Assembly (NCBI GenBank): GCA_937873155.1
Contig: CALMVZ010000013.1
Span: 1 to 64,000, forward strand
From: an uncultured Bacteroidota bacterium
Lineage (GTDB): Bacteria > Bacteroidota > Bacteroidia > B-17B0 > Aurantibacillaceae
Length of the DNA stretch: 64,000 nt
Direction: 5' to 3'
Below the pieces are notes generated by a model that had not been told where the DNA came from, made no database searches, and saw only the letters and a list, made by a program, of their open reading frames with translations. A program made the position numbers and the translations under genes. Shown piece by piece: positions 1 through 64,000 of this stretch (position 1 is the first letter of the stretch; each line of letters begins with the position of its first letter).

Positions 1-54
1 TCTTGTTATTCCTTACTTTAAAATTCCCTCCTATATCTCTGATAAATAGGTTAA

Positions 55-417
55 TTCGGGCAGTTTTTGAGGTGCCAAATTGTGACTTCCAATTCTGAAA
101 AAATGGGACTTCGAAAGTTACCCTTAGTATTTACAGAACAGGGGGTTGCAATGCTTTCCAGCGTTTTAAACAGTAAGACTGCAATCCAGGTTAACATACA
201 AATAATAAGGGTTTTCACTAAAATGAGAGAAATGCTTATTAGTCATAAAGACATTCTTTTGAAACTAGAGGGTATTGAAAAAAAGTTAATGGCCCATGAT
301 AATAAGATTGAAAAAAGTGAATCTGAAATGCAGGCAATTTTTATAGCGCTTAAACAGTTATTAGAGAAGCCTAAAACTCCTATGAAAAAAATTGGTTATA
401 AAGTAAAAGAGGATTAA
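55..417 (+). pseudogene. 5'-truncated ORF6N (phage antirepressor-type) remnant
   Basis: The reading frame encodes the end of an ORF6N DNA-binding domain (CQIVTSN, then LPLVFTEQGVAMLSSVL, then the VNIQIIRVFTKMREML helix) followed by a charged coiled coil, as in phage KilA/ORF6N-type proteins. Intact relatives carry about 75 more residues at the N-terminus. Here an in-frame stop at 52-54 closes the frame, and none of the three forward frames of 1-54 resembles the missing half. The only possible starts are a TTG at 67 or internal codons. The stop overlaps the ATG of the next gene by one base. I read it as a decayed phage-derived gene; a short translated product cannot be excluded. Confidence 0.7.
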
Positions 418-1487
418 TGGATAGCAATGAAGAAAATAATTATTTCAAAGGACGCGGTTCGCAAATAAACACGCATAATAAATTTGCAAAGTATCAATAT
501 GTTCAGGAATACATGGAAGTGCTGGATGAAGAATTCCTGCAAAATTATAAAACAGAAATTATATACACACATCCTAAAACCATCATCAACAAAGTGGATA
601 GTGAAGATGTAGGTATGGCCTATTCCTTGAATCCTTACCAGGGATGTGAACACGGTTGCATCTATTGTTATGCAAGAAATACGCACGAATATTGGGGCTA
701 CAGCGCGGGTTTGGATTTTGAGCAAAAGATAATTGTAAAACAAAATGTGATAGAATTGCTCGAAAAACATTTCAGTAATAAAAAGTGGGAACCATTACCG
801 ATCATGCTTTCAGGAAATACGGATTGCTATCAACCAATGGAAAGGGAATTACAAATAACGCGTAGAGTATTACAAACCTGTTTGAAATATAAACATCCCG
901 TTGGGATCATTTCTAAAAATGCTTTGGTGTTGCGTGATATGGATGTGCTTGTTGAATTAGCAAAAGATAATTTGGTTCACGTGATGATCTCGATCACAGG
1001 CACTGATGAAAGTATCAGACAAAAATTGGAGCCACGTACTGCAACATATAAGAACCGTTTTAAAGTTCTGGAAGCATTGTCCAAAAATAATATTCCATGC
1101 GGTGTAATGGTGGCACCAATAATACCGGGATTAACAAACCACGAGATCCCGAATGTAATTGAATTGGCAGCAAAAGCCGGTGCAACAAGTGCAGGGTTTA
1201 CTGTTGTAAGATTGAATGGAGCAATTGGCCCGATATTTAAAGATTGGTTAGTGAAAAGTTTTCCTGACCGTGCCGATAAAGTATGGAACCAGATCTCACA
1301 CGCTCATGGCGGTAATGTTAACGACAGCAGGTTTGGTGTAAGAATGAGAGGAGAAGGGCAGATCGCTGATAGTATACGTCAGTTATTCAGACTTTCACGG
1401 ATGCGTTTCATGAAAGAGGATACATTTGAGTTCAATGTAAAGTCATTCAATTATAAAGCAGGAGACTCGCAGTTAAGTTTATTTTAA
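417..1487 (+). CDS. PA0069-family radical SAM protein
   Basis: A 356-residue radical SAM enzyme of the SplB-like PA0069/Rv2578c family, whose reaction is not established. The 4Fe-4S motif CX3CX2C is Cys77, Cys81 and Cys84, inside NPYQGCEHGCIYCYAR, which is the hallmark of this family. A (beta/alpha)-barrel-like body follows, with the conserved GNTDCYQPMER segment and a C-terminal region ending in LSLF. Length is normal for the family. The ATG overlaps the stop of the ORF6N remnant by one base (TAATG), and the 3' end overlaps the convergent ABC ATPase gene by four bases. Cytosolic. The family is confident; the substrate is unknown. Confidence 0.93.
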   Translation: MDSNEENNYFKGRGSQINTHNKFAKYQYVQEYMEVLDEEFLQNYKTEIIYTHPKTIINKVDSEDVGMAYSLNPYQGCEHGCIYCYARNTHEYWGYSAGLDFEQKIIVKQNVIELLEKHFSNKKWEPLPIMLSGNTDCYQPMERELQITRRVLQTCLKYKHPVGIISKNALVLRDMDVLVELAKDNLVHVMISITGTDESIRQKLEPRTATYKNRFKVLEALSKNNIPCGVMVAPIIPGLTNHEIPNVIELAAKAGATSAGFTVVRLNGAIGPIFKDWLVKSFPDRADKVWNQISHAHGGNVNDSRFGVRMRGEGQIADSIRQLFRLSRMRFMKEDTFEFNVKSFNYKAGDSQLSLF

Positions 1488-2182
1488 TCCCACTGTTTAT
1501 TGAGATTGATGATTTTCCCGTCCATCATTTCAATGGTTCTGTCTGACGCTTTTGCGAAATCATTATCGTGCGTTACAGCGATGATAGTTTGATCATGTTC
1601 CTGGGTTAACTGCTTAAATATTTCAAATACGATCTGTGTATTCTTACTATCCAGGTTTCCGGTGGGTTCATCGCCCATAATTATTTTGGGATCATTAACT
1701 AAAGCTCTTGCAATGGCAACACGTTGTTGCTGTCCGCCCGATAATTTGGAAGCCGGTTTGAGCGCTTCATCTTTTATGCCAAGTATCTCCAGTTTTTGGT
1801 AGGCACGGTGCTCAATTTCTTTGTAAGAGTATTTCCCGAGTTTTAATGCAGGGATCATAACATTCTTTAAGCAACTGAATTCAGGTAATAAATAATGGAA
1901 CTGAAATACAAAGCCTATCTTTTCATTTCTAACCTGTGCTAAACGGTCCGTTTTTTTATTGGTCAAAGACTCCCCGTCAATAATTAACTCTCCTTCGTAT
2001 TCTGTATCCATGGTCGACAGAATGTAAAGAAGCGTTGATTTTCCGCAACCCGATTTTCCAACCAAAGTTAAAAACTCACCATGCTTTACGTCAAAAGAGA
2101 TGTTATCAAGCACTTTGAATTTCACGGGGTCGTAAAAGTACTTGCCTATTTTATTGGTTTGTAAAACTAAAGTGTCTCTCAT
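1484..2182 (-). CDS. ABC transporter ATP-binding protein, MacB/LolD-like
   Basis: A 232-residue nucleotide-binding subunit. Walker A is residues 42-50 (GKSGCGKST), the Q-loop glutamine is Gln94, the signature LSGGQ is 147-151, Walker B with catalytic Glu is 167-172 and the H-loop His is His205. This is the LolD/MacB class of ATPases that drive mechanotransmission through FtsX-type permeases rather than classic import. It is the last gene of a minus-strand run; its ATG shares one base with the stop of the permease gene, so translation is probably coupled. With the permease, adaptor and TolC-like protein it should power a tripartite exporter. The substrate is not deducible. Confidence 0.95.
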
Positions 2183-3417
2183 TATTTTCTGAATATTTCT
2201 ACGGGATCAACTTTGGCCGCGTTCCTGGCCGGAATAAATCCTGCCGCTGTAGTTACTAATATCCCTACAAAAGCACCAAGTCCCATGATCGATGGTTCAA
2301 AACGTATAGGAAAAAATCCAATGTCGCCGCCAACGTAAACATGACTTACAAGATTAACCAGTAAAGTTGCCAGGGTTAAACCTATAAGTGTTCCAAAAGT
2401 TCCCATTATTAATGCTTCACTTACAAATATTTTTATGACATCCTTACCTGAAAATCCTGTTGCTTTTAAAATGGCAATGTCGTTTAACTTTTGCATGATC
2501 GTCATATTTAAAATATTGTAGATCCCGAATGCGGCAACTAATAATATAGCTCCGGAAATAGATCGCATCATTACAGAGCGTGTTTTACTGGCTGCAACAA
2601 ATGTTTCATTAGCTTCTTTCCATTCTTCAACTTTATAACCGCTGAGCTTTTCGAAGAATGGTTTGTATTGCGCTACTTTGTCGGGATCTTTTACATTAAT
2701 ATAAATATCGGTTACGTAACTTGGCCCTTCGCGTAATAATTGTTGGGCGGCAGACAAGTTCATATATGACTTTGTTTTATCGCTGATAGAATTGCTTGTT
2801 TTAAAAATTCCAACCACCTTCATCACTTTACTTGCGCCGATCGAGGAGATAACAGTCAGATTATCGTTTAAACGGAGATTTAATTTTTCAGCGATCCCGA
2901 CACCGATTAAGATCCCGTTGGTAACGCTTTCAAGATTGTGTGCTTTTCCTTCAACCATTGTGGAAGTAATATCAAACATAGCGTCCGCTTCTTTAATGTT
3001 AGCCCCGGATGCTATTCCGTTCATTTGGGTTTTTCCGCTTGTGTAAAAGAGGTTGACACTTACCCATTGCGCAGCGGCTACAACGTCAGGTTGATGATTC
3101 ATTTCATTTACCAAAAGCTGTGGATTGATCAGGTTTTTTGTTTTATTTAAAAATTTAGGATTAACTACTACAGGTAAGGTTGAGGAGTCTTTTTTGCTAA
3201 CAAGAGATTTACTGATCTCATCGTCTTTGTAAATACGCATATGCGGCATTGACCGGAAGATCTGGTCATCAAAGAAACGGTTGAACCCCAAAATAAGTGA
3301 ATTCAAAAAGACAAAGGCGGTGATCCCGACTGTAACGCCAAGTGAAGCCACCAGCGTTTGTTTCTTGCGGGATAAGATGTGCGTGAAAGCTATTTCTGAA
3401 TTGACATCTCTTTTCAT
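2182..3417 (-). CDS. ABC transporter permease, FtsX/MacB family
   Basis: A 411-residue inner-membrane permease. One N-terminal transmembrane helix (about 22-45) is followed by a MacB-type periplasmic core domain and a C-terminal FtsX domain with three helices (roughly 285-310, 330-360, 375-400). The C-terminal PARNAAKVDPVEIFRK is typical of the LolC/MacB family. The start overlaps the stop of the upstream HlyD gene by four bases. It pairs with the adjacent ATPase. In MacB-type systems ATP hydrolysis moves the periplasmic domain to push substrate from the periplasm through the adaptor into TolC; I infer the same here. Confidence 0.94.
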   Translation of the reverse strand: MKRDVNSEIAFTHILSRKKQTLVASLGVTVGITAFVFLNSLILGFNRFFDDQIFRSMPHMRIYKDDEISKSLVSKKDSSTLPVVVNPKFLNKTKNLINPQLLVNEMNHQPDVVAAAQWVSVNLFYTSGKTQMNGIASGANIKEADAMFDITSTMVEGKAHNLESVTNGILIGVGIAEKLNLRLNDNLTVISSIGASKVMKVVGIFKTSNSISDKTKSYMNLSAAQQLLREGPSYVTDIYINVKDPDKVAQYKPFFEKLSGYKVEEWKEANETFVAASKTRSVMMRSISGAILLVAAFGIYNILNMTIMQKLNDIAILKATGFSGKDVIKIFVSEALIMGTFGTLIGLTLATLLVNLVSHVYVGGDIGFFPIRFEPSIMGLGAFVGILVTTAAGFIPARNAAKVDPVEIFRK

Positions 3418-4505
3418 TTGATGTTCTCATTTACAATTACAGTGGTCTGATCCAAACCTTCCAGAACTTCAACCCATTCACCGGAAATGAATCCGGGTTT
3501 AATAGTAACATTACCTTTTTCTTTTGTCTTTACTATATTACCATATCCTAAAAATGTTTTTGGGATCACCAGCACGTTTTTTTTGGTAGCGATAATAATA
3601 TTGGCTTGTAGTTGTGTGCCTGATATATTAAAATTGATAGGCTCGGTAAATCTTGCTTTACAAATAAAAGATTGAGTAGCTTCGTCAAATGATGGAATTA
3701 TTTCGCTGATCTCAGCATTGTATGTTTTTTCTTTATCAACGTTAAGTTGAACTGTGGTTTGCTGTCCTAATTTAATTTTGGAAATATTATTTTCATCGAT
3801 ATTAAGTTTTGCATATAAGGCACCAGAATTACCGATGACTGCGATCACATCGCCACGGCGGACGTATTCACCTTTTTCTTTTACTTTCTTATATATTTTT
3901 CCTGCCAAAACAGCTTTCACTTCATTATTATCATTCGAAACACCGCTTACATCACGCTGCGACCGTTGAATGATAAGTTGTTGTTCTGTTTGTTGTTTTA
4001 ATAACTTAAAATTTTGTCCTGCATTTAAATAATTGGTCTTTGAACTCTCAAAAGCAAGTTTTACATTTTCTAATTCTAATTTGGAAACACTATTGGTTTG
4101 AATTAATTTTTGGTAACGACTCAACTGTAAAGAATCCTGGTTGAATTTTTCTTTCAATAACTGGAGATTGGTGGCGGCCTGTTTAAGAGTAGGCCCTTCA
4201 TTACTGGCATTTTGAGCAGCAATGCCTGTTAGGTTATCAGCGCTTGAAGCGTTAATGGCATTTGTTTTATTATCTATGATAGCTAATAACTGTCCGGCTT
4301 TTATTTCATCGCCATTATTAAATTTCAGATCAATTATATAACCTTCGCTTTGGGCAATAAGATTGTATTTGTTTTCCGGCTCTAAAGTTCCTGAGGCAAA
4401 AACAGTTTCTATTACATCTTTTCTTACCGGCGTGGTTTCATTACTTTTTTTCCCGCAAGAGAACAGTGCGAAAATAAAAGTGAGTAGAATAGTTATATTT
4501 TTCAT
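3414..4505 (-). CDS. HlyD-family periplasmic adaptor lipoprotein
   Basis: A 363-residue membrane-fusion protein. The N-terminus carries a lipobox with LFSC at residues 14-17, so the mature protein should be anchored through Cys17. A biotinyl/lipoyl-like half (LIAQSEGYIIDLKFNNGDEIKAGQ) precedes a long coiled-coil hairpin (about 95-185), then the second lipoyl half (AGKIYKKVKEKGEYVRRGD) and beta-barrel domains. It should connect the FtsX-type permease to the TolC-like channel. Start and stop overlap the flanking genes by four bases each, indicating tight coupling. MacA-like by context; the exact subfamily is not settled. Confidence 0.93.
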   Translation of the reverse strand: MKNITILLTFIFALFSCGKKSNETTPVRKDVIETVFASGTLEPENKYNLIAQSEGYIIDLKFNNGDEIKAGQLLAIIDNKTNAINASSADNLTGIAAQNASNEGPTLKQAATNLQLLKEKFNQDSLQLSRYQKLIQTNSVSKLELENVKLAFESSKTNYLNAGQNFKLLKQQTEQQLIIQRSQRDVSGVSNDNNEVKAVLAGKIYKKVKEKGEYVRRGDVIAVIGNSGALYAKLNIDENNISKIKLGQQTTVQLNVDKEKTYNAEISEIIPSFDEATQSFICKARFTEPINFNISGTQLQANIIIATKKNVLVIPKTFLGYGNIVKTKEKGNVTIKPGFISGEWVEVLEGLDQTTVIVNENIK

Positions 4506-5818
4506 TTTAAAGAATTGTTTATTGAAATTTTCGACTTAATGAATTGTGAAGATGAAAACGCAGCCACAACATTCAGCTGACTGTTCACCATATCGTTAAA
4601 CGCGATAAGTAAATTGTCGGTAGATAAAATGCCAGCTTTATATTGCTCTATACTTTTCTGATAATTATTATTTTTCAGGTCAAAGATCTGTTTTCCGGTT
4701 TGATAAGTTGAAATGGCCTTGTCGTAATCCAATTCCAGGCTCCTGTTATTTAATTCGGTTTGTAATTCAGAATGTGAATTGTTCAGTTCTGCGATATTGT
4801 AATTGATCTTACTGGTATAGCTTTGCGACATTTTTGTTACATCGGGAGGAAAAGGAACTGTGATCTTTAAGCCAATATAATTCGATCGTATCCATGTACT
4901 TTTGCTATCAAAAAAAGCCATATTACTATTGTGTTGCCAACCCTGATAATAGAAAAATGATAATACGGGCATCATCACCATCCGGTTCGCGCGTAGTTCA
5001 CTTTTGGCGAATTGATTTTGTAGCGTACTGTAACGGCTGTTCAGGTTGCCGGTCGCTTTCAGGTTGTTGTCTGTAAGTTCTGTGGTGGAATTATTTTGCA
5101 AAGTAATTTGCGTTCCCGGTGAAATATCGCATAATACTTTAAGGGCATTTAATTGTTGCTGAAGCATTACTTTTAACTGGGTCAGTTTATCCTGGATATT
5201 TAGCCGGTTAACAAGAGCGTTATTGAAGTCCTGTTCACGTATTATGCCCAGATCGAATTTGTTTTTAACTATTTGCTGAATGGAATCGGAAGCGGATAAA
5301 CTTTTTTCAGTTAAAATGATCTGTTCCTGTAAGGCAATACTGTTGTAATAGGCGGCTGCAATATTTTCAAATAATGTTTTCTTGTTAATTTGATTGCTAA
5401 CCTCTGTCATTTCCTTACTTACAGAGGCACTTTTAACTTTAGCCCAATTGTAAGGATTGATAATATCTAATTGCGGATTGAAATTAAAATTACTTACATA
5501 TTCTTGTCCGAGCGTAACTTCCCTGAAAGTTCCGGCCGGACCACCAAATGCTTCTGCAGGAAGAAAATTAACCGGTAATTGCAGATTATCTGTAGCGGAA
5601 AATGAGACCGGACTTTTAAAGTTGACCGTATTTGCTATTGCTGCTACTTTGGTCCACTTTGCCAATAAGCTTTGCTGGTGGCAGATCTTTATTGTTGAGC
5701 TGTTACGTTCAGCGTAGGACAATAAGCTGTCCAATCCGGTAAAATTCAATTGAGCCTGGGTGACTGTTGAGTTAAACAGTAAAACCAATGCGGTGGTATG
5801 AAAACATTTTTTTATCAC
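4502..5818 (-). CDS. TolC-family outer-membrane efflux protein
   Basis: A 438-residue protein with a signal peptide (cleavage likely near Ala22-Gln23), then two rounds of long alpha-helical hairpins separated by beta-strand segments, as in TolC/OprM. The helical repeats contain motifs such as AAYYNSIALQEQI and the mirrored LDYDKAISTYQTGKQIFDLKNN. It forms the outer-membrane exit duct for the adaptor/permease/ATPase encoded immediately downstream. A 70-nt gap separates it from the LytTR regulator gene upstream, and that gap plus the regulator's last codon holds a 21-nt-spaced direct repeat and a TAAATTTA -7-like box (5834-5841), so a regulated promoter probably starts here. Confidence 0.92.
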   Translation of the reverse strand: MIKKCFHTTALVLLFNSTVTQAQLNFTGLDSLLSYAERNSSTIKICHQQSLLAKWTKVAAIANTVNFKSPVSFSATDNLQLPVNFLPAEAFGGPAGTFREVTLGQEYVSNFNFNPQLDIINPYNWAKVKSASVSKEMTEVSNQINKKTLFENIAAAYYNSIALQEQIILTEKSLSASDSIQQIVKNKFDLGIIREQDFNNALVNRLNIQDKLTQLKVMLQQQLNALKVLCDISPGTQITLQNNSTTELTDNNLKATGNLNSRYSTLQNQFAKSELRANRMVMMPVLSFFYYQGWQHNSNMAFFDSKSTWIRSNYIGLKITVPFPPDVTKMSQSYTSKINYNIAELNNSHSELQTELNNRSLELDYDKAISTYQTGKQIFDLKNNNYQKSIEQYKAGILSTDNLLIAFNDMVNSQLNVVAAFSSSQFIKSKISINNSLK

Positions 5819-5857
5819 GTAACGAAGTTGTGATAAATTTAAAAAGTTGTAAAATTA

Positions 5858-5891
5858 AGTAGGAGAATTACTCAAATGAGTAGGGGAATTA
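5858..5891 (-). promoter_or_regulatory. Putative LytTR operator: direct repeat with 21-nt period
   Basis: Two 13-mers, AGTAGGAGAATTA (5858-5870) and AGTAGGGGAATTA (5879-5891), match at 12 of 13 positions and start exactly 21 nt apart, two helical turns. LytTR domains are known to bind paired direct repeats with this period. The distal copy overlaps the last codon of the LytTR regulator gene. The pair lies about 17-50 nt upstream, on the minus strand, of a TAAATTTA box preceding the tolC-like gene, a suitable place for an activator site. Confidence 0.55.
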
Positions 5892-6581
5892 ACGAGCGGT
5901 GTAGGCCTTTAGAAAATCTTCTTCGTATTTTATACCAATAGGAATTTCAAGGCCCGGCAAATGGATAACCTTGCCTCTAACCGATTCAACCTGGTTTAAC
6001 GGAACAATATATGAGCGGTGAGGACGGACAAATTCAATTGGGTTTAATTTGCTCATAATATTCTTCAGGTTCATTTTGGTCAGCACTATTTTTTTATCCT
6101 TCAAATGGATCTTAAGATAATCATCGAGCGTTTCAATATAGAATATATCACTAAAGGCAATTTTAACTAAACTATATTCGGAACGCACGTAAAGATGTTG
6201 GTTCCCGGTTTCTGATTGATGCAGATAATTGTAATAGTCCATCGCTTTGTTGGCGGCTTGTAAAAAACGTTGAAATTCGATCGGCTTTAATAAATAATCT
6301 ACTGCGTTAAGATCAAAACCTTCAACCGCGTATTCACTATACGCGGTAGTGAAAATTACCATTTTATCTTTGGCGTGTGCCCTGTAAAATTCGGTGCCCA
6401 GCATATCGGGCATTTGAATGTCTAAAAAAACTAAATCAACAGGAAATTTTCGGAGGAATTTAGCGGCTTCTGAAATATCGGTAAATGTTTTTTGTAATTG
6501 CAGAAAAGGAACTTTAGCACAGAAAGCTTCAATAATTGAAAGCGCTAAAGGTTCATCATCTATGGCAATACAATTAATCAT
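5889..6581 (-). CDS. LytTR-family response regulator
   Basis: A 230-residue response regulator. The receiver domain spans about 1-120, with acidic pocket Asp8/Asp9, phospho-acceptor Asp54 in DLVFLDIQMPD, the switch Thr79 region and Lys99 in YLLKP. A LytTR DNA-binding domain fills about 130-230 (VRSEYSLVKIAFSDIFYIE, VRPHRSYIVPLNQV). Its start overlaps the stop of the cognate kinase gene by eight bases. Position directly upstream of the export operon, together with the 21-nt direct repeat behind it, suggests it controls that exporter. Confidence 0.95.
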   Translation of the reverse strand: MINCIAIDDEPLALSIIEAFCAKVPFLQLQKTFTDISEAAKFLRKFPVDLVFLDIQMPDMLGTEFYRAHAKDKMVIFTTAYSEYAVEGFDLNAVDYLLKPIEFQRFLQAANKAMDYYNYLHQSETGNQHLYVRSEYSLVKIAFSDIFYIETLDDYLKIHLKDKKIVLTKMNLKNIMSKLNPIEFVRPHRSYIVPLNQVESVRGKVIHLPGLEIPIGIKYEEDFLKAYTAR

Positions 6582-7575
6582 TTAAGGTGATCTTTAAATT
6601 AACCGAAAATTCTTTTTCATGATCCTGTATTTCGAGGGTGTGTTTGCCCGGATAAATTAGATGAAGCCGCTTTTTTGTGTTTTCTATGCCAAGTCCAAGT
6701 TTATTTTTTGGATCATTCCTGGCCTTTGTGTTTTTTACCTCTAGGTTCAAGTTTGTGGCGTCAATATTAATAATAATATCAATGACAGAGTTATCTTTTG
6801 TACTAACTCCGTATTTGAAAGCATTTTCAATAAAAGGGACAAAAATAAGAGGCGCGATCTGTTTGCCCGCCGGATTGCCGCTTATTGTATAATTTAACTT
6901 TACCTTTTCTGTTAACCGAAGCTTTTCTAACTCAACATAAGCATTAATATAATTCAACTCTTTGTCAAGCGCAACAAGATCATGAACAGCATCTGTAATA
7001 GAATATCGCATAATAGAGGATAGTTTTGTAATCGATTCCGGTGCTGAGTCGGATTTTTTTACAGTTAAAGCATAAATACTGTTTAATGTATTGAATAAGA
7101 AATGCGGATTGATCTGCGCTTTTAAATAAGAAAGTTCTGCCTTTAGTTTTTCTTCTTCGGTTTGTTTTAAACGGTTGTAGCTGGCAATCCCAAGCGAAAG
7201 TAAAACGATCATGACAAACCTTATCACAATGCTAAAAACAAAAAGAAAGTGGCCGTGATTAACAGAAACCTGGTAAAAAGGACTGAAAGCCTTATCCAAT
7301 TCCATTATAAAAAGCATAATAATTAGTGTACCGGCTAAAATGCCAAAATATAATTGGGTTTTTTTTGTAAAATAAAATGTAGGGATAAGATAATAATAGT
7401 TGAAATAATAGAACACCATTAAAAGCGTATGCAAAACAAATATCCCTTTAAGAGTAGGATTAAGGATCCCATTAGCGATGGCCGGTTGAATAGTAGAATA
7501 TACAAATGCCGGAAATGTTATAAATACCAGCCAGGCAATGATCTGTATTACAAAAAATATTCGTTTACTCTTCAT
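6574..7575 (-). CDS. LytS/YehU-type sensor histidine kinase
   Basis: A 333-residue membrane kinase of the His_kinase (PF06580) type. Four hydrophobic segments lie at about 7-27, 44-64, 75-92 and 108-132. A short coiled coil leads to the phospho-acceptor motif NPHFLFNTLN with His158. The ATP-binding part has the N-box FIENAFKYG and the G-box GLGIENTKKRL. There is no large periplasmic sensor, so the signal is probably sensed in or at the membrane. It overlaps the response regulator gene and is likely its partner. It appears to be the first gene of the run that ends with the exporter ATPase. Confidence 0.94.
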   Translation of the reverse strand: MKSKRIFFVIQIIAWLVFITFPAFVYSTIQPAIANGILNPTLKGIFVLHTLLMVFYYFNYYYLIPTFYFTKKTQLYFGILAGTLIIMLFIMELDKAFSPFYQVSVNHGHFLFVFSIVIRFVMIVLLSLGIASYNRLKQTEEEKLKAELSYLKAQINPHFLFNTLNSIYALTVKKSDSAPESITKLSSIMRYSITDAVHDLVALDKELNYINAYVELEKLRLTEKVKLNYTISGNPAGKQIAPLIFVPFIENAFKYGVSTKDNSVIDIIINIDATNLNLEVKNTKARNDPKNKLGLGIENTKKRLHLIYPGKHTLEIQDHEKEFSVNLKITLND

Positions 7576-7641
7576 ACAATAAAGTTAGAGGAACCTCCTG
7601 TAAGTATTAAATTTTGTCGGAGAATAAGCGGATTCAGGCGG

Positions 7642-8847
7642 TTAACACTTTTCTATCACCGCAGCATAACCTTGCCCGACACCAATACACATTGTTACCA
7701 ATGCGTATTTTTTGTTTTGAAGATTTAATTCAATAGCCACAGAATTTAAAATGCGTGAACCGCTCATGCCTAATGGATGTCCTAATGCAATTGCGCCACC
7801 GTTCGGATTGATGCGCGGATCATTATCATCTAATTTCCATTGGCGGGTGCAGCCTAAACTTTGTGCGGCAAAGGCTTCGTTCAATTCGATAAGATCAATG
7901 TCTTTCCAAGTCAAACCTGCTTTTTTAATAGCGAGATTACTTGCTTCAACCGGACCTAATCCCATGATGCGGGGCTCAATACCCGTAACAGCGCTTGAAA
8001 CAATACGTGCTAACGGTTTTAAATTAAATTGTTTTATTGCTTTTTCTCCTGCTAATAATAAAGCCGCAGCGCCATCATTTAATCCCGAAGCATTTCCTGC
8101 AGTCACAGTTCCGTCTTTTTTAAATGAAGCTTTTAGTTTTTGTAAACTTTCCAGGTTTGTATTAGGTTTTGCAAACTCATCTTTAGTAAAAATTATGGCA
8201 TCACCTTTTTTCTGTGGAATCTCTACAGCTACAATTTCTTTTTCAAATCTTCCGGCTGCCATCGCTTTTGCAGCTTTTTGCTGACTCCATAATGCGAACT
8301 TATCCTGGTCTTCACGGTTTATTTTATGTAGCTCTGCAACATTCTCAGCAGTTTCTCCCATTGCGTCCACACCAAACATCTCTTTCATTTTCGGATTAAT
8401 GAACCGCCATCCGAAACTAGAATCGAACATTTGTGCATCCCTTCCAAAAGCAGAAGATGTTTTTGAAATAACCCAAGGGCCACGTGTCATATTCTCAACA
8501 CCACCGCTGATCATCAAGTCTGCCTCTCCTAATTGAATATATCTCGCAGCATCAATGCTTGCACTTAATCCTGATGCACACAAACGGTTCACGGTTTGCC
8601 CGGGAACTGTTATTGGTAATCCTGCCATTAATCCTGCCATCCGGGCAACATTACGGTTATCTTCACCCGCTTGGTTCGCGCATCCTAAGATCACGTCACC
8701 AACTTGTTTCCAATCAACCGACGGATTTTTTTTGATGAGTTCTTTTAAAACAATAACGGCGAGATCATCGGCACGTACAGTAGAAAGTGTTCCTCCGAAA
8801 TTTCCGATCGCCGTGCGTACGCCGTTGATAATATAGGCTTGATTCAT
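7642..8847 (-). CDS. pcaF: Acetyl-CoA acyltransferase, 3-oxoadipyl-CoA thiolase type
   Basis: A 401-residue thiolase, counted from the ATG at 8845-8847; an upstream in-frame ATG would add seven residues unlike the family. Active-site residues are nucleophile Cys90 (NRLCASG), His357 (GHPLGMSG) and Cys387 (CIGVGQG). The N-terminal GVRTAIGNFGGTLS, GCANQAGEDNRNVARMA and the segment GWRFINPKM resemble PcaF/PaaJ 3-oxoadipyl-CoA thiolases more than FadA. It would release acetyl-CoA from a 3-oxoacyl-CoA in the cytosol. No other ring-cleavage genes lie nearby, so general beta-oxidation remains possible. Transcribed alone on the minus strand after the kinase operon's upstream end. Confidence 0.9.
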   Translation of the reverse strand: MNQAYIINGVRTAIGNFGGTLSTVRADDLAVIVLKELIKKNPSVDWKQVGDVILGCANQAGEDNRNVARMAGLMAGLPITVPGQTVNRLCASGLSASIDAARYIQLGEADLMISGGVENMTRGPWVISKTSSAFGRDAQMFDSSFGWRFINPKMKEMFGVDAMGETAENVAELHKINREDQDKFALWSQQKAAKAMAAGRFEKEIVAVEIPQKKGDAIIFTKDEFAKPNTNLESLQKLKASFKKDGTVTAGNASGLNDGAAALLLAGEKAIKQFNLKPLARIVSSAVTGIEPRIMGLGPVEASNLAIKKAGLTWKDIDLIELNEAFAAQSLGCTRQWKLDDNDPRINPNGGAIALGHPLGMSGSRILNSVAIELNLQNKKYALVTMCIGVGQGYAAVIEKC

Positions 8848-8880
8848 AAAATGAAGTTTTCGAAGCACTAAATTACGAAA

Positions 8881-9015
8881 TAGTTCGGAGTTGAGAGTTC
8901 GGAGTTCGTAGAAAGATCATCATGGTTATTGTGAATCAACCAAAAATAGTTCGGAGTTGTTAGTTCGGAGATTATGCCTCGTCACTACCAACTACGAACT
9001 ATAAACTACGAACTG
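8881..9015. repeat. Degenerate AGTTCGGAGTT / ACTACGAACT inverted tandem repeats
   Basis: Units related to AGTTCGGAGTT occur at about 8881-8910 and 8948-8971 in one orientation, and as CTACGAACT units at about 8986-9015 in the other. The arms could fold into a long imperfect stem with the sequence between them. The array fills the gap between the thiolase start and the stop of the His-rich protein gene. A related copy abuts the porin gene stop (29442-29470). Function unknown; it looks like a dispersed intergenic repeat. Confidence 0.6.
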
Positions 9016-9017
9016 GT

Positions 9018-9470
9018 CTATTCAGGCTTATATTCTGTTTTATGTGTATCGTTGCCTTTATATACATCATCTGTATCGTCGTCATCTTCTTTCAATTCAA
9101 CGTGTTTTTCATTTTCAAGATTCACATTAACAACGATCGGCGGAGGTGTAGGTTGCGAGAACCAGATACTTCCATTCCAAAATACATAATGATTGCGCCA
9201 GTTATCCCAATACATATTGTATTTCGGGAAAAACACCCAACGGCGGTGAATATGATGTTTGGGTCCCCACATCGGACGATACACCACAACTTTTGCCGGA
9301 CGGAACGGGCTGCGTTTTACGATCACCTTTGTATGTCCAACATGTCTGTGCCCATGACCATGTCCTTTTCCGCCGTGGTGGTGACCACCTTTTTTTTGCG
9401 CCATTAAAACGCTGCTTCCCAGTAAGAATGCTGTAATTACCAATGGAATTAATTTTTTAAGTTGTCTCAT
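9018..9470 (-). CDS. His-rich secreted protein, unknown function
   Basis: I choose the ATG at 9470 because MRQLKKLIPLVITAFLLGSS followed by VLMAQ is a good signal peptide; the longer frame from 9506 would put 12 polar residues before it. The mature part starts with a glycine/histidine-rich stretch (about residues 27-45, HHHGG, HGHGHRH), then a basic Tyr/Trp-rich region (VVYRPMWGPKHHIHRRW, YWDNWRNHYVFWNGSIW), and ends in an acidic tail (KEDDDDTDD). The histidines suggest metal binding, but that is inference. 150 residues. No family recognised. Single gene between a repeat array and a short hairpin. Confidence 0.75.
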   Translation of the reverse strand: MRQLKKLIPLVITAFLLGSSVLMAQKKGGHHHGGKGHGHGHRHVGHTKVIVKRSPFRPAKVVVYRPMWGPKHHIHRRWVFFPKYNMYWDNWRNHYVFWNGSIWFSQPTPPPIVVNVNLENEKHVELKEDDDDTDDVYKGNDTHKTEYKPE

Positions 9471-9559
9471 AAGAAGGATATTTGTTGGTTTGACTTTAAA
9501 TTTCAATCAGGGTTTAACCTTTTAACATATTTTTATAAAACATTTGCGCTAATCCGTGA

Positions 9560-9576
9560 TCCCGATAGTTTCGGGA
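9560..9576. other. Short hairpin TCCCGA-TAGTT-TCGGGA
   Basis: A six-base stem with a five-base loop in the gap between the thioesterase stop and the His-rich protein gene. It has no T-run, so it is a poor intrinsic terminator on either strand. A related half (CTATCGGGAT) occurs at about 63873, so it may belong to a dispersed repeat family. Confidence 0.4.
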
Positions 9577-9582
9577 CTGTAG

Positions 9583-9993
9583 CTACCAATCTTTAGAAGT
9601 ACGGTAAACCGTGCCTTTGAATAATGCAACGAGGACATTGTCTGAAACCCGTTTTACTGTTATAGAATAAGTGCCAATTTTATTGGAACAATGTTCTTCT
9701 TTAGCTTCTGCAATAAGTTCATCGCCTTCTGATAATGAAACCAGGTGGGATATCGATGTTTCCACTGAAACAGCTTTTTTTCCGTGTGAATTGCATGAAA
9801 AAGCAAGTGCGCTGTCAGCCAGACAATAGGTGATCCCGCCATGCGCAATGCCAAAGCCATTCAGCATTTCTTTTCTTATAACAAGGCTTAATTTTGAAAT
9901 GCCAATTCCGCTTTCTAAAACTTTAATACCTAACCACTGACTAAAATAATCTTTAGCCATCATGGTATCAGTTATTTCCTGCGGCGTCTTCAA
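9583..9993 (-). CDS. PaaI-family hotdog thioesterase
   Basis: A 136-residue hotdog-fold acyl-CoA thioesterase. The catalytic segment reads NGFGIAHGGITYCLADSALA, with Asn45, the HGG at 51-53 and Asp60 as in PaaI-type enzymes. Length is normal. PaaI hydrolyses ring-hydroxylated phenylacetyl-CoA to free CoA in aromatic degradation. The nearby PcaF-like thiolase fits that theme, but no other phenylacetate genes are present. Its ATG abuts the stop of the cobalamin adenosyltransferase gene, so the two are co-transcribed. Substrate specificity is not provable from sequence. Confidence 0.9.
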   Translation of the reverse strand: MKTPQEITDTMMAKDYFSQWLGIKVLESGIGISKLSLVIRKEMLNGFGIAHGGITYCLADSALAFSCNSHGKKAVSVETSISHLVSLSEGDELIAEAKEEHCSNKIGTYSITVKRVSDNVLVALFKGTVYRTSKDW

Positions 9994-10548
9994 TTACATT
10001 CTGGGTTTCCAGGGAATTTCTTTGGCTTTCAGATCCAGGGTGAGTTTTCTCGAGAGAACAAATAAATAATCTGATAAACGGTTTAAATATTTGTAGATCA
10101 ATTCATCCACTTTTTCATTCTCCGATAATTTTAAAGTGGCCCGTTCAGCCCTTCTGCAAACACAACGGGCAATATGACAATAGGAAACTGTCGGATGTCC
10201 TCCGGGAAGAACAAAACTTTTCATTTCCGGTAAAGTCTCATTCATTTTATCAATGGCTTTTTCAAGCAGTACAACGTCATTCTCATTCAATTGAGGTAAT
10301 TGCATTTTATTTTTTTCGGGATCAGCTGCAAGTTGGGAACCAATAGTGAATAAACGGTCCTGGATTTCAATAAGAAGATCAAATAATTCTTTTTCGGAAA
10401 TAGAATCACGCACTAAACCAACAAACGAATTCAATTCATCCACTGTGCCATAAGCTTCAATACGGATATGGTGTTTGGGAAGGCGTGTTCCTCCAATGAG
10501 GGAGGTTTGTCCTTTGTCACCTGTTTTGGTATAGATCTTTGTCGACAT
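9994..10548 (-). CDS. ATP:cob(I)alamin adenosyltransferase, PduO type
   Basis: A 184-residue enzyme that transfers the adenosyl group of ATP to cob(I)alamin, making coenzyme B12. The N-terminal IYTKTGDKGQTSLIGGTR motif binds ATP triphosphate. The C-terminal part has CRRAERATLKLSEN and NRLSDYLFVLSRK, both typical of PduO/MMAB trimers. Length matches the family. The stop directly precedes the ATG of the PaaI-like gene. No adenosylcobalamin-dependent mutase is encoded in this window, so the consumer must lie elsewhere. Confidence 0.95.
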   Translation of the reverse strand: MSTKIYTKTGDKGQTSLIGGTRLPKHHIRIEAYGTVDELNSFVGLVRDSISEKELFDLLIEIQDRLFTIGSQLAADPEKNKMQLPQLNENDVVLLEKAIDKMNETLPEMKSFVLPGGHPTVSYCHIARCVCRRAERATLKLSENEKVDELIYKYLNRLSDYLFVLSRKLTLDLKAKEIPWKPRM

Positions 10549-10597
10549 ATCTAAAGGTAAAAATAAACCTTTTAATTACCAATGCAATCTTTGTGAA

Positions 10598-12952
10598 CTA
10601 AAAACTTAAACCAAGATTAACGTTCGGCATGATCGGTAACTGATCGATACGCTTAAAGGTAAAGCGGTTAACGTAGAAAATATTCTTACGGTTGTAAATA
10701 TTCGTTGCGCCGCCACTGATCTCAAGAAGAACCTTAGGGTTTAAATTATAACGGTATTTAAAACCGATATCCAAACGATGGAAATCCGGTAAACGAACTG
10801 AATTGATCTCGCCCGGTAAATAACCAACAAGGCCGTTTGCAGTTGTATAATCGAAGTTCAGGTTATTATTGAAATTAAGCTGCGGATAATAACCTTGGGT
10901 TGGTGTAGTGGGGAATGGCGAACCATAATTCCAGCGAACGTTGATCTCGAAATTACGTTTCTTGCCAAATGTATAAGAGCCAACTAAGTTAACGTTATGA
11001 CGACGGTCGAAATTAGGCGGATATTTTTGTACTGTTTTATTAGTTGGATTTCCGATCCAGCGGTCGTTCAATGTCAATGAATAAACAGCCCAGAAATAAA
11101 AACGTTTGTATTCGCATTTCAGTACGGCATCAAAACCACGTGCGCGGCCTTCTTCAATCACAAAATCTTTTTTGATCTCATCAGGTTTACTTGCGTTGTC
11201 AGGGGTATCGTCAAATATTTTATCGCGGTTAACATTGATGATCTGTTTGAAATTCTTCTGGTACACTTCCAGGTTCAGTTCAAAATATTTCAGGATATCA
11301 AATTCGAATCCTGCTACAACGTGTTGCGCTTTTTGTACCGAGGAATTTGTTTTATGCGACTTCAGATCTTTATCTAAATAATTCTGAGGTAACTGATCGT
11401 TCTCAGGAGAGTTAACAAAGCCGTAGAAGAGATTCACTACATCGCGGTCAGAACTTGCGCTCATTAAGGTTTGACTATATAAACCGGCTGCGCCTTTGAA
11501 ACGGATCTTCGGAGTAAAATTCACTTTAGCACTTAAGCGTGGTTCCGGAGAAAAAACGCCCAGGGTTGCATAATACATAACGCGGAAACTCGGATCGATC
11601 ACAAAACGTTTTTTCTTGTGAACGATCTTATATTTTATGAAAGCGGATACGTCGGAGGTAGAGCGTTCTAATTTTATTTTTGTGAAGTATGGATTTTGCA
11701 ATTCGTAATTGGTATTGGTAATGATCCCTTCGAAACCGAATTTAAGTTCGTTGCGGCCAATGTATTTCACAAAGTTGAATCCTGCATTAAAGCTGCCTAC
11801 GCTGCTTGATTTTGTATCGGTTTCAATAGTCGGATTCTGGTATTTTATCTTGTAATTGGAATAAGCGAATACGCCTTCGATCAATAAATTAGAACCACTC
11901 GGAACGAACACGAAATTAGAACCACCACCGCTTGCATTCCAGTTATAAGTTGCGATATCAGGATAAGCTACTTTATCGGAAAAATTAAATCCGAAGAAAC
12001 TTATTTTACTTCCGCTGGTTGAATTGATAGATGCTTTGCCATAAATATCAGTAAAATAAAAAGGCAACCCGTCTTTGTTAGCATAAGAGTAAAGCGATTT
12101 TGAAGTTTGTGGTAAATAAGAATGTTTGGCTGCTACAATAAAAGACGCACTTCCTTTCCCGTCTTCTTTCAATTTTACCAACGGGCCTTCTAACATCAGT
12201 TTCGCTGCGAAAGTTGAAGCTGCAATTTTTCCGCTGAGACGTTTTTTATTTCCGTCACGAGTAGTAACATCCATTACTGAAGAAGTCCTTCCACCGTATT
12301 CTGCGCCAAAGCCTGCCGAATACACATCAGCATTCTTCATGATATCATTATCAAAAACAGAGAAAAGACCAATAGAGTGGAAAGGGTTAAAAATGACCAT
12401 CCCGTCTAATAAAACTTTATTCTGAACAGGTAAACCTCCCCTGATATAAAGTTGTCCCCCTTGGTCGCCGGTGAAAGTAACACCGGGTAAAACCTGGAGA
12501 TATTGTGCAAGATCCGGCTCACCGATACTTGGTAATTTCGCAATGATGGTTGGATCTACTTTTGTAACAGAAACGGTGGTATTCTCAATTTTTTCGGTTT
12601 GTTGTGCGCTGATCTCAACCTCCTGTAATTTGATCCCGCCTTTCGTGCTGAAGAATTTTTTATTCAGGATCTCGCCCGCTTTTATACTTATCTTTTCAGT
12701 GATGGTATCAAAATCCAGGTTCGTGATCATTAAGGTATAATCGCCGGGTGGAATTTTAGTGAGTGAGAAATAACCGTTAAGATCACTGTTCACGCCAATA
12801 GTAGTTCCTTTTAAGAAAACGTTACTGAAAAGAACCGGCTCCCCGGTCTCTTTATTATAGATAAATCCGCGTACAGAACCTGAATTTTGGGCAAAAACTG
12901 ATCCGGACAGGACCACAAATAACAGAATGATCAGGCGTTTGTAAAGGGTCAT
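10598..12952 (-). CDS. TonB-dependent receptor with carboxypeptidase-like N-domain
   Basis: 784 residues from the ATG at 12952; an in-frame TTG ten codons upstream would put a polar stretch before the signal peptide (LIILLFVVLSGSVFAQ). After the signal comes a carboxypeptidase-regulatory-like beta-sandwich of about 90 residues (GFIYNKETGEPVLFSNVFLKG), then a plug domain (LAQYLQVLPGV, GQLYIRGGLPVQNKVLLDG, FGAEYGGRTSSVMDV), and a 22-strand-type barrel ending in VNLGLSF with a terminal aromatic. It imports an unidentified ligand using TonB energy. No SusD partner or lipoprotein lies next to it, so it is not a standard glycan locus. Single gene divergent from the 881-residue surface protein. Confidence 0.93.
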   Translation of the reverse strand: MTLYKRLIILLFVVLSGSVFAQNSGSVRGFIYNKETGEPVLFSNVFLKGTTIGVNSDLNGYFSLTKIPPGDYTLMITNLDFDTITEKISIKAGEILNKKFFSTKGGIKLQEVEISAQQTEKIENTTVSVTKVDPTIIAKLPSIGEPDLAQYLQVLPGVTFTGDQGGQLYIRGGLPVQNKVLLDGMVIFNPFHSIGLFSVFDNDIMKNADVYSAGFGAEYGGRTSSVMDVTTRDGNKKRLSGKIAASTFAAKLMLEGPLVKLKEDGKGSASFIVAAKHSYLPQTSKSLYSYANKDGLPFYFTDIYGKASINSTSGSKISFFGFNFSDKVAYPDIATYNWNASGGGSNFVFVPSGSNLLIEGVFAYSNYKIKYQNPTIETDTKSSSVGSFNAGFNFVKYIGRNELKFGFEGIITNTNYELQNPYFTKIKLERSTSDVSAFIKYKIVHKKKRFVIDPSFRVMYYATLGVFSPEPRLSAKVNFTPKIRFKGAAGLYSQTLMSASSDRDVVNLFYGFVNSPENDQLPQNYLDKDLKSHKTNSSVQKAQHVVAGFEFDILKYFELNLEVYQKNFKQIINVNRDKIFDDTPDNASKPDEIKKDFVIEEGRARGFDAVLKCEYKRFYFWAVYSLTLNDRWIGNPTNKTVQKYPPNFDRRHNVNLVGSYTFGKKRNFEINVRWNYGSPFPTTPTQGYYPQLNFNNNLNFDYTTANGLVGYLPGEINSVRLPDFHRLDIGFKYRYNLNPKVLLEISGGATNIYNRKNIFYVNRFTFKRIDQLPIMPNVNLGLSF

Positions 12953-13199
12953 AAGAGCTGAATTCAACGGTTTTAATTTCAAAGCTGTAAATTTACCATT
13001 ATTTGCTAACCAAAAAGTTAATTAAAGGGGGATTTTAGGGGGTTTTTTACAGGTGGCAGAAGAAGGCCTTTTTGTGGTCGATTTTCAACGTTTTTAGGCT
13101 AAAATTTTAGTTTTAAGGTTGCATAGGATACTTTCCGCTAACCATTTTGAGTATTATTACGTATATGTAAGAAAAGAAGCAAAATTGTCGTTGAATTTG

Positions 13200-13231
13200 T
13201 TTGACTTGTGCCTGCTTTATTGATATCTTTA
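13200..13231 (+). promoter_or_regulatory. Bacteroidota-type promoter for the 881-aa surface protein
   Basis: TTTG at 13200-13203 and TATCTTTA at 13224-13231 are separated by 20 nt, close to the -33 TTTG / -7 TAnnTTTG pattern. The start codon follows 29 nt after the box. The rest of the 12953-13260 divergent intergenic region holds nothing else that I can name. Confidence 0.55.
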
Positions 13232-13260
13232 CAATAACATAAAACGAAAATTTCTTTACC

Positions 13261-15906
13261 ATGAAAATATATACTAAAAAGTTATTCTTTGCTCTTACTG
13301 TTTGTCTAATGTCATTAAACATTCAGGCGCAAAGTACCTGGACCAACGGTAACAATACTAATTTATTCAGTGATCCGTTGAACTGGATGCCGAATGGCGT
13401 TCCCGGATCAGCTGATGACGTTATTTTTGACGGAACTTCTACGGCCAATTGTACGATTGATGTAGATATCCAGATCAATGATCTGACTATAACTGCTGCC
13501 TATACCGGAATTATTGATGGGACTACAGCTCAAAACAGGATCATTCAGACAAATAATTTCAGCCAGGCCGGAGGTACTTTCATATCAACGGATGATACTT
13601 ATAACGTTACCGGTAATATGACCCTTACAGGAGGAACATTTACTCACAACAATGGAATTATTACCATCTTTATTAACTCTGGGGCTACTATTAGCATCAG
13701 CGGTGCTTTTGCATTTAATGACCTTACCATTACCCATCCGACACCAGTGACCGGAGTAGTTCAAAGGAATTTGAATTTTGGAACTTCTGCTTCTGTGGTA
13801 ACTTTAAACTTGTCCGGTACTAACCGTTTATATTCTTACCAGGGTAATATTGCTATTTCAGGTGACCTTAATGTATTGGGAACTTCTACTGCAAATCCGA
13901 CAGGAAATACAGGTGTTTTCACATTAACCGGGGCAGGGCCTTTAACAATTACCGGTACTGCCGGCGCAGGAAGGAATAAATTAGGGAATGTTACAATTAA
14001 TACCACTGGTGCATTAACAATAAGCAGCCAGATCTCAGTACAGGGTACATGGCTTAATACAAATATTGGTTCTTTTACCGGAACAGGTTCTACTGTTAAT
14101 TTCGGAGGTAGTGCAACAACTGCAATTACTTCAGGTACCACCGCAGCAACAAAAGCTTATTTCAATAATGTAAGCGTTCTTGCAGCCAGTACTCTTGGTA
14201 TTACCAATGGTTCATTTGTTGATCTTGCCGGAAATTTTACACATACAGGCACCTTTAATTCAAATACAAGTTTGGTTCAATTTACCGGTGGATCTGCTCA
14301 TACAGTAAATGGAACTGCAACCCTGACCGCATTTAATGCTATAGAAAAATCCGGTGCAGGCGGTCTTACATTTGGTCATGCCACTAATGTTTTAGATTCA
14401 ATTAAGATCAATGCCGGTGCTGTAACCGGAACAAATTTAAGATTGGTTTCTACAAGTTCTTTAAAAGGACGTGTTGCAGAGATCAGCGGTGGTTCCTTAA
14501 CAGGAAATATTACAGTTGAAACTTTTATTCCTGGCGGTACAACTGATTGGGCAGTATTAGGCGCAAGCGGTGTTTCAGGTTTAACTTTTAATAGCTGGTA
14601 CGGCACAATTCCAATGGCAATTGAAGGTTCTACTACAGGTGTTACTTCTGCGGGTGGTATGTATTTTGAGTCGGTTTGGCGTTGGGACGAAACGGATGCT
14701 TTCGGATACGATTCTACAGTAGTTGTAACCGATCCTATTACTCCGGGCCAGGGCTATTGGCTTTTCGTTGGTACAGGACTTTCATCAACAAGTCCGATCA
14801 CAACTGCAGTTAGCGGTCCTGTTGTTACCGGTGGCCAGGCAATAGGAATTACTTCTTCTGCACAGGCAGGTTTCAATCTTGTTGCTAATCCGTTCGCATC
14901 TCCTGTTTCATGGGATAGGATCTTTAATGATGCAACAAATACTGATGTTAACGGCACTATTTATGTTTACAATGCTGATCTCGGCGTTACAACTTCTTAT
15001 AATGCGGCTACTCAAACCCAATCTCATCCTACCGGTATCAGTAGCGGCATTCCAATGGGCCAGGGTTTTTATGTAGAATCAAATCAGGCGGCGGGTACTC
15101 TGAATATTAACGAAGGTCATAAAGTTTCTCATAATACAGGAGCCAATCCTTTGCTTAAAACAAATGCGACATCCTCGGCTGCACCATCACGCTTAAGGTT
15201 AAAAATTGAAGGCGGTGGATTTGCGGATGAATCGGTGGTTTGCTTTCTTTCATCTGCAACAACAGGTTTTGATAATAAATATGATGGGTGGAAACTTTAC
15301 GCATCACCGGGTTATGCGGGGTATGGAAAAAATCCGTGGACATTACGCACTACGATATCTACTTTAAGCGGAAATGATGATTACTCGATCAACACACTTC
15401 CCTTACCTGTAATATCTAATGCAGTTATTCCTGTTTTAGCTAAAGTTTACGCTTCCGGGCAGCATACCATTAGTGCTTATGATATTAATTTACCTACAGG
15501 GACCTGTGTTACTTTAAAGGATAAACTTTTAAACGTTACTCATAATCTTGCCGCAAGCCCTTATGTTTGCATCTTATCTGACACTGCAACTACAGCAAGG
15601 TTTGAATTAACCGTTTGTGCTAATATTGCAATGGGTGTTAATAATGCCCCGGTTGTAAATGAGAACATTTTTGTGAAACAGGATGCTAATGGCGTTTATG
15701 TTGATCTCAGCTTTGATAACAAAACAACAGCTTACATTTCTGCTAACAATATCTTAGGTCAGCAATTAATGCCAACAAAGCAAGTTGAGTGTGTATCGGG
15801 AAGATATTACCTTGATCTTAATGTGAAAGAGCAGATCATCATGGTGAACGTGATCACCGGCGAAAAACGCCACACACAAAAAATATTTGTTCAGCAGCAT
15901 AACTAA
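13261..15906 (+). CDS. Large secreted surface protein with type IX sorting-like C-terminus
   Basis: 881 residues. The signal peptide is about 1-23 (LFFALTVCLMSLNIQAQ). The N-terminal segment TWTNGNNTNLFSDPLNW with PNGVPGSADDVIFDG is the pattern of beta-helical surface proteins, and residues 60-400 are rich in short N/G/T strands consistent with a right-handed beta-helix. The C-terminal 70 residues (AYISANNILGQQL, YYLDLNVKEQIIMVNVITGEK, then KIFVQ) resemble a type A sorting domain of the type IX system, so export and attachment through that system is likely. The function of the passenger is unknown; adhesion is a guess. Own promoter upstream and a hairpin terminator 20 nt downstream. Confidence 0.85.
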   Translation: MKIYTKKLFFALTVCLMSLNIQAQSTWTNGNNTNLFSDPLNWMPNGVPGSADDVIFDGTSTANCTIDVDIQINDLTITAAYTGIIDGTTAQNRIIQTNNFSQAGGTFISTDDTYNVTGNMTLTGGTFTHNNGIITIFINSGATISISGAFAFNDLTITHPTPVTGVVQRNLNFGTSASVVTLNLSGTNRLYSYQGNIAISGDLNVLGTSTANPTGNTGVFTLTGAGPLTITGTAGAGRNKLGNVTINTTGALTISSQISVQGTWLNTNIGSFTGTGSTVNFGGSATTAITSGTTAATKAYFNNVSVLAASTLGITNGSFVDLAGNFTHTGTFNSNTSLVQFTGGSAHTVNGTATLTAFNAIEKSGAGGLTFGHATNVLDSIKINAGAVTGTNLRLVSTSSLKGRVAEISGGSLTGNITVETFIPGGTTDWAVLGASGVSGLTFNSWYGTIPMAIEGSTTGVTSAGGMYFESVWRWDETDAFGYDSTVVVTDPITPGQGYWLFVGTGLSSTSPITTAVSGPVVTGGQAIGITSSAQAGFNLVANPFASPVSWDRIFNDATNTDVNGTIYVYNADLGVTTSYNAATQTQSHPTGISSGIPMGQGFYVESNQAAGTLNINEGHKVSHNTGANPLLKTNATSSAAPSRLRLKIEGGGFADESVVCFLSSATTGFDNKYDGWKLYASPGYAGYGKNPWTLRTTISTLSGNDDYSINTLPLPVISNAVIPVLAKVYASGQHTISAYDINLPTGTCVTLKDKLLNVTHNLAASPYVCILSDTATTARFELTVCANIAMGVNNAPVVNENIFVKQDANGVYVDLSFDNKTTAYISANNILGQQLMPTKQVECVSGRYYLDLNVKEQIIMVNVITGEKRHTQKIFVQQHN

Positions 15907-15925
15907 TTTGAACTTATCATAAAAT

Positions 15926-15957
15926 AAAAAACCCGGAGTTACGGCCCCGGGTTTTTT
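15926..15957. terminator. Bidirectional intrinsic terminator
   Basis: Stem AAAAACCCGG paired with CCGGGTTTTT, with A-run and T-run on the two sides, between the stop of the plus-strand surface protein gene (15906) and the stop of the minus-strand ssb gene (15976). It can terminate both convergent transcripts. Confidence 0.85.
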
Positions 15958-15975
15958 GTTTGTGCTAACTTAAGC

Positions 15976-16314
15976 TTACTGCTTCTTATCCAACATCATT
16001 AATTCGTTAGCTACTATCTCAGTGAAGTATTTCTTTACACCTTCTTTATCGGTATAATTACGTGTGGTTAGTTTTCCGTCAACTACCACGTGAGATCCTT
16101 TCTCAAGGTATTTTTCAGCTATACCTGCAAGTTTGCCCCAGATCACAATATTATGCCATTGTGTTTCTGTTACTTTTTCGCCTTTTTTGTTCGTGTAAAA
16201 GTCCGAAGTTGCTACGGTAAAACGCGCTACTTTATTTCCATTATCTAAGTCTTTTACTTCGGGAGTTGCACCTAGATTTCCTATTAACTGTACGCGGTTC
16301 TTCATTGTCATCAT
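15976..16314 (-). CDS. ssb: Single-stranded DNA-binding protein, short form (copy 1)
   Basis: 112 residues, essentially only the OB fold: NRVQLIGNLGATPEVK, VARFTVATSDFY, WHNIVIWGKLA, GSHVVVDGKLTTR, then YFTEIVANELMML. It lacks the flexible linker and acidic tip (DDDIPF type) with which the housekeeping SSB recruits partner proteins, and is much shorter than the usual 140-180 residues. Roughly two thirds identical by eye to the gene immediately upstream, so the two arose by tandem duplication. Binding of single-stranded DNA is expected; a specialised role in recombination or natural transformation is possible but unproven. Confidence 0.93.
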   Translation of the reverse strand: MMTMKNRVQLIGNLGATPEVKDLDNGNKVARFTVATSDFYTNKKGEKVTETQWHNIVIWGKLAGIAEKYLEKGSHVVVDGKLTTRNYTDKEGVKKYFTEIVANELMMLDKKQ

Positions 16315-16363
16315 GATTTCTTGTTTTTTAATTGTTTACTGATTTTTTTGAATTGTTATTTAA

Positions 16364-16699
16364 TTACTTTTTGTTGTTCAACAGAAGTTCCATCGCTACT
16401 ACTTCGGTCACGTATTTTTTAGAACCATCTTTTGCGGTGTAGCTTCTCGAGCTTAATTTTCCATCCACAACTACTTCATTACCTTTTTTAAGTAATTGTT
16501 CGGCTGTGTTTGCCAGCTTGCCCCAGGCAACGATATTGTGCCAGTGTGTTGAGGTGATCTTTTCTCCTTTTTTGTTTAGATAATCTTCCGAAGTTGCTAC
16601 TGAAAAGCGCGCTACTCTGTTTCCGTTCTCTAAATTTTTCACTTCGGGTGTTGCTCCTAAATTGCCAATTAACTGTACGCGGTTTTTTACTGTATTCAT
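16364..16699 (-). CDS. ssb: Single-stranded DNA-binding protein, short form (copy 2)
   Basis: 111 residues, again an OB fold only (NRVQLIGNLGATPEVK, VARFSVATSEDY, WHNIVAWGKLA, EVVVDGKLSSRSY, TEVVAMELLL) without the acidic C-terminal tip. It lies 49 nt upstream of its paralog in the same orientation, presumably one transcript from the TACCTTTG box at 16813-16820, giving a leader of about 105 nt. The coding differences are spread over the whole gene, so the duplication is not recent. Confidence 0.93.
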   Translation of the reverse strand: MNTVKNRVQLIGNLGATPEVKNLENGNRVARFSVATSEDYLNKKGEKITSTHWHNIVAWGKLANTAEQLLKKGNEVVVDGKLSSRSYTAKDGSKKYVTEVVAMELLLNNKK

Positions 16700-16812
16700 G
16701 ATTTTGTTTTTTTTATGCCTGCTTCCTGCAAGCGTTTTACTTTATTTATTATTATTTTATTTTTTGTGTCTACTAAAACTTCGTTGCAACGGTTGTTTGG
16801 TTTCGACGAGGA

Positions 16813-16820
16813 CAAAGGTA
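16813..16820 (-). promoter_or_regulatory. -7 box TACCTTTG upstream of the tandem ssb genes
   Basis: Perfect match to TAnnTTTG on the minus strand, 114 nt before the start of the upstream ssb gene. No clear -33 TTG at the expected distance. The remaining sequence from 16700 to 16991 is AT-rich and contains no credible gene; a 103-codon plus-strand frame there is antisense to the ssb start and low-complexity. Confidence 0.5.
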
Positions 16821-16991
16821 TGGCGGGTAAAAAACGGGAATCGTATAATAAATAGTTGTAGACGGATAAATTCGTTTGTAACCGTTTGTTGTCGATATAA
16901 ATATTTGATAATCAGATATATATTCATTCGAATATATAATAAGTGTAACGGTAAACCGTATAAGAATAAATAATTTTAATCCCGACTATAC

Positions 16992-17201
16992 GTGAATAAA
17001 TGTATTTATGATTGGAAAAATCCTCAGAAGGATGAGCCTCCCAGGAATGGGTAAGAAGTGTTAATTGCAGTCGGGGGAGTTTATTATTACGCCATATATA
17101 AAGAAGGCCGTAAGGGTTTTCAAATAGAGGAATATCCCAATTTTTTCTCTATGAAAGATGTTACTGTTTATCGGGCCGAGATACCGATACAGAATCCATA
17201 A
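16992..17201 (+). pseudogene. Nonsense-interrupted paralog of the 17451-17660 gene
   Basis: Reading from the GTG at 16992 gives DWKNPQKDEPPRNG, a TAA stop at 17052-17054, then EVLIAVGGVYYYAIYKEG and on to VTVYRAEIPIQNP before the TAA at 17199-17201. This aligns without gaps, from its DWKN onward, to the intact gene 450 nt downstream (NWKNAHNDERPHDEQDVLICVSGIYHLAIYK, ending IYWTEISVPN). The stop sits where the intact copy has Gln (CAA to TAA). The rest of the frame is open and conserved in pattern, so the inactivation looks recent, or the codon is a sequencing error. I treat it as a pseudogene. Confidence 0.7.
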
Positions 17202-17218
17202 TTTTCAAGAAATAAAAA

Positions 17219-17240
17219 AAGCGGGAGGGAACTCCCGCTT
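17219..17240. terminator. Hairpin terminator with strong T-run on the minus strand
   Basis: Nine-base stem AAGCGGGAG / CTCCCGCTT with loop GGAA. Seven A bases precede it, which read as a T-run on the minus strand, so it can stop minus-strand readthrough from the TPR operon. It also sits 18 nt after the pseudogene stop and may have served that gene, though the T-run on the plus strand is delayed. Confidence 0.65.
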
Positions 17241-17403
17241 AAACCCATTTTTAGTTTGTATAATAAAAGAACGTAATGCAAATATATATTCCCGGCCGTT
17301 ATTAGCCTCCTAAATTTCACTCTATTCGTTATTCGCCGAATTTCAATAGCCAAAACAGGAAAAAGTGGCGGTGACAGATATTACAAAAATATTGACTCTG
17401 TCG

Positions 17404-17411
17404 TACCTTTG
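17404..17411 (+). promoter_or_regulatory. -7 box TACCTTTG of the 69-aa gene
   Basis: Perfect TAnnTTTG match, 39 nt before the ATG at 17451. A TTGAC at 17392-17396 is too close to act as the -33 element. Confidence 0.5.
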
Positions 17412-17450
17412 TAGTATCCCCAAATTGTTTTTACTTATAAACTTGTTACA

Positions 17451-17660
17451 ATGAACTGGAAAAATGCTCATAACGATGAGCGTCCTCACGACGAACAAGA
17501 TGTTCTGATCTGTGTGAGCGGCATATATCATTTGGCCATTTACAAAGCCCCGAAAAATGGTTTTGAGATCTACGAATTTGAAAGTTTTATCCCGGTGAAA
17601 GATACTATTTACTGGACCGAGATCTCTGTGCCAAACGTTAAGCCTTCACCATGCAGGTAG
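17451..17660 (+). CDS. Small protein of 69 residues, unknown function
   Basis: The protein has the pattern W..x..ERP...xVLI....Y..A.Y....FE......V....YW..I..P, which recalls small phage/plasmid proteins of the DUF551 type; that resemblance is by eye only. No signal peptide or membrane segment. It has its own -7 box, and a nonsense-interrupted copy lies just upstream, which supports this being a genuine duplicated gene family. Transcribed opposite to the neighbouring TPR operon, whose last stop is 30 nt away. Function unknown. Confidence 0.75.
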   Translation: MNWKNAHNDERPHDEQDVLICVSGIYHLAIYKAPKNGFEIYEFESFIPVKDTIYWTEISVPNVKPSPCR

Positions 17661-17689
17661 TTCCGCTTTAAATCCGCAGGCTTAGTTTT

Positions 17690-19063
17690 TTATTTTTTTA
17701 GTCCTTTAAAATGTTTTTCAAAATATTTATCTGAAGGAAGCAAAGCAGTTTGAATACGCTTGGCATATTTTATACTGTCAGTGATCTCTTTATTCTTTTC
17801 CTCAACAATATCTTTTTGCTCTTCCAATTCAGCGGTTCGTTCTTTAACTTTTTGTTCGAGCATTGTGTTTTGTTCGCGGATCAGTTTTTCGTTCTCGTAA
17901 TTTGCTATGTTTAGTTTATCACCGATGGCAAAGGATAACATGATCGCTTCGATGGCCGATCCGATCTCAAGCGAGTACGCTTCAATGCCACCGATCGATA
18001 TATGCGTTGCGTTAGTTACAATAAGTATAACTAATCCCAGCATATAAGCTCCGAACCCCACCACATAGAATTTCGCAGGCCTGTAACCTTTGCGTAATAC
18101 AGTAATACCGGTCGCAAAACTTATAATAGCTAAAACAATCCCGAATACCTGGATGATCGCAACACTTTCGTGCGGATAACCTGATATAGCAAGGAAAACG
18201 GGCAATAATACCAGCATGATGAAGACCATAATGGCTTTGTGCAATTTTGGGGCAAGTTTCTTTGTATTTAAAAATTCGACGGTGAACAATAGGCCAAAGA
18301 AACCAAAGAGTGCCGGTACCAAAACCGGGAAACGGTTGAACATAAAAAGGAAGAATTCAGGAAGCACATAAATATAACCGATAAAGAAAGCGATGAACAA
18401 GGTGCTGAATATAATATAGAAAATATAGTAGATGTAAACTTTGTTGCGGTTGGTGAAAAAGAGAAACAAGTTATACAATACCATCAAGAACATAATGCCA
18501 TAGAACATGCCATGCAATAAGTTCAGGGTGTGATCCTCTTCAAAGAACGAACGGATATCAGCAGCCCTTAATGCAATTACCATCGGGCCGGACCCAACCG
18601 AACGTAAAAAATAAGTTAGCGTGTCACCGGGTTTCAGATCAAGATCGAATAAAATGTGACCGCCTACAAGTGTGCGTTCCTCTTTTGGATAAGGGATACC
18701 GCCATGTTGTGTTCGGATCAATCCTCCATTTTTAAAAGTATAAAGATCAATTTTATTATTGCTAGAGTTAGTATATTGTACAAGCCAATCTCCTTGTTCA
18801 GGCGATGTTGCCGAAAACTTACACCAGATCGCAGATTTTGTAATATTAAAATTCAGTATGTCATGACTTGAGGCTGTGAATTGTTTAACAGCACCCGGAG
18901 TTGTTACTTCATTTATGGTTTGTAACGCAGTTTCATCAATGTAAATACTGATGTGTTTTCCAATATGCGGCGGGCAATCGTTTCCCTTTTTTAAACGGAG
19001 AATGTTTTGCCCTTTAATTAAAGAGCAAAAAACTACAAGCAATATAACGAAAAATGGCCTCAT
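17690..19063 (-). CDS. 7TM-DISM membrane protein ending in a SpoIIE-type linker
   Basis: 457 residues. Signal peptide (about 1-18), an extracytoplasmic DISM beta domain (about 40-175, with SAIWCKFSATSPEQGDWLVQYTN), then seven transmembrane helices (about 185-385), a coiled coil (KVKERTAELEEQKDIVEEKNKEI) and the terminal DSIKYAKRIQTALLPSDKYF helix. In Bacteroidota the motif EI.DSI.YAKRIQ..LLP normally introduces a SpoIIE/PP2C phosphatase of about 200 residues, but here the protein stops about 12 residues later. No kinase or phosphatase domain is present. Its ATG overlaps the stop of the upstream TPR gene by four bases. It is the last gene of five that share this tail. The sensed signal is unknown. 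Confidence 0.85.
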   Translation of the reverse strand: MRPFFVILLVVFCSLIKGQNILRLKKGNDCPPHIGKHISIYIDETALQTINEVTTPGAVKQFTASSHDILNFNITKSAIWCKFSATSPEQGDWLVQYTNSSNNKIDLYTFKNGGLIRTQHGGIPYPKEERTLVGGHILFDLDLKPGDTLTYFLRSVGSGPMVIALRAADIRSFFEEDHTLNLLHGMFYGIMFLMVLYNLFLFFTNRNKVYIYYIFYIIFSTLFIAFFIGYIYVLPEFFLFMFNRFPVLVPALFGFFGLLFTVEFLNTKKLAPKLHKAIMVFIMLVLLPVFLAISGYPHESVAIIQVFGIVLAIISFATGITVLRKGYRPAKFYVVGFGAYMLGLVILIVTNATHISIGGIEAYSLEIGSAIEAIMLSFAIGDKLNIANYENEKLIREQNTMLEQKVKERTAELEEQKDIVEEKNKEITDSIKYAKRIQTALLPSDKYFEKHFKGLKK

Positions 19064-20535
19064 TTTTTTTTCAGGTGATTCAGGTTTTTACCAATGTACA
19101 CATCTGTAGGCATCAGGGCTTTCTGGATACGTTTCGCATACCTGATGCTATCTGTTATTTCTTTTTGTTTTAGTTCTACTAAATACTTTTGCATCGAGAT
19201 GATCTCATTCGCTTTCTGTTTTGATCTATAGGCCCTGAAAGATACAAAAGCAACAATGATCATCAATATAAAGCCGATTACACCACCGTAAGTATAAGTT
19301 CTTTGCTGTTTAATTTCCTCATCATGTTTAATGGCTTCCTGTTTCAGTAATTCTGCCGACCGGATACTATCGGCCATTTGCTGTTTGTAGAACACATAAT
19401 TCATTTCGATTTGCGTCTGCTTTTTTATCTGCTCGTTATTAGTAATGCTATCGCGTGCTGAAATGTGTCTTTTATAGAACCGAAATGCGAGATTTTTGTT
19501 ATTCTTAAAACTATACATATCGCTTAAATTCTTACAGGTCTCGCTTACACCTTCCAGATCACCGATCTCTTCACTTATTTTTAGCGACTGTTTTAAATAT
19601 TTTTCAGCTTCATTATAATCTTTAAGGGCTAAATAAATATTGCCAATGTTGCCCATGTTTATGGCGATTGTGCCCAGGTCTCCGATCTGCTCTAGTAATT
19701 TCACGGCTTGTAAATGAAATCCGAGTGCTTTTTTCTTGTCGTCCATGAAATTGTAAACTGAACCGATATTACCTAGTGTATTAGCTTCTAATTGAATATT
19801 TCCTAATTCCCTTGCATCGGCAAGAGCCCTGTTATAATACTGAAGTGCCGGTTCGTATTTATGTTCTTCAGTATACACATTGCCAAGGTTCCCCAACTGG
19901 ATCGCGAGATTGTTTGTTTTACCGAATTGCTGGGCAATGTTGATGGCCTTAATAAAATAGTCGCGGGCTTGAGTGTATTTTTTTTGAACATGATAAACAC
20001 CTGCAATATTTCCTAATATCCTGGCTTCCGAATTTTTTTCTTCTAACTGCTCATAAATTTTTAAGGATCTAAAATAATGATCTAAAGCAAGGGCATAATT
20101 TGTAAGGTCTTTGTGAACTATTCCAATATTGCCAATTGAAGCAGCTTTGCGGCTCAGATAGAATTTATTGTTTTTATGTTTTGTAAGAAGACTATCCCAT
20201 AGCGCAATGGCCTTATCATAATAATCAAGAGCAGCAGGATAGTTATTTTTGCTCCATGTAAGAAGCCCTAAATTGTGATAGGCATGGGCTTTTCCTTTTT
20301 GCCAATGCAACTGTATTGAAAGCTTGAGAGCCTGGTCAGCGAAAGTTGAAGCAGAATCAAAGTTCCTGTAACGCATTTCGAAAGAAATGGCATTAAGTGC
20401 GTTTACCATTGTGGTATCTTCTTTAACAGGCTGTAATCTTTTTAAAAGCGAATCAATTTTGCTGCCTTGAGCAAAGGCGGTATTAGCAGTAACCAGAACC
20501 GCACAAAATAATATATATATAGTTTTACAAGGCAC
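19060..20535 (-). CDS. TPR membrane protein ending in a SpoIIE-type linker (1)
   Basis: 491 residues. Signal peptide (AVLVTANTAFAQ), about seven tetratricopeptide repeats of the 40-residue NIG.VY....Y..AL.YY..AL type (about 40-340), a helical spacer, one transmembrane helix (YGGVIGFILMIIVAFVSFRAY, about 423-443) and a C-terminal cytoplasmic coiled coil with KQKEITDSIRYAKRIQKALM. The TPRs should be periplasmic and the tail cytoplasmic. As in the other four genes, the tail is the usual lead-in to a SpoIIE phosphatase, but no phosphatase follows. The start shares one base with the stop of the next gene upstream. Confidence 0.88.
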   Translation of the reverse strand: MPCKTIYILFCAVLVTANTAFAQGSKIDSLLKRLQPVKEDTTMVNALNAISFEMRYRNFDSASTFADQALKLSIQLHWQKGKAHAYHNLGLLTWSKNNYPAALDYYDKAIALWDSLLTKHKNNKFYLSRKAASIGNIGIVHKDLTNYALALDHYFRSLKIYEQLEEKNSEARILGNIAGVYHVQKKYTQARDYFIKAINIAQQFGKTNNLAIQLGNLGNVYTEEHKYEPALQYYNRALADARELGNIQLEANTLGNIGSVYNFMDDKKKALGFHLQAVKLLEQIGDLGTIAINMGNIGNIYLALKDYNEAEKYLKQSLKISEEIGDLEGVSETCKNLSDMYSFKNNKNLAFRFYKRHISARDSITNNEQIKKQTQIEMNYVFYKQQMADSIRSAELLKQEAIKHDEEIKQQRTYTYGGVIGFILMIIVAFVSFRAYRSKQKANEIISMQKYLVELKQKEITDSIRYAKRIQKALMPTDVYIGKNLNHLKKK

Positions 20536-22010
20536 TAACTTTTTATTTTTTTTAATTGCTTCAGATTTTTTTCAATGTATTTTTCACTCGGCATTAAGGT
20601 TTGCTGTATCCGTTTAGCGTAGCGGATGCTGTCAACGATCTCTTTTTGTTTCCCTTCAACAAGTAATTTTTGTGTTGATATTATCTCGTTAGTTTTTTGT
20701 TTGCTTTTATAGGCACGAAAACTTACCGCGGCCACTACTATCATCAGCATAAAACCTATCACTCCGGTATAGGTATAAGTGCGTTGTTGATGTATTGCCT
20801 GATCGTGTTTAAGTTTTTCTTGTTTGATCTGTTCTACATTTCGGATGCTGTCGGTGGTTTGTTGTTTATCAAATTGATATTGCATTTCCTGCCTGGTTTG
20901 TTTTTTAATATTCTCCTCGTTGGCAATACTATCGCGGAGGCTAATGTATTTTTTGTAATGTTCAAGGGCAAGTCCATAGCGACCGGTGATGTCATATAGT
21001 TCGCTAAGGGATCTTGAAAAATCCCTTGTATGGTCTAATGCTCCTATACTATCTCCGATCTTAACCGAGCGTTTCAGGTATTTTTCTGCTTCGTTAAATT
21101 TTCTGATTTTTGAATAGATTAACCCGATGTTACCGAGATGCAGCGCAATTCCGTATTTATCGCCTATTTCTTCCGCTATTTTCACTGCTTTGAAATAATA
21201 TCCCAATGCTTTAGTATAATCACCCTGGCTTTTATATACAATGCCGATGTTACCGAGAGTATTTGCGATTAAATTTTTCTCTCCAAGTTCCTCAACCATC
21301 TTCAATACCTTTAAGTCGTATTCCAGTGCTTTAGTATAATCCCCCTGATTGACATAAACAATTCCGATGTTACCAAGCCACATGGCAATCCTGCTTTTGT
21401 CTCCGAGTTCTTCTGCCATTTTCAACGCTTTAAAATAGTACTCCAATGCTTTGGGATGATCCCCTTGCTCAAAATACACAATTCCAATGCTGCCAAGGCA
21501 GGTAGCAACGCCCTCCTTGTTATTTAGGGCTTCATTAATTTTTAGTTCTTTGAAAAAATAGCTTAACGCATTGGGGTAGTCAGCCTGGTACAAATAAACA
21601 CCTCCAATGTTACCGAACAAGGTCGACATTTTTTCTTTATCTCCGAGTTCATTCGCCAGTTTAACTGCTTTTAAAAAATAATCCAGTGATTTGGAATAAT
21701 CAGATTTTACCAAGTGATAAATTCCAATGTTACCGAGTGCATTTGCTTGTCCTTTTTTCCAACCTGAGCGACCTGTCAGTTTTATTTTTTCGGTTAAAGC
21801 AAGGGCTTGCTTCGATATAATATAAGAAGAATCAGGATTAGCGTATTTAAGTTCCCATCCGAGATCATTCAGCGCAATTATTTTTGAAGTATCTTCTTTA
21901 ATTGTTTTAAGAACCGAAATAAGGGAGTCTATCTTGTTGTTTTGCGACAGACAAATAAATGATATAAGAAGCAAGATACTGCTGAAAATATATTTTAATG
22001 AGACTATCAC
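20535..22010 (-). CDS. TPR membrane protein ending in a SpoIIE-type linker (2)
   Basis: 491 residues, same architecture as its downstream neighbour: signal peptide, about eight TPRs with strikingly regular repeats (LGNIGIVY..QGDYTKALEYDLKVLKM and variants), one transmembrane helix (TGVIGFMLMIVVAAVSFRAYK) and the tail KQKEIVDSIRYAKRIQQTLM ending LKKIKS. The near-identical TPR units suggest recent internal repeat amplification. It overlaps the following gene by one base and the preceding one by four bases. No catalytic domain. Likely a membrane-anchored scaffold or sensor; partner unknown. Confidence 0.88.
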   Translation of the reverse strand: MIVSLKYIFSSILLLISFICLSQNNKIDSLISVLKTIKEDTSKIIALNDLGWELKYANPDSSYIISKQALALTEKIKLTGRSGWKKGQANALGNIGIYHLVKSDYSKSLDYFLKAVKLANELGDKEKMSTLFGNIGGVYLYQADYPNALSYFFKELKINEALNNKEGVATCLGSIGIVYFEQGDHPKALEYYFKALKMAEELGDKSRIAMWLGNIGIVYVNQGDYTKALEYDLKVLKMVEELGEKNLIANTLGNIGIVYKSQGDYTKALGYYFKAVKIAEEIGDKYGIALHLGNIGLIYSKIRKFNEAEKYLKRSVKIGDSIGALDHTRDFSRSLSELYDITGRYGLALEHYKKYISLRDSIANEENIKKQTRQEMQYQFDKQQTTDSIRNVEQIKQEKLKHDQAIHQQRTYTYTGVIGFMLMIVVAAVSFRAYKSKQKTNEIISTQKLLVEGKQKEIVDSIRYAKRIQQTLMPSEKYIEKNLKQLKKIKS

Positions 22011-23467
22011 TTGATCAGGTCATTTAATTTTTTTGAAATATATTTTTCGGTTGGCATAAGCGTTTGCTGGATCCGTTTGGCATATCTTATGCTGTCAACA
22101 ATTTCCTTTTGTTTTTCTTCAAGTTCATTATGCTGCTTTTCAATTTCTGTTTTCTGATCGTGTATTACCAGGTTCGCAGCTTTCTTTGCTTTATATTGTC
22201 TGAAAATAAAAACAGAGAACACTGATACTACAAAAAGGATCGCTAATGCAGCGCCAAGAATTAATTTTTGTTTTTTTACTTCTTCTTCATGCCTGAATTG
22301 GATCTTCTCGTTTTCGAGCTGGGCTATTTTTTTATCCTGTTCAATCTGGTAATTGTACTCCATCGATGAGATCTTCTTTCCAACTTCAGAACTGTATAGT
22401 GTATCTTTTAACTCAGAATATTTCTGGAAATAATCATAAGCTTTCTCAAAATCTTTTTTATCTCGGTATGCCTTAGATAAACCAAGGTAACTTTCTTTAA
22501 GCCTTGGAAGTTTGTTGGTAGTTAAATTGAACTCAACAGCTTTGTTCAAAAAATCAATGGCTTTATCCGGGTCTTTAAGCTGACGGTAAGTTTCGCCTAA
22601 TGAATTGAACAATCCTGATTTTATCTCTGCATCATTTGAATTCTCTACTAAAGAATAGGCACGTTTAAAATAATCTATAGCCGCTTCCGGCGCATTCTTT
22701 TGTAAATAGATACTCCCTATACCGGCATAACTATAAGCTTGTCCCTCTGTGTTTTTTTCAGCGGTTTGTATCACAAGGGCCTTGTTAAAATAGTACTGTG
22801 CCGAATCGAATTTATTTAAACTCCTGTAAGCACCCGCCAGATTAACATAACTGAACGACATGCGCATTTTATCGTTCAACTCAATGCGATACTTCAATGC
22901 TTTTTGCTGATTGCTTATCGCTTTCACAAAATCACCTTGGGAAGAATACAGATTCCCTAAACCACCATAGGCGTTTGCAATTTGGGTTTTATTACCGCCT
23001 TCTTCAGCGTACCGTAATGCTGTGAAAAAATATTCACTGGCCTGTTTGTAATTTCCTTCGTCTGTCAGGCAAAGTGCAAGCGTGTGATTGATCTTAAAAT
23101 GATCCTGCGCGTCTTTGCTCTTGATACATAATGGCAATGCACCTGTCAGATACAACTTGGCTTTGTCAATTTGTCCGCTGTTCTTATATATGTTCCCTGC
23201 AATAAAACGTGCTTTGATATTTCCGCGGTAATAATTCGTGCGTTCCGCAACACGTATCGCTGAATCGATGAACACAGGTATCTCTTCTTTGTCAGAATTC
23301 ATGTATAAATTATAGGTCAGGATATTTATTGATCCCACTGTAGCCGTATCATTCTTGGCATGTTGTAGTACTTTTTTAAGCGAATCAATTTTATTTTGCG
23401 GGAACAATGCTGATGATAAGAGCAGCACAGGTACAAGGATCAATAATCTATAACTAACGCTGTTCAT
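22007..23467 (-). CDS. TPR membrane protein ending in a SpoIIE-type linker (3)
   Basis: 486 residues: signal peptide (LLILVPVLLLSSALFPQ), about eight TPRs (about 40-370), a charged helix, one transmembrane helix (LILGAALAILFVVSVFSVFIF, about 404-424), then a coiled coil and EKQKEIVDSIRYAKRIQQTL followed by MPTEKYISKKLNDLIK. The C-terminal 45 residues are the best conserved part between this and the other four proteins, despite more divergent TPRs. Its start directly abuts the stop of the upstream gene. Confidence 0.88.
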   Translation of the reverse strand: MNSVSYRLLILVPVLLLSSALFPQNKIDSLKKVLQHAKNDTATVGSINILTYNLYMNSDKEEIPVFIDSAIRVAERTNYYRGNIKARFIAGNIYKNSGQIDKAKLYLTGALPLCIKSKDAQDHFKINHTLALCLTDEGNYKQASEYFFTALRYAEEGGNKTQIANAYGGLGNLYSSQGDFVKAISNQQKALKYRIELNDKMRMSFSYVNLAGAYRSLNKFDSAQYYFNKALVIQTAEKNTEGQAYSYAGIGSIYLQKNAPEAAIDYFKRAYSLVENSNDAEIKSGLFNSLGETYRQLKDPDKAIDFLNKAVEFNLTTNKLPRLKESYLGLSKAYRDKKDFEKAYDYFQKYSELKDTLYSSEVGKKISSMEYNYQIEQDKKIAQLENEKIQFRHEEEVKKQKLILGAALAILFVVSVFSVFIFRQYKAKKAANLVIHDQKTEIEKQHNELEEKQKEIVDSIRYAKRIQQTLMPTEKYISKKLNDLIK

Positions 23468-24802
23468 TTAATTTTTTAGGTGCTTTAGTTGTTTGTCAAC
23501 ATACTTCTCAGTAGGCATTAAAGCCTGTTGTATGCGTTTGGCATACCGGATGCTGTCAACTATCTCTTTTTGTTTTTCCTGTAACTCAGAATGTTGATGT
23601 TCTATCTCCGTTTTTTGAACCATGATGATCTTATTCTTCTTTTTATTTTGTACGAGTGCCCAAAGTACCAAGGCCACCACTAATAATGCTAGTATTAAGC
23701 CGATACTAACCGAGAGCGTGATCAATTCCTGGTGGCGCTTTTCTTCTTTGGCTATAGCTGCTGCTTTTTCTTCCTCAGCTTTTTTAGCAAGCTCTTTCTT
23801 TTCGAATTGGTAATTCATTTCTGCTTCAACAGATTTCTTGGTCACATCAGCATTGAACAAACTGTCTTTAGCGCCTACAGAAGTTTGGTAATGGTACAAG
23901 GCCGATTTATAATCTTTTAATTCTACGCAGGCAGCTGCGGCACCATTTGCATCTTTTTGTGCAGCTTGCATATTTCCGGCAGCAATATCTCCTTCCAGGC
24001 TTTCCAGGTAATATTTTTTAGCCTGTGCAAATTGTCCCATAGTAAAATATACAGCTGCAATGTTGCTAACGGTATTGTTTATTCCCATCACGTCATTTAC
24101 TTCCCTTTTTATTTTCAGTGAAGCCAGAAAATACTCAAGGGCTTTCTTAGTATCCTTGCGGTCGAGTGACACACCGCCTAAATTGTTCAGTGCAGCGGCT
24201 TCCCCTTTTTTATCTTTTAAAAGTTGACGCATTTCCAAAGCTTTTGTAAAACAATAGATTGAAGAATCAAATTTGTTTTGGTTACGGTACAGATTTCCCA
24301 TTGAGTTGTATACACCTGCTACACCTATAGTATAACCGGAAGCGGAATGGACCAAAAGCGCTTTATGCAGGTATTGATCTGCTTTTATATAATTTTTTAA
24401 GTTCGTGTATACAATGCCGATGTTGGTGCAGGCATTACCGATCAACTTCACATTATTAGTCTCTTCCGCTATTTTCAATGAAGCAAAATAATGCTCCAGC
24501 GCATCAGGATATTTACCCTGGAAAAGAAAAATATTCCCGTACAGATTTTCGGCAACTGACAGACCTTTTTTGAAATTCAGCTTTTTAGCCAGGTCTTGCG
24601 ATGTTTTTATAAGTTCAACCGATCTGTCGTAATCAGAAATGTTTGTATAAGCAGTTATAAGTTTAGCGAGACGGATGAATTTTACGGTATCATCCCTTAA
24701 CTTTAAGATATGATCCGCGGAATCTAATACGGTTTGCTGAGCTGTTGTTGTTAAAACAAAAAACAGGAACAGGAGCGATATTTTAATGTTTTTTAAGGCC
24801 AT
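23468..24802 (-). CDS. TPR membrane protein ending in a SpoIIE-type linker (4)
   Basis: 444 residues, first gene of the five-gene operon. Signal peptide (LLFLFFVLTTTAQ), about six TPRs (about 70-300), an Ala/Glu/Lys-rich helix, one transmembrane helix (about 362-384), then EKQKEIVDSIRYAKRIQQAL followed by MPTEKYVDKQLKHLKN. Read from a TATATTTA box only about 12 nt upstream of the ATG, so the leader is very short. Divergent from the XRE/S24 regulator gene, with an 86-nt shared control region containing two operator-like palindromes. Confidence 0.88.
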   Translation of the reverse strand: MALKNIKISLLFLFFVLTTTAQQTVLDSADHILKLRDDTVKFIRLAKLITAYTNISDYDRSVELIKTSQDLAKKLNFKKGLSVAENLYGNIFLFQGKYPDALEHYFASLKIAEETNNVKLIGNACTNIGIVYTNLKNYIKADQYLHKALLVHSASGYTIGVAGVYNSMGNLYRNQNKFDSSIYCFTKALEMRQLLKDKKGEAAALNNLGGVSLDRKDTKKALEYFLASLKIKREVNDVMGINNTVSNIAAVYFTMGQFAQAKKYYLESLEGDIAAGNMQAAQKDANGAAAACVELKDYKSALYHYQTSVGAKDSLFNADVTKKSVEAEMNYQFEKKELAKKAEEEKAAAIAKEEKRHQELITLSVSIGLILALLVVALVLWALVQNKKKNKIIMVQKTEIEHQHSELQEKQKEIVDSIRYAKRIQQALMPTEKYVDKQLKHLKN

Positions 24803-24813
24803 TTTACTCTCTT

Positions 24814-24821
24814 TAAATATA
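24814..24821 (-). promoter_or_regulatory. -7-like box TATATTTA for the five-gene TPR operon
   Basis: Seven of eight positions are compatible with TAnnTTTG on the minus strand, 11 nt before the operon's first ATG. The palindrome centred at 24855 lies 34 nt upstream of it, so a regulator bound there could act on this promoter too. Confidence 0.4.
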
Positions 24822-24847
24822 AGGGTTTTAGGGCGTATTTGGAGATA

Positions 24848-24885
24848 ACTACAATTTGTAGTATCTTTGTGCTATAAATTGTAGT
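24848..24885 (+). promoter_or_regulatory. Two operators and -7 box in front of the XRE/S24 regulator
   Basis: ACTACAATTTGTAGT at 24848-24862 is a perfect 15-bp palindrome with an odd centre. GCTATAAATTGTAGT at 24871-24885 repeats it with one perfect and one 5/7 half-site. Centres are 23 nt apart, about two helical turns. The -7 box TATCTTTG (24862-24869) lies between them, and the second site covers the likely transcription start and leads into the ATG at 24889. This is the layout expected for autorepression by a phage-repressor-like protein. Confidence 0.65.
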
Positions 24886-24888
24886 AAT

Positions 24889-25668
24889 ATGATAAACAAG
24901 ATAGCTAACAACATCAAGTTCTTACGGCAGCTAAAAGGCCTGTCGCAGGAGCAAATGGCGGATGAATTAGAGGTAACCCGTTCGCGCATTGGCGGCTATG
25001 AAGAGGGCCGTAACGAACCGCCTATCGATCTTCTGATCAAGCTATCAGAGTATTTTCATATTGCCATAGATGCGCTTATTAAGGGCGATCTTAAAAAGAC
25101 CAACCCGGATGCTTTAATGAAAATAGGCAAGAACCGTATCTTGTTTCCTGTGATCATTGATAACGATGGGGATGATATGATAGAGTTGATCCCTGTTAAA
25201 GCATCGGCGGGTTATTTACGCGGTTATTCTGATCCTGATTATATAGAGCGTTTGCCACGCATGAAACTTCCGTTCTTACCCGTGGGTAAACACCGTGCTT
25301 TTCCTATAAAAGGAGATTCGATGCCACCAATAAAAGAAGGTGCCTTCATCATTGGTAAATATTTAGAGAAGCTGGATGATGTGAAAGACGGAATAACCTA
25401 TGTGGTAGTGACCAAAGATGATGGGTTAAGTTATAAACGCTTACACAACCTGAATAAAAAAGAAGGTACAGTTGAATTGCATTCTGATAATAAAATGTAC
25501 CAGCCTTATAAGGTCCGCCTGGATGATATTTTAGAATTGTGGGAATACACCTGTTGCATTAATACCGGTGATTACCGCGATGAAGAATTGAACCTGGATA
25601 GTATTATGAATATGCTGAAAGGGTTGAAGATCGAGATCGAGCAGATCAAAAAACAAAAAGTTAATTAA
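24889..25668 (+). CDS. XRE-family regulator with S24 (LexA/CI-like) peptidase domain
   Basis: 259 residues. The helix-turn-helix is about 8-60 (FLRQLKGLSQEQMADELEVT, RSRIGGYEEGRNEPP). The C-terminal half has an S24 fold: the possible self-cleavage bond Ala107-Gly108 (KASAGYLRG), nucleophile Ser144 (KGDSMPPI) and general base Lys183 (GLSYKRL), with 39 residues between Ser and Lys as in LexA/CI. Such proteins repress and are inactivated by self-cleavage upon damage or stress signals; many Bacteroidota homologues carry the dyad but their inducers are unknown. Two palindromes in its promoter are probable binding sites, and it may also control the divergent TPR operon. The stop codon lies inside a 38-nt perfect palindrome. 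Confidence 0.93.
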   Translation: MINKIANNIKFLRQLKGLSQEQMADELEVTRSRIGGYEEGRNEPPIDLLIKLSEYFHIAIDALIKGDLKKTNPDALMKIGKNRILFPVIIDNDGDDMIELIPVKASAGYLRGYSDPDYIERLPRMKLPFLPVGKHRAFPIKGDSMPPIKEGAFIIGKYLEKLDDVKDGITYVVVTKDDGLSYKRLHNLNKKEGTVELHSDNKMYQPYKVRLDDILELWEYTCCINTGDYRDEELNLDSIMNMLKGLKIEIEQIKKQKVN

Positions 25669-25683
25669 CTTTTTGTTTTTTGA
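25646..25683. terminator. 38-nt perfect palindrome spanning the regulator's stop codon
   Basis: All 19 base pairs match around a centre between 25664 and 25665; the right arm ends in GTTTTTTGA and the left arm is its complement. As RNA it forms a long A/U-rich stem. The T-run lies inside the right arm, so it could work as a terminator in both directions; the stop codon TAA (25666-25668) sits at the loop. Confidence 0.65.
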
Positions 25684-25684
25684 G

Positions 25685-25704
25685 ATCCTGACTTTCGTCA
25701 GGAT
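25685..25704 (-). repeat. CTGAC palindrome, copy 1
   Basis: ATCCTGAC, loop TTTC, GTCAGGAT. On the minus strand it reads TGTCATCCTGAC with the second arm GTCAGGATC, the same consensus as three further copies around the GIY-YIG gene. Confidence 0.7.
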
Positions 25705-25774
25705 GACAGCTTCCTTCGAGGGAGTATTTCTAATTCCGGGACGTAATGGCATAAATGCCAAATAGAAACCAGTC

Positions 25775-25803
25775 GTCATGCTGACCTAAGTCAGCATCTT
25801 TCG
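25775..25803 (+). repeat. Left 29-bp inverted repeat (palindrome copy 2)
   Basis: Internally palindromic: ATGCTGAC, CTAA, GTCAGCAT, followed by CTTTCG. Exact reverse complement of 26106-26134. Confidence 0.85.
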
Positions 25804-25819
25804 GAATAATGAATTCCTT

Positions 25820-26173
25820 ATGAAAACCATGTACGTCTACATCATGTCAAATTCCATGCGCACTACTTTTTATGTAGGAGTGACGAATAATTTGGAAAGA
25901 CGTGTTAATGAGCACAAACGCTTAAGAGGATCGGCTTTCACAACGAAGTACAAATTAACTGACCTTGTTTATTATGAAGAGATTTTCGGAGCGATTGATG
26001 CGATCACAAGAGAAAAGCAAATAAAAAACAGACCTCGTCAATGGAAACTGGATCTTATAAAACAACTTAATCCTGAAATGCTGGACATCGCTAAACATTG
26101 GGGTTCGAAAGATGCTGACTTAGGTCAGCATGACAGCCGAACAAGATTAAGAGTGTTCTCTCATAAGATGTAA
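25820..26173 (+). CDS. GIY-YIG endonuclease domain protein
   Basis: 117 residues, a stand-alone UvrC/URI-type GIY-YIG domain: the YVYIMSN and FYVGVTNNLERRVNEHK elements with the catalytic Arg in the second, then YYEEIFGAIDAITREKQIK with the metal-binding Glu, and a basic helix PRQWKLDLIKQLNP. The C-terminal 22 residues (SKDADLGQHDSR onward) are not part of the domain; they are translated from the right inverted repeat, so the element has supplied the gene's tail. ATG at 25820 or 25829. Such short proteins are common and multicopy in Bacteroidota; their role is not established. Possible nicking of the flanking palindromes is inference. Confidence 0.9.
   Translation: MKTMYVYIMSNSMRTTFYVGVTNNLERRVNEHKRLRGSAFTTKYKLTDLVYYEEIFGAIDAITREKQIKNRPRQWKLDLIKQLNPEMLDIAKHWGSKDADLGQHDSRTRLRVFSHKM
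26106..26134 (-). repeat. Right 29-bp inverted repeat (palindrome copy 3), inside the coding region
   Basis: Exact reverse complement of 25775-25803. It overlaps codons 96-105 of the GIY-YIG gene. Confidence 0.85.
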
Positions 26174-26203
26174 TTTAAAAATCTCTATTTGGCAAATATG
26201 TCA

Positions 26204-26220
26204 TTCTGACGAAGTCAGAA
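26204..26220 (+). repeat. CTGAC palindrome, copy 4
   Basis: TTCTGAC, loop GAA, GTCAGAA, preceded by TGTCA as in the other copies. The T-A pair replaces the G-C or C-G pair found at the same stem position in the others. It lies 19 nt from the stop of the DUF502 gene. Confidence 0.7.
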
Positions 26221-26238
26221 CCCCTTCAGTGTTACCCT

Positions 26239-26808
26239 TTAGTCAACATCCGTTACGCCGCCACTCACAATGAATTTCATGGTCTCTGCGGCATCAGCAT
26301 CGATCGGTTTAATTTGGGAAGGGGAAACGATCACTAATCTGCCGGAGAGCGAATAGGAGTAAGGTAAATATACTGCCACTTTATTTTCTATTTTCAGATC
26401 TTTGAGATCTTCGTGTGTTATAAAACCAATTTCTTCAATGTTCGCCTGCGGGTTCGTTAATACAAGGACCGGTTTATTGAATTTTTTCTTATTCCCCATA
26501 AAAGCATTTGTAAAATCTTTTAAGGGAGAATAAATATGACGGATAAAAGGCGCGTGCTCTAGTTTATCTTCTATGTAAGTGAAAAACCCTTTGAAAATAA
26601 AAGATGAAGCCAGCATTCCCATGCCTGTAATAAAGGCGAACGTGAAAATAAGTCCAAGTAAAGTATTTACTGCCGAGTAATCGGTGATCCCGATAACAGA
26701 AAAGATCCCGGAGAAAAAATCGAATAGTTTAAAAATGATCGCTACCGTAATAGCGAACGGAATGAATAAGATCAGGCCCTGAAGAAAGTATGTAAGAAAA
26801 CGTTTCAT
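26239..26808 (-). CDS. DUF502 family membrane protein
   Basis: 189 residues. Two transmembrane segments (about 9-30 and 50-75) at the N-terminus, joined by a short loop, followed by a cytoplasmic or periplasmic domain with YIEDKLEHAPFIRHIYSPLKDFTNAF and VFVLTNP-type strands, and the VYLPYSYSLSGRLVIV segment with SQIKPIDADAAETMKFIVSGG. This is the typical DUF502 pattern and length. Function unknown; plant homologues are the COV proteins involved in membrane trafficking, which tells little about bacteria. Transcribed alone, from a TAACTTTG box only eight bases before the ATG. Confidence 0.92.
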   Translation of the reverse strand: MKRFLTYFLQGLILFIPFAITVAIIFKLFDFFSGIFSVIGITDYSAVNTLLGLIFTFAFITGMGMLASSFIFKGFFTYIEDKLEHAPFIRHIYSPLKDFTNAFMGNKKKFNKPVLVLTNPQANIEEIGFITHEDLKDLKIENKVAVYLPYSYSLSGRLVIVSPSQIKPIDADAAETMKFIVSGGVTDVD

Positions 26809-26815
26809 TGCAGAA

Positions 26816-26823
26816 CAAAGTTA
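26816..26823 (-). promoter_or_regulatory. -7 box TAACTTTG for the DUF502 gene, near-leaderless
   Basis: Perfect TAnnTTTG match ending seven bases before the ATG (26808), so the transcript would begin at or within a few bases of the start codon. Confidence 0.45.
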
Positions 26824-26924
26824 CGTAACAAATCCCCTTTTTAGTTGCAGGAAGGATTAATTATAAACATTGTGTTTTTATTAACCTGAAGGTACATTTA
26901 ACATCCTTCTAGGAAACCCCTCAT

Positions 26925-27030
26925 CCGTCAGCCAAAGACTGGCATCTTCTCCCATGGGGGAGGGAAATCATTGCGCTTCTCTTCTTCATTCTGGAGAGGG
27001 TGTACGCTTTCCGGACAGGTGAGAGTTTAA
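26925..27030. repeat. Intergenic repeat-like sequence with CTCCC-ATGG-GGGAG palindrome
   Basis: A stretch of CCCCTCATCCGTCAGCCAAAG type sequence with the internal palindrome CTCCCATGGGGGAG and a later GGAGAGGG. It resembles dispersed intergenic repeats seen in many bacteria (the hairpin at 27848-27868 has similar arms). No gene found here. Confidence 0.4.
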
Positions 27031-27120
27031 ATCCTGTTGAGTAAAGCAGATCGTGTTTTAGCTATCCTTTTCCCCCTCTCAACTATTAATTCTAAAAACT
27101 GCTTTTTACTGTTGTACCTT

Positions 27121-27220
27121 TATATTAGTTATTTATTTAGGGGAGATTACGATGAGAAATCTGAGAAATAAACCCTCAATACTTGATCCGGGTAATACCG
27201 GCGTAAGAAAAATAGATATA
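27121..27220 (+). promoter_or_regulatory. TPP riboswitch (THI-box) aptamer
   Basis: The conserved parts are all present. P2 is AGGG (27139-27142) with CCCT (27173-27176). P3 is AGATT (27144-27148) with AATCT (27158-27162). The core CTGAGA is at 27161-27166 and the pyrophosphate-sensing arm reads TTGATCCGGGTAATACCGGC followed by GTAAGAA (27183-27209). P1 is an AT-rich stem of TATATT/ATTT with AAAT/GATATA. A TACCTTTA box at 27115-27122 is close to the Bacteroidota -7 element and would start the transcript just before P2. A terminator follows directly (27220-27253). Confidence 0.88.
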
Positions 27221-27253
27221 ACCCTCCTTCTGAAAAGTCTGGAGGGTTTTTTT
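27220..27253 (+). terminator. Riboswitch expression platform: intrinsic terminator
   Basis: AACCCTCC (27220-27227), 13-nt loop, GGAGGGTT (27241-27248) and seven T bases (27247-27253). It begins where the aptamer's P1 ends. A GGAG inside the aptamer (27142-27145) could pair with CTCC of the 5' arm when thiamine pyrophosphate is absent, giving an antiterminator; that alternative is inference. Confidence 0.8.
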
Positions 27254-27341
27254 ATGCCTGACAAGCGAATCTTTTTCCTTATTGACCTAATAGTTCGCAA
27301 AAGCGGATCATTCATAAATAACTTTAATAAAAAATAGAGCA

Positions 27342-27650
27342 ATGAAACTTTTTTCAATACTAACTGCCTGCATATTATCGCTAAACATTATGGCGGGAAA
27401 TGGTGATCCGAAAGATCATGATAAATATTGTGCCAAGGTAAAGGATGGTAAAGCAGTAGTAATGCACGATGGAACTCCGATCAGCGGCACCGTTACATTA
27501 ACAGACGGCACACAGGTGATGACAGACGGAACTGTAGTGATGCGTGATGGTACGAAAGTAATGCTGAAAGAAAATGAGTGCATAGATAAGGATGGAAAGA
27601 TCACAAAAGAAAATCAAACTAAAGAGAAAGAAAATGAAAGTAGAAAATAA
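27342..27650 (+). CDS. Secreted DUF6799-like protein under the TPP riboswitch
   Basis: 102 residues: signal peptide (about 1-18, ILTACILSLNIMAG), then YCAKVKDGKAVVMHDGTPI and repeated short units GTVTLTDGTQVMTDGTVVMRDGTKVMLKENECID, the pattern of DUF6799 proteins, and a charged tail rich in Lys and Glu. A run of beta-hairpins is likely. No known link to thiamine. It begins 88 nt after the riboswitch terminator, with no convincing separate promoter in between. The last 17 bases overlap a second small frame. Confidence 0.85.
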   Translation: MKLFSILTACILSLNIMAGNGDPKDHDKYCAKVKDGKAVVMHDGTPISGTVTLTDGTQVMTDGTVVMRDGTKVMLKENECIDKDGKITKENQTKEKENESRK

Positions 27651-27843
27651 AGCAAAAAAAGGGCCTCCATTTGAACCGGATAAAGAAACTCCGGCGAAAC
27701 CCGATCCAAATCCGGATCCGACGCGCATTGAAGAACCGGCAAAAAATGATCCGACTCGTATTGAGCCTGATCCGATCAAACCGGTAACTCCGCCAATAAA
27801 AACACCGGGCAAACCAAATACACCAACGGAGCCTGATAAATAA
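27634..27843 (+). CDS. Small proline-rich protein, unknown function
   Basis: 69 residues from the ATG at 27634, overlapping the preceding gene by 17 bases in another frame and preceded by a purine-rich AGAGAAAGAAA stretch. Composition is dominated by Pro, Asp, Lys and Thr, with two copies of the unit DPTRIE and PxxP spacing. It looks intrinsically disordered; no signal peptide, so it would remain cytosolic unless fused by frameshift to the protein above, whose reading frame ends just downstream of this ATG. No family recognised. Confidence 0.5.
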   Translation: MKVENKAKKGPPFEPDKETPAKPDPNPDPTRIEEPAKNDPTRIEPDPIKPVTPPIKTPGKPNTPTEPDK

Positions 27844-27847
27844 AAAA

Positions 27848-27868
27848 CCCTCTCCTTTTGGGAGAGGG
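27848..27868 (-). terminator. Intrinsic terminator for the minus strand
   Basis: CCCTCTCC, five-base loop, GGAGAGGG. Six A bases on the left give a T-run on the minus strand, just after the stop of the deoxyhypusine-synthase-like gene; it can also block the convergent plus-strand transcript. Confidence 0.75.
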
Positions 27869-27894
27869 CGATAAGCTTACGTGGGAGAAGGTGG

Positions 27895-28881
27895 TTACCA
27901 CCCCAATATCCACGAAAAGATCAACGGTGCTACAATTGTTGCATCACTTTCTACAATGAATTTTGGTGTATTAATATCTAACTTACCCCAGGTAATTTTT
28001 TCGTTAGGCACTGCTCCTGAATAAGAACCATAAGAAGTTGTTGAATCCGAAATCTGACAGAAGTAGCTCCAGAACGGAACATCATGCATTTCCATATCCT
28101 GGTATAACATTGGCACAACGCAGATAGGAAAATCCCCCGCGATACCGCCGCCTATTTGGAAAAAGCCAACACCTTTTCCATCAGAATTTTTTGTGTACCA
28201 ATCCGCTAACCATGCCATGTATTCAATACCACTTTTCATGGTGCTTGCTTTGATCTCGCCCTTGATCACATACGATGCGAAAATATTTCCCATCGTACTG
28301 TCTTCCCAACCCGGCACAACGATTGGTAAATTTTTCTCTGCAGCAGCTAACATCCAGCTGTCTTTCGGATCGATCTCGTAATATTGTTTTAATTCACCAC
28401 TGTTTAAAATTTTGTACATGTACTCATGCGGAAAATAACGCTCACCTTTTTTATCAGCGTCGCTCCATATTTTATGAATGTGTTTTTGTAAACGGCGGAA
28501 TGCTTCTTCCTCGGGGATACAAGTATCTGTTACACGGTTGTAATGATTTTCCAAAAGATCCCATTCGTCTTGCGGAGAAAGATCTCTGTAATTCGGAACG
28601 CGTTTGTAATGACTGTGCGCAACCAGGTTCATGATATCTTCTTCAAGGTTCGCGCCTGTACACGAGATGATATCAATTTTTCCTTTACGGATCATTTCTG
28701 CCAACGATTTTCCTAATTCGGCTGTACTCATGGCGCCTGCAAGGGTCACCATCATTTTACCGCCTTCGGTCAAATGCAATTCGTATCCTTTAGCGGCATC
28801 CACTAAAGCGGCCGCATTGAAATGTTTATAGTGATGCTCGATAAATTGCGATATCGGGCCTTTGTTTGCTGCTGTGCTCAT
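27895..28881 (-). CDS. Deoxyhypusine synthase family protein
   Basis: 328 residues, an NAD-dependent Rossmann-type protein of the deoxyhypusine synthase family. Recognisable parts are ISCTGANLEEDIMNLVAH (NAD binding), GIEYMAWLADWYTKNSDGKGVGFFQIGGGIAGDFPICVVPML, and the C-terminal EKITWGKLDINTPKFIVESDATIVAPLIFSWIL holding the active-site Lys. The eukaryotic enzyme modifies eIF5A with spermidine. Bacteria lack that protein, and bacterial homologues are thought to transfer the aminobutyl group to small polyamines (homospermidine synthase type). No polyamine genes lie beside it. Transcribed alone, with a -7 box 20 nt upstream. Confidence 0.93.
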   Translation of the reverse strand: MSTAANKGPISQFIEHHYKHFNAAALVDAAKGYELHLTEGGKMMVTLAGAMSTAELGKSLAEMIRKGKIDIISCTGANLEEDIMNLVAHSHYKRVPNYRDLSPQDEWDLLENHYNRVTDTCIPEEEAFRRLQKHIHKIWSDADKKGERYFPHEYMYKILNSGELKQYYEIDPKDSWMLAAAEKNLPIVVPGWEDSTMGNIFASYVIKGEIKASTMKSGIEYMAWLADWYTKNSDGKGVGFFQIGGGIAGDFPICVVPMLYQDMEMHDVPFWSYFCQISDSTTSYGSYSGAVPNEKITWGKLDINTPKFIVESDATIVAPLIFSWILGW

Positions 28882-28900
28882 AATTCGATTTTTAGAGCTA

Positions 28901-28908
28901 CAAATCTA
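28901..28908 (-). promoter_or_regulatory. -7 box TAGATTTG
   Basis: Perfect TAnnTTTG match, 19 nt before the ATG of the deoxyhypusine-synthase-like gene. Confidence 0.5.
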
Positions 28909-28992
28909 ATAAAATAGAGGGGAAAATGAGGCTTTTTGATTAACAAATAATTAAGAAAATGGTTGTATAATTCGGGCCAAGAACATAAAAAA

Positions 28993-29018
28993 ACCGTCGT
29001 TAAATATTCAACGACGGT
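28993..29018 (-). terminator. Intrinsic terminator of the 47-aa gene
   Basis: ACCGTCGTT (28993-29001) and AACGACGGT (29010-29018) form a nine-base stem with eight-base loop; the preceding A-run gives the T-run on the minus strand. It follows the stop at 29043 by 24 nt and has no other gene to serve in that direction before the promoter of the next operon. Confidence 0.8.
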
Positions 29019-29042
29019 ATCTGATATGCTATTACGTGTTTG

Positions 29043-29186
29043 TTACTTAGCAGACACCAGACCATTGAGTTCTTTTAATTGCGGGAATAACTTTTCTTTA
29101 AAGTCTGCCCACGAAGAGATCTCAAGGTATTTAGCGGCACGGTACAACACTGCTGCACCTAATGCCAAAAAAATCAACTTTTTCAT
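29043..29186 (-). CDS. 47-residue membrane-anchored small protein
   Basis: ATG at 29184-29186, TAA at 29043-29045. The product starts MKKLIFLALGAAVLYRAAKY, a short hydrophobic helix with positive N-terminus, then an amphipathic stretch EISSWADFKEKLFPQLKELN. It is too short for most gene callers. Support: it is closed at its end by a good hairpin terminator, it has a normal start, and codon use is balanced. It may sit in the inner membrane. Function unknown. Confidence 0.6.
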   Translation of the reverse strand: MKKLIFLALGAAVLYRAAKYLEISSWADFKEKLFPQLKELNGLVSAK

Positions 29187-29441
29187 AATTTAAAATTTAG
29201 AACGTTTATTCGTGTTTATACTGTAAAGTTACGACAGGAAAAACCGGATTAATGTAATAGTCGTTGAACAATGAGGAATGTGGTTTGCTTAGTAAAAGTT
29301 AACATAAATATTCTGAAAACATAAGCATTTCCTTCAGGAATTAAGAGCTTTTTGTTCGCCTAGGCGAAACTTTTTTGCGGAAGGGCATTAGGGATCATTC
29401 TAATTTAAAATAGATCTTCATTAAAGAACAGGTGTCCTTTT

Positions 29442-29470
29442 CTATCAACTCCGAACTCCCAGCTACGAAT
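29442..29470. repeat. AACTCCGAACTCC repeat unit at the porin stop
   Basis: Reads AACTCCGAACTCCCAGCTACGAATTAA on the plus strand, the complement-type unit of the array at 8881-9015. It overlaps the porin stop codon. The rest of 29187-29441 holds no gene that I can support. Confidence 0.5.
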
Positions 29471-31362
29471 TAATCGAAGAATAACCAAGTCAACCCAAAC
29501 CTTAAAGCCCGATCAGGCTGCATGTAACCGGGAACGAAACTGTAGTTTGTGCCCAGGGCGCCGTATAATACATTCTCTACTTTTATAAAGAATTGTACCG
29601 GACGGATGCGTGCATTCAGATACACATCTACAAAAGGATATTCCCCAACTGAGATGCGGTTCTGTAAATAGAATTGATTGGTGGCGGGCATGTAATCATA
29701 GGCTTTGAATTTCTGGTAATATTCGCCTTGTACACCTATCTGCAATTGTAAGTTGTTCTTGAATAGATTTCCTGTATAATAAATGCTTCCCGCCGCAGCG
29801 CCCGGAGTAATTCTCACTAAACTGCTTTTGTTGGTGGTTTGTAAATATAGATTCAGGCGCAACCCTAAATGTTTAAAAAGAACTTTATTAAAATTCAGAT
29901 TATATTGCCAGTTACTGATCACCACATTACTTTGTTTCGGTAAAGCAGTCAAACTATCGAAATATAAATAGTTCGCAACGTTCTGCCATAAGATATTTGC
30001 TGATAATCCGGAAGGGTTATTAGACAAGCCTAATTTGGTTTGGAATAAATTCACCGGCTTGAAATTATTATTCCACCTGAAATTATTCGCATACCAGTAA
30101 TTATAAATGAAATCCGGATGACGCTGCTCTGATAATACACTTAAATAGATCCTTGATGTTTTTTTTGTACCAATTCCTTTTTCATTTAAACGGAAACTTA
30201 ATTCTGAATTCCATTCCAGTTTCATATCACCGCTGTTCGGTCCTGCCAAAATGCTGCTGTAAGTTACACGGGAAGAAAATACTTTATTGCGGTTGATACT
30301 TCCTGAATCTTTACTTAAGAATAGTTTATCATAGAATAAAGATCCATAAGCTAACTGGTGTGAGAAAATACTATCAGCAAATTGATTAAGTACATTGTAT
30401 TCGTGCGCGTAACCTGCATAAAAACCTAACCCGACTTTATTTAATTTGAAAGTATAATTCACGCGGTTAATGAATTGACGTAAATGTGTACTGTCGCTGG
30501 TAACTACGGTATCAAGATAGATAGTATTGTAAAAACCATCGATCGGCAAACCTGCATCCTGGTACCAATAATAATTACCGGTGTAACTTAATTTATAGTC
30601 GATGTAATGAGAGACATTCCCCGAATCATTTCCTTTGTTCAGTTTCATCCAGGGATTGAATGCTGCATACGTTTCACGAACGGTGCGTTTGGCGTTACTT
30701 AAATTAACTGCTAAAAGATCTTTTCCGATAGTAGGCTCGTCTCTTATAATGGTATCGTATTTAATGCCGCCATTCTCCTGGTACTTAACTTTGTTGAAGA
30801 GGAGGTAAGAATAAAATCCGGAACGGTTATTTTTAGCGGTATAATTTTGTGAAGTATAAAAGTTATTTGTGAAGGTTTGTTGTTTCACATAGAATCCTTG
30901 TGAACCAAAGCGGTTGAATTTCACCGTCACATTTAACCCGTTCTTCAAGGTATGTGTGAACAACAATCTAAAAGTTTGTTCCTGTTTACTTCCGGCGATC
31001 CCCGTTAAAGAAGCAAACGGACCCTTTGTACGATAATATTCCACTTGTTGTTTCGAGATAATATCACCCCCAAATGGCAGGTCGTATACATTAAATCCTA
31101 AAGGTTTCGACTTATAACTTAACAGGTAAGATGGAGTAGGAAGCCCTAAGTTACCCATCAGGTTCCTGTTGGTATAATTCTGGATATTTTTTATTCCTGT
31201 ATCCGGGTATGCGGTCTTGAATTTTTTGAAAAGCACATTTCCGAATTCTGTTTTCGAAAAAAGATAGTCGGGATCATTGCTATACTTTACCTGCGAAAAG
31301 CAAAAGCCGCAGATGGTGATCGCGGCTACAACTAAAAGATATTTTACTTTTTTTAACTCCAA
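29470..31362 (-). CDS. Putative porin, outer-membrane beta-barrel protein
   Basis: 630 residues. Signal peptide about 1-23 (LLVVAAITICGFCFSQ). The rest alternates polar and hydrophobic strands separated by YxxN/DxxY-type turns, typical of a large barrel, ending in LRFGLTWLFFD with a terminal aromatic region. The family resemblance is to the Bacteroidota putative porin family (PF14121), supported by VYLNARIRPVQFFIKVENVLYGALGTNYSFVPGYMQPDRALRFG. No plug domain, so not a TonB receptor. Located five bases after the patatin gene's stop on the same strand; the two may be co-transcribed. Confidence 0.88.
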   Translation of the reverse strand: MELKKVKYLLVVAAITICGFCFSQVKYSNDPDYLFSKTEFGNVLFKKFKTAYPDTGIKNIQNYTNRNLMGNLGLPTPSYLLSYKSKPLGFNVYDLPFGGDIISKQQVEYYRTKGPFASLTGIAGSKQEQTFRLLFTHTLKNGLNVTVKFNRFGSQGFYVKQQTFTNNFYTSQNYTAKNNRSGFYSYLLFNKVKYQENGGIKYDTIIRDEPTIGKDLLAVNLSNAKRTVRETYAAFNPWMKLNKGNDSGNVSHYIDYKLSYTGNYYWYQDAGLPIDGFYNTIYLDTVVTSDSTHLRQFINRVNYTFKLNKVGLGFYAGYAHEYNVLNQFADSIFSHQLAYGSLFYDKLFLSKDSGSINRNKVFSSRVTYSSILAGPNSGDMKLEWNSELSFRLNEKGIGTKKTSRIYLSVLSEQRHPDFIYNYWYANNFRWNNNFKPVNLFQTKLGLSNNPSGLSANILWQNVANYLYFDSLTALPKQSNVVISNWQYNLNFNKVLFKHLGLRLNLYLQTTNKSSLVRITPGAAAGSIYYTGNLFKNNLQLQIGVQGEYYQKFKAYDYMPATNQFYLQNRISVGEYPFVDVYLNARIRPVQFFIKVENVLYGALGTNYSFVPGYMQPDRALRFGLTWLFFD

Positions 31363-31367
31363 TCCTT

Positions 31368-32399
31368 CTAAAACTTTCCGAAAAAATGTTCTTCAACATC
31401 AAAGGTGGACTTCAGGCCAACTTCTTTAAAATCTTTTTCCAGCCATTTGTCTGCTGTTTCACGTCCTTTAGCTTTCAGTTGCAATAAGAATTCCCAAGAG
31501 GTATTCATCTTACTGCTGTAACTTAATTGACTGAGAGCATCGTAACCTGAAATAGTGTGTACATAAATTTCACGGTTGACTTTATCATCACTCTTTAAAA
31601 TGCCATTACGCAATAATTCGTTACGGTAGTGAATTAATTTCATTTCATTGATCAGACTGCTGTTGAACGAAATTTCGTTCACACGGTCAGCAATATCGCG
31701 TGCTGTTGTCGGAACAGAATTGATATTGATAGAATTAATTTTCACTAACACCACATCATGAATATTCGAATTGGTGATCAACGGAAAGATCGGAGGATTT
31801 CCCATGTAACCGCCATCCCAATAATATTCACCGTCAATTTCAACTGCCTGGAATAAAAATGGTAAACATGCAGAAGCTAAAACAGAATCAACCGTGATAT
31901 CTTTATTAGTGAAAATTTTAGCGCGGTTCGTTTTTACATTGGTTGCACAAATAAATAATTTCTTTTTGTTGTATAAATGCAATTCTTCAAAATCAACTAC
32001 GTCATTCAGAATATCACGGAGGGGATTATAATTGAACGGATTAAAATTGTAAGGCGACATGAACTGCGTAATGCTATTAAACCACATATAACCCGGTGAG
32101 TTGTACATGTCACCGTTCCCGAAATATTTATCCATTACTCCCGGCTTGAAAAAAGCGCTGCCGCTATTAGCAACCTTACGCCAGGTTTGTTCCATTAATT
32201 CTTTTGCTTTTGCAGGTCCGCCGATATGTAAACCATAAGCACACACCACAGCGTTAACTGCGCCTGCACTGGTACCGCACATGGCATCAGCAACAATTTC
32301 TTCTACTTCTAATAAACGGTCTAATACACCCCAGGTAAAAGCGCCATGAGCTCCGCCACCTTGTAAAGCAATACCTACTTTTTTGATCTTATTGGCCAT
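31368..32399 (-). CDS. Patatin-like phospholipase
   Basis: 343 residues. The oxyanion loop is GGGAHGAF (14-21), the nucleophile Ser44 sits in GTSAG (42-46), and the catalytic Asp is in WDGGYMGN. Together these form the Ser-Asp dyad of patatin lipases. No signal peptide, so it is cytosolic or peripheral. It should cleave acyl groups from phospholipids or related lipids. A TATATTTG box lies 22 nt upstream. Directly followed by the porin gene; whether they are linked in function is unknown. Confidence 0.94.
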   Translation of the reverse strand: MANKIKKVGIALQGGGAHGAFTWGVLDRLLEVEEIVADAMCGTSAGAVNAVVCAYGLHIGGPAKAKELMEQTWRKVANSGSAFFKPGVMDKYFGNGDMYNSPGYMWFNSITQFMSPYNFNPFNYNPLRDILNDVVDFEELHLYNKKKLFICATNVKTNRAKIFTNKDITVDSVLASACLPFLFQAVEIDGEYYWDGGYMGNPPIFPLITNSNIHDVVLVKINSININSVPTTARDIADRVNEISFNSSLINEMKLIHYRNELLRNGILKSDDKVNREIYVHTISGYDALSQLSYSSKMNTSWEFLLQLKAKGRETADKWLEKDFKEVGLKSTFDVEEHFFGKF

Positions 32400-32421
32400 T
32401 TGAACGGGTTCGGTACGAAAT

Positions 32422-32429
32422 CAAATATA
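32422..32429 (-). promoter_or_regulatory. -7 box TATATTTG for the patatin/porin transcript
   Basis: Perfect TAnnTTTG match on the minus strand, 22 nt before the patatin ATG. Confidence 0.5.
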
Positions 32430-32473
32430 ACACTATATAAAGTAATAAATGGGGAGTGCCCCGTTCTTCTTAA

Positions 32474-34702
32474 CTATTTTTTGGTAATTTCCTTGTATTT
32501 AGTAACGATGAACTCAGTCCTGCGGTTCAAAGAGTGATCATCTTCTGTACAATTAGAAGTTAATTTGCCCTCACAAGCACAACCATTCAGTAATTTACTT
32601 TCACCATAACCTTTACCGGTGATGCGTGTTCGCGGAATACCTTTACTTGCTATATAACCTGCGCTTGCTTTTGCACGTGCCATTGATAACGACATGTTCG
32701 CTTTAGCAGCTCCACGGCAATCAGAGTGTGAACCTAATTCAACGGTCATGCCAGGATATTCTTTCATCACCGCTACAACTTTATCTAACTCTTTCGCAGC
32801 TTGCGGTGTAACTTTCGATTTACCAAGATCAAAATAAATTGGTTTTAAGTCAATCATCTTAGCTAAGTCAACACCAACCATCACTTTACCGATATCCATA
32901 TTTACTAATTCATTTAATTTCTGTTCACCGGGTTTTGTGATAGTGTGGGAGAAGTCAATTACTTTGGTAACATAGCCCGGCTTTTCTATGGTGATCTTAT
33001 AATTTAATTTATCGCCAAGTTTAGTTCCCGGAAGATCTTTTCTGTAACCATCAGCCGATGTAATAGTATAAGAATCAAAATCAGTATTGGCAGGAGCATT
33101 CTTAATGGTTAATTTCACATCCTTCAACGCTTCTTTCGTTTTCACATCTAAAACAAAAGCAACTAATTTAACTTCAGGATCGCGTTCCATTAAAATGGTC
33201 TTTTCAAATTCATCTTTGTCCGACATTTTTGTAGATAGTGAATCAGCAATAGCATAATATTTTTCTTTGCTCGTCATCATGTTATAGTAGGTGTCTTCTT
33301 CAATGAAATAATTGTATTCACCTTTTTCGTTGGTGGTAATAGAATCATTATTGATCTTCACTTTTGCAAAAGGAATAGGTACAGTAGCCGAATCTTTGTG
33401 CATGGTTTTGATCAGAACATCTTTACCGCGTTTCACTTCACGCAGTACCATGAATGAGTAAATATCATCATCCATTCCTCCGCGTTTACGGTTCGAACAA
33501 AGGAACCCGGTACGCATGCTGCCATCATCTCCATAAGTTATACCAAAATCATCGTATGAACTATTAATAGGCATTCCCATATTATAAACTTTACCTGGAT
33601 TACCATCCGCTTTTATTTTTACTTCATAAATATCCAAACCTCCTAAACCATCTCTTCCGTTCGAAGAAAAATACAATAAGTTATTAGTTGCAGCGTATGG
33701 GAACATTTCATGTCCTTTTGTATTTACTTTTTCACCCATGTTAACGGGAGTACCCCAAACACCATCAGCACCTAATTTGCTGCACCAGATGTCAAGTCCG
33801 CCTTGTCCGCCACCCATATCAGAGATGAAATAAAGTGTTTTTCCGTCGGGAGAAAGTGAAGGATGAGCGCAATTGTATTGATTGCTATTGAAAGGCATTT
33901 CTTTTACCATTTCAAAACCATCGATACTTAAGTTCGCTTCAAATATTTTCAGTTTGTAAGTCCCTTCAACACTTTTTCCTTTTTTAGAAACGTTGTTACG
34001 TGTGAAATAGACTGTATGTCTGTCTGTACTGAAACAGATCGGTCCATCATTATATTTCGATTCTAAGTCACGCATGAATTTTTCAGGCTTGAAGAATTGG
34101 CCATCAGGCCCTCTTTCTGTTGTGTAAAGGTTGTAATAGTTATTACCTGTCCAGCCATGCTGACGGTTGATCCATTTTACTTTTTTACGAGCAGAAGTAA
34201 AAACAAGTTTGCCATCCACGAAATAAACAGGAGAGAAATCATTCTCATTAGAATTGAATGTAACGCTGTCAACTTTGTAAGCATCCGCATTCTTAGAGTA
34301 TAATTTTAAATTCAGGATAGATTTAGTGAATGTTTTTCCGCGATCGTCGCCGGTAAAATCCTCCATATGTTTTTTTGCTTCCTCATAGCGGCCTAAAGCC
34401 ATTAACGCTTGTCCTAAATACAATTTCTGGATCGGCTCAGCTTTTCCGGTGCTCACCAGTTTCTCAAAACACAGAACTTGCCCGGGCATGTTATTGGTCA
34501 AACGGTAACACTCGCCAAGATTAGAGAGAACAATAGCATTATTACTGTCCTTCTTCAATATCTTCTCGTATTTCGGAATAGCTTCCGAATAGGATCTGGC
34601 ATTGTATAATTTGTTAGCAGCAGTAAGAGCCGCTTCCTGTGCTTTTGAACCGAAGCTTAGGGCTAATACTACAACTGCTGTCAGGATGTTCTTCATATTC
34701 AT
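32474..34702 (-). CDS. PorE-like OmpA-family protein (TPR, PD40, regulatory domain, OmpA)
   Basis: 742 residues from the ATG at 34702; the open frame extends three codons to a TTG. Signal peptide (ILTAVVVLALSFGSKAQ), TPR region (about 25-115), a PD40/WD40-like beta-propeller (about 150-400, with LSPDGKTLYFISDMGGGQGGLDIW and LLYFSSNGRDGLGGLDIYEV), a carboxypeptidase-regulatory-like domain (about 420-620) and an OmpA peptidoglycan-binding domain (about 625-740, YFDLGKSKVTPQAAKELD, GSHSDCRGAAKANMSLSMARA). This order matches the type IX component PorE, which links the trans-envelope machine to peptidoglycan. Transcribed with the PorP/SprF gene and the giant adhesin. Confidence 0.92.
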   Translation of the reverse strand: MNMKNILTAVVVLALSFGSKAQEAALTAANKLYNARSYSEAIPKYEKILKKDSNNAIVLSNLGECYRLTNNMPGQVLCFEKLVSTGKAEPIQKLYLGQALMALGRYEEAKKHMEDFTGDDRGKTFTKSILNLKLYSKNADAYKVDSVTFNSNENDFSPVYFVDGKLVFTSARKKVKWINRQHGWTGNNYYNLYTTERGPDGQFFKPEKFMRDLESKYNDGPICFSTDRHTVYFTRNNVSKKGKSVEGTYKLKIFEANLSIDGFEMVKEMPFNSNQYNCAHPSLSPDGKTLYFISDMGGGQGGLDIWCSKLGADGVWGTPVNMGEKVNTKGHEMFPYAATNNLLYFSSNGRDGLGGLDIYEVKIKADGNPGKVYNMGMPINSSYDDFGITYGDDGSMRTGFLCSNRKRGGMDDDIYSFMVLREVKRGKDVLIKTMHKDSATVPIPFAKVKINNDSITTNEKGEYNYFIEEDTYYNMMTSKEKYYAIADSLSTKMSDKDEFEKTILMERDPEVKLVAFVLDVKTKEALKDVKLTIKNAPANTDFDSYTITSADGYRKDLPGTKLGDKLNYKITIEKPGYVTKVIDFSHTITKPGEQKLNELVNMDIGKVMVGVDLAKMIDLKPIYFDLGKSKVTPQAAKELDKVVAVMKEYPGMTVELGSHSDCRGAAKANMSLSMARAKASAGYIASKGIPRTRITGKGYGESKLLNGCACEGKLTSNCTEDDHSLNRRTEFIVTKYKEITKK

Positions 34703-34714
34703 AAATTCCAAAAA

Positions 34715-35662
34715 TTAAAAATAACGCGGTGTAATAACATTCTTTCCTTTATACTTAAATACATAACTCAAAGCGATCTCATGTGATCCCTGTGAATATT
34801 TCTGAATTTTGCTTAAGGTATAATCGTATGAATAACTGATAACGAATTGCGGATTCACCTGCACGCCTAAAATTGCAGAGGCAGCATCGCCGCTCCTGTA
34901 AGACAAGCCTGCCCAGATCATTTCTTTAATTAAGAAATTTGCATTCACTTCATATTGTAATGGTGCGTTCTGTACTGCTTTCACCATAGCTTGTCCTTTT
35001 AATTTTAAAGTTTCAGTTAAAGTGAAGATCCTTCCTAAAGTTAAATAATAATGGAATTTTTGTGGTGACATTTTATTTGATTTCAAAAGATCACCATTCT
35101 CATTGAATTTAATTTGGTCGTCGATCATACGCGGAATAGAGATACCTGCGTAATTTACTTTATCGCTGTAATAAATTCCGAAACCGAAATTAGGCGCGTA
35201 AACACTTGGCGAATTTTGTGATACCTGGATATCACCGGCCTCAGTTGCCTTTAATGAAGCAAACTTATTTACCATGTTATGAACGCCACCCATTAAACCG
35301 AAAGAGACTTTTCCGTTCTTACCTGCTTTAACTTTGTATGCATAACTTAAATAAGCAAGATTACGGTTCAACGAACCGATCTTTTCATTTAAGAAACTTA
35401 AACCAAAGCCCATGTTCTCATTCACGATCGGGCCGTGCATCGAGAACGTGCTGGTAATCGGACGTCCCGGGAAATTCACCCATTGCTGGCGGTGCAAAGC
35501 CGTGATCTGCATCGCGTCCTTGCTTCCTGCATAAGCCGGGTTAATGAACATCTCGTTGAACATGTATTGTGTAAACATCGCATCATACTGCGCTTTTACA
35601 TTCGTAGAAGTGAAGAACATCACTCCTAAACACGCCGCTAAAATTACTTTACTTGCTTTCAT
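34715..35662 (-). CDS. PorP/SprF family type IX secretion membrane protein
   Basis: 315 residues with signal peptide (VILAACLGVMFFTSTNVKAQ) and a barrel of the PorP/SprF family: AQYDAMFTQYMFNEMFINPAYAGS is its hallmark start, followed by LHRQQWVNFPGRPITSTFSMHGP and MGFGLSFLNEKIGSLNRN, ending in the SYDYTLSKIQKYSQGSHEIALSYVF segment. Proteins of this family serve as outer-membrane acceptors for adhesins with gliding-motility-associated C-terminal domains. The adhesin gene lies 20 nt upstream on the same strand and the PorE-like gene 12 nt downstream. Confidence 0.95.
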   Translation of the reverse strand: MKASKVILAACLGVMFFTSTNVKAQYDAMFTQYMFNEMFINPAYAGSKDAMQITALHRQQWVNFPGRPITSTFSMHGPIVNENMGFGLSFLNEKIGSLNRNLAYLSYAYKVKAGKNGKVSFGLMGGVHNMVNKFASLKATEAGDIQVSQNSPSVYAPNFGFGIYYSDKVNYAGISIPRMIDDQIKFNENGDLLKSNKMSPQKFHYYLTLGRIFTLTETLKLKGQAMVKAVQNAPLQYEVNANFLIKEMIWAGLSYRSGDAASAILGVQVNPQFVISYSYDYTLSKIQKYSQGSHEIALSYVFKYKGKNVITPRYF

Positions 35663-35682
35663 ATTTTCTAATTTCTTACTTA

Positions 35683-38600
35683 TTAATACTGTAATACAAC
35701 GAATCCGTTAGTTGTTTTCAAATTGGTCTCACCTTTGAATTCTAAGATGTAGTAGTAAGTTCCCTGAGGTAATTTCTGATTACCTAAAGTGCCGCTTACA
35801 TTCGGCATACCATTCCAGGTATTATCGTAGTTATCCATTTTGTAAACTTTATTACCCCAACGGTTGTAGATCGTTAATGTATTCTCTGTTTTCTGGATGC
35901 CTTTGATCACAAAGAAATCATTCGTGCCATCACCATTCGGCGTGAATACTTCAGGTATTAAGAACTTGTCGATCAACAATACAGTAGGAACATTATCTGA
36001 AGGTTCGTTCCAGATACCATTTGCATTGATATCAGGATTTGTTCCATCGTTAGAGAAGTCCGTTACCGGTGTTGTTGAAGTGCCAACAGCGCTACCGAAT
36101 GCAAAGTTGCTGATCACTGTTACAGTATCAGGCATCACATTAATTGTGAAGACAACTGAATTTATTGTATTAGGAGCCATTTTGCTTCCTGCTGTAACGA
36201 TCAGGTATGGATCGCTATTGCCATTGTAAGCAGAGTTCGGTGTTAATGAGCCCGTTAACATTGTAGGTCCGCTCTTCATGGAGTAAGATGCAGGTAATTT
36301 AATTGTTGTACCTGCTAAACTGTCTTTCAGTACAATGTTCCTTAATGTATCATTACCCAGGTTGTGGATCGATACAGTATAAGTAATATCGTAACTGCCA
36401 TCAATTAATTGTTGGCTTAATTCTCCTTGTTTAGTTACACCAAAGAATGTTTTAGGTGTTAAGTTCAACGGGGTAGGTGTATTGTTATTAGTTGGATTTC
36501 CGTCATTATCAGGATCTGTATTCAATCCTACTTGAGAAGAATCGGAAACAACGGTAGAAGAAACACCGCCCATTGCAGTACCTAATAACGAGTTATTGAA
36601 TGTTCCGAAGATGCCGTTTGGCGTTACATCAACAGTGAATATTAAAGTGTCAATTTCACCGATCGCTAATGAACTGCTTACAGTGTTTGTAATAACAGGT
36701 TGTGTTGAACCGTCGAATGTAGGATCAAGTGTTAAGCTGGTTACCGGGGTTGTAATTACCGGTGCGGAACTTACAGTGAATGTAGTTGGTAGCGGGAATG
36801 TGTTACTTAAGTTCTCGGTTAACGTAACATTATTCAGTATTGCAAAACCGGTATTTTTAACTACCACTTTATAAGTTACACTATAAGATCCGTTGGTGTT
36901 TGCCGTTACAGTTGTAATGGCTTTAGCTAACCCCAAAGAATTATTCACCGAACAATCTACCGAAACTAAGATCAGTGTTGTATCCTTAATACAACCATTA
37001 GCACCGAAGAAGCGTATTGTATATGGTTGATTAGCCACCGGATTAGAAAGTGTTGAAGTGATAACACTTGCAACAGGCGACGCGGTTGCATAAGTAGCAG
37101 TACCTGTATAAGTAGCACCTATAACAAGGTCATATTTATCACCCGCAACAAAATTACCTGCTAATATAGTTCCGTTGTTATCACTCACTGTACCTGTACA
37201 AGTTGCAGGAATTATAGTAGCAGTAACTGCTACATAAGTATCAGTAATAGCGGCTATAGTATTTGTAGACGTACACCCTGAAGCCGGATCAAAAGCACTA
37301 ACGGTATATACACCTCCGGTTGAAGTTGTGAAGTTAGTTGCTGTTGAAGTAAAGCTTGCCGGACCACTCCATGTATAAGTTACAGCAGCAACTGTTGAAC
37401 TTACAGTAATACTAACTGTATTAGTGATACAATTGATAGTGCCGGTTGCAGTTAAGCTAACTGTTGGCCCGGCAGTATTGGTCATGACCGCTGTAGTTGC
37501 TGTAGTGATACAACCATTCACCGCATCAATCACAGATAAAGTATAAACACCGCCTGTTGTTATACCTGTCGGGTTTTGCAATGAAGATGTATAAGAAGCA
37601 GGACCATTCCACATATAAGTTACGTTTGTAGAAGTTGTGCTTCCGAACAAGTCAACAGACGTAGTTAAACAAGTTAACGTTCCGCTATTTGTGGCAGTTA
37701 CGTTTTGTGGAGATTGTAATACATTAACAGTAATAGTTGCCGTATCAGCAGCACAAACTCCGTTCACGCCAATCACAGAATATGTAGTTGTTGTGGTTGG
37801 AGATGCTACAACCATTGAACCGGTCATGCTACCTGGTATCCATGTATAACTCATGGCGCCTGCAGATGTTAATGTAGTTGATAAGCCGCTACAAATTGTT
37901 GTTGGAGAAGCCGCGGCAGTTACTGTTGGATTTATAAATACAGTTAATGTTATTGTTGTTTTACCTTGACAGCCCATTGTATTTGTACCTGTAACTGAAT
38001 AAGTGGTGGTTACTGTTGGGGTAACTGTTATACTTGATCCGGATGTTGCACCCGGATTCCATGTATAGGTTGATGCACCGGAAGCTGTTAATGTAGCAGT
38101 ACTTCCAATACATATAGAGGTAGGCGTTGCAGTAGCGGTAACTGTAGGATCATTGATAGTAACCTGCACAGTTCCTGTGCCTGTACATCCTAAAGCATCA
38201 GTACCGCTGACAGTATAAATTGTTGTAACGCTTGGCGTAACAGCAAGCATAAAGGCAGGAATGCCGCCCGGATACCAAGTGTATGAGGTTGCACCGGTCG
38301 CACTTAATGTTGAAGTCGCACCGCTGCACATTATGCTCGGACTTGCAATACCTGTAACGGTTGGAGTTGGATTTACAATTAAAGAGATCGTATTGTTATT
38401 CGAACAAGTACCATTACTACCTGTGATCGTATAAACAGTTGTTGCAGTTGGAGTAACTACTACGTTACTTCCTGTCAATGATCCAGGCATCCATGTATAA
38501 GATGTAGCGCCGCTTCCTGTTAATGTTGCAGAAGTACCTGCACAAACTGCAGTTGAAGAACTCGCAGCATTAACACTTGGAACCGGAACGACAACCAAAT

Positions 38601-41600
38601 TAACCGTTTGAGCCCCTGTACAACCAAATGTATTGGTGCCGGCAACAGAATATGTAGTAGTAACAGTTGGGTTAACAACAATACTTGTTCCTGTACTTGC
38701 TCCCGGCATCCAGGTATAAGTTGAAGCGCCTGATGCGGTAATTGTAGCTGAACTTCCAACACAAATTGCAGTTGGTGAAGCGACAGCAGTAATAGTTGGT
38801 GTGTTTACATTTACCAATACAGTATTTGTTCTTGTACAACCGAACGAGTTAACACCTGTAACTGTATATATTGTAGTAACTGTTGGTGAAACCATTACCA
38901 TACTTCCTGTAACCGCAGCAGGCATCCATGTATAGGACGCAGCACCTGATGCAGTTAATGTGGTAATACCTCCGATACATATCATAGAAGGACTTGCGGA
39001 AGCTGTAATAGTTGGAGTAGGATTAACAGTTATACTTACAGTTTTTGTATTTGTACAACTTCCGTTAGCACCAACAACGGTGTAGATAGTAGTTGCGGTT
39101 GGTGTTACAACTATTGTTCCCCCTGTTAATGAACCGGGATTCCATGTGTAAGTTGTGGCGCCTACTGCTGTTAATGTTGCAGATGATCCTGAACATATAG
39201 TTGATGAAGCACTTGTAGTAACTGTTGGAGTTGTATTTACAATTAATGAAACTGTTTTAGTTGCTGTACAACCCGCGGCATTAATACCCGTTACAGTATA
39301 AGTTGTAGTTACTGTAGGACTCACAACAATTGAAGAACCTAACAAGGCAACAGGCATCCATGTATAGGATAAAGCGCCGGTTGCTGTCAGTGTTGCGGTT
39401 TGCCCTGAACACATTGTGGTCGGGTTCGCAACAGCGGTTAAGGTTGGCCCCGGTATTACTATAACGTTGATCGTTCTTGTTGAAGTACAACCTGTAGGAT
39501 TAGCACCTGTTACCGTATAAACAGTATTAGCTGTTGGGGTAACCACTACAGTTGCGCCAGTTAATGAACCTGGCATCCATGTATAAGTTGATGCACCGGA
39601 AGCAGTAAGTGTATAAGGATTTCCTGCACAAACCGGCACAGTAGGAGTGCTGCTGGCCGTTACAGTAGGATTTGGATTAACAACTAAATTCAATGTCTGC
39701 GTTCCTGTACAACTTCCATTTGCACCCGTGATGCTGTATGTAGTAGTTGTAGCAGGCGTAACAACAACTGTAGCTCCGGTCAATGACCCGGGCATCCATG
39801 TATAAGTTGTGGCGCCGCTTGCAGTCAATGTTGCAGAATTACCCGCACAAAGCGCCGTAGGATTACTAACTGCTGTTACAGTAGGATAAGTATTTACCAT
39901 TATAGATACTGTAGCAGTTGAAGTACATATACCATTAGATCCTGTCACAGTATAAACAGTAGTTACTGTAGGTGATACAACTTGCGGTGTTCCGATCAAA
40001 CCGCCCGGGTTCCAAGTATATGAAATAGCTCCGGTTGAACTTAATGTAGCAGTATCGCCTATACAAATAACTGTTTTACTTGTAAGAGCTGTAATAGTTG
40101 GTCCTGAGAACACAGTTACAGTCACAACAGCAGTATTTGTACATCCTGAAGCATTTGCTCCTGTTACAGTATATGATGTTGTGATAGTTGGCGAAACAAC
40201 ACCTGTCATAGGAATTGCAGGCGACCAGGTATAAGTTGTAGCGCCGCTGGCTGTTAAAGTAGACGAAGACCCTGCGCAAATTGCGGGTGGGTTAGCTGAC
40301 ACAGTTAACGAAGGAATTGGTCCTACACTTAAAGAAACAGTTTGCGTATTTGTACAACTTCCATTTGCCCCTGTAACAGTATAAACTGTAGTAACTGTCG
40401 GATTCACTGCTACGGTTGCACCTGTTAATGATCCCGGCATCCATGTATAAGATGTGGCTCCTGTTGATGTTAATGTTGCTGTTGAACCGATACACATTCC
40501 TGTTGGATTTGCCACAGCAGTTAAAGTAGGAGTGGTGGTAACCGTTAATGTTACAGTTGCTGTATTAGAACATGTTCCGTTATTTCCGGTTACAGTATAT
40601 GTTGTAGTAACTGAAGGCGTAACTGTTACGGTTGTACCTGATAAAGAACCAGGCATCCAAGTGTAAGTTGTTGCGCCGCCCGCTGTTAATGTTGCAGAAC
40701 TTCCTGAACAAATTGCAGTCGGAGAAGTTGCCGCAGTAACAGTTGGACTTGGATTAACAAAAACCATCACAGCGCTGGTATCGGTACATGAACCATTGGC
40801 CCCTGTAACAGTATATGTTGTGGTCACACTTGGAGAAGCAGTAACTGTTCCTCCTGATAAAGAACCCGGCATCCATGTATAAGAGGTAGCTCCGCCGGAC
40901 GATAATGTAACTGTTTGTCCGGCACAGATAGTAGATGAAGAAACAGATGCGGTTACTGTAGGATTTGGATTAACTGTTAATGTTAGTTGTAAAACCCCGC
41001 GGCAACCAAATGCGTTTGCGCCGGCTACTGAATAAGCAGTTGTAGATGCAGGTGAAACTAATAATGGATTTACAAATACAGGACCCGGTAACCAGGTATA
41101 TGTTCCTGTTGCACCTGAAGCAGTAAGTGTTGCAGTTTGTCCTGCACAAATAGATAAAGAAGGAGCAGCTGAAACAGTTATTGTTGGAGTCGGGTTAACA
41201 GTGATTGTAATCACAGTAGTACCTGTACATCCTGACGCACTCATACCTGTTAACGTATATGTGGTATTTACGGTAGGGCTTACAACTACGTTAGGAGCAA
41301 GTAAACTTCCCGGCATCCATGTATAAGAAGTTGCGCCGGCCGCAGTAAGTGTCGCGCTTCTTCCTGAACAGATAATTCCTGTTGTTGGATTAGAAGTTGC
41401 GATTACAGTCGGAGTTGGATTAACGGTTAAAGAAACTGTATTTGTATTTGTACAAGCACCGTTCGCGCCCGTAACAGTATAAATAGTTGTTGCAGTCGGT
41501 GTTACGGCTACAGTTGCACCTGTAAGAGAACCCGGCATCCAGCTATAAGTTGTAGCGCCGCTTCCGGTTAAGGTTGCTGATGCACCTGCACAGATCGCGG

Positions 41601-44600
41601 TTGGATTTGATACCGCAGTAACTGTTGGCTGAGGTGTAACTGAAACCTGAACAGCAATTGTACTCGAGCAGGTTCCGTTATTTCCTGTTAAAGTATAGTT
41701 AGTTGTTGTAACCGGTGTAACAACAACAGTAGCGCCTGATAAAGAACCCGGCATCCATGTATAAGAAGTGGCACCGCTTCCGGTTAATGTTGCAGAACTT
41801 CCCGAACAAATCGCTGTCGGGTTAGCAACTGCCGTTAATGTTGGTCCAGGGGTTACATTTAATGTTACAGTATTTGTATTCGTACAGCCTGCAGCAGTTG
41901 CACCTGTCACAGTGTAAGTTGTCGTTATGGTTGGAGAAACAACAACAGTACCTCCTGATAAAGAACCCGGATTCCATGTATAAGTTGCCGCACCACTTGA
42001 TGTTAATGTTGCAGATGTTCCGGAGCAAATACTTGGCGATGAAGCTGCAGCTGTAATTGTTGGATTAGGATTTACAGTAAGAGAAACTGTTCTTGTGTTC
42101 GAACAAGTTCCGTTAGACCCTGTAACAGTATAAACAGTTGTTACGGTCGGACTAACGGTCACCGTACCTCCGGGTAAAGAACCGGGATTCCAAGTATAAG
42201 ATGTAGCGCCGGTTGATGTTAATGTTGCAGATGAACCAACACAAATTGCTGTCGGGTTAGCAACAGCTGTTAAAGTTGGTGTGGCATTTACAGTTAACAG
42301 AACTGTTGTAGACGAAGAACAGGCGGCAGTCGTTCCTGTTAAAGTATAAGTAGTAGTTACTGTTGGCGAAACTGCAACTGTAGCACCGGTTAAAGATCCC
42401 GGCATCCAGGTATAAGTTGTAGCGCCGCTTCCGGTTAATGTAGCCGAGCTTCCTGAACAGATTGCAGTTGGATTCGCCACTGCAGTAACCGTTGGTAATG
42501 GTATCACTATTAAATTTACTGTTCTCGTGCTTGTACAGCTTCCATTCGCACCTGTTACTGTATAAATTGTAGTTACTGTTGGTGATACGGTCACTGTTCC
42601 ACCTGATAATGAACCGGGATTCCATGTATAAGATGTCGCGCCTGTTGATGTTAATGTTGCAGAAGATCCCGCGCAGATCGCTGTTGGATTAGCAACAGCT
42701 GTCAATGTCGGAGTAGCAGTAACCGTTACTGTAACAGTCGCTGTATTTGAACAAGTGCCGTTATTTCCGGTAACTGTATAAGTTGTATTTACAGTTGGAG
42801 AAACAGAAACAGTTGATCCGGTTAAAGATCCCGGCATCCAGGTATAAGTGGTAGCGCCACCTCCGGTTAAAGTTGCAGAACTTCCTGAACAAATCGATGT
42901 AGGGTTAGCTGATGCTGTTACGGTTGGTTGTGGAGTTACACTTACTAAAACTGTATTTGTTCCCGTACAACTTCCGTTAGCTCCTGTTACAGTATATGTT
43001 GTAGTAACAGTTGGAGATACAGTCACAGTTCCGCCTGATAAAGATCCCGGCATCCATGTATAAGTTGTAGCACCTGAAGATGACAAGCTAACTGTACTTC
43101 CCGAACAAACTGTTGGTGAAGATGCTGCCGCTGTTACTGTAGGAGTAGCGGTAACCGTTAGTGTAACTGTACGTGTATTTGTACAACCTGCAGCACTTGC
43201 GCCTGTCACAGTATAAGTTGTGGTCACTGTAGGATTTACCGTAACAGTTCCTCCGGATAAAGATCCGGGATTCCATGTATAAGATGCGGCCCCTGTAGAA
43301 GTTAAGGTTACAGTTGTACCCGCACCGCTACAAATAGAAGTTGGATTGGCAACTGCTGTTAATGTAGGGCTTGGACTAACAGTAACAGAAACGTTAGCCG
43401 AATTGGTACAAGTTCCGTTAGAACCGATAACCGTATAAGCTGTATTTGCTGTTGGTGTAACTACAACCAAAGATCCTGTCAATGAACCGGGATTCCATGT
43501 ATAAGTAGTTGCACCGCCTGCTGTTAATGTTAATGATGTTCCTGCACAAACTGTTGCGGAAGAAGCAGAAGCTGTAACAGTAGGAGGGGTGTTAACCGTT
43601 GTCTGAACTGTTCTTGTTGAAGAACAGGTTCCGTTCGATCCGGTTACTGTATAAACAGTTGTACTTACAGGAGAAACAGTAACAGTGCCTCCAATTAACG
43701 CTCCCGGATTCCATGTATAAGATGTAGCTCCTGTTGAAGTCAGTGTTGCTGAACCGCCTGCGCATATTGATGCAGGATTACTAACTGCAGTTAAAGTAGG
43801 TTGCGGATTTACAGTTAAAACAACAGTACGTGTTCCTACGCAAGATAAAGGACTTGTTCCGCTAACTGTATATGTAGTTGTGATGGTTGGAGTAACTGTA
43901 ACTGTTGCGCCTGATAAAGATCCGGGCATCCATGTATAAGTTGAAGCGCCACTTGAAGTTAAGGTAACTGTCGCGCCACTTCCAAAACAAATTGAAGTTG
44001 GGTTAGCAACTGCTGTTAATGTTGGAGATGGATTAACAGTAATTGAAACGTTCGCTGAATTCGTACACGTTCCCGTTGCACCAATAACTGTATAAGTTGT
44101 ATTTGTTGTCGGAGAAACTACTACAGATGCTCCTATTAACGAACCGGGGTTCCATGTATAAGTTGTTGCGCCGCCTGCTGTAAGTGTTAAAGATGTTCCT
44201 GCACAAACCGTTGATGAAGATGCAGATGCTGTAACAGTAGGAGGGGTGTTAACCGTTGTCTGGACTGTTCTTGTTGAAGAACATGATCCGTTCGATCCGG
44301 TAACTGTATAAACTGTTGTACTCGCAGGAGAAACAACGACTGTGCCACCCGGTAATGAACCAGGCATCCACGTATAAGATGTGGCACCTGTTGAGGTTAA
44401 TGTTGCAGAACCCCCTACACAAATTGTGGCAGGATTACTAACTGCTGTCAGAGTTGGAGTTGGATTAACCACAACCTGAAGTGTACGTGTACCTGGACAA
44501 GTCAAAGTATTTGTTCCGGTAATAGTATAAATTGTAGTTGAAGCCGGACTTACAGTTACCATGGATCCTGTCATAGCTCCGGGATTCCATGTATAGTTGG

Positions 44601-46065
44601 TTGCGCCTGTTGCAGTTAATGTTGCAGTTTGTCCAACGCAAATAGAAGTAGGATTGCTTATAGCTGAGATGGTCGGGCTGCTACCTACAGGGATCAGTAA
44701 AGTTGTAGTGCCGGGACATCCACCTGCTGTTCCTGTAATTGTATAAACAGTAGAAATGGTTGGACTTAATGCAACAAGGTTCCCGACGATATTCCCGGGG
44801 TTCCATGTATAGCTTAATGCGCCTGAAGCTACAGCATTTGCACTTCCGCCCGGACAAATAGTTCCTGATAAATTAAATGCAGATACAGTGGGAGATGCGC
44901 CGACCGTTATGGCAATTGTCGCAGAACTTGTACAGGTACCCGCTGTTCCAAGTACTGTATATGTTGTATTAACAATTGGTGATACAACAACCTGTGACCC
45001 GGTCATTGAACCAGGCAGCCAGGTATATGTAGTAGCACCGGTAGCTGTTAAAGTAACTGAGCCTGGAGGACAAACTGTGGTTGAAGAAGCAGAAACGTTT
45101 ATTGTTGGAGTTGAAACGTTAACGTTAACTGTTGATGTTCTGGATCCGTTACAATAGCTTAAAGTAGCCGAGTAAGTTCCTGAAGCTGTCGGACACGGTG
45201 TAGCTGTTAAACCTGTCGCGGTAAATCCACCGGGACCAGCCCAGTTCACACTGAAACTAGGAGCGGCAGTCGGAACAAATAACCAGGATTCGTTGATCGC
45301 TGTCCATGCTGTTAAAGTATTACGTGTAGGAGGGGCAACGACCGTTGTAGCCAATTGATTTTGAATACCAATTAAACCACGTCCATTGTTCCACGACATA
45401 CAAGCAGTACTATTAACAATATTAACAGCGATATTGTTCGATCCTTCATAAAGGACAATTTGAAAAGAAGAAACCGGAGTTGCACAAGAGAATAATGTAA
45501 CACCACTCCAATAAGCTACGAACTGGCGGCAAGGCGCAACACCAGCGGTATATGTTCTTACAACTCCACCCGGGAACGGATCGTAATCTCTGTAAGCTCC
45601 ACAAATAGTGTTTCCAGGATGTTCAACCATGTTAGGTAAGATTTGTGTGGTAACCCAGTTCTCAAAAGTATTTGCTTTGGTAAGATCAAAGGTGATCTCG
45701 CCATTAGAACCTACAAGAAGTTTATTATAAGTATTGCCAAAATAACAGAAGTTAAAACCAATACTGATCGAGTCACTCCAAAGATCGTCTGATGAAGTTG
45801 CAAAAACGTTATTACCGCCAATGTAAGGCATGGTTGAATATGTTACCGCTCCTACAGAATAAGAGGTAGTTGACCTTGGAGGTGCTACCATGGTTGCTGT
45901 TAAGTTGGCACATTGTCCCGAACAAATAGTGGTAGATGGCCCGGTACCCGCCTGCGCATTGATGCTTGGAATAATACACGATTGTGCTGAACCCAGTTGT
46001 GGCAGAACAAGCAGTAGTATAAAAATAGAAATACTACTTTTCAAAAAATTGATCATACGTTTCAT
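35683..46065 (-). CDS. Giant repetitive adhesin with type B (CHU_C) sorting domain
   Basis: 3460 residues. Signal peptide about 1-28 (SISIFILLLVLPQLGSAQ), a nidogen-like domain about 60-270 (WSDSISIGFNFCYFGNTYNKLLVGSNG), then 34 modules of about 73 residues with the core GATSYTWMPGSLTGATVVVSP and T.YTVTGSNG.C, each of which has the PTxC cysteine pair of PKD/SprB-like repeats. Two DUF11-type domains follow (about 3000-3340, KVVVKNTGFAILNNVTLTENLS), and the C-terminus is the gliding-motility-associated domain VFTPNGDGTNDFFVIKG with IYNRWGNKVYKMDNYDNTWNG. Export through the type IX system and surface attachment or movement on surfaces are inferred. First gene of the three-gene cassette. Repeats vary by exchange within the array. 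Confidence 0.93.
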   Translation of the reverse strand: MKRMINFLKSSISIFILLLVLPQLGSAQSCIIPSINAQAGTGPSTTICSGQCANLTATMVAPPRSTTSYSVGAVTYSTMPYIGGNNVFATSSDDLWSDSISIGFNFCYFGNTYNKLLVGSNGEITFDLTKANTFENWVTTQILPNMVEHPGNTICGAYRDYDPFPGGVVRTYTAGVAPCRQFVAYWSGVTLFSCATPVSSFQIVLYEGSNNIAVNIVNSTACMSWNNGRGLIGIQNQLATTVVAPPTRNTLTAWTAINESWLFVPTAAPSFSVNWAGPGGFTATGLTATPCPTASGTYSATLSYCNGSRTSTVNVNVSTPTINVSASSTTVCPPGSVTLTATGATTYTWLPGSMTGSQVVVSPIVNTTYTVLGTAGTCTSSATIAITVGASPTVSAFNLSGTICPGGSANAVASGALSYTWNPGNIVGNLVALSPTISTVYTITGTAGGCPGTTTLLIPVGSSPTISAISNPTSICVGQTATLTATGATNYTWNPGAMTGSMVTVSPASTTIYTITGTNTLTCPGTRTLQVVVNPTPTLTAVSNPATICVGGSATLTSTGATSYTWMPGSLPGGTVVVSPASTTVYTVTGSNGSCSSTRTVQTTVNTPPTVTASASSSTVCAGTSLTLTAGGATTYTWNPGSLIGASVVVSPTTNTTYTVIGATGTCTNSANVSITVNPSPTLTAVANPTSICFGSGATVTLTSSGASTYTWMPGSLSGATVTVTPTITTTYTVSGTSPLSCVGTRTVVLTVNPQPTLTAVSNPASICAGGSATLTSTGATSYTWNPGALIGGTVTVSPVSTTVYTVTGSNGTCSSTRTVQTTVNTPPTVTASASSATVCAGTSLTLTAGGATTYTWNPGSLTGSLVVVTPTANTAYTVIGSNGTCTNSANVSVTVSPSPTLTAVANPTSICSGAGTTVTLTSTGAASYTWNPGSLSGGTVTVNPTVTTTYTVTGASAAGCTNTRTVTLTVTATPTVTAAASSPTVCSGSTVSLSSSGATTYTWMPGSLSGGTVTVSPTVTTTYTVTGANGSCTGTNTVLVSVTPQPTVTASANPTSICSGSSATLTGGGATTYTWMPGSLTGSTVSVSPTVNTTYTVTGNNGTCSNTATVTVTVTATPTLTAVANPTAICAGSSATLTSTGATSYTWNPGSLSGGTVTVSPTVTTIYTVTGANGSCTSTRTVNLIVIPLPTVTAVANPTAICSGSSATLTGSGATTYTWMPGSLTGATVAVSPTVTTTYTLTGTTAACSSSTTVLLTVNATPTLTAVANPTAICVGSSATLTSTGATSYTWNPGSLPGGTVTVSPTVTTVYTVTGSNGTCSNTRTVSLTVNPNPTITAAASSPSICSGTSATLTSSGAATYTWNPGSLSGGTVVVSPTITTTYTVTGATAAGCTNTNTVTLNVTPGPTLTAVANPTAICSGSSATLTGSGATSYTWMPGSLSGATVVVTPVTTTNYTLTGNNGTCSSTIAVQVSVTPQPTVTAVSNPTAICAGASATLTGSGATTYSWMPGSLTGATVAVTPTATTIYTVTGANGACTNTNTVSLTVNPTPTVIATSNPTTGIICSGRSATLTAAGATSYTWMPGSLLAPNVVVSPTVNTTYTLTGMSASGCTGTTVITITVNPTPTITVSAAPSLSICAGQTATLTASGATGTYTWLPGPVFVNPLLVSPASTTAYSVAGANAFGCRGVLQLTLTVNPNPTVTASVSSSTICAGQTVTLSSGGATSYTWMPGSLSGGTVTASPSVTTTYTVTGANGSCTDTSAVMVFVNPSPTVTAATSPTAICSGSSATLTAGGATTYTWMPGSLSGTTVTVTPSVTTTYTVTGNNGTCSNTATVTLTVTTTPTLTAVANPTGMCIGSTATLTSTGATSYTWMPGSLTGATVAVNPTVTTVYTVTGANGSCTNTQTVSLSVGPIPSLTVSANPPAICAGSSSTLTASGATTYTWSPAIPMTGVVSPTITTSYTVTGANASGCTNTAVVTVTVFSGPTITALTSKTVICIGDTATLSSTGAISYTWNPGGLIGTPQVVSPTVTTVYTVTGSNGICTSTATVSIMVNTYPTVTAVSNPTALCAGNSATLTASGATTYTWMPGSLTGATVVVTPATTTTYSITGANGSCTGTQTLNLVVNPNPTVTASSTPTVPVCAGNPYTLTASGASTYTWMPGSLTGATVVVTPTANTVYTVTGANPTGCTSTRTINVIVIPGPTLTAVANPTTMCSGQTATLTATGALSYTWMPVALLGSSIVVSPTVTTTYTVTGINAAGCTATKTVSLIVNTTPTVTTSASSTICSGSSATLTAVGATTYTWNPGSLTGGTIVVTPTATTIYTVVGANGSCTNTKTVSITVNPTPTITASASPSMICIGGITTLTASGAASYTWMPAAVTGSMVMVSPTVTTIYTVTGVNSFGCTRTNTVLVNVNTPTITAVASPTAICVGSSATITASGASTYTWMPGASTGTSIVVNPTVTTTYSVAGTNTFGCTGAQTVNLVVVPVPSVNAASSSTAVCAGTSATLTGSGATSYTWMPGSLTGSNVVVTPTATTVYTITGSNGTCSNNNTISLIVNPTPTVTGIASPSIMCSGATSTLSATGATSYTWYPGGIPAFMLAVTPSVTTIYTVSGTDALGCTGTGTVQVTINDPTVTATATPTSICIGSTATLTASGASTYTWNPGATSGSSITVTPTVTTTYSVTGTNTMGCQGKTTITLTVFINPTVTAAASPTTICSGLSTTLTSAGAMSYTWIPGSMTGSMVVASPTTTTTYSVIGVNGVCAADTATITVNVLQSPQNVTATNSGTLTCLTTSVDLFGSTTSTNVTYMWNGPASYTSSLQNPTGITTGGVYTLSVIDAVNGCITTATTAVMTNTAGPTVSLTATGTINCITNTVSITVSSTVAAVTYTWSGPASFTSTATNFTTSTGGVYTVSAFDPASGCTSTNTIAAITDTYVAVTATIIPATCTGTVSDNNGTILAGNFVAGDKYDLVIGATYTGTATYATASPVASVITSTLSNPVANQPYTIRFFGANGCIKDTTLILVSVDCSVNNSLGLAKAITTVTANTNGSYSVTYKVVVKNTGFAILNNVTLTENLSNTFPLPTTFTVSSAPVITTPVTSLTLDPTFDGSTQPVITNTVSSSLAIGEIDTLIFTVDVTPNGIFGTFNNSLLGTAMGGVSSTVVSDSSQVGLNTDPDNDGNPTNNNTPTPLNLTPKTFFGVTKQGELSQQLIDGSYDITYTVSIHNLGNDTLRNIVLKDSLAGTTIKLPASYSMKSGPTMLTGSLTPNSAYNGNSDPYLIVTAGSKMAPNTINSVVFTINVMPDTVTVISNFAFGSAVGTSTTPVTDFSNDGTNPDINANGIWNEPSDNVPTVLLIDKFLIPEVFTPNGDGTNDFFVIKGIQKTENTLTIYNRWGNKVYKMDNYDNTWNGMPNVSGTLGNQKLPQGTYYYILEFKGETNLKTTNGFVVLQY
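37720..45130 (-). repeat. 34-module tandem array within the giant adhesin
   Basis: About 218 nt per module, counted by the YTW/YSW core. A higher-order unit of three modules (657 nt, 219 codons) is evident: the segment with GTAACAGTAGGAGGGGTGTT begins at 43574 and again at 44231, with surrounding sequence nearly identical. Confidence 0.9.
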
Positions 46066-46088
46066 TTTAAAATAAGTTTTTAAGAGAT

Positions 46089-46559
46089 CTATTGGATTCT
46101 TGTATTAAGGTCATCAAAAAGATGCGGATCTTTAGTATCAACAGAGTTGATCTTTTGCAATTCACCTTTATCTAAGGCAGAATTGGCCTGATCCACTTTT
46201 TTCGGGGATGAAAAAAAAGCTTTTTCTTTATCGGTAAGTGCAAGATATTCAAGAGAACCTTTAGAATTCTTCGTTAAGAACTCAGAAGACTTTTCTCTAA
46301 CCATATAGGCTATGTCGGCACTTTTGGCGGGATTTGATGTAAATAGTTTAACTGAAGCTATTTGAAATTGTAACAATTCTTTTATCAATGTTTCGTTTGC
46401 CGGAGCCGGTGTAAGAAGTGAATATTTCTGTACGCTACGGATAGCGATATCATTTTCGTTAATAAAGGATTTAAGGACATTTGCTTGCTGTGCATTCAGG
46501 CTAAAAAAGCTTACAAATAAGGCACATACAGCCAGGCTTTTGATCAGGTTCTTTTTCAT
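46089..46559 (-). CDS. Secreted protein, unknown function
   Basis: 156 residues from the ATG at 46559, which gives a clear signal peptide (LIKSLAVCALFVSFFSLNAQ); the frame could extend seven codons upstream. The mature part is mostly helical and charged (SFINENDIAIRSVQKYS, IAYMVREKSSEFLTKNSKG, LTDKEKAFFSSPKKVDQANSALDKGEL). No family recognised. It lies 23 nt upstream of the giant adhesin gene on the same strand and may be co-transcribed with it, so it could be an accessory of that surface protein. Confidence 0.75.
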   Translation of the reverse strand: MKKNLIKSLAVCALFVSFFSLNAQQANVLKSFINENDIAIRSVQKYSLLTPAPANETLIKELLQFQIASVKLFTSNPAKSADIAYMVREKSSEFLTKNSKGSLEYLALTDKEKAFFSSPKKVDQANSALDKGELQKINSVDTKDPHLFDDLNTRIQ

Positions 46560-46841
46560 GTTAGAAAATGTATTCTGCAAAAATTAACAAATTTTTGTTA
46601 ATAATAAAATTTTTAACGTGTTGCTATCCTGTTAATTATATTATGGAATCCCACCTATTTAAAAATCAAATATTTGCAACAAATCCATACAGAGATTTAA
46701 TGGCCTGAAAAGTTGTAGAAAACTCCTTTTTTTAGATTTTTTAGGCTGATACTTCAAAAATTAAAAAACAGGCCATGTTTTAAAGATCCTTAAAGTTTTT
46801 CACCAAAAATGAGCGCTACCCTAATCCCTCAATTTAATATG

Positions 46842-46849
46842 TACATTTG
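46842..46849 (+). promoter_or_regulatory. -7 box TACATTTG for mutL, near-leaderless
   Basis: Perfect TAnnTTTG match ending six bases before the mutL ATG (46856). The transcript would begin at or within about four bases of the start codon. The 46560-46841 region upstream holds no gene. Confidence 0.5.
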
Positions 46850-46855
46850 CCTTTT

Positions 46856-48691
46856 ATGAGTAACATAATTTCTCTTTTACCTGAACATGTAGCCAACCAG
46901 ATAGCGGCCGGTGAAGTTGTTCAAAGGCCGGCTTCTGTGGTAAAAGAATTACTCGAGAACGCGATCGATGCCGGTGCTACCCAAATAAAACTCATTGTAA
47001 AAGACGCGGGGAAAACGCAAATTCAAGTGATCGATAATGGATCAGGAATGAGCCCGTTCGATGCGAGAATGTGTTTTGAGCGTCATGCCACTTCAAAGAT
47101 AAAATCAGCTGATGATCTTTTCAATTTGCACACAAAAGGTTTCCGGGGAGAAGCTTTAGCAAGTATTGCAGCTGTTGCACAAGTTGAATTAAAAACAAAA
47201 CAAAGCTCAGATACTGTCGGACAATTAATAGAGATCGAAGGCGGAAAATTTGTGAACCAAACGGAATGTCAGAGTCCTGTTGGCACTTCTTTCAGTGTAA
47301 AGAATTTATTTTTCAATATTCCGGCAAGAAGGAATTTTTTAAAAGAAGATTCAACGGAATTGCGTCATATCATTGACGAATTTGAGCGCGTCGCATTACC
47401 GCATTATAATATTCACTTTATAATGTACAGTAATAATAACGAGATCTTTAATTTACCGCCTTCAGGATTGATCCAGAGAATTATGGGATTGTTCAGTAAT
47501 TCAATGAATCAAAAATTAGTCCCGATCGAACAAACTACTGATGTTGTAAAAATTTCGGGATACGTAGGAAAACCTGAAACCGCTAAGAAGAAAAGAGGCG
47601 ACCAGTATTTTTTCGTTAATAACCGTTTTATAAAAAGTCCTTATTTAAATCATGCTGTTTACGAAGCGTATCGCGAGTTAACGGCGCATGATGCACATCC
47701 GGCCTGGTATTTATTTTTAGAAGTAGATGCGAAAAATATCGATATCAATATTCATCCGACAAAAACAGAAATTAAGTTCATTGATGATAAAACCATTTAC
47801 GCGTTATTGCACAGTTCAGTAAAACGTGCTCTTGGAAAAGCCAATGTTGGTCCCAGTTTGGATTTTGAATCAGAAATGAGTTTTAATATAGAGGCTAATA
47901 CCGGGAACAGGATCATTGAACCGCCAAAAGTAAGTTACAACCCGGACTATAACCCGTTCAAAAAGAACAGCGGCGGGTATAAATCTGCTGAAACCGAATT
48001 AGAACGATCGAACAAGAAAAATTGGGAAACTTTGTATGAGGGGTTCAAAAGTAATCCTGAAGAATTAATTGATATTCCTCTCGAGAACCAGATCGAAGGG
48101 CAAAGTGAATTAAAACAGGCATCCGTCACTTACAAAACATTCCAGGTGGGAGGAAAGTATATTGTTACTTCATTCAATAATGATGTTGTTTTAGTGGATC
48201 AGCAACGCGCTCATGAACGGATCTTGTACGAGCATTTTTTAAGCAGCAAAGAACAAAAGCCGATCTCTACGCAAAAAGTTTTATTTCCTGTTCATTTGGA
48301 ATTAAGTACAAACGATTTTGTTTTGATCCGGAATTTAGATGCAGAATTCAAATTATTAGGCTTTGATATCGAACCTTTTGGTAAAAATAATATTGTGATA
48401 AACGGAACCCCTGCTGAATTGGGCGATTTTAATGCACAGCAAATGATCGAAGGTGTTTTAGAGAATTATAAATTGAATTTGCTCGATAAAAAAGTGGATA
48501 TCCACGATAATTTATGTCGTGCTTTAGCTAAAAACACATGCATAAAATACGGCAAAAATTTAGAGGAGGCGGAAATGCAGATGATAGTTACTCATTTGCT
48601 CAATTGTACAGATCCGCTGTATAGCCCGAATGGAAAACCTGTAATGATGGAGATAAGCAGGGAAGAAACGGAAAAATTCTTTAAGCGATAG
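46856..48691 (+). CDS. mutL: DNA mismatch repair protein MutL
   Basis: 611 residues from the ATG at 46856 (an in-frame TTG three codons earlier lies in the promoter). GHKL ATPase N-domain: VANQIAAGEVVQRPASVVKELLENAIDAGAT, DNGSGM, ATSKI and the GFRGEALASIAAV loop. The transducer domain has VNNRFIKSP and the invariant IHPTKTEIKF. The C-terminal dimerisation domain starts near 430 (FQVGGKYIVTSFNNDVVLVDQQRAHERILYE). The endonuclease motif DQHA(X)2E(X)4E appears as DQQRAHERILYE, so metal-dependent nicking is not assured. Coordinates mismatch signalling from MutS in the cytosol. Confidence 0.96.
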   Translation: MSNIISLLPEHVANQIAAGEVVQRPASVVKELLENAIDAGATQIKLIVKDAGKTQIQVIDNGSGMSPFDARMCFERHATSKIKSADDLFNLHTKGFRGEALASIAAVAQVELKTKQSSDTVGQLIEIEGGKFVNQTECQSPVGTSFSVKNLFFNIPARRNFLKEDSTELRHIIDEFERVALPHYNIHFIMYSNNNEIFNLPPSGLIQRIMGLFSNSMNQKLVPIEQTTDVVKISGYVGKPETAKKKRGDQYFFVNNRFIKSPYLNHAVYEAYRELTAHDAHPAWYLFLEVDAKNIDINIHPTKTEIKFIDDKTIYALLHSSVKRALGKANVGPSLDFESEMSFNIEANTGNRIIEPPKVSYNPDYNPFKKNSGGYKSAETELERSNKKNWETLYEGFKSNPEELIDIPLENQIEGQSELKQASVTYKTFQVGGKYIVTSFNNDVVLVDQQRAHERILYEHFLSSKEQKPISTQKVLFPVHLELSTNDFVLIRNLDAEFKLLGFDIEPFGKNNIVINGTPAELGDFNAQQMIEGVLENYKLNLLDKKVDIHDNLCRALAKNTCIKYGKNLEEAEMQMIVTHLLNCTDPLYSPNGKPVMMEISREETEKFFKR

Positions 48692-48694
48692 AAA

Positions 48695-49423
48695 ATGAGT
48701 TACCAGGAATTCAGACCACGTAGTTTCCAGACCTTGCCGGTCGTGATCAAGAATTTATTGATCATTAATATTTTAATGTTCGCTGCAAAAGTTGTTTTTG
48801 CGCAAAGTTTAGGAATAGATCTGGATGCGATTTTAGGCTTGCATTATATTTCAGCTTCTGATTTTAAACCTTACCAGTTTGTCACCTATTTATTCATGCA
48901 TGGTGATATTACGCATTTGTTCTTTAACATGTTTGCGGTTTGGATGTTTGGCTCTGTGCTTGAAAACACTTGGGGCGCTAAACGCTTTCTTTTTTATTAT
49001 CTGATCACAGGTTTGGGTGCGGGATTGGTTCAGTACATTGTTTTTTATTTCCAGGTGCAGGATGTAAATGATCAAATTGCTGATCTTATGCAAACGCCGG
49101 GATTTTCCGCAGAGGATAATATCTCTCTTCTTCATCAAAAAGCAGATTTCCTTAATCAGCTTGTAGTGATAGGTGCTTCGGGTTCTTTATTCGGATTATT
49201 ATTAGCATTCGGAATGATGTTCCCGAATACATTACTATATGTTTATTTTTTAGTGCCTGTAAAGGCAAAATGGTTCGTGATCGCTTATGGCGCTATTGAA
49301 TTAATTTCCGGCCTGCGTTCAAACCCAATGGACAATGTTGCACATTTCGCGCATCTTGGCGGAATGCTTTTTGGTTTTTTTGTGATTTTGATATGGAAAA
49401 AAAACCGTAACTTTTACTACTAA
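48695..49423 (+). CDS. Rhomboid-family intramembrane serine protease (1)
   Basis: 242 residues, six transmembrane segments. The catalytic Ser is in GASGSLFGLL and the catalytic His in HFAHLGGMLFG; the oxyanion loop includes HGDITHLFFNMFAVWMFG. A soluble insert of about 35 residues (DVNDQIADLMQTPGFSAEDN, about 120-155) lies before the Ser helix. It starts three bases after the mutL stop and is followed by a second rhomboid. Rhomboids cut single-pass membrane proteins; the substrate is unknown. Confidence 0.94.
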   Translation: MSYQEFRPRSFQTLPVVIKNLLIINILMFAAKVVFAQSLGIDLDAILGLHYISASDFKPYQFVTYLFMHGDITHLFFNMFAVWMFGSVLENTWGAKRFLFYYLITGLGAGLVQYIVFYFQVQDVNDQIADLMQTPGFSAEDNISLLHQKADFLNQLVVIGASGSLFGLLLAFGMMFPNTLLYVYFLVPVKAKWFVIAYGAIELISGLRSNPMDNVAHFAHLGGMLFGFFVILIWKKNRNFYY

Positions 49424-49428
49424 AAAGT

Positions 49429-50247
49429 ATGTCGGTTCTCGATAATATAAAAAGCACTTTTCAGCAGCAAAGTAAATTAACGGTACTTATCATTTTAAAT
49501 GTTGCTTTGTTCTTAACTCTTAACATTGCAAGTAACATTGCGCATATCGATCTGATGCCTTATGTCGCTATGCCTTTAAGCGGAAATGAATTCATTTTTA
49601 AATTCTGGACGTTATTCACCTATATGTTCACGCATACAGGTTTAATGCATGTGCTGTTCAATTTATTATTGCTGTATTTTTCCGGACGTTTATTTTATTC
49701 TATTCTAGGCGAAAAGCGGTTGATCTATGTATATATTATGAGCGGGATCTTCGGAGGTGCTTTACTTCTTGCTTTAGCATTATTATTTCCCGAAACATTT
49801 GCAGGCGGATATTTATTAGGCGCTTCAGCTGCCGTATTAGGAATTATTATGGTAATGGCACTCTATACACCAAATTATCCAGTTTTCGTTTTCTTTATCG
49901 AAATGCCGTACAAATGGTTTGCAGTGCTGGTTTTTGTCACCAGCACGGTTATCGATTTTGCTTCAAATACGGGAGGAAAAATAGCGCATATCGGCGGTGC
50001 TCTGTTCGGACTTCTTTACGGCTATTTATTAAAGAACGGGAATGATCTTTTCGATCTCTCTTTCTTTTCAAAATCAAGGTCTAAGCTTAAAATTGTACAT
50101 AAAAACCAGTCGGTTCAGGGGCAACGGGCTGATAATGTGGATGAAAGCTATCTCAATAAATTATTGGATAAAATCTCTAAAAGCGGTTACGATAGTTTGA
50201 CAACAAAAGAGAAGGATGATTTATTTAAACTTTCACAAAAAAAATAG
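49429..50247 (+). CDS. Rhomboid-family intramembrane serine protease (2)
   Basis: 272 residues. Six transmembrane helices, with HTGLMHVLFNLLLLYFSGRLF, the Ser helix GASAAVLGIIM and the His helix HIGGALFGLLYG. The usual GxSG motif has Ala in place of the last Gly (GASA), a variant seen in other Bacteroidota rhomboids and probably still active. A C-terminal cytoplasmic extension (about 205-272) with a Tyr/Lys-rich helix (NVDESYLNKLLDKISKSGYDSLTTKEKDDLFKLS) is present. Five bases behind the first rhomboid, so co-transcribed. Confidence 0.93.
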   Translation: MSVLDNIKSTFQQQSKLTVLIILNVALFLTLNIASNIAHIDLMPYVAMPLSGNEFIFKFWTLFTYMFTHTGLMHVLFNLLLLYFSGRLFYSILGEKRLIYVYIMSGIFGGALLLALALLFPETFAGGYLLGASAAVLGIIMVMALYTPNYPVFVFFIEMPYKWFAVLVFVTSTVIDFASNTGGKIAHIGGALFGLLYGYLLKNGNDLFDLSFFSKSRSKLKIVHKNQSVQGQRADNVDESYLNKLLDKISKSGYDSLTTKEKDDLFKLSQKK

Positions 50248-50289
50248 CCTTTAATAAAAAGATTTTTCTAACTTGAAACCTTGTATTTT

Positions 50290-51849
50290 ATGCGGTTAAA
50301 AGTTGCTTGCATAGTTTTTGTTTTTGTAGCATTTTGTTTTCAATTGGTGGCCCAGCCAAAAGGTAAAAAACCTGAAGTTGAAGACGCAGATGAGCATTTT
50401 AAACATGGCAATTATGTCATGGCGCTTCCTATTTACCGTGATATCCTGAAAGTGGAAAAGGATAATAAAAAAGTTCAATACCGTTTAGGGCTGTGTTATC
50501 TCAATACCAATTTCAACCGTACAGAAGCCGTTAAACATTTAGAAGAAGTTACAAAAGATCCGAAAGTTGAAGAAGATGCATGGTATCATCTCGGCCACGC
50601 TTACCATTTAGCAGGCAAGATCGATGATGCGATTGGCGCTTTCGAAAAGTATAAAAAATTAGTTCCTAAAAAAACTGCGGAAACAGACCGCCAAATAGGA
50701 ATGTGTAACAACGCGAAGATGTTCATGAGCATGCCGGTGAATGTTACATTCGTAAACCTTGGCAAGGAATTGAATTCAGAGGACCCTGATTATTATCCTT
50801 TCGTGAATGCAGAAGAAACATTTATGGCATTCACCTCCCGACGTAAAGAGAATATCGGCGGAAAAAAAGTAGAAGTAGATGGTTACCATCCAAGCGATAT
50901 TTATTACAGTAAAGTTGAGAATGGAAAATGGGGCAAAGCTGTAAACCCGGGTAACGCGATCAACAGCGCATTAGATGAACAGGTTGTTTGGTTAAAACCT
51001 GATTGCAGCGAGATGATGGTCTATCTTGATCACATTGATAAATTCGGAGATCTGTATCTGTCAACAAAACGTAACGGCGGCGATTTCATGAAAGGGAAAC
51101 CACTTCCTGAACAAGTGAATGGAAAAATTGAAACTTCAGGTTGTTATGGCCCTGATGGAAATGTTATAGTTTTTGCACGGCGTGAAAGCGTAAATGATAA
51201 AAGTGATATTTACACCTGCCGTAAATTACCTAACGGTCAGTGGGGACAACCTTACAAATTACCGGCCGGGGTAAATACGCAGTACAATGAAGATTTCCCT
51301 TTTTTGGCCGGAGATGGTGTTACATTATATTTTTCTTCTGAAGGCCACAATAGCATGGGGGGATATGATCTTTTCAAAAGCGTTTATAATCCTGAAGATA
51401 ACACATGGAGCGAAGCAGAGAATTTAGGGTATCCTATCAATGGTTTTGCTGACGACAGAAGCATCAGTTTAACGCCTGACATGCGTGCCGGATATATTTC
51501 TTCTTTCCGTCCGGGTGGATTTGGTGATCTTGATATTTACAGGATACGTTTCAACCAGAACGAACAAATTGTGCGTATCGTTACAGGACGTGTTTGTTTG
51601 GGAGATACAGCAAATCATCCGAAAAACACTACTGCAACTATCATCGCCATTAATAAATCTACGAATGAAGAATATACTTTCGTTCCGAATTCAAAGAATG
51701 GAAAATATGTTCTTGCATTAGGTGCAGGTGTTTACAAAGTGACGGTACATGTTGACGGTTATTCTACAGTTGAAGAAGAAGTTACTTTTTCGGATATCGG
51801 AAAAGTGGAAATGGAAAAGAACAGGAATTTCATTTTAAAGAAACAGTGA
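50290..51849 (+). CDS. TPR-PD40 beta-propeller protein
   Basis: 519 residues from the ATG at 50290; the frame extends three codons to a TTG. Signal peptide (LKVACIVFVFVAFCFQLVAQ), two to three TPRs (about 30-130, YVMALPIYRDILKVEKDNKKVQYRLGLCYL), a PD40 propeller (about 150-410, with AFTSRRKEN, SDIYYSKVENGKWG, LYFSSEGHNSMGGYDLFKS) and a C-terminal carboxypeptidase-regulatory-like domain (about 425-515). It is like the PorE-type protein at 32474-34702 but ends without the OmpA domain. Periplasmic or surface-exposed by inference. Confidence 0.88.
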   Translation: MRLKVACIVFVFVAFCFQLVAQPKGKKPEVEDADEHFKHGNYVMALPIYRDILKVEKDNKKVQYRLGLCYLNTNFNRTEAVKHLEEVTKDPKVEEDAWYHLGHAYHLAGKIDDAIGAFEKYKKLVPKKTAETDRQIGMCNNAKMFMSMPVNVTFVNLGKELNSEDPDYYPFVNAEETFMAFTSRRKENIGGKKVEVDGYHPSDIYYSKVENGKWGKAVNPGNAINSALDEQVVWLKPDCSEMMVYLDHIDKFGDLYLSTKRNGGDFMKGKPLPEQVNGKIETSGCYGPDGNVIVFARRESVNDKSDIYTCRKLPNGQWGQPYKLPAGVNTQYNEDFPFLAGDGVTLYFSSEGHNSMGGYDLFKSVYNPEDNTWSEAENLGYPINGFADDRSISLTPDMRAGYISSFRPGGFGDLDIYRIRFNQNEQIVRIVTGRVCLGDTANHPKNTTATIIAINKSTNEEYTFVPNSKNGKYVLALGAGVYKVTVHVDGYSTVEEEVTFSDIGKVEMEKNRNFILKKQ

Positions 51850-51859
51850 CAGATTGAAT

Positions 51860-52540
51860 TTGAAGAGGACGGTAAAAATAGTTTTCACTTTATTGTATTT
51901 GAATTTTGCTTTCGTTTCGGCGGAAGTCAATCCTCCGTATTCGTATCAAATTGCTTTATTGAAATATAACGGTGGTGGCGATTGGTATGCTAATTTAGAA
52001 ACCTCATTACCTAATCTTATCAAGTTCTGTAACACCAATTTAAAAACAAACATTAACCCGGAGCAGGCGATCGTTGATGCAGGGAGTATAGAGATCTTTA
52101 ATTATCCACTGGTGCATGTAACAGGTCATGGCAACGTGGTGTTCTCTGTCCAGGAAGCTGATAACCTGAGAAAATATTTATTGGGCGGAGGTTTCCTTCA
52201 CATCAGCGATAATTATGGCATGGATAAATTTATCCGTACACAAATGAAAAAAGTTTTTCCTGAACTGGATTTTATAGAGTTGCCTTTCAGTCATCCTATC
52301 TATCACCAGAAGTATAATTTTGATAAAGGTCTCCCTAAAATTCATGAACACGATAATAAACCACCGCAGGGTTTTGGTTTAATTTATAACGGACGCTTAG
52401 TTTGTTTTTACGACGCTGAATGCGATCTGGGCGATGGTTGGGAAAGTTATGAAGTACATAAGGATAGTCCTGAAGCCCACGAAAAAGCACTTCAAATGGG
52501 GGCAAACATCCTTTCCTACGCTTTCATGCTTAAAAATTAA
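51860..52540 (+). CDS. DUF4159 domain protein
   Basis: 226 residues from a TTG at 51860 giving MKRTVKIVFTLLYLNFAFVSAE, a good signal peptide; another TTG two codons upstream is also possible. There is no ATG near the start. The mature part is the DUF4159 pattern: YQIALLKYNGGGDWYANLETSLPNLIKF, NYPLVHVTGHGNVVFS, NLRKYLLGGGFLHISDNYGMD and a C-terminal GWESYEVHKDSPEAHEKALQMGANI. Length and signal are normal. Ten bases after the previous stop. Function unknown; DUF4159 proteins are often near MoxR/vWA clusters, which are absent here. Confidence 0.9.
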   Translation: MKRTVKIVFTLLYLNFAFVSAEVNPPYSYQIALLKYNGGGDWYANLETSLPNLIKFCNTNLKTNINPEQAIVDAGSIEIFNYPLVHVTGHGNVVFSVQEADNLRKYLLGGGFLHISDNYGMDKFIRTQMKKVFPELDFIELPFSHPIYHQKYNFDKGLPKIHEHDNKPPQGFGLIYNGRLVCFYDAECDLGDGWESYEVHKDSPEAHEKALQMGANILSYAFMLKN

Positions 52541-52636
52541 AGACCGGTAATGTCATTTTACCCTTCATCCCAATCCCCGGATTTTATTTTTGCAATAAAG
52601 TAACTTTAAGGCACGTTAATACGTCATAGATAAAGT

Positions 52637-55120
52637 ATGAGAATTTTAAGTTTAGTTTTTATTATCTGCTTGCAGTTCTCGACGCACGCCCAAACTTTTA
52701 TCTTATCCGGTAAGGTAACCGATTCGAAAAGCAACGCTTTGCCGTTCGCTTCAGTATTTGTAAAAGGAACTACTATTGGAACCAATACAAACGTTGATGG
52801 GTTATATACTTTAAGATTGCAGCCCGGTGATCATGAGATCATTTTTCAGTATGTAGGTTATAAGAAAGAAGAGAGAAAAGTAAATATCACAGCTAACCAA
52901 TCTTTAAATATCACGCTGCAATCAGATAATTACCAATTAAAGGAAGTGCAGATCACAGCAGGAGAAGACCCGGCATATGCAGTGATCCGGCAGGCTATTA
53001 AAAAGCGCAAAACATATTTGAACCAGGTGAATTCTTATACCTGTCGTGCTTACATTAAAGGCCTGCAACGTTTGAATTCTATTCCTAAGAACCTTGGTAA
53101 ACTTTTAAAGATAACAACAGGCGAGAATCCGATCGACTCATCCATGCTTGGTGTGATCTATTTATCGGAGAGTGAAAGTAAATATCATTACAGGAAGCCG
53201 GATGACGAAAAAGAGATCATGTTCTCGAGTAAAGTGAGCGGTGATAATAAAGCGTTTAGTTTCAACCAGCTCAGTGATATGAAATTTAATTTTTATGAGA
53301 ACCTGGTGAAGATCGATGGATTAAGTGATCGTCCTTTTATTTCTCCTATTAACGATAATGCTTTTTTCTCATACCGTTACAAATTGCTGGGAACAACTTT
53401 CGAAGACGGAAAGATGATCAACAAGATCGAAGTGACACCGAAACGGAAAACAGATCCATGCTTTCATGGCATCATTTATATCCAGGAAAACAGCTGGAGG
53501 ATCCATAGTATAGATATGTATCTTACAAAAGATGCAAAGATCGATTTTGTGGATACACTCGATATCCGTCAATTACATGCACCGATTAAAGGGGATAGTT
53601 TGTGGATGCCTGTTTCCTTGAATTTCGGATTTAAATTCAAATTCTTAGGCTTTAAAGGAAACGGCTATTATAATGCTGTGGTTTCTGATTATGATATGAG
53701 TCCGACCTTTCCGAAAAAATTCTTCAAGAATGAGATCTTGAAAGTGGAGGATGACGCGAACAAAAAAGATACGGTTTACTGGAAGGATAGCCGTCCTATA
53801 CCTTTGACAAAAGAAGAAATTGATGATTACAGGAAAAAAGATAGTATTTCGAAAGTAACGGGTTCTAAACAGTACCAGGATTCTGTAGATAAGAAATACA
53901 ATAAATTTAAGCTCCAATCGCTGATCATGGGTTACAATTACCGTAATACCCACAAGAAAATAAATTTCAGTACAACAGGTTTACTGACGAGCGGGATCCA
54001 ATATAATACAGTTGAAGGAATTAATGCGAGTATGAATTTCAATTTCTCGAAGGAATATGAGGATTTCAGAAACCATTCCATTTCGGCGAGTTACCGGCAG
54101 GGTTTTTCTAATTTATTATCCGGAGGGAAATTAGGATGGAGTTATTTGCAGAACCCAAAACGATTCCAGCAGTTTGCTGTTTATGCTCAGTCTATGGTTA
54201 CGCAATTCAATGGCAATAATCCAATATCTGAATCAATAAACTCCATGTATACATTATATGCGAATGATAATTTCATGAAACTTTACAAAAAATCTGCTGT
54301 ACAATTATATTTCCGCCGTGAGTTGATCAACGGATTGTATTTTTACGGCTCTTTAGAATATGCAGAACGCGCACCGTTAAGGAATTCCACCGATCTTTTG
54401 ATCACTGATAAAAAGAGTAAGTTGTTTACAAGCAATGATCCGCAAAAGCCTCATCTTTTTGATATGTATTTGCCCAACAATGATTCTTTGTTCAAAGTGA
54501 ATAATGCATTGGTGATCGATGTAATGTTCCGGATCCGTTTTAAGCAAAAATATTATACAGTCCCTCACCGTAAGATCATTTCCGGTTCAAAGTATCCGCG
54601 CTTCAATATAGCATACAAAAAAGCGATCCCGTTAAAAGCGGCTGATGCGGATTATGACCTGGTTTCAATGCAAATGGATGATAATGTAGATCTGGGATTA
54701 TTCGGTACGTTCTCCTACAGAGCTATGGCAGGTTATTTTTTACGTAACCAGAATATGTATTTCATGGATTACAAACATTTCAATGGTAATCAAACTATCC
54801 TCGCAAATCAAAGCTATTTAAGCTCGTTCAAATTATTGCCATACTATAAATACAGCACTGAATTCTGGTATGCAGAAGCACACGCAGAACATCATTTCAA
54901 CGGATTTATCTTTAATAAAATTCCATTGTTAAAGAAAACGATGATACAGGAAGTTGTTGGCGGGCATATTTTATTCAACGACAAAATGGATCAGTATTAC
55001 GAGATCAATTTCGGTATAGAAAAAATATTGCAGATCATCAGGTTCGATTATGTGGTCTCTTATGGTCCTTATGGTAAATTCAATCAGGGTTTCTTAATTG
55101 GTATTGATGCTGATTTCTAG
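52637..55120 (+). CDS. DUF5686 / carboxypeptidase-like outer-membrane protein
   Basis: 827 residues. Signal peptide (LSLVFIICLQFSTHAQ), then the carboxypeptidase-regulatory-like domain (about 22-108, SGKVTDSKSNALPFASVFVKGTTIGTNTNVDG), and a large DUF5686 beta-barrel-rich body (RQAIKKRKTYLNQVNSYTCRAYIKGLQRL, YTVPHRKIISGSKYPRFNIAYKKAIP), ending in GPYGKFNQGFLIGIDADF. This is a Bacteroidota outer-membrane family of unknown function. Own transcription unit upstream of the M16 pair. Confidence 0.9.
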   Translation: MRILSLVFIICLQFSTHAQTFILSGKVTDSKSNALPFASVFVKGTTIGTNTNVDGLYTLRLQPGDHEIIFQYVGYKKEERKVNITANQSLNITLQSDNYQLKEVQITAGEDPAYAVIRQAIKKRKTYLNQVNSYTCRAYIKGLQRLNSIPKNLGKLLKITTGENPIDSSMLGVIYLSESESKYHYRKPDDEKEIMFSSKVSGDNKAFSFNQLSDMKFNFYENLVKIDGLSDRPFISPINDNAFFSYRYKLLGTTFEDGKMINKIEVTPKRKTDPCFHGIIYIQENSWRIHSIDMYLTKDAKIDFVDTLDIRQLHAPIKGDSLWMPVSLNFGFKFKFLGFKGNGYYNAVVSDYDMSPTFPKKFFKNEILKVEDDANKKDTVYWKDSRPIPLTKEEIDDYRKKDSISKVTGSKQYQDSVDKKYNKFKLQSLIMGYNYRNTHKKINFSTTGLLTSGIQYNTVEGINASMNFNFSKEYEDFRNHSISASYRQGFSNLLSGGKLGWSYLQNPKRFQQFAVYAQSMVTQFNGNNPISESINSMYTLYANDNFMKLYKKSAVQLYFRRELINGLYFYGSLEYAERAPLRNSTDLLITDKKSKLFTSNDPQKPHLFDMYLPNNDSLFKVNNALVIDVMFRIRFKQKYYTVPHRKIISGSKYPRFNIAYKKAIPLKAADADYDLVSMQMDDNVDLGLFGTFSYRAMAGYFLRNQNMYFMDYKHFNGNQTILANQSYLSSFKLLPYYKYSTEFWYAEAHAEHHFNGFIFNKIPLLKKTMIQEVVGGHILFNDKMDQYYEINFGIEKILQIIRFDYVVSYGPYGKFNQGFLIGIDADF

Positions 55121-55166
55121 TGAATGCAACTTTTGAAAAATTAAACGTATTTGTAATAAAGATAAA

Positions 55167-56486
55167 ATGATGAGAAAATTAGTAATACTAAGCCTTGGTC
55201 TTTTGGCGTTGCAGTTGAAAGCCATTGATTATCCGATCAAATCAACTGTATTAGATAACGGTTTGAAAGTAATTGTGTGCGAAAAGAACACCAATCAAAT
55301 GGCGCAGATCGAAATTTGGTATAGGGTAGGAAGTAAGGATGAATGGGATGGAGTTCGCGGTATGGCACATATGTTCGAACACATGATGTTCCGTGGCTCA
55401 AAGAATTTTAGCGGTGAAGGGGATGTTTACATTAAACTCATCGAGAAAATGGGTGGTAGTGTAAATGCTTATACAACTTACGACCGTACCGTTTATCACG
55501 AAGAAGTGCAGTCACAGCATGTGGAAAAGGCTTTGGAGATGGAAGCGGACCGGATGGCAAATTTGATCCTGGATCAGAAAGTTTTAGATACAGAACGACA
55601 AGTTGTTGGCGAGGAATTACGTTTAGGAGAAAATAACTGGTACCAACGCATGCATGCTGAGCGATATAAGACTTTATATCCAAAAGGACATCCTTACTCA
55701 GTGGACGTCATTGGTTTTTTACCGGAGATCGTAGCTTTCACAACTAAACAATGCCAGGATTTTTATGATAAATATTACAGTCCTAATAATGCATTTGTGG
55801 TAGTGACCGGAAATGTAAAAGCAGAAGATGTTTTCACATATGTGAAAAAATATTTTGGAGGAATTAAAAAGCAATTGCCTTTAAATGATAAAAAACCTGA
55901 ACCGGATATCTTCACTCATACTATTCCCGTTGAAGAAATGACCATTGATTTTCCGGTTCAGATCTATTCTTACGTGGTGCCATCGCCGGCGTTCGGACAT
56001 AAGGATTATTATAAATTCAACTTGCTGAGCGAATTGTTATTCAGTAATTCAAATTCTATTCTGAACACAAGTGTTGTTAACGTTGGGAATCTTGCTTACC
56101 AGATCATATCGAACAGCGATGAATCCAGGATGTATAATAATTACGCCTATTATGATATCATCATGCAGGCAGCGATGGGAAATGCAAAAGTGAAGAAAGT
56201 TGTTTCGAAAGAGATCAATGATATTATAAGAGATGGTGTTGACCAGGAACTGATCGATAATTACATTAAGAACCTGGAAGCCCAAAATACATTCGGAAAG
56301 TATTCAAATGAGAGTATTGCAGCTGAGTTAGGATTTGCGGAGTACTATTACAAAGATCATACTAAATACAATGCGCAGCTCGAAGCTTATAAAGCGATCA
56401 AAGGTGAAGATCTGAAGAACATTGCTCAAGCCTATTTTGATCCCGAGAAATTAAAAGTGATTAACATTAAACCAATAATGGAGTAA
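55167..56486 (+). CDS. M16-family zinc peptidase, catalytic subunit
   Basis: 439 residues, counted from the first ATG of an ATGATG start. Signal peptide (LVILSLGLLALQLKA). The inverted zinc motif HxxEH is His68-Met-Phe-Glu71-His72 (MAHMFEHMMFRGS), with the third ligand Glu149 in VVGEE. A C-terminal peptidase M16 domain (DINDIIRDGVDQELIDNYI region) follows. Periplasmic or outer-membrane facing. Two bases separate it from the next M16 gene, which lacks the zinc motif; such pairs function as heterodimers. Cleaves small unfolded peptides; the substrate is unknown. Confidence 0.95.
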   Translation: MMRKLVILSLGLLALQLKAIDYPIKSTVLDNGLKVIVCEKNTNQMAQIEIWYRVGSKDEWDGVRGMAHMFEHMMFRGSKNFSGEGDVYIKLIEKMGGSVNAYTTYDRTVYHEEVQSQHVEKALEMEADRMANLILDQKVLDTERQVVGEELRLGENNWYQRMHAERYKTLYPKGHPYSVDVIGFLPEIVAFTTKQCQDFYDKYYSPNNAFVVVTGNVKAEDVFTYVKKYFGGIKKQLPLNDKKPEPDIFTHTIPVEEMTIDFPVQIYSYVVPSPAFGHKDYYKFNLLSELLFSNSNSILNTSVVNVGNLAYQIISNSDESRMYNNYAYYDIIMQAAMGNAKVKKVVSKEINDIIRDGVDQELIDNYIKNLEAQNTFGKYSNESIAAELGFAEYYYKDHTKYNAQLEAYKAIKGEDLKNIAQAYFDPEKLKVINIKPIME

Positions 56487-56487
56487 G

Positions 56488-57837
56488 ATGAAAAAGTTAT
56501 TATTTATACTAGGTATAGTATTGGTTTCTTTTGCGCAGGCGCAGGAAGTACCACAATTAGAAACATATACGTTGAAGAATGGTGTAAAGATCTACCTGTT
56601 AAAATACGGAAAGATCCCGGCGGTGAATGTAAGGTTCGTAATTAATACAGGAGAAAAGAACGAATCGCCCGGACAGCAAGGTTACAGCGAATTAACTGCG
56701 AAATTATTGTTAGAGGGTAATTCGAAATACACCCAGGAACAACAAAATGATATTGCTTTTAAATTAGGTGGCGATCTTGGTCATGATGTAAATAAGGATA
56801 ATACTGCTATCACTGCAAACTTCCTGACGAAAGACTTTGATATCGGAATGGATCTGTTCAGTTCTGCAATTCTTCATCCAACCTTAAGTAAAGATAATTT
56901 GGATCAGCTGATCTCACAATATATCGATTACAATACGCCTGCTAAAATGGACGTAGCGAATTTGGCGGATGTATTTAGTGATCTGCAAATGTACGGTACA
57001 ACAAATCCATTGGGGAGGCATCATTATAAAACTCAGTTAAAACTGATCACCCCTGAAAAATTAAAAGAGTTCCATGAATTCAATTATACACCAAAGAATT
57101 CTTCGATATTGGTTTGTGGTAATTTCAATAGTGAAGAAGTTAAAAAAGTGGTGGAAAAATATTTCGGAACATGGGAATCTAGGTTCGGTGAAGTGAATGG
57201 CGTTTCTTTAGATATGCCGCAAGTGAAGAAAAAAGAGATCGGGTTTATCAATCGTACTTCAGCAACGCAATGTGCTTTGCAATGGAATAAAGCGGCGCCT
57301 TCATTGAAAGATAAAGATCTGATGGCCTTCAATGTTGCGAACCGTATTTTTAATGTTGTTCTGTTTTCTGAGATCCGTGAAAAAGGCGGGAAGACGTATT
57401 CGATCGGCGCAGGCCATGCTGCTTCTCAATTCTCAAACCTGTTAACTATAGCTTGCTCGGTCCGAAGTGATGAAATGTTGAACACCATAAATTTATTTGA
57501 TAGAACTTTAGCAGATTTCGCACAGGCAAAATTCTCACAGGAAGATTTTGAAAAAGCCGTGACAGGAATTAAAGTACGTTTGATGAGCGCAGAAATGCCA
57601 TCAGAGATCTCGGCGATCTATGATCCGATCTTATACGATTTCAATAAACGTAAGAATTACCTGTCAGATCTTGCTGCAGTTAAAATGGAGGACGTTCAAA
57701 GAGCGATAAAAAAGTACTGGACACCTGATGTTTATAAATTGGTGGTTGCTGGTGACGAAACAGTAGTTGCCTCACAACTAAACTCTATTAAAGGTCTTGT
57801 TAAATACAAAACTACTGATATTGAGAAGGATAATTAA
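56488..57837 (+). CDS. M16-family peptidase, non-catalytic partner
   Basis: 449 residues. Signal peptide (LLFILGIVLVSFAQA). The position of HxxEH is occupied by GYSELTAKLLLEGNSKYT, so zinc ligands are missing. The C-terminal half keeps the substrate-binding Arg/Tyr pair (SEIREKGGKTYSIGAG). That is the classic alpha-subunit type of an M16 heterodimer. It begins one base after the upstream catalytic gene's stop. Expected to form the closed chamber with the catalytic subunit. Confidence 0.94.
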   Translation: MKKLLFILGIVLVSFAQAQEVPQLETYTLKNGVKIYLLKYGKIPAVNVRFVINTGEKNESPGQQGYSELTAKLLLEGNSKYTQEQQNDIAFKLGGDLGHDVNKDNTAITANFLTKDFDIGMDLFSSAILHPTLSKDNLDQLISQYIDYNTPAKMDVANLADVFSDLQMYGTTNPLGRHHYKTQLKLITPEKLKEFHEFNYTPKNSSILVCGNFNSEEVKKVVEKYFGTWESRFGEVNGVSLDMPQVKKKEIGFINRTSATQCALQWNKAAPSLKDKDLMAFNVANRIFNVVLFSEIREKGGKTYSIGAGHAASQFSNLLTIACSVRSDEMLNTINLFDRTLADFAQAKFSQEDFEKAVTGIKVRLMSAEMPSEISAIYDPILYDFNKRKNYLSDLAAVKMEDVQRAIKKYWTPDVYKLVVAGDETVVASQLNSIKGLVKYKTTDIEKDN

Positions 57838-57996
57838 CGGTTAGCCCTTCTCAATTTTTTCTCTCATTGGTAAATAGTGGTTTTCGTCCTTACAGAACGC
57901 GATGAAAACTCCCTTATTTCTGTGTTTTTGCAACTTTTTTTGATGATTTTGTGGTAATTAATTAAATTGCAGAGAATAAGGGATCGGCATTAAATT

Positions 57997-58311
57997 ATGA
58001 AGTGGCTTATATTACTGGCAGGGATAGTTTTTGAAGTTTTAGGTACTGTAATGATGAAGTACGCGGAAGGATTCACAAAATTAATACCCTCGATCTTAGT
58101 CTTTGTTTTTTATGCCATCAGTTTAGGGGCTTTGGTTTTAGTATTGGAAAAAATGGAAGTAGGGAATGCCTATGCCATTTGGGCCAGCGCAGGAACAGCC
58201 TTAATAGCAATTATTGGAATCATATTTTTTAAGGAAAGTGTTTCTCCGGCAAAAATAATTTCGATAAGCCTTATTATTTTAGGGATCATTGGATTGGAAA
58301 CTTTTAAATAG
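57997..58311 (+). CDS. Small multidrug resistance (SMR/EmrE-type) transporter
   Basis: 104 residues with four transmembrane helices. The essential Glu13 of helix 1 is present (GIVFEVLGTVMMKYAEG), as is the helix 4 dimer-contact pattern (IISISLIILGIIGLE). EmrE/Gdx-type proteins are proton-coupled antiporters of cations; Gdx members export guanidinium. The family is certain, the substrate is not. The 18-nt gap to the next gene suggests co-transcription with the SDR gene. Confidence 0.93.
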   Translation: MKWLILLAGIVFEVLGTVMMKYAEGFTKLIPSILVFVFYAISLGALVLVLEKMEVGNAYAIWASAGTALIAIIGIIFFKESVSPAKIISISLIILGIIGLETFK

Positions 58312-58329
58312 AGAGAATACCCATTTGTT

Positions 58330-59490
58330 ATGAACGTGTTTATTACCGGTTCAACCGGATTTTTAGGCGGAGAGATCTTAGTTAACCTTAGCAAGCGTAA
58401 GGATATAAATAAAATTTATTGTTTGGTACGTGCGCAGAACGAAGTTGATGCTATTCTTCGTTTGGATAAAGTGTTTAGTCTGCACGGCGATTTTTACGAC
58501 CGCGAAAAAGTATTCCCGGTGATCGGTAACTTAATGGATGCTGATCTTACAGCACAATTAAGTTCCAATCCTGAATTAAAAGACATCAATGTAATTGTTC
58601 ATTCGGCAGCTAATACTTCTTTCTCGGGTATTTACGATAAAATGGTTGAGCAGACGAATATTGAAGGTTTACGTAAGATCGTTCTGTTCGCAAAACAATT
58701 ACCGAAATTTGAAACATTCTTGCATATTGGTACTGCGACTATTTGCGGTAAAGAAGTAAAACATCGTTTAGTAAAGGAAGAGGAATCTCCGAATTTAAAT
58801 GCAAAACATGTTGTAAGCTATACGCATTCAAAAGCACAGGGCGAATTAATTATCCGTGAGCATTTACCTGAAAATAAAATTCTAATTGCGCGTCCTTCTA
58901 TTATTATGGGAGATAGCCGTGATATTACGCCACGTTCCCCTGTTATCTTATGGGCGGTTGCAACAATTAACCAGATCCGTTTGATCCCGGCTGATCAGCA
59001 TGCAAAATTAGATGTGATCTCTGTTGATTATGCAGCTAATGCTATTGTGAAATTATTATTTGCAAAACGTAACCATACAGTTTATCATATTTCTTCAGGT
59101 GTAAAAGCTGCAACTTCGGCTTACGAATTAAGTCTGGTGTTAGAAGATCATTTTTCTGACCTGCCAAAATATTGTTTCGTAAAGAACGAAATGCTGAAGC
59201 AAATGAAACTCGTTGCCAAGAATAAATTACCTCTCGATAGCGAGCTTTTAAAATATCCTGAATACATTAAATATTGGAAAGATACCTTTGGTGAATTAAG
59301 TCACTTACGTATCCTATTCGCCGGTTTAGACCCATATTTAGAGTTTTTAAATCTAGGGCAAGTATTCGATAATTCTAAATTACTCCAGGATGTAGATATC
59401 GAGCAGCCAATCCCAGCTCACGAATACATCGTAAAACAAATGGCTTATTTAGAGAAGCTGGATGTGTTTGAAGGGGCGATGGATTTTTAG
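58330..59490 (+). CDS. SDR-family oxidoreductase, thioester-reductase-like
   Basis: 386 residues, extended SDR of the NAD_binding_4 / male-sterility class. The nucleotide-binding motif GSTGFLGGEIL is residues 7-17, and the Tyr-x-x-x-Lys dyad is in VVSYTHSKAQGE. The middle shows IGTATICGKEV and LIARPSIIMGDS. Homologues reduce acyl thioesters to aldehydes or alcohols, with NAD(P)H. No carrier protein or polyketide gene is near, so a fatty-acyl-CoA or a sugar/steroid substrate is equally possible. Cytosolic. Confidence 0.9.
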   Translation: MNVFITGSTGFLGGEILVNLSKRKDINKIYCLVRAQNEVDAILRLDKVFSLHGDFYDREKVFPVIGNLMDADLTAQLSSNPELKDINVIVHSAANTSFSGIYDKMVEQTNIEGLRKIVLFAKQLPKFETFLHIGTATICGKEVKHRLVKEEESPNLNAKHVVSYTHSKAQGELIIREHLPENKILIARPSIIMGDSRDITPRSPVILWAVATINQIRLIPADQHAKLDVISVDYAANAIVKLLFAKRNHTVYHISSGVKAATSAYELSLVLEDHFSDLPKYCFVKNEMLKQMKLVAKNKLPLDSELLKYPEYIKYWKDTFGELSHLRILFAGLDPYLEFLNLGQVFDNSKLLQDVDIEQPIPAHEYIVKQMAYLEKLDVFEGAMDF

Positions 59491-59499
59491 TTGCTATTA

Positions 59500-59686
59500 C
59501 GGGTTTAGTGTTTCGGGTTAGGGCCAAGCAATTATAAAAGCATGTTTAGCTTTCCTGATTTTATTCATTTATCTATTTGTTGCTGGTCAGAATTATTGTG
59601 ATAGTATTAGATTAACCTGCTTTGAAAACAGTTCCAAAAACGCAGGGACTTTTTTGAAATTAGTAGAACCCGAAATACTAAACCCG
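59500..59686. repeat. 20-bp inverted repeat flanking 147 nt of noncoding DNA
   Basis: CGGGTTTAGTGTTTCGGGTT (59500-59519) and the complement of 59667-59686 differ by one base. The region between contains no open frame of note. The right arm ends six bases before the CHAT gene stop. It may be a degenerate MITE or an extended terminator-like element shared by the two convergent genes. Confidence 0.6.
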
Positions 59687-59692
59687 AAACAA

Positions 59693-62600
59693 TCAATTCC
59701 CAAGTATCGTAAACGCGCCCCAATAATAAGGATGCGGGTATTTTTTTCGCACTTCGGCCTGTGCTTTTTTGAAAGACTTACTTATATTTTCTTTGGCTGG
59801 ATTCAAAGCCCATTCTTTGTAGAATTCACTCATTAGAATTTGTGTGGCATCATCATCCACTACCCACAAACTCATAATTAAGTTTTTAGCGCCTGCTATA
59901 TAGAAAGCACGCTGCAAACCAAATACCCCTTGGTTGTTGATGTCAACTCCCAAACCTGTTTCGCAGGCAGAGAGAACTACTAGATCAGTATTGGCTAAAT
60001 TCAATAAAGATGCTTCGTAAGCTGTAAAGATCCCGTCCTGCTCGAATTCAGTTGCTAATGTATCTCTTGCTACAACAGAAGCGCCTGCCATCATGATACC
60101 GGAACGTAATAAAGGATTGCTTTTTAATTTGGACGCCTCAAATCCTAAAATCGTTTCGTCCTCATTATCGTAAACATCTTTTAAGAAGAAGCCATGCGTC
60201 GCGATATGCAATACTTTAGGTGAGTTTACTTTTTTCAATTGTTCTTCGGAAGCTTTTTCTTCAATGAATTTATTTATTTTCCAGGCATTGGCCTGTAATG
60301 AATTTGAAATATTATCAACCTCGGTTTTTGTCCCCGGCAAAGGTGGTAGTTCGCTAAATCCAAAACGGTTCACAGCAACCGCTTGTTTTAGTTTTTCCAT
60401 TTTCTTTTGTTTGGCAAAATCAAATTCATAATCGGGGTAACCGAACAGCTCGGCGGTTTTTGATGCATTCACGCTTTGTTTCTGCATCATGTAATTTAAG
60501 TTTGGTAATACACAAAGATCGATCTCATCTAAAACATACTTTGAGGTTGCCGGATTTTGTAGTGTATATAAATTCACCTGGTTGTAAACTCCATCCGGAG
60601 AAATATACACTTTTGTTATGCCATTTAAGTTTGAAGCGATCTGTTTCCAGAACCTGTCGTAAGATATTTTATCCGTTTTCCTGTTCTCAATATTATCGCT
60701 GTATTCCTGTGCAAAAGTAGTTTCAAAATCTTTCGACTTAGTTATTTTGGTAAGGATAGGTGCAGAAGAATTTTTGGTGATGATAAAAGCAGCGTATTCG
60801 ACGACATAATTCGTATCCGTTCCGGCTTTTTGCGCTCGGATGATATTAATAGCCGCTTCGTTAGGTTGCAGTTTGTTTTTCAGGTCAGCAAAGGTCACAA
60901 CTTTGCCGGGTGAGAATAGGGTGGTTTTACTTTTTAATTGTTGTTCCAGTTTATCAGCCCTGAGTTCAAGATCTGAGATACTCCACATATTATCGTCATT
61001 GATCAATTCCCTGTATCTTGATGACAACACTTGTTTTGTATTTAACCAATCATTATACAAATTCACCAAAACAGTATCCTTGCTGTTTAAAATTTCGCGG
61101 CGTGAACTAACATTGTTGTTCAACAATAAAGATTTGATGAACATCTGGTAATTAAAACATGTACTGAAAAGCTCAGTGTTGTTTTCTTTCGGGAATTTAT
61201 CAGCGTAATCAAAAATAAAACTGTTGAAGGTCTCAAAACGATCGGCAATTGTTCCGTAATAAGAGAACTGTTCGCGTTCACTCATTGTAACGAAGAAATT
61301 GTCGAATTGATCTTTATATGCCTGTAAAGCCCAATAGTACAATTCTTTCGCTTTCTTATAATTCTTCATACTCCAATACAGTGAACCCAGACTAAATACG
61401 CCATCAATATAAGCAGTGTGTTTCTCGCCGAATTTCTTTTTTACAATACCATTAGCCTGTTCAAAATAAGGGATCGCTTTTTCGTATTGTCCCGTTCTTT
61501 CGTAAATGTTTCCAAGCCCGCTTAAGAAATAAGCGTAACGTTCATGTTCTTCCCCAACTGCTTTTTTCATTAACTCAAGCGCTTTCTTCGAATATTCTTC
61601 TGCTTCCTTGTTTTTTTTCATACGGGAATACAGCGAAGCAAGGTTGTGAATGCAATTGGCATAGAACTGGTGATCTTCCCCTAAAGTAGCTTTGTAGATT
61701 TTTTCAGCCTTTACCAAATAGGGTTCTGCTTCTTCGTAACGGTATTGGTCAGTATAAAGCAATGCAACATTGGTTAAGCCGTTCGCATAAGTAAAATGAT
61801 CTTCACCGCTAGTATTCTTACGGATAATTAAAACTTCGCTTAAAAGATCGGTAGCTTGCTGATACCTTCCTAAGATACGGTACATCTCCGCTTTATTATT
61901 TAAGGAGTTTGTATAATCAGGGTTTCCACCGAGATCAAGGGAGCGATAAATGTACATACAGCTGTCATAACAAATTTCCGCACGTTTATAATTTCCCATT
62001 GCTTTATAACATAAGCCCGAATTATTATAAATTGTAGCTGTAGATAATTTATCTGCATTCTTATATTTAGCTGAGAGGTTTAATCCTTTATTCAATAATT
62101 TAAGGGCAACATCATAATTTCCTGTCTGACGATAAGCTTCAGCTGTATTATTTAAAGTGGTGATATAATCAGTGGTATCCATTGGTCTTAACGAAGCGTG
62201 AGTCTTCAATAAGCTGTTAAAGATCTCGATGGCTTTGTTGTAATCACCCATGCCTTGCGCGATCTGTGCATCAGTATTCAAAGCAATTAAATATTCTCTG
62301 TCTTTTTCCCCGCGAAGTGTTTTAAAATAATACATGATCGCGTCGTTCATCGGCTTGGCGTATTTATAGTTGCCCATCTCTACGTACATCTGTGCTAGCA
62401 CCCTGTACATTTTTGTATAATCTTCACTGCCGGCACCATATACTCTTGCCATGATCGGTAAGGCCTGGACGAACATTTGCTCGGCTTGCGGATAATACCC
62501 GATGTGGTTGTACATGTAGGCTAAATTGTACTGTGCAAAACCCCATGCAATTGTATCACCTGAAGCGTAACCGTCATTGAAGGCCTGCACATAATATTCT

Positions 62601-62842
62601 TTCGCATCACCAAAGAAATCTCTCTCGTAAGCCATGACGCCAAGACGGTTGTATAGTTTTGATCGTTTGCTTTTATCTTTTTCAAGCTCCTTTTCATGTT
62701 TTTTCATGAAAGCAACTATCAATTCATCTTTTACATCTTCAGCATCTAATTTAGAAACGAAAGTCTCGAACGTCTTATCAAAATTCTGGGAATAGGAGAG
62801 TAGTGAAGAAATTAAAAGTATGAAAATGAAAAAACGTTTCAT
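59693..62842 (-). CDS. TPR-CHAT protease (caspase-like)
   Basis: 1049 residues. Signal peptide (about 1-18, FFIFILLISSLLSYSQ). About 13-15 TPRs of the 42-residue kinesin-light-chain type fill residues 60-540 (YANCIHNLASLYSRMKKNKEAEEYSKKAL, and related). A linker leads to a CHAT domain (about 720-1045) with catalytic His883 in LHIATHGFF and Cys960 in VVLSACETGLG; both residues of the caspase/separase dyad are present. The signal peptide places it outside the cytosol, unlike CRISPR-associated TPR-CHAT proteases. No partner gene recognisable next to it. Cut sites and activator unknown. Confidence 0.92.
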   Translation of the reverse strand: MKRFFIFILLISSLLSYSQNFDKTFETFVSKLDAEDVKDELIVAFMKKHEKELEKDKSKRSKLYNRLGVMAYERDFFGDAKEYYVQAFNDGYASGDTIAWGFAQYNLAYMYNHIGYYPQAEQMFVQALPIMARVYGAGSEDYTKMYRVLAQMYVEMGNYKYAKPMNDAIMYYFKTLRGEKDREYLIALNTDAQIAQGMGDYNKAIEIFNSLLKTHASLRPMDTTDYITTLNNTAEAYRQTGNYDVALKLLNKGLNLSAKYKNADKLSTATIYNNSGLCYKAMGNYKRAEICYDSCMYIYRSLDLGGNPDYTNSLNNKAEMYRILGRYQQATDLLSEVLIIRKNTSGEDHFTYANGLTNVALLYTDQYRYEEAEPYLVKAEKIYKATLGEDHQFYANCIHNLASLYSRMKKNKEAEEYSKKALELMKKAVGEEHERYAYFLSGLGNIYERTGQYEKAIPYFEQANGIVKKKFGEKHTAYIDGVFSLGSLYWSMKNYKKAKELYYWALQAYKDQFDNFFVTMSEREQFSYYGTIADRFETFNSFIFDYADKFPKENNTELFSTCFNYQMFIKSLLLNNNVSSRREILNSKDTVLVNLYNDWLNTKQVLSSRYRELINDDNMWSISDLELRADKLEQQLKSKTTLFSPGKVVTFADLKNKLQPNEAAINIIRAQKAGTDTNYVVEYAAFIITKNSSAPILTKITKSKDFETTFAQEYSDNIENRKTDKISYDRFWKQIASNLNGITKVYISPDGVYNQVNLYTLQNPATSKYVLDEIDLCVLPNLNYMMQKQSVNASKTAELFGYPDYEFDFAKQKKMEKLKQAVAVNRFGFSELPPLPGTKTEVDNISNSLQANAWKINKFIEEKASEEQLKKVNSPKVLHIATHGFFLKDVYDNEDETILGFEASKLKSNPLLRSGIMMAGASVVARDTLATEFEQDGIFTAYEASLLNLANTDLVVLSACETGLGVDINNQGVFGLQRAFYIAGAKNLIMSLWVVDDDATQILMSEFYKEWALNPAKENISKSFKKAQAEVRKKYPHPYYWGAFTILGN

Positions 62843-62843
62843 T

Positions 62844-63836
62844 CTATTGATGAATTACAGATTCATATTTTTCTGGAACAGCATCTAAAGTATCAAGAAC
62901 TTGACTAAGCGAATCACAAGTTACGAGGATCATGCGTGTATCTTTAAAATGTGGAATGCCTTTGAAATAATTCGTGTAGTGCGGACGCATTTCTAACATG
63001 CCTAAACGCTCGCCTTTCCATTCAACTGATTTCAGTAAATGAGTTTTACAAACTTCAACCCGGTTCTGCAAAGTAGGGGCAGGTAAATGTTCGCCTGTTT
63101 TAAAGAAATGTTTTATTTCGTTAAAGATCCATGGATAACCAATACTTGCACGGCCGATCATGATCCCGTCGATACCGTATTTATTTCTGTATTCTAGTGC
63201 TTTCTCAGGAGAATCAATATCGCCATTCCCAAAAATCGGAATTTTAATTCTTGGATTATTCTTTACTTCCGCGATATGTTCCCATCTTGCAGAGCCTTTG
63301 TACATTTGTGAACGCGTCCTTCCGTGAATGGTGAGAGCTTTAATGCCAACATCCTGTAACTTTTCCGCTACTTCCATAATGTTGATCATGTTATCATCCC
63401 AGCCTAAACGCGTTTTAACAGTAACAGGAAGATTAGTTGATCTCACTACAGCTTTCGTTAAACGCACCATTAAGTCAACATCTTTTAAAACACCCGCACC
63501 TGCACCTTTGCAAACTACTTTTTTAACCGGACAACCAAAATTGATATCAAGAAGATCAGGATTTGTTGCGTCAACAATTTTTGCTGATAAAGACATTGCT
63601 TCTTCATCACCGCCAAAGATTTGAATGCCTATGGGTTTTTCATAATCGAAGATGTCGAGTTTCTTCTTGCTTTTCATCGCATCGCGGATCAAACCTTCGC
63701 TGCTGATAAATTCGGTGTACATCAGATCGGCGCCGTATTTTTTACAAACATAACGGAACGGCGGATCACTTACGTCCTCCATTGGAGCAAGCAAAAGAGG
63801 GAATTCCCCCAACTCAATATTTGCAATTTTAACCAA
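62844..63836 (-). CDS. dusB: tRNA-dihydrouridine synthase, DusB-like
   Basis: About 330 residues from a TTG at 63836 giving MVKIANIELGEFPLLLAPMEDVSD, the usual start of this family; the longer frame from an ATG at 63866 adds ten residues unlike it. TIM barrel with FMN: PLLLAPMEDVSDPPFR, GIQIFGGDEEAMS, DINFGCPVKK with catalytic Cys, GAGAGVLKDVDLMVRLTKAV, VTVKTRLGWD, TIHGRTRSQMYKG and FGNGDIDSPEKAL. Reduces uridine to dihydrouridine in tRNA. One base separates its stop from the CHAT gene's start, so the two are co-transcribed. Confidence 0.93.
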   Translation of the reverse strand: MVKIANIELGEFPLLLAPMEDVSDPPFRYVCKKYGADLMYTEFISSEGLIRDAMKSKKKLDIFDYEKPIGIQIFGGDEEAMSLSAKIVDATNPDLLDINFGCPVKKVVCKGAGAGVLKDVDLMVRLTKAVVRSTNLPVTVKTRLGWDDNMINIMEVAEKLQDVGIKALTIHGRTRSQMYKGSARWEHIAEVKNNPRIKIPIFGNGDIDSPEKALEYRNKYGIDGIMIGRASIGYPWIFNEIKHFFKTGEHLPAPTLQNRVEVCKTHLLKSVEWKGERLGMLEMRPHYTNYFKGIPHFKDTRMILVTCDSLSQVLDTLDAVPEKYESVIHQ

Positions 63837-64000
63837 GCCGTAAAGGTACGAAAAATGCAGTCCCAATGGCTATCGGGATCACAGATTTAAACAGATAATC
63901 AGTTAGATATGAGGGCTTTAAATGGTTAAATCCGGGTTAATTGGCAAAATCTGCGGCTAATATATGTTAAACCGTTGTGGAAATTAAGCTTCATTAACAT

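Follow-up and report, generated by a model that had tools for sequence, protein, structure and literature searches.

The window, a stretch of 64,000 nucleotides from contig C13 of an uncultured Bacteroidota genome, contains an array of five minus-strand open reading frames that abut or share 1-4 bases and start with ATG (three) or GTG (two) (Table 1). Pfam identifies TPR arrays in four of the five array proteins and 7TMR-DISMED2 plus 7TMR-DISM_7TM in the fifth, which has the features of a 7TMR-DISM receptor (PF07695, E 2.9e-41; PF07696, E 1.3e-22). A SpoIIE match was obtained by Pfam in none of the five proteins, and a SpoIIE profile run across the window's contig found nothing. All five proteins stop 28-31 residues past the start of the linker motif SIxYAKRIQ, and the next gene within the array begins directly behind each stop. 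ORFs and Pfam thus confirm the preliminary description of this locus as five abutting or overlapping genes for four TPR-membrane proteins and one 7TM-DISM protein without a phosphatase, and the assembly breaks or frameshifts that it named as a possible artefact are ruled out for the window, since within the array the next gene follows at once and the contig gave no SpoIIE match. Hydropathy places a membrane segment 76-125 residues ahead of the C-terminus in the five proteins, which is consistent with the proposed location of the TPRs outside the membrane and with a tail on the inside.

Table 1. Array genes, their tails and the adjoining gene in the window; the helix limits in the tail of gene 1 were inferred from predicted structure models.
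Feature	Positions	Strand	Description
Gene 1, 444 aa	23468..24802	-	TPR array, one TM segment, SpoIIE-linker tail, stop
Gene 2, 486 aa	22007..23467	-	TPR array, TM, tail
Gene 3, 491 aa, GTG start	20535..22010	-	TPR array, TM, tail
Gene 4, 491 aa, GTG start	19060..20535	-	TPR array, TM, tail
Gene 5, 457 aa	17690..19063	-	7TMR-DISMED2 + 7TMR-DISM_7TM, coiled coil, tail
Tail of gene 1	23471..23602	-	coiled coil, helix 1 SIRYAKRIQQAL, helix 2 TEKYVDKQLKHLKN
Tail of gene 2	22010..22141	-	
Tail of gene 3	20538..20675	-	
Tail of gene 4	19063..19191	-	
Tail of gene 5	17693..17824	-	
Divergent HTH + S24-type protein, adjoins array	24889..25668	+	

The same locus, recognised by tandem ssb genes and/or the S24-type gene, holds three or four genes ending in this tail (tail-only genes) in each of three congeneric genomes. 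These genes abut, except for one 530-base gap in G005, and no fused SpoIIE gene was flagged at the corresponding locus of the three genomes, which speaks against close relatives carrying the full phosphatase there. Gene 2 has counterparts that are 52-54% identical at this locus in two congeneric genomes, and the S24-type gene beside the array is kept there in two (95% and 89%); the S24-type protein might control the array.

In the aligned C-terminal stretch of the five array proteins, 19 of 47 columns are invariant. Over the 38 codons compared, pairwise amino-acid identity of the tails is 55-79% and identity at third codon positions, which are near saturation while the amino acids are conserved, is 29-50%; this low third-position and high amino-acid identity indicates that the likeness of the tails is kept by selection and does not stem from recent copying. 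The shared tail of the preliminary description therefore stands, its wording 'near-identical' being slightly too strong for 55-79% identity. The equivalent part of fused relatives comprises the linker and those N-terminal helices that contribute to dimerisation of the PP2C domain.

Searched with a profile built from the five tails, the own genome gives 78 places at E<=1, with E-values from 3.5e-28 (best) to 2.4e-4. Matched against the 41 SpoIIE genes, half of these places (39) prove to be the linker of a fused SpoIIE protein, and the other 39 are tail-only. All 39 tail-only places end within 45 residues of the motif, and 37 of them lie in intact-looking genes, the remaining two being an orphan tail of 54 aa and a frameshifted copy. 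In 32 of the 37 tail-only proteins, 70-101 residues separate the start of the last membrane segment from the C-terminus; hydropathy shows no membrane segment in one tail-only protein of ordinary length (L052, start codon assumed). At least three tail-only genes of this genome adjoin fused SpoIIE genes (near C36:89029, C10:188132 and C11:483568), as does one in G001, and up to 90 tail matches occur in the genome of one relative.

Two of the 41 SpoIIE genes are without this linker. One encodes a 409-residue protein of another type; the other, located on contig C10 directly behind a tail-only TPR gene, encodes a solo SpoIIE/PP2C core of 237 aa (P0001) that begins where the tails end, with the core running from about residue 11, and that has no sensor or linker of its own in the same chain. 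Its match to the SiaA model (see below) and its motifs identify P0001 as a PP2C core with metal-binding aspartates, the GDFY, ADCTGHG, TDG and DD columns being invariant across 28 aligned rows.

The two helices of the tail differ in how they are conserved in the own genome. Compared without gaps to 26 distinct fused linkers (from fetched loci) of the 39 in the genome, which run into the core in varying register, helix 2 has a mean pairwise identity of 0.45 among tail-only proteins versus 0.19 among fused linkers (0 of 500 permutations), and helix 1 is nearly equal in both (0.72 versus 0.67). Judged from these sequences, the likeness of helix 2 among tails is as expected if every tail were to fit one partner; closer kinship of the tail-only paralogs could partly account for it.

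Both halves correspond to parts of SiaA. Residues 395-446 of gene 5 match positions 379-430 of the NCBIfam SiaA model (NF038263) with E 2.2e-9, the tail of gene 2 matches positions 391-431 (E 9.5e-4) and the solo core P0001 matches positions 437-656 (E 8.5e-38); genes 1, 3 and 4 gave no SiaA match at E<=0.01 and their tails align with those of genes 2 and 5. Neither tail protein nor the solo core approaches the equivalog cut-off of 700 bits. The best PDB match of the solo core by sequence is 6k4e, which is also the best fold match of a tail-plus-core model of middling quality. The predicted structure of a fused relative (pLDDT 94.6) can be superposed on residues 409-662 of SiaA with a Z of 32.6 and 1.6 A over 243 residues; in a read-through model joining one tail to the solo core, the mean pLDDT is 70.2, tail residues 30-48 fall below 50 and the tail is unplaced. 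In Pseudomonas aeruginosa SiaA, the counterparts of the tail are the N-terminal helices of the phosphatase domain, which are part of the dimer interface, and the solo core corresponds to the rest. In the consulted part of PMC7647112, SiaA-PP2C is described as dimeric through helices alpha1-alpha3, and the consulted part of PMC12143880 describes how in RsbU, RsbP and RsbZ a coiled-coil linker and an alpha0-alpha1-alpha2 dimer interface pass the signal to the PP2C domain, dimerisation driven by the linker activating RsbU.

Solo cores form one group. In a tree of 146 cores, built without short or duplicate cores, with several long fused branches flagged and with a midpoint root for drawing only, a single branch (support 99/99) parts 43 solo from 103 fused cores. 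Gene neighbourhoods were compared at named loci, being the best 80 of 573 ranked by likeness to the solo core and not a random draw; L148 and L149 were classed as neither solo nor fused, and L179, whose 'solo' ORF starts at core residue 54, was counted as fused, by which 42/36 became 41/37. Tail-only genes are present at 16 of the 41 named solo loci versus none of the 37 fused loci (Fisher 6.7e-6), and at 14 of the 41 such a gene lies on the same strand within 200 bases. At 25 of the 41 there is no tail-only gene in the fetched flanks, so that the link at those loci rests on co-occurrence.

This co-occurrence was determined across 395 genomes of the class. According to scored and read matches, tail-only proteins occur in 24 of the 24 genomes with a solo core, each of which carries one such core, versus 1 of the 371 solo-less genomes (Fisher 1.5e-37, kinship ignored); as the best 20 or best 7 candidates per genome were scored, counts are at least those given and some weak tail may have escaped notice in a solo-less genome. 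To tell tail-only from fused proteins, a tail model starting at the conserved S was used, a version reaching further upstream having separated them poorly. Tail-only sequences were read directly in 19 of the 24 solo genomes, and G067, G105, G251, G265 and G276 were counted by a best E of <=1.0e-14, the best fused linker met having 2.2e-12; in G118, one of three tail matches belongs to a fused protein. In the solo-less genomes all 24 matches at E<=1e-10 were read, and they comprise 23 fused linkers and a 141-residue remnant in the sole exception, G338; weaker matches, with E between 1e-10 and 1e-9, also occur in solo-less relatives. G015 was counted as solo-less, its core frame of 252 aa being cut by the contig end and scoring 352 bits as fused cores do. 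Solo and solo-less genomes contrast inside three genera (g1, g2 and g30), and common inheritance could partly lie behind the co-occurrence. The congeneric genomes G006 and G007, with 54 and 63 SpoIIE candidates at first look and no solo core, gave no tail match at E<=1e-10. A second solo core was found in none of the genomes listed at E<=1e-112 from a 395-genome phylum sample, those listed all belonging to the same class and 374 being unlisted. At the level of sequence, these results support the earlier suggestion that the tail is kept for its own sake and may recruit a phosphatase encoded elsewhere: the genome has a solo core suited to this role, and from the presence of such a core that of tail-only proteins can be predicted with hardly an exception.

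We consider it likely that a SiaA-type phosphatase has here been split in two, and that many sensor dimers share a single catalytic subunit, which they control by docking. Observed are the anatomy and conservation of the tails, the single group of solo cores, the partial linkage of loci, the near-perfect co-occurrence and the correspondence of both halves to SiaA; binding, activation, topology and substrate (SiaC-like or STAS) are what we infer. The five array proteins would be sensor halves, in which a sensor part on the outside, made of TPRs or 7TMR-DISMED2, is followed by one or seven membrane segments, then by a coiled coil in the cytoplasm and finally by the two-helix tail, and the catalytic half would be a free core of ~237 residues without tail helices, encoded by one gene per genome. 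A sensor dimer would offer two tails, and the shared core may dock on this tail pair, upon which it would turn dimeric, membrane-bound and, most likely, active, and would dephosphorylate a partner-switch protein. About 37 intact sensors of this genome would then feed one phosphatase. We lean, with modest confidence, towards a one-to-many hub in which dozens of sensors switch on a soluble PP2C core by lending it, in trans, the dimerisation helices that it lacks, the whole sensory repertoire thus converging on one enzyme.

Candidate substrates in the own genome are its five SiaC-family proteins and one clear STAS protein (next to one weak, stop-containing match); of 17 HATPase_c_2 matches there, one is clearly RsbW-like (139-aa frame). 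A SiaC gene lies near none of the 41 named solo genes and near 2 of the 37 fused loci.

Several other readings of the tails have to be weighed against this split phosphatase. The genomic evidence as a whole is compatible with either sign of control, and the tails might dock on the solo core to sequester or inhibit it, the core being active when free; since the solo core retains its catalytic motifs in the 28 aligned rows, it could conceivably be active alone. The activation of RsbU by linker-driven dimerisation (PMC12143880, in the part consulted) argues against such inhibition, as does the alpha1-alpha3 dimer of SiaA-PP2C (PMC7647112, likewise in part), from which a core without its first helices is expected to be less active, and we regard an inhibitory tail as unlikely. 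Slightly less credit is given to the tail as a mere scaffold that recruits the solo core to the membrane, with no control by individual sensors: recruitment alone would explain shared tails, and the position of the last membrane segment in 32 of 37 proteins agrees with it, yet L052 lacks such a segment and the tail helices correspond to SiaA dimer helices instead of a mere anchor.

The tails could also pair with the linkers of fused SpoIIE sensors as modulating mixed dimers, leaving the solo core incidental. Such pairing is thinkable given the nearly equal conservation of helix 1, the abundance of both classes in the own genome and the tail-only genes that adjoin fused SpoIIE genes there and in G001. 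It is at odds with the distinctive helix 2 of tail-only proteins, with the presence, among the named loci, of tail-only genes beside solo genes (16 of 41) and not at fused-only loci (0 of 37), and with the SpoIIE-rich, solo-less G006 and G007; because these congeners are rich in fused proteins and gave no tail match at E<=1e-10, the mixed coiled coil put forward earlier as an alternative is disfavoured and we hold it to be quite improbable. Finally, tail-only genes could be leftovers of fused genes that lost their phosphatase, and decayed examples do exist in the 54-aa orphan tail, the frameshifted copy and the G338 remnant. This reading is already largely refuted and very improbable, since all 39 tail-only places end at much the same point, most with a common helix 2, third codon positions have diverged with the amino acids kept, arrays are maintained in congeneric genomes and tail-only proteins co-occur with the solo core.

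Compared with SiaA of the P. aeruginosa SiaABCD system, in which sensor and phosphatase form one polypeptide, the helices and the core are here divided between proteins, many with the helices to one with the core; a tail from the window and the solo core match neighbouring stretches of the SiaA model. RsbU, RsbP and RsbZ likewise have a coiled-coil linker and the dimer interface of a PPM phosphatase (PMC12143880, in the part consulted); their linker is covalent, and in RsbU bound by RsbT, whereas here it would come in trans from tail-only sensors. Fused-SpoIIE sensors of Bacteroidota share the linker at which the array proteins stop, the putative core of the latter lying elsewhere on the chromosome. 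Four array proteins match the front part of the TPR sensor histidine kinase FimS (NF053520) with 79-117 bits, far below its cut-off of 600 bits, and have the tail in place of a kinase domain. In the open-access literature searched (titles and abstract openings), we found neither tail-only proteins nor a shared core without linker described.

Signalling by bacterial PP2C phosphatases is understood as one sensor with one covalently attached phosphatase. In eukaryotic PP1, many regulators share one catalytic subunit, to which they bind by a short, conserved element for docking; the comparison is an analogy only, as the folds are unrelated and the PP1 element is unstructured, whereas here a two-helix tail derives from the enzyme's own N-terminus. 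If the split phosphatase is real, a large and rapidly changing repertoire of receptors would share one enzyme by way of a short docking tail, by a logic like that of PP1, and a large class of seemingly output-less membrane proteins in Bacteroidota would be explained. The tail motif could be used to scan genomes for further members, and the system would offer a natural experiment on how a linker switches a PP2C domain, with linker and core separable for purification, mixing and titration.

The preliminary description had proposed a five-gene membrane operon whose products end at the SpoIIE linker without a phosphatase, and this was borne out by the gene calls, Pfam and a SpoIIE profile, which had no match on the contig of the window (C13). 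Each gene either touches its neighbour or overlaps it slightly. In four of the five products Pfam and hydropathy show a TPR array and, behind it, a single hydrophobic segment; the fifth is a 7TMR-DISMED2 and 7TMR-DISM receptor. All five stop directly after the helix that precedes the SpoIIE/PP2C domain in fused relatives (linker and phosphatase in one chain). Pairwise, these C-terminal two-helix stretches with the linker motif SIxYAKRIQ (tails) are 55-79% identical in amino acids and 29-50% in third codon positions. Since they are alike in amino acids and much less so in third codon positions, the tails are old and maintained by selection.

Features of the window, with strand and neighbourhood
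Feature	Coordinates	Strand	Remarks
Five-gene tail-only array	24802-17690	-	
HTH and S24-type protein	24889-25668	+	divergent from the array; same place in G002 (95%) and G005 (89%); possibly a regulator
Tandem gene pair	15976-16314, 16364-16699	-	kept beside the tail-only array in G002 and G004; presumably single-stranded-DNA-binding proteins (ssb)
3460-residue protein, many similar repeats	35683-46065	-	end presumably a gliding-motility-associated C-terminal domain
TPR protein	59693-62842	-	C-terminal part presumably a CHAT-type peptidase domain

A full phosphatase on the same genes in close relatives, which would speak against this reading, was looked for in three relatives' genomes (G002, G004 and G005), and no fused SpoIIE was flagged at their array loci. 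At the same place in G002, recognisable by its two ssb genes and an S24-type gene of 95% identity, three tail-only genes abut; in G004 the ssb pair is accompanied by three and in G005 the S24-type gene by four. Gene packing is too tight for a fused SpoIIE, apart from one gap of 530 bases in G005. Clear counterparts in relatives exist for gene 2 alone (52-54% identity), and therefore the gene content of the array turns over while the tail is retained.

In the whole 4.85-Mb genome, a profile of the five tails matched 78 places and a SpoIIE profile matched 41 genes (42 rows, two from one gene). When both sets of matches were paired on contig, coordinates and reading frame, 39 of the tails proved to be linkers inside SpoIIE proteins and the other 39 to be tail-only places. 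Among the latter, 37 are distinct sequences ending at most 45 residues from the motif and the remaining two were read separately. Two tail-only places show decay, one being an orphan of 54 residues and the other a frameshifted copy. The orphan tail ORF (L063:6878-7042) lacks a sensor and has unrelated genes on either side. At L064:4998-6499 the frame of a TPR-membrane protein differs from that of its tail, and their ends overlap; either a tail-only gene has been frameshifted or the sequence contains an error. Pfam, run on 34 tail-only proteins, found TPR_12 in 30 and 7TMR-DISM_7TM in two. Simple hydropathy puts the start of the last membrane segment 70-101 residues from the C-terminus in 32 of the 37, and 125 and 127 residues from it in two multi-helix receptors; three show no such segment, two of them being the decayed ones.

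Two of the 41 SpoIIE genes lack a tail-type linker. One (C10:520731) is part of a 409-residue protein of another kind; the other (C10:539647) follows immediately on a tail-only TPR gene and encodes 237 residues, a PP2C core on its own (solo core). Its N-terminus MEAVATETKNFFILYKPKDIVSGDFYY corresponds to the end of the linker in fused proteins, and its catalytic motifs are retained across 28 aligned relatives. A scan of named contigs yielded, in the best 80 of 573 loci, 41 solo, 37 fused only (L179 counted as fused) and two neither. In these best 80, tail-only genes were present in the fetched flanks of 16 of the 41 solo loci, with as many as five at one locus, versus none of the 37 fused loci (Fisher 6.7e-6), and in 14 solo loci one lay on the same strand at most 200 bases away. 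Counter to this pattern, at least three tail-only genes in the genome of the window, and one in the relative G001, adjoin fused SpoIIE genes. In a tree of 146 cores, 43 solo rows fell on one side of a single branch (support 99/99; 100% of 200 bootstrap trees), nested among fused cores under midpoint rooting; the solo cores form a family of their own. At L061:6046-8235 two stops separate a tail-only gene from a solo core in the same frame, an arrangement consistent with a split that arose by fission of one fused gene. The record behind a solo (L141) and a fused core (L160) carries the name Candidatus Saccharibacteria (BOG_genome_mining.63), probably through mislabelling of the bin.

The supposition that the tail goes with a separately encoded phosphatase held in its co-occurrence part. 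Among 395 genomes of the class, solo cores (at least 405 bits, cleanly separated from fused cores at no more than 381) were found in 24, one each among the candidates scored. Tail-only proteins occurred in all 24 versus one of the 371 others (Fisher 1.5e-37, kinship ignored), the sequences having been read directly in 19 of the 24 and resting on E-values of 1.0e-14 or better in five. Tail matches at E<=1e-10 were present in 24/24 solo genomes and 12/371 others (one or two each); solo-less genomes of this set and of the 41 relatives below gave 24 such matches together, every one of which was read, 23 being fused linkers and one lying in G338. The latter (G338:C15:526-951, L234), a protein of 141 residues flanked by fused SpoIIE genes, has a signal-like N-terminus, a fragment of TPR and a complete tail. 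No solo core was detected in that genome, and the protein looks like decay following loss of the core.

Among 41 relatives, the number of tail matches at E<=1e-9 was 39, 29, 45, 32, 40, 61, 12, 90, 10 and 2 in the ten that have a solo core, versus 0-4 in the 31 without; the solo core of G003 is interrupted by a contig end. Kinship is partly controlled for by contrasts within genera. In genus g1, six solo genomes had 29-61 matches at this threshold and the solo-less G006 and G007 two each, with none at E<=1e-10. Six solo genomes of g2 had 1-20 matches and the five listed solo-less genomes none, while in g30 three solo genomes had 3-11 and the listed solo-less ones at most two, all fused on reading. 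Because G006 and G007 have 54 and 63 SpoIIE candidates, about as many as the genome of the window (55), tail-only proteins track the solo core and not fused SpoIIE.

Within this genome, mean pairwise identity of helix 1 was 0.72 in tail-only proteins versus 0.67 in fused linkers, and that of helix 2 was 0.45 versus 0.19 (0 of 500 label permutations; 37 tail-only versus 26 distinct fused linkers, ungapped alignment). A linker with its own core is free to drift along with it, whereas many tails on one core are not, so that the likeness of helix 2 fits a shared partner, although part of it may stem from the tail-only genes being more closely related and from comparing without gaps.

The NCBIfam model of SiaA, a sensor phosphatase of P. 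aeruginosa, was matched at positions 379-430 by the gene 5 tail and at 437-656 by the solo core. Searched against the PDB, a profile of 66 fused relatives hit the SiaA PP2C domain (6k4e, E 1.1e-59, linker within the alignment), and the predicted structure of a fused relative from this genome (L005; mean pLDDT 94.6, linker helices included) could be superposed on 6k4e residues 409-662 (Z 32.6; 1.6 A across 243 residues). The SiaA PP2C crystal, traced from residue 407, is a tight homodimer via helices alpha1, alpha2 and alpha3 (PMC7647112); judging by the L005/6k4e alignment, alpha1 and alpha2 would fall within the stretch equivalent to the tail. RsbU is reported to be switched on by linker-driven dimerisation through such helices (PMC12143880).

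Starting from the observed anatomy, conservation, single solo group, partial linkage and co-occurrence, we infer docking, sign, allostery and topology as follows. One sensor dimer would offer two tails, on which the core, itself without those helices, would dock and then dimerise, becoming active at the membrane. A single-chain model of one tail and the solo core left the tail unplaced, which speaks neither for nor against docking because the expected complex is a dimer of dimers. The candidate partner-switch parts of the genome are few, a single clear RsbW-like kinase, a single clear STAS protein and five homologues of SiaC, the phosphoprotein partner of SiaA, so that fan-in from its 41 SpoIIE genes and 39 tail-only places would be strong; SiaC genes looked for near solo genes were not found. 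We found no description of a split many-to-one arrangement in the open-access literature searched. Its component parts are of known kinds and, like SiaA and RsbU, it would be a linker-controlled phosphatase, but one that is split and many-to-one, and we rate it as a variant of these systems.
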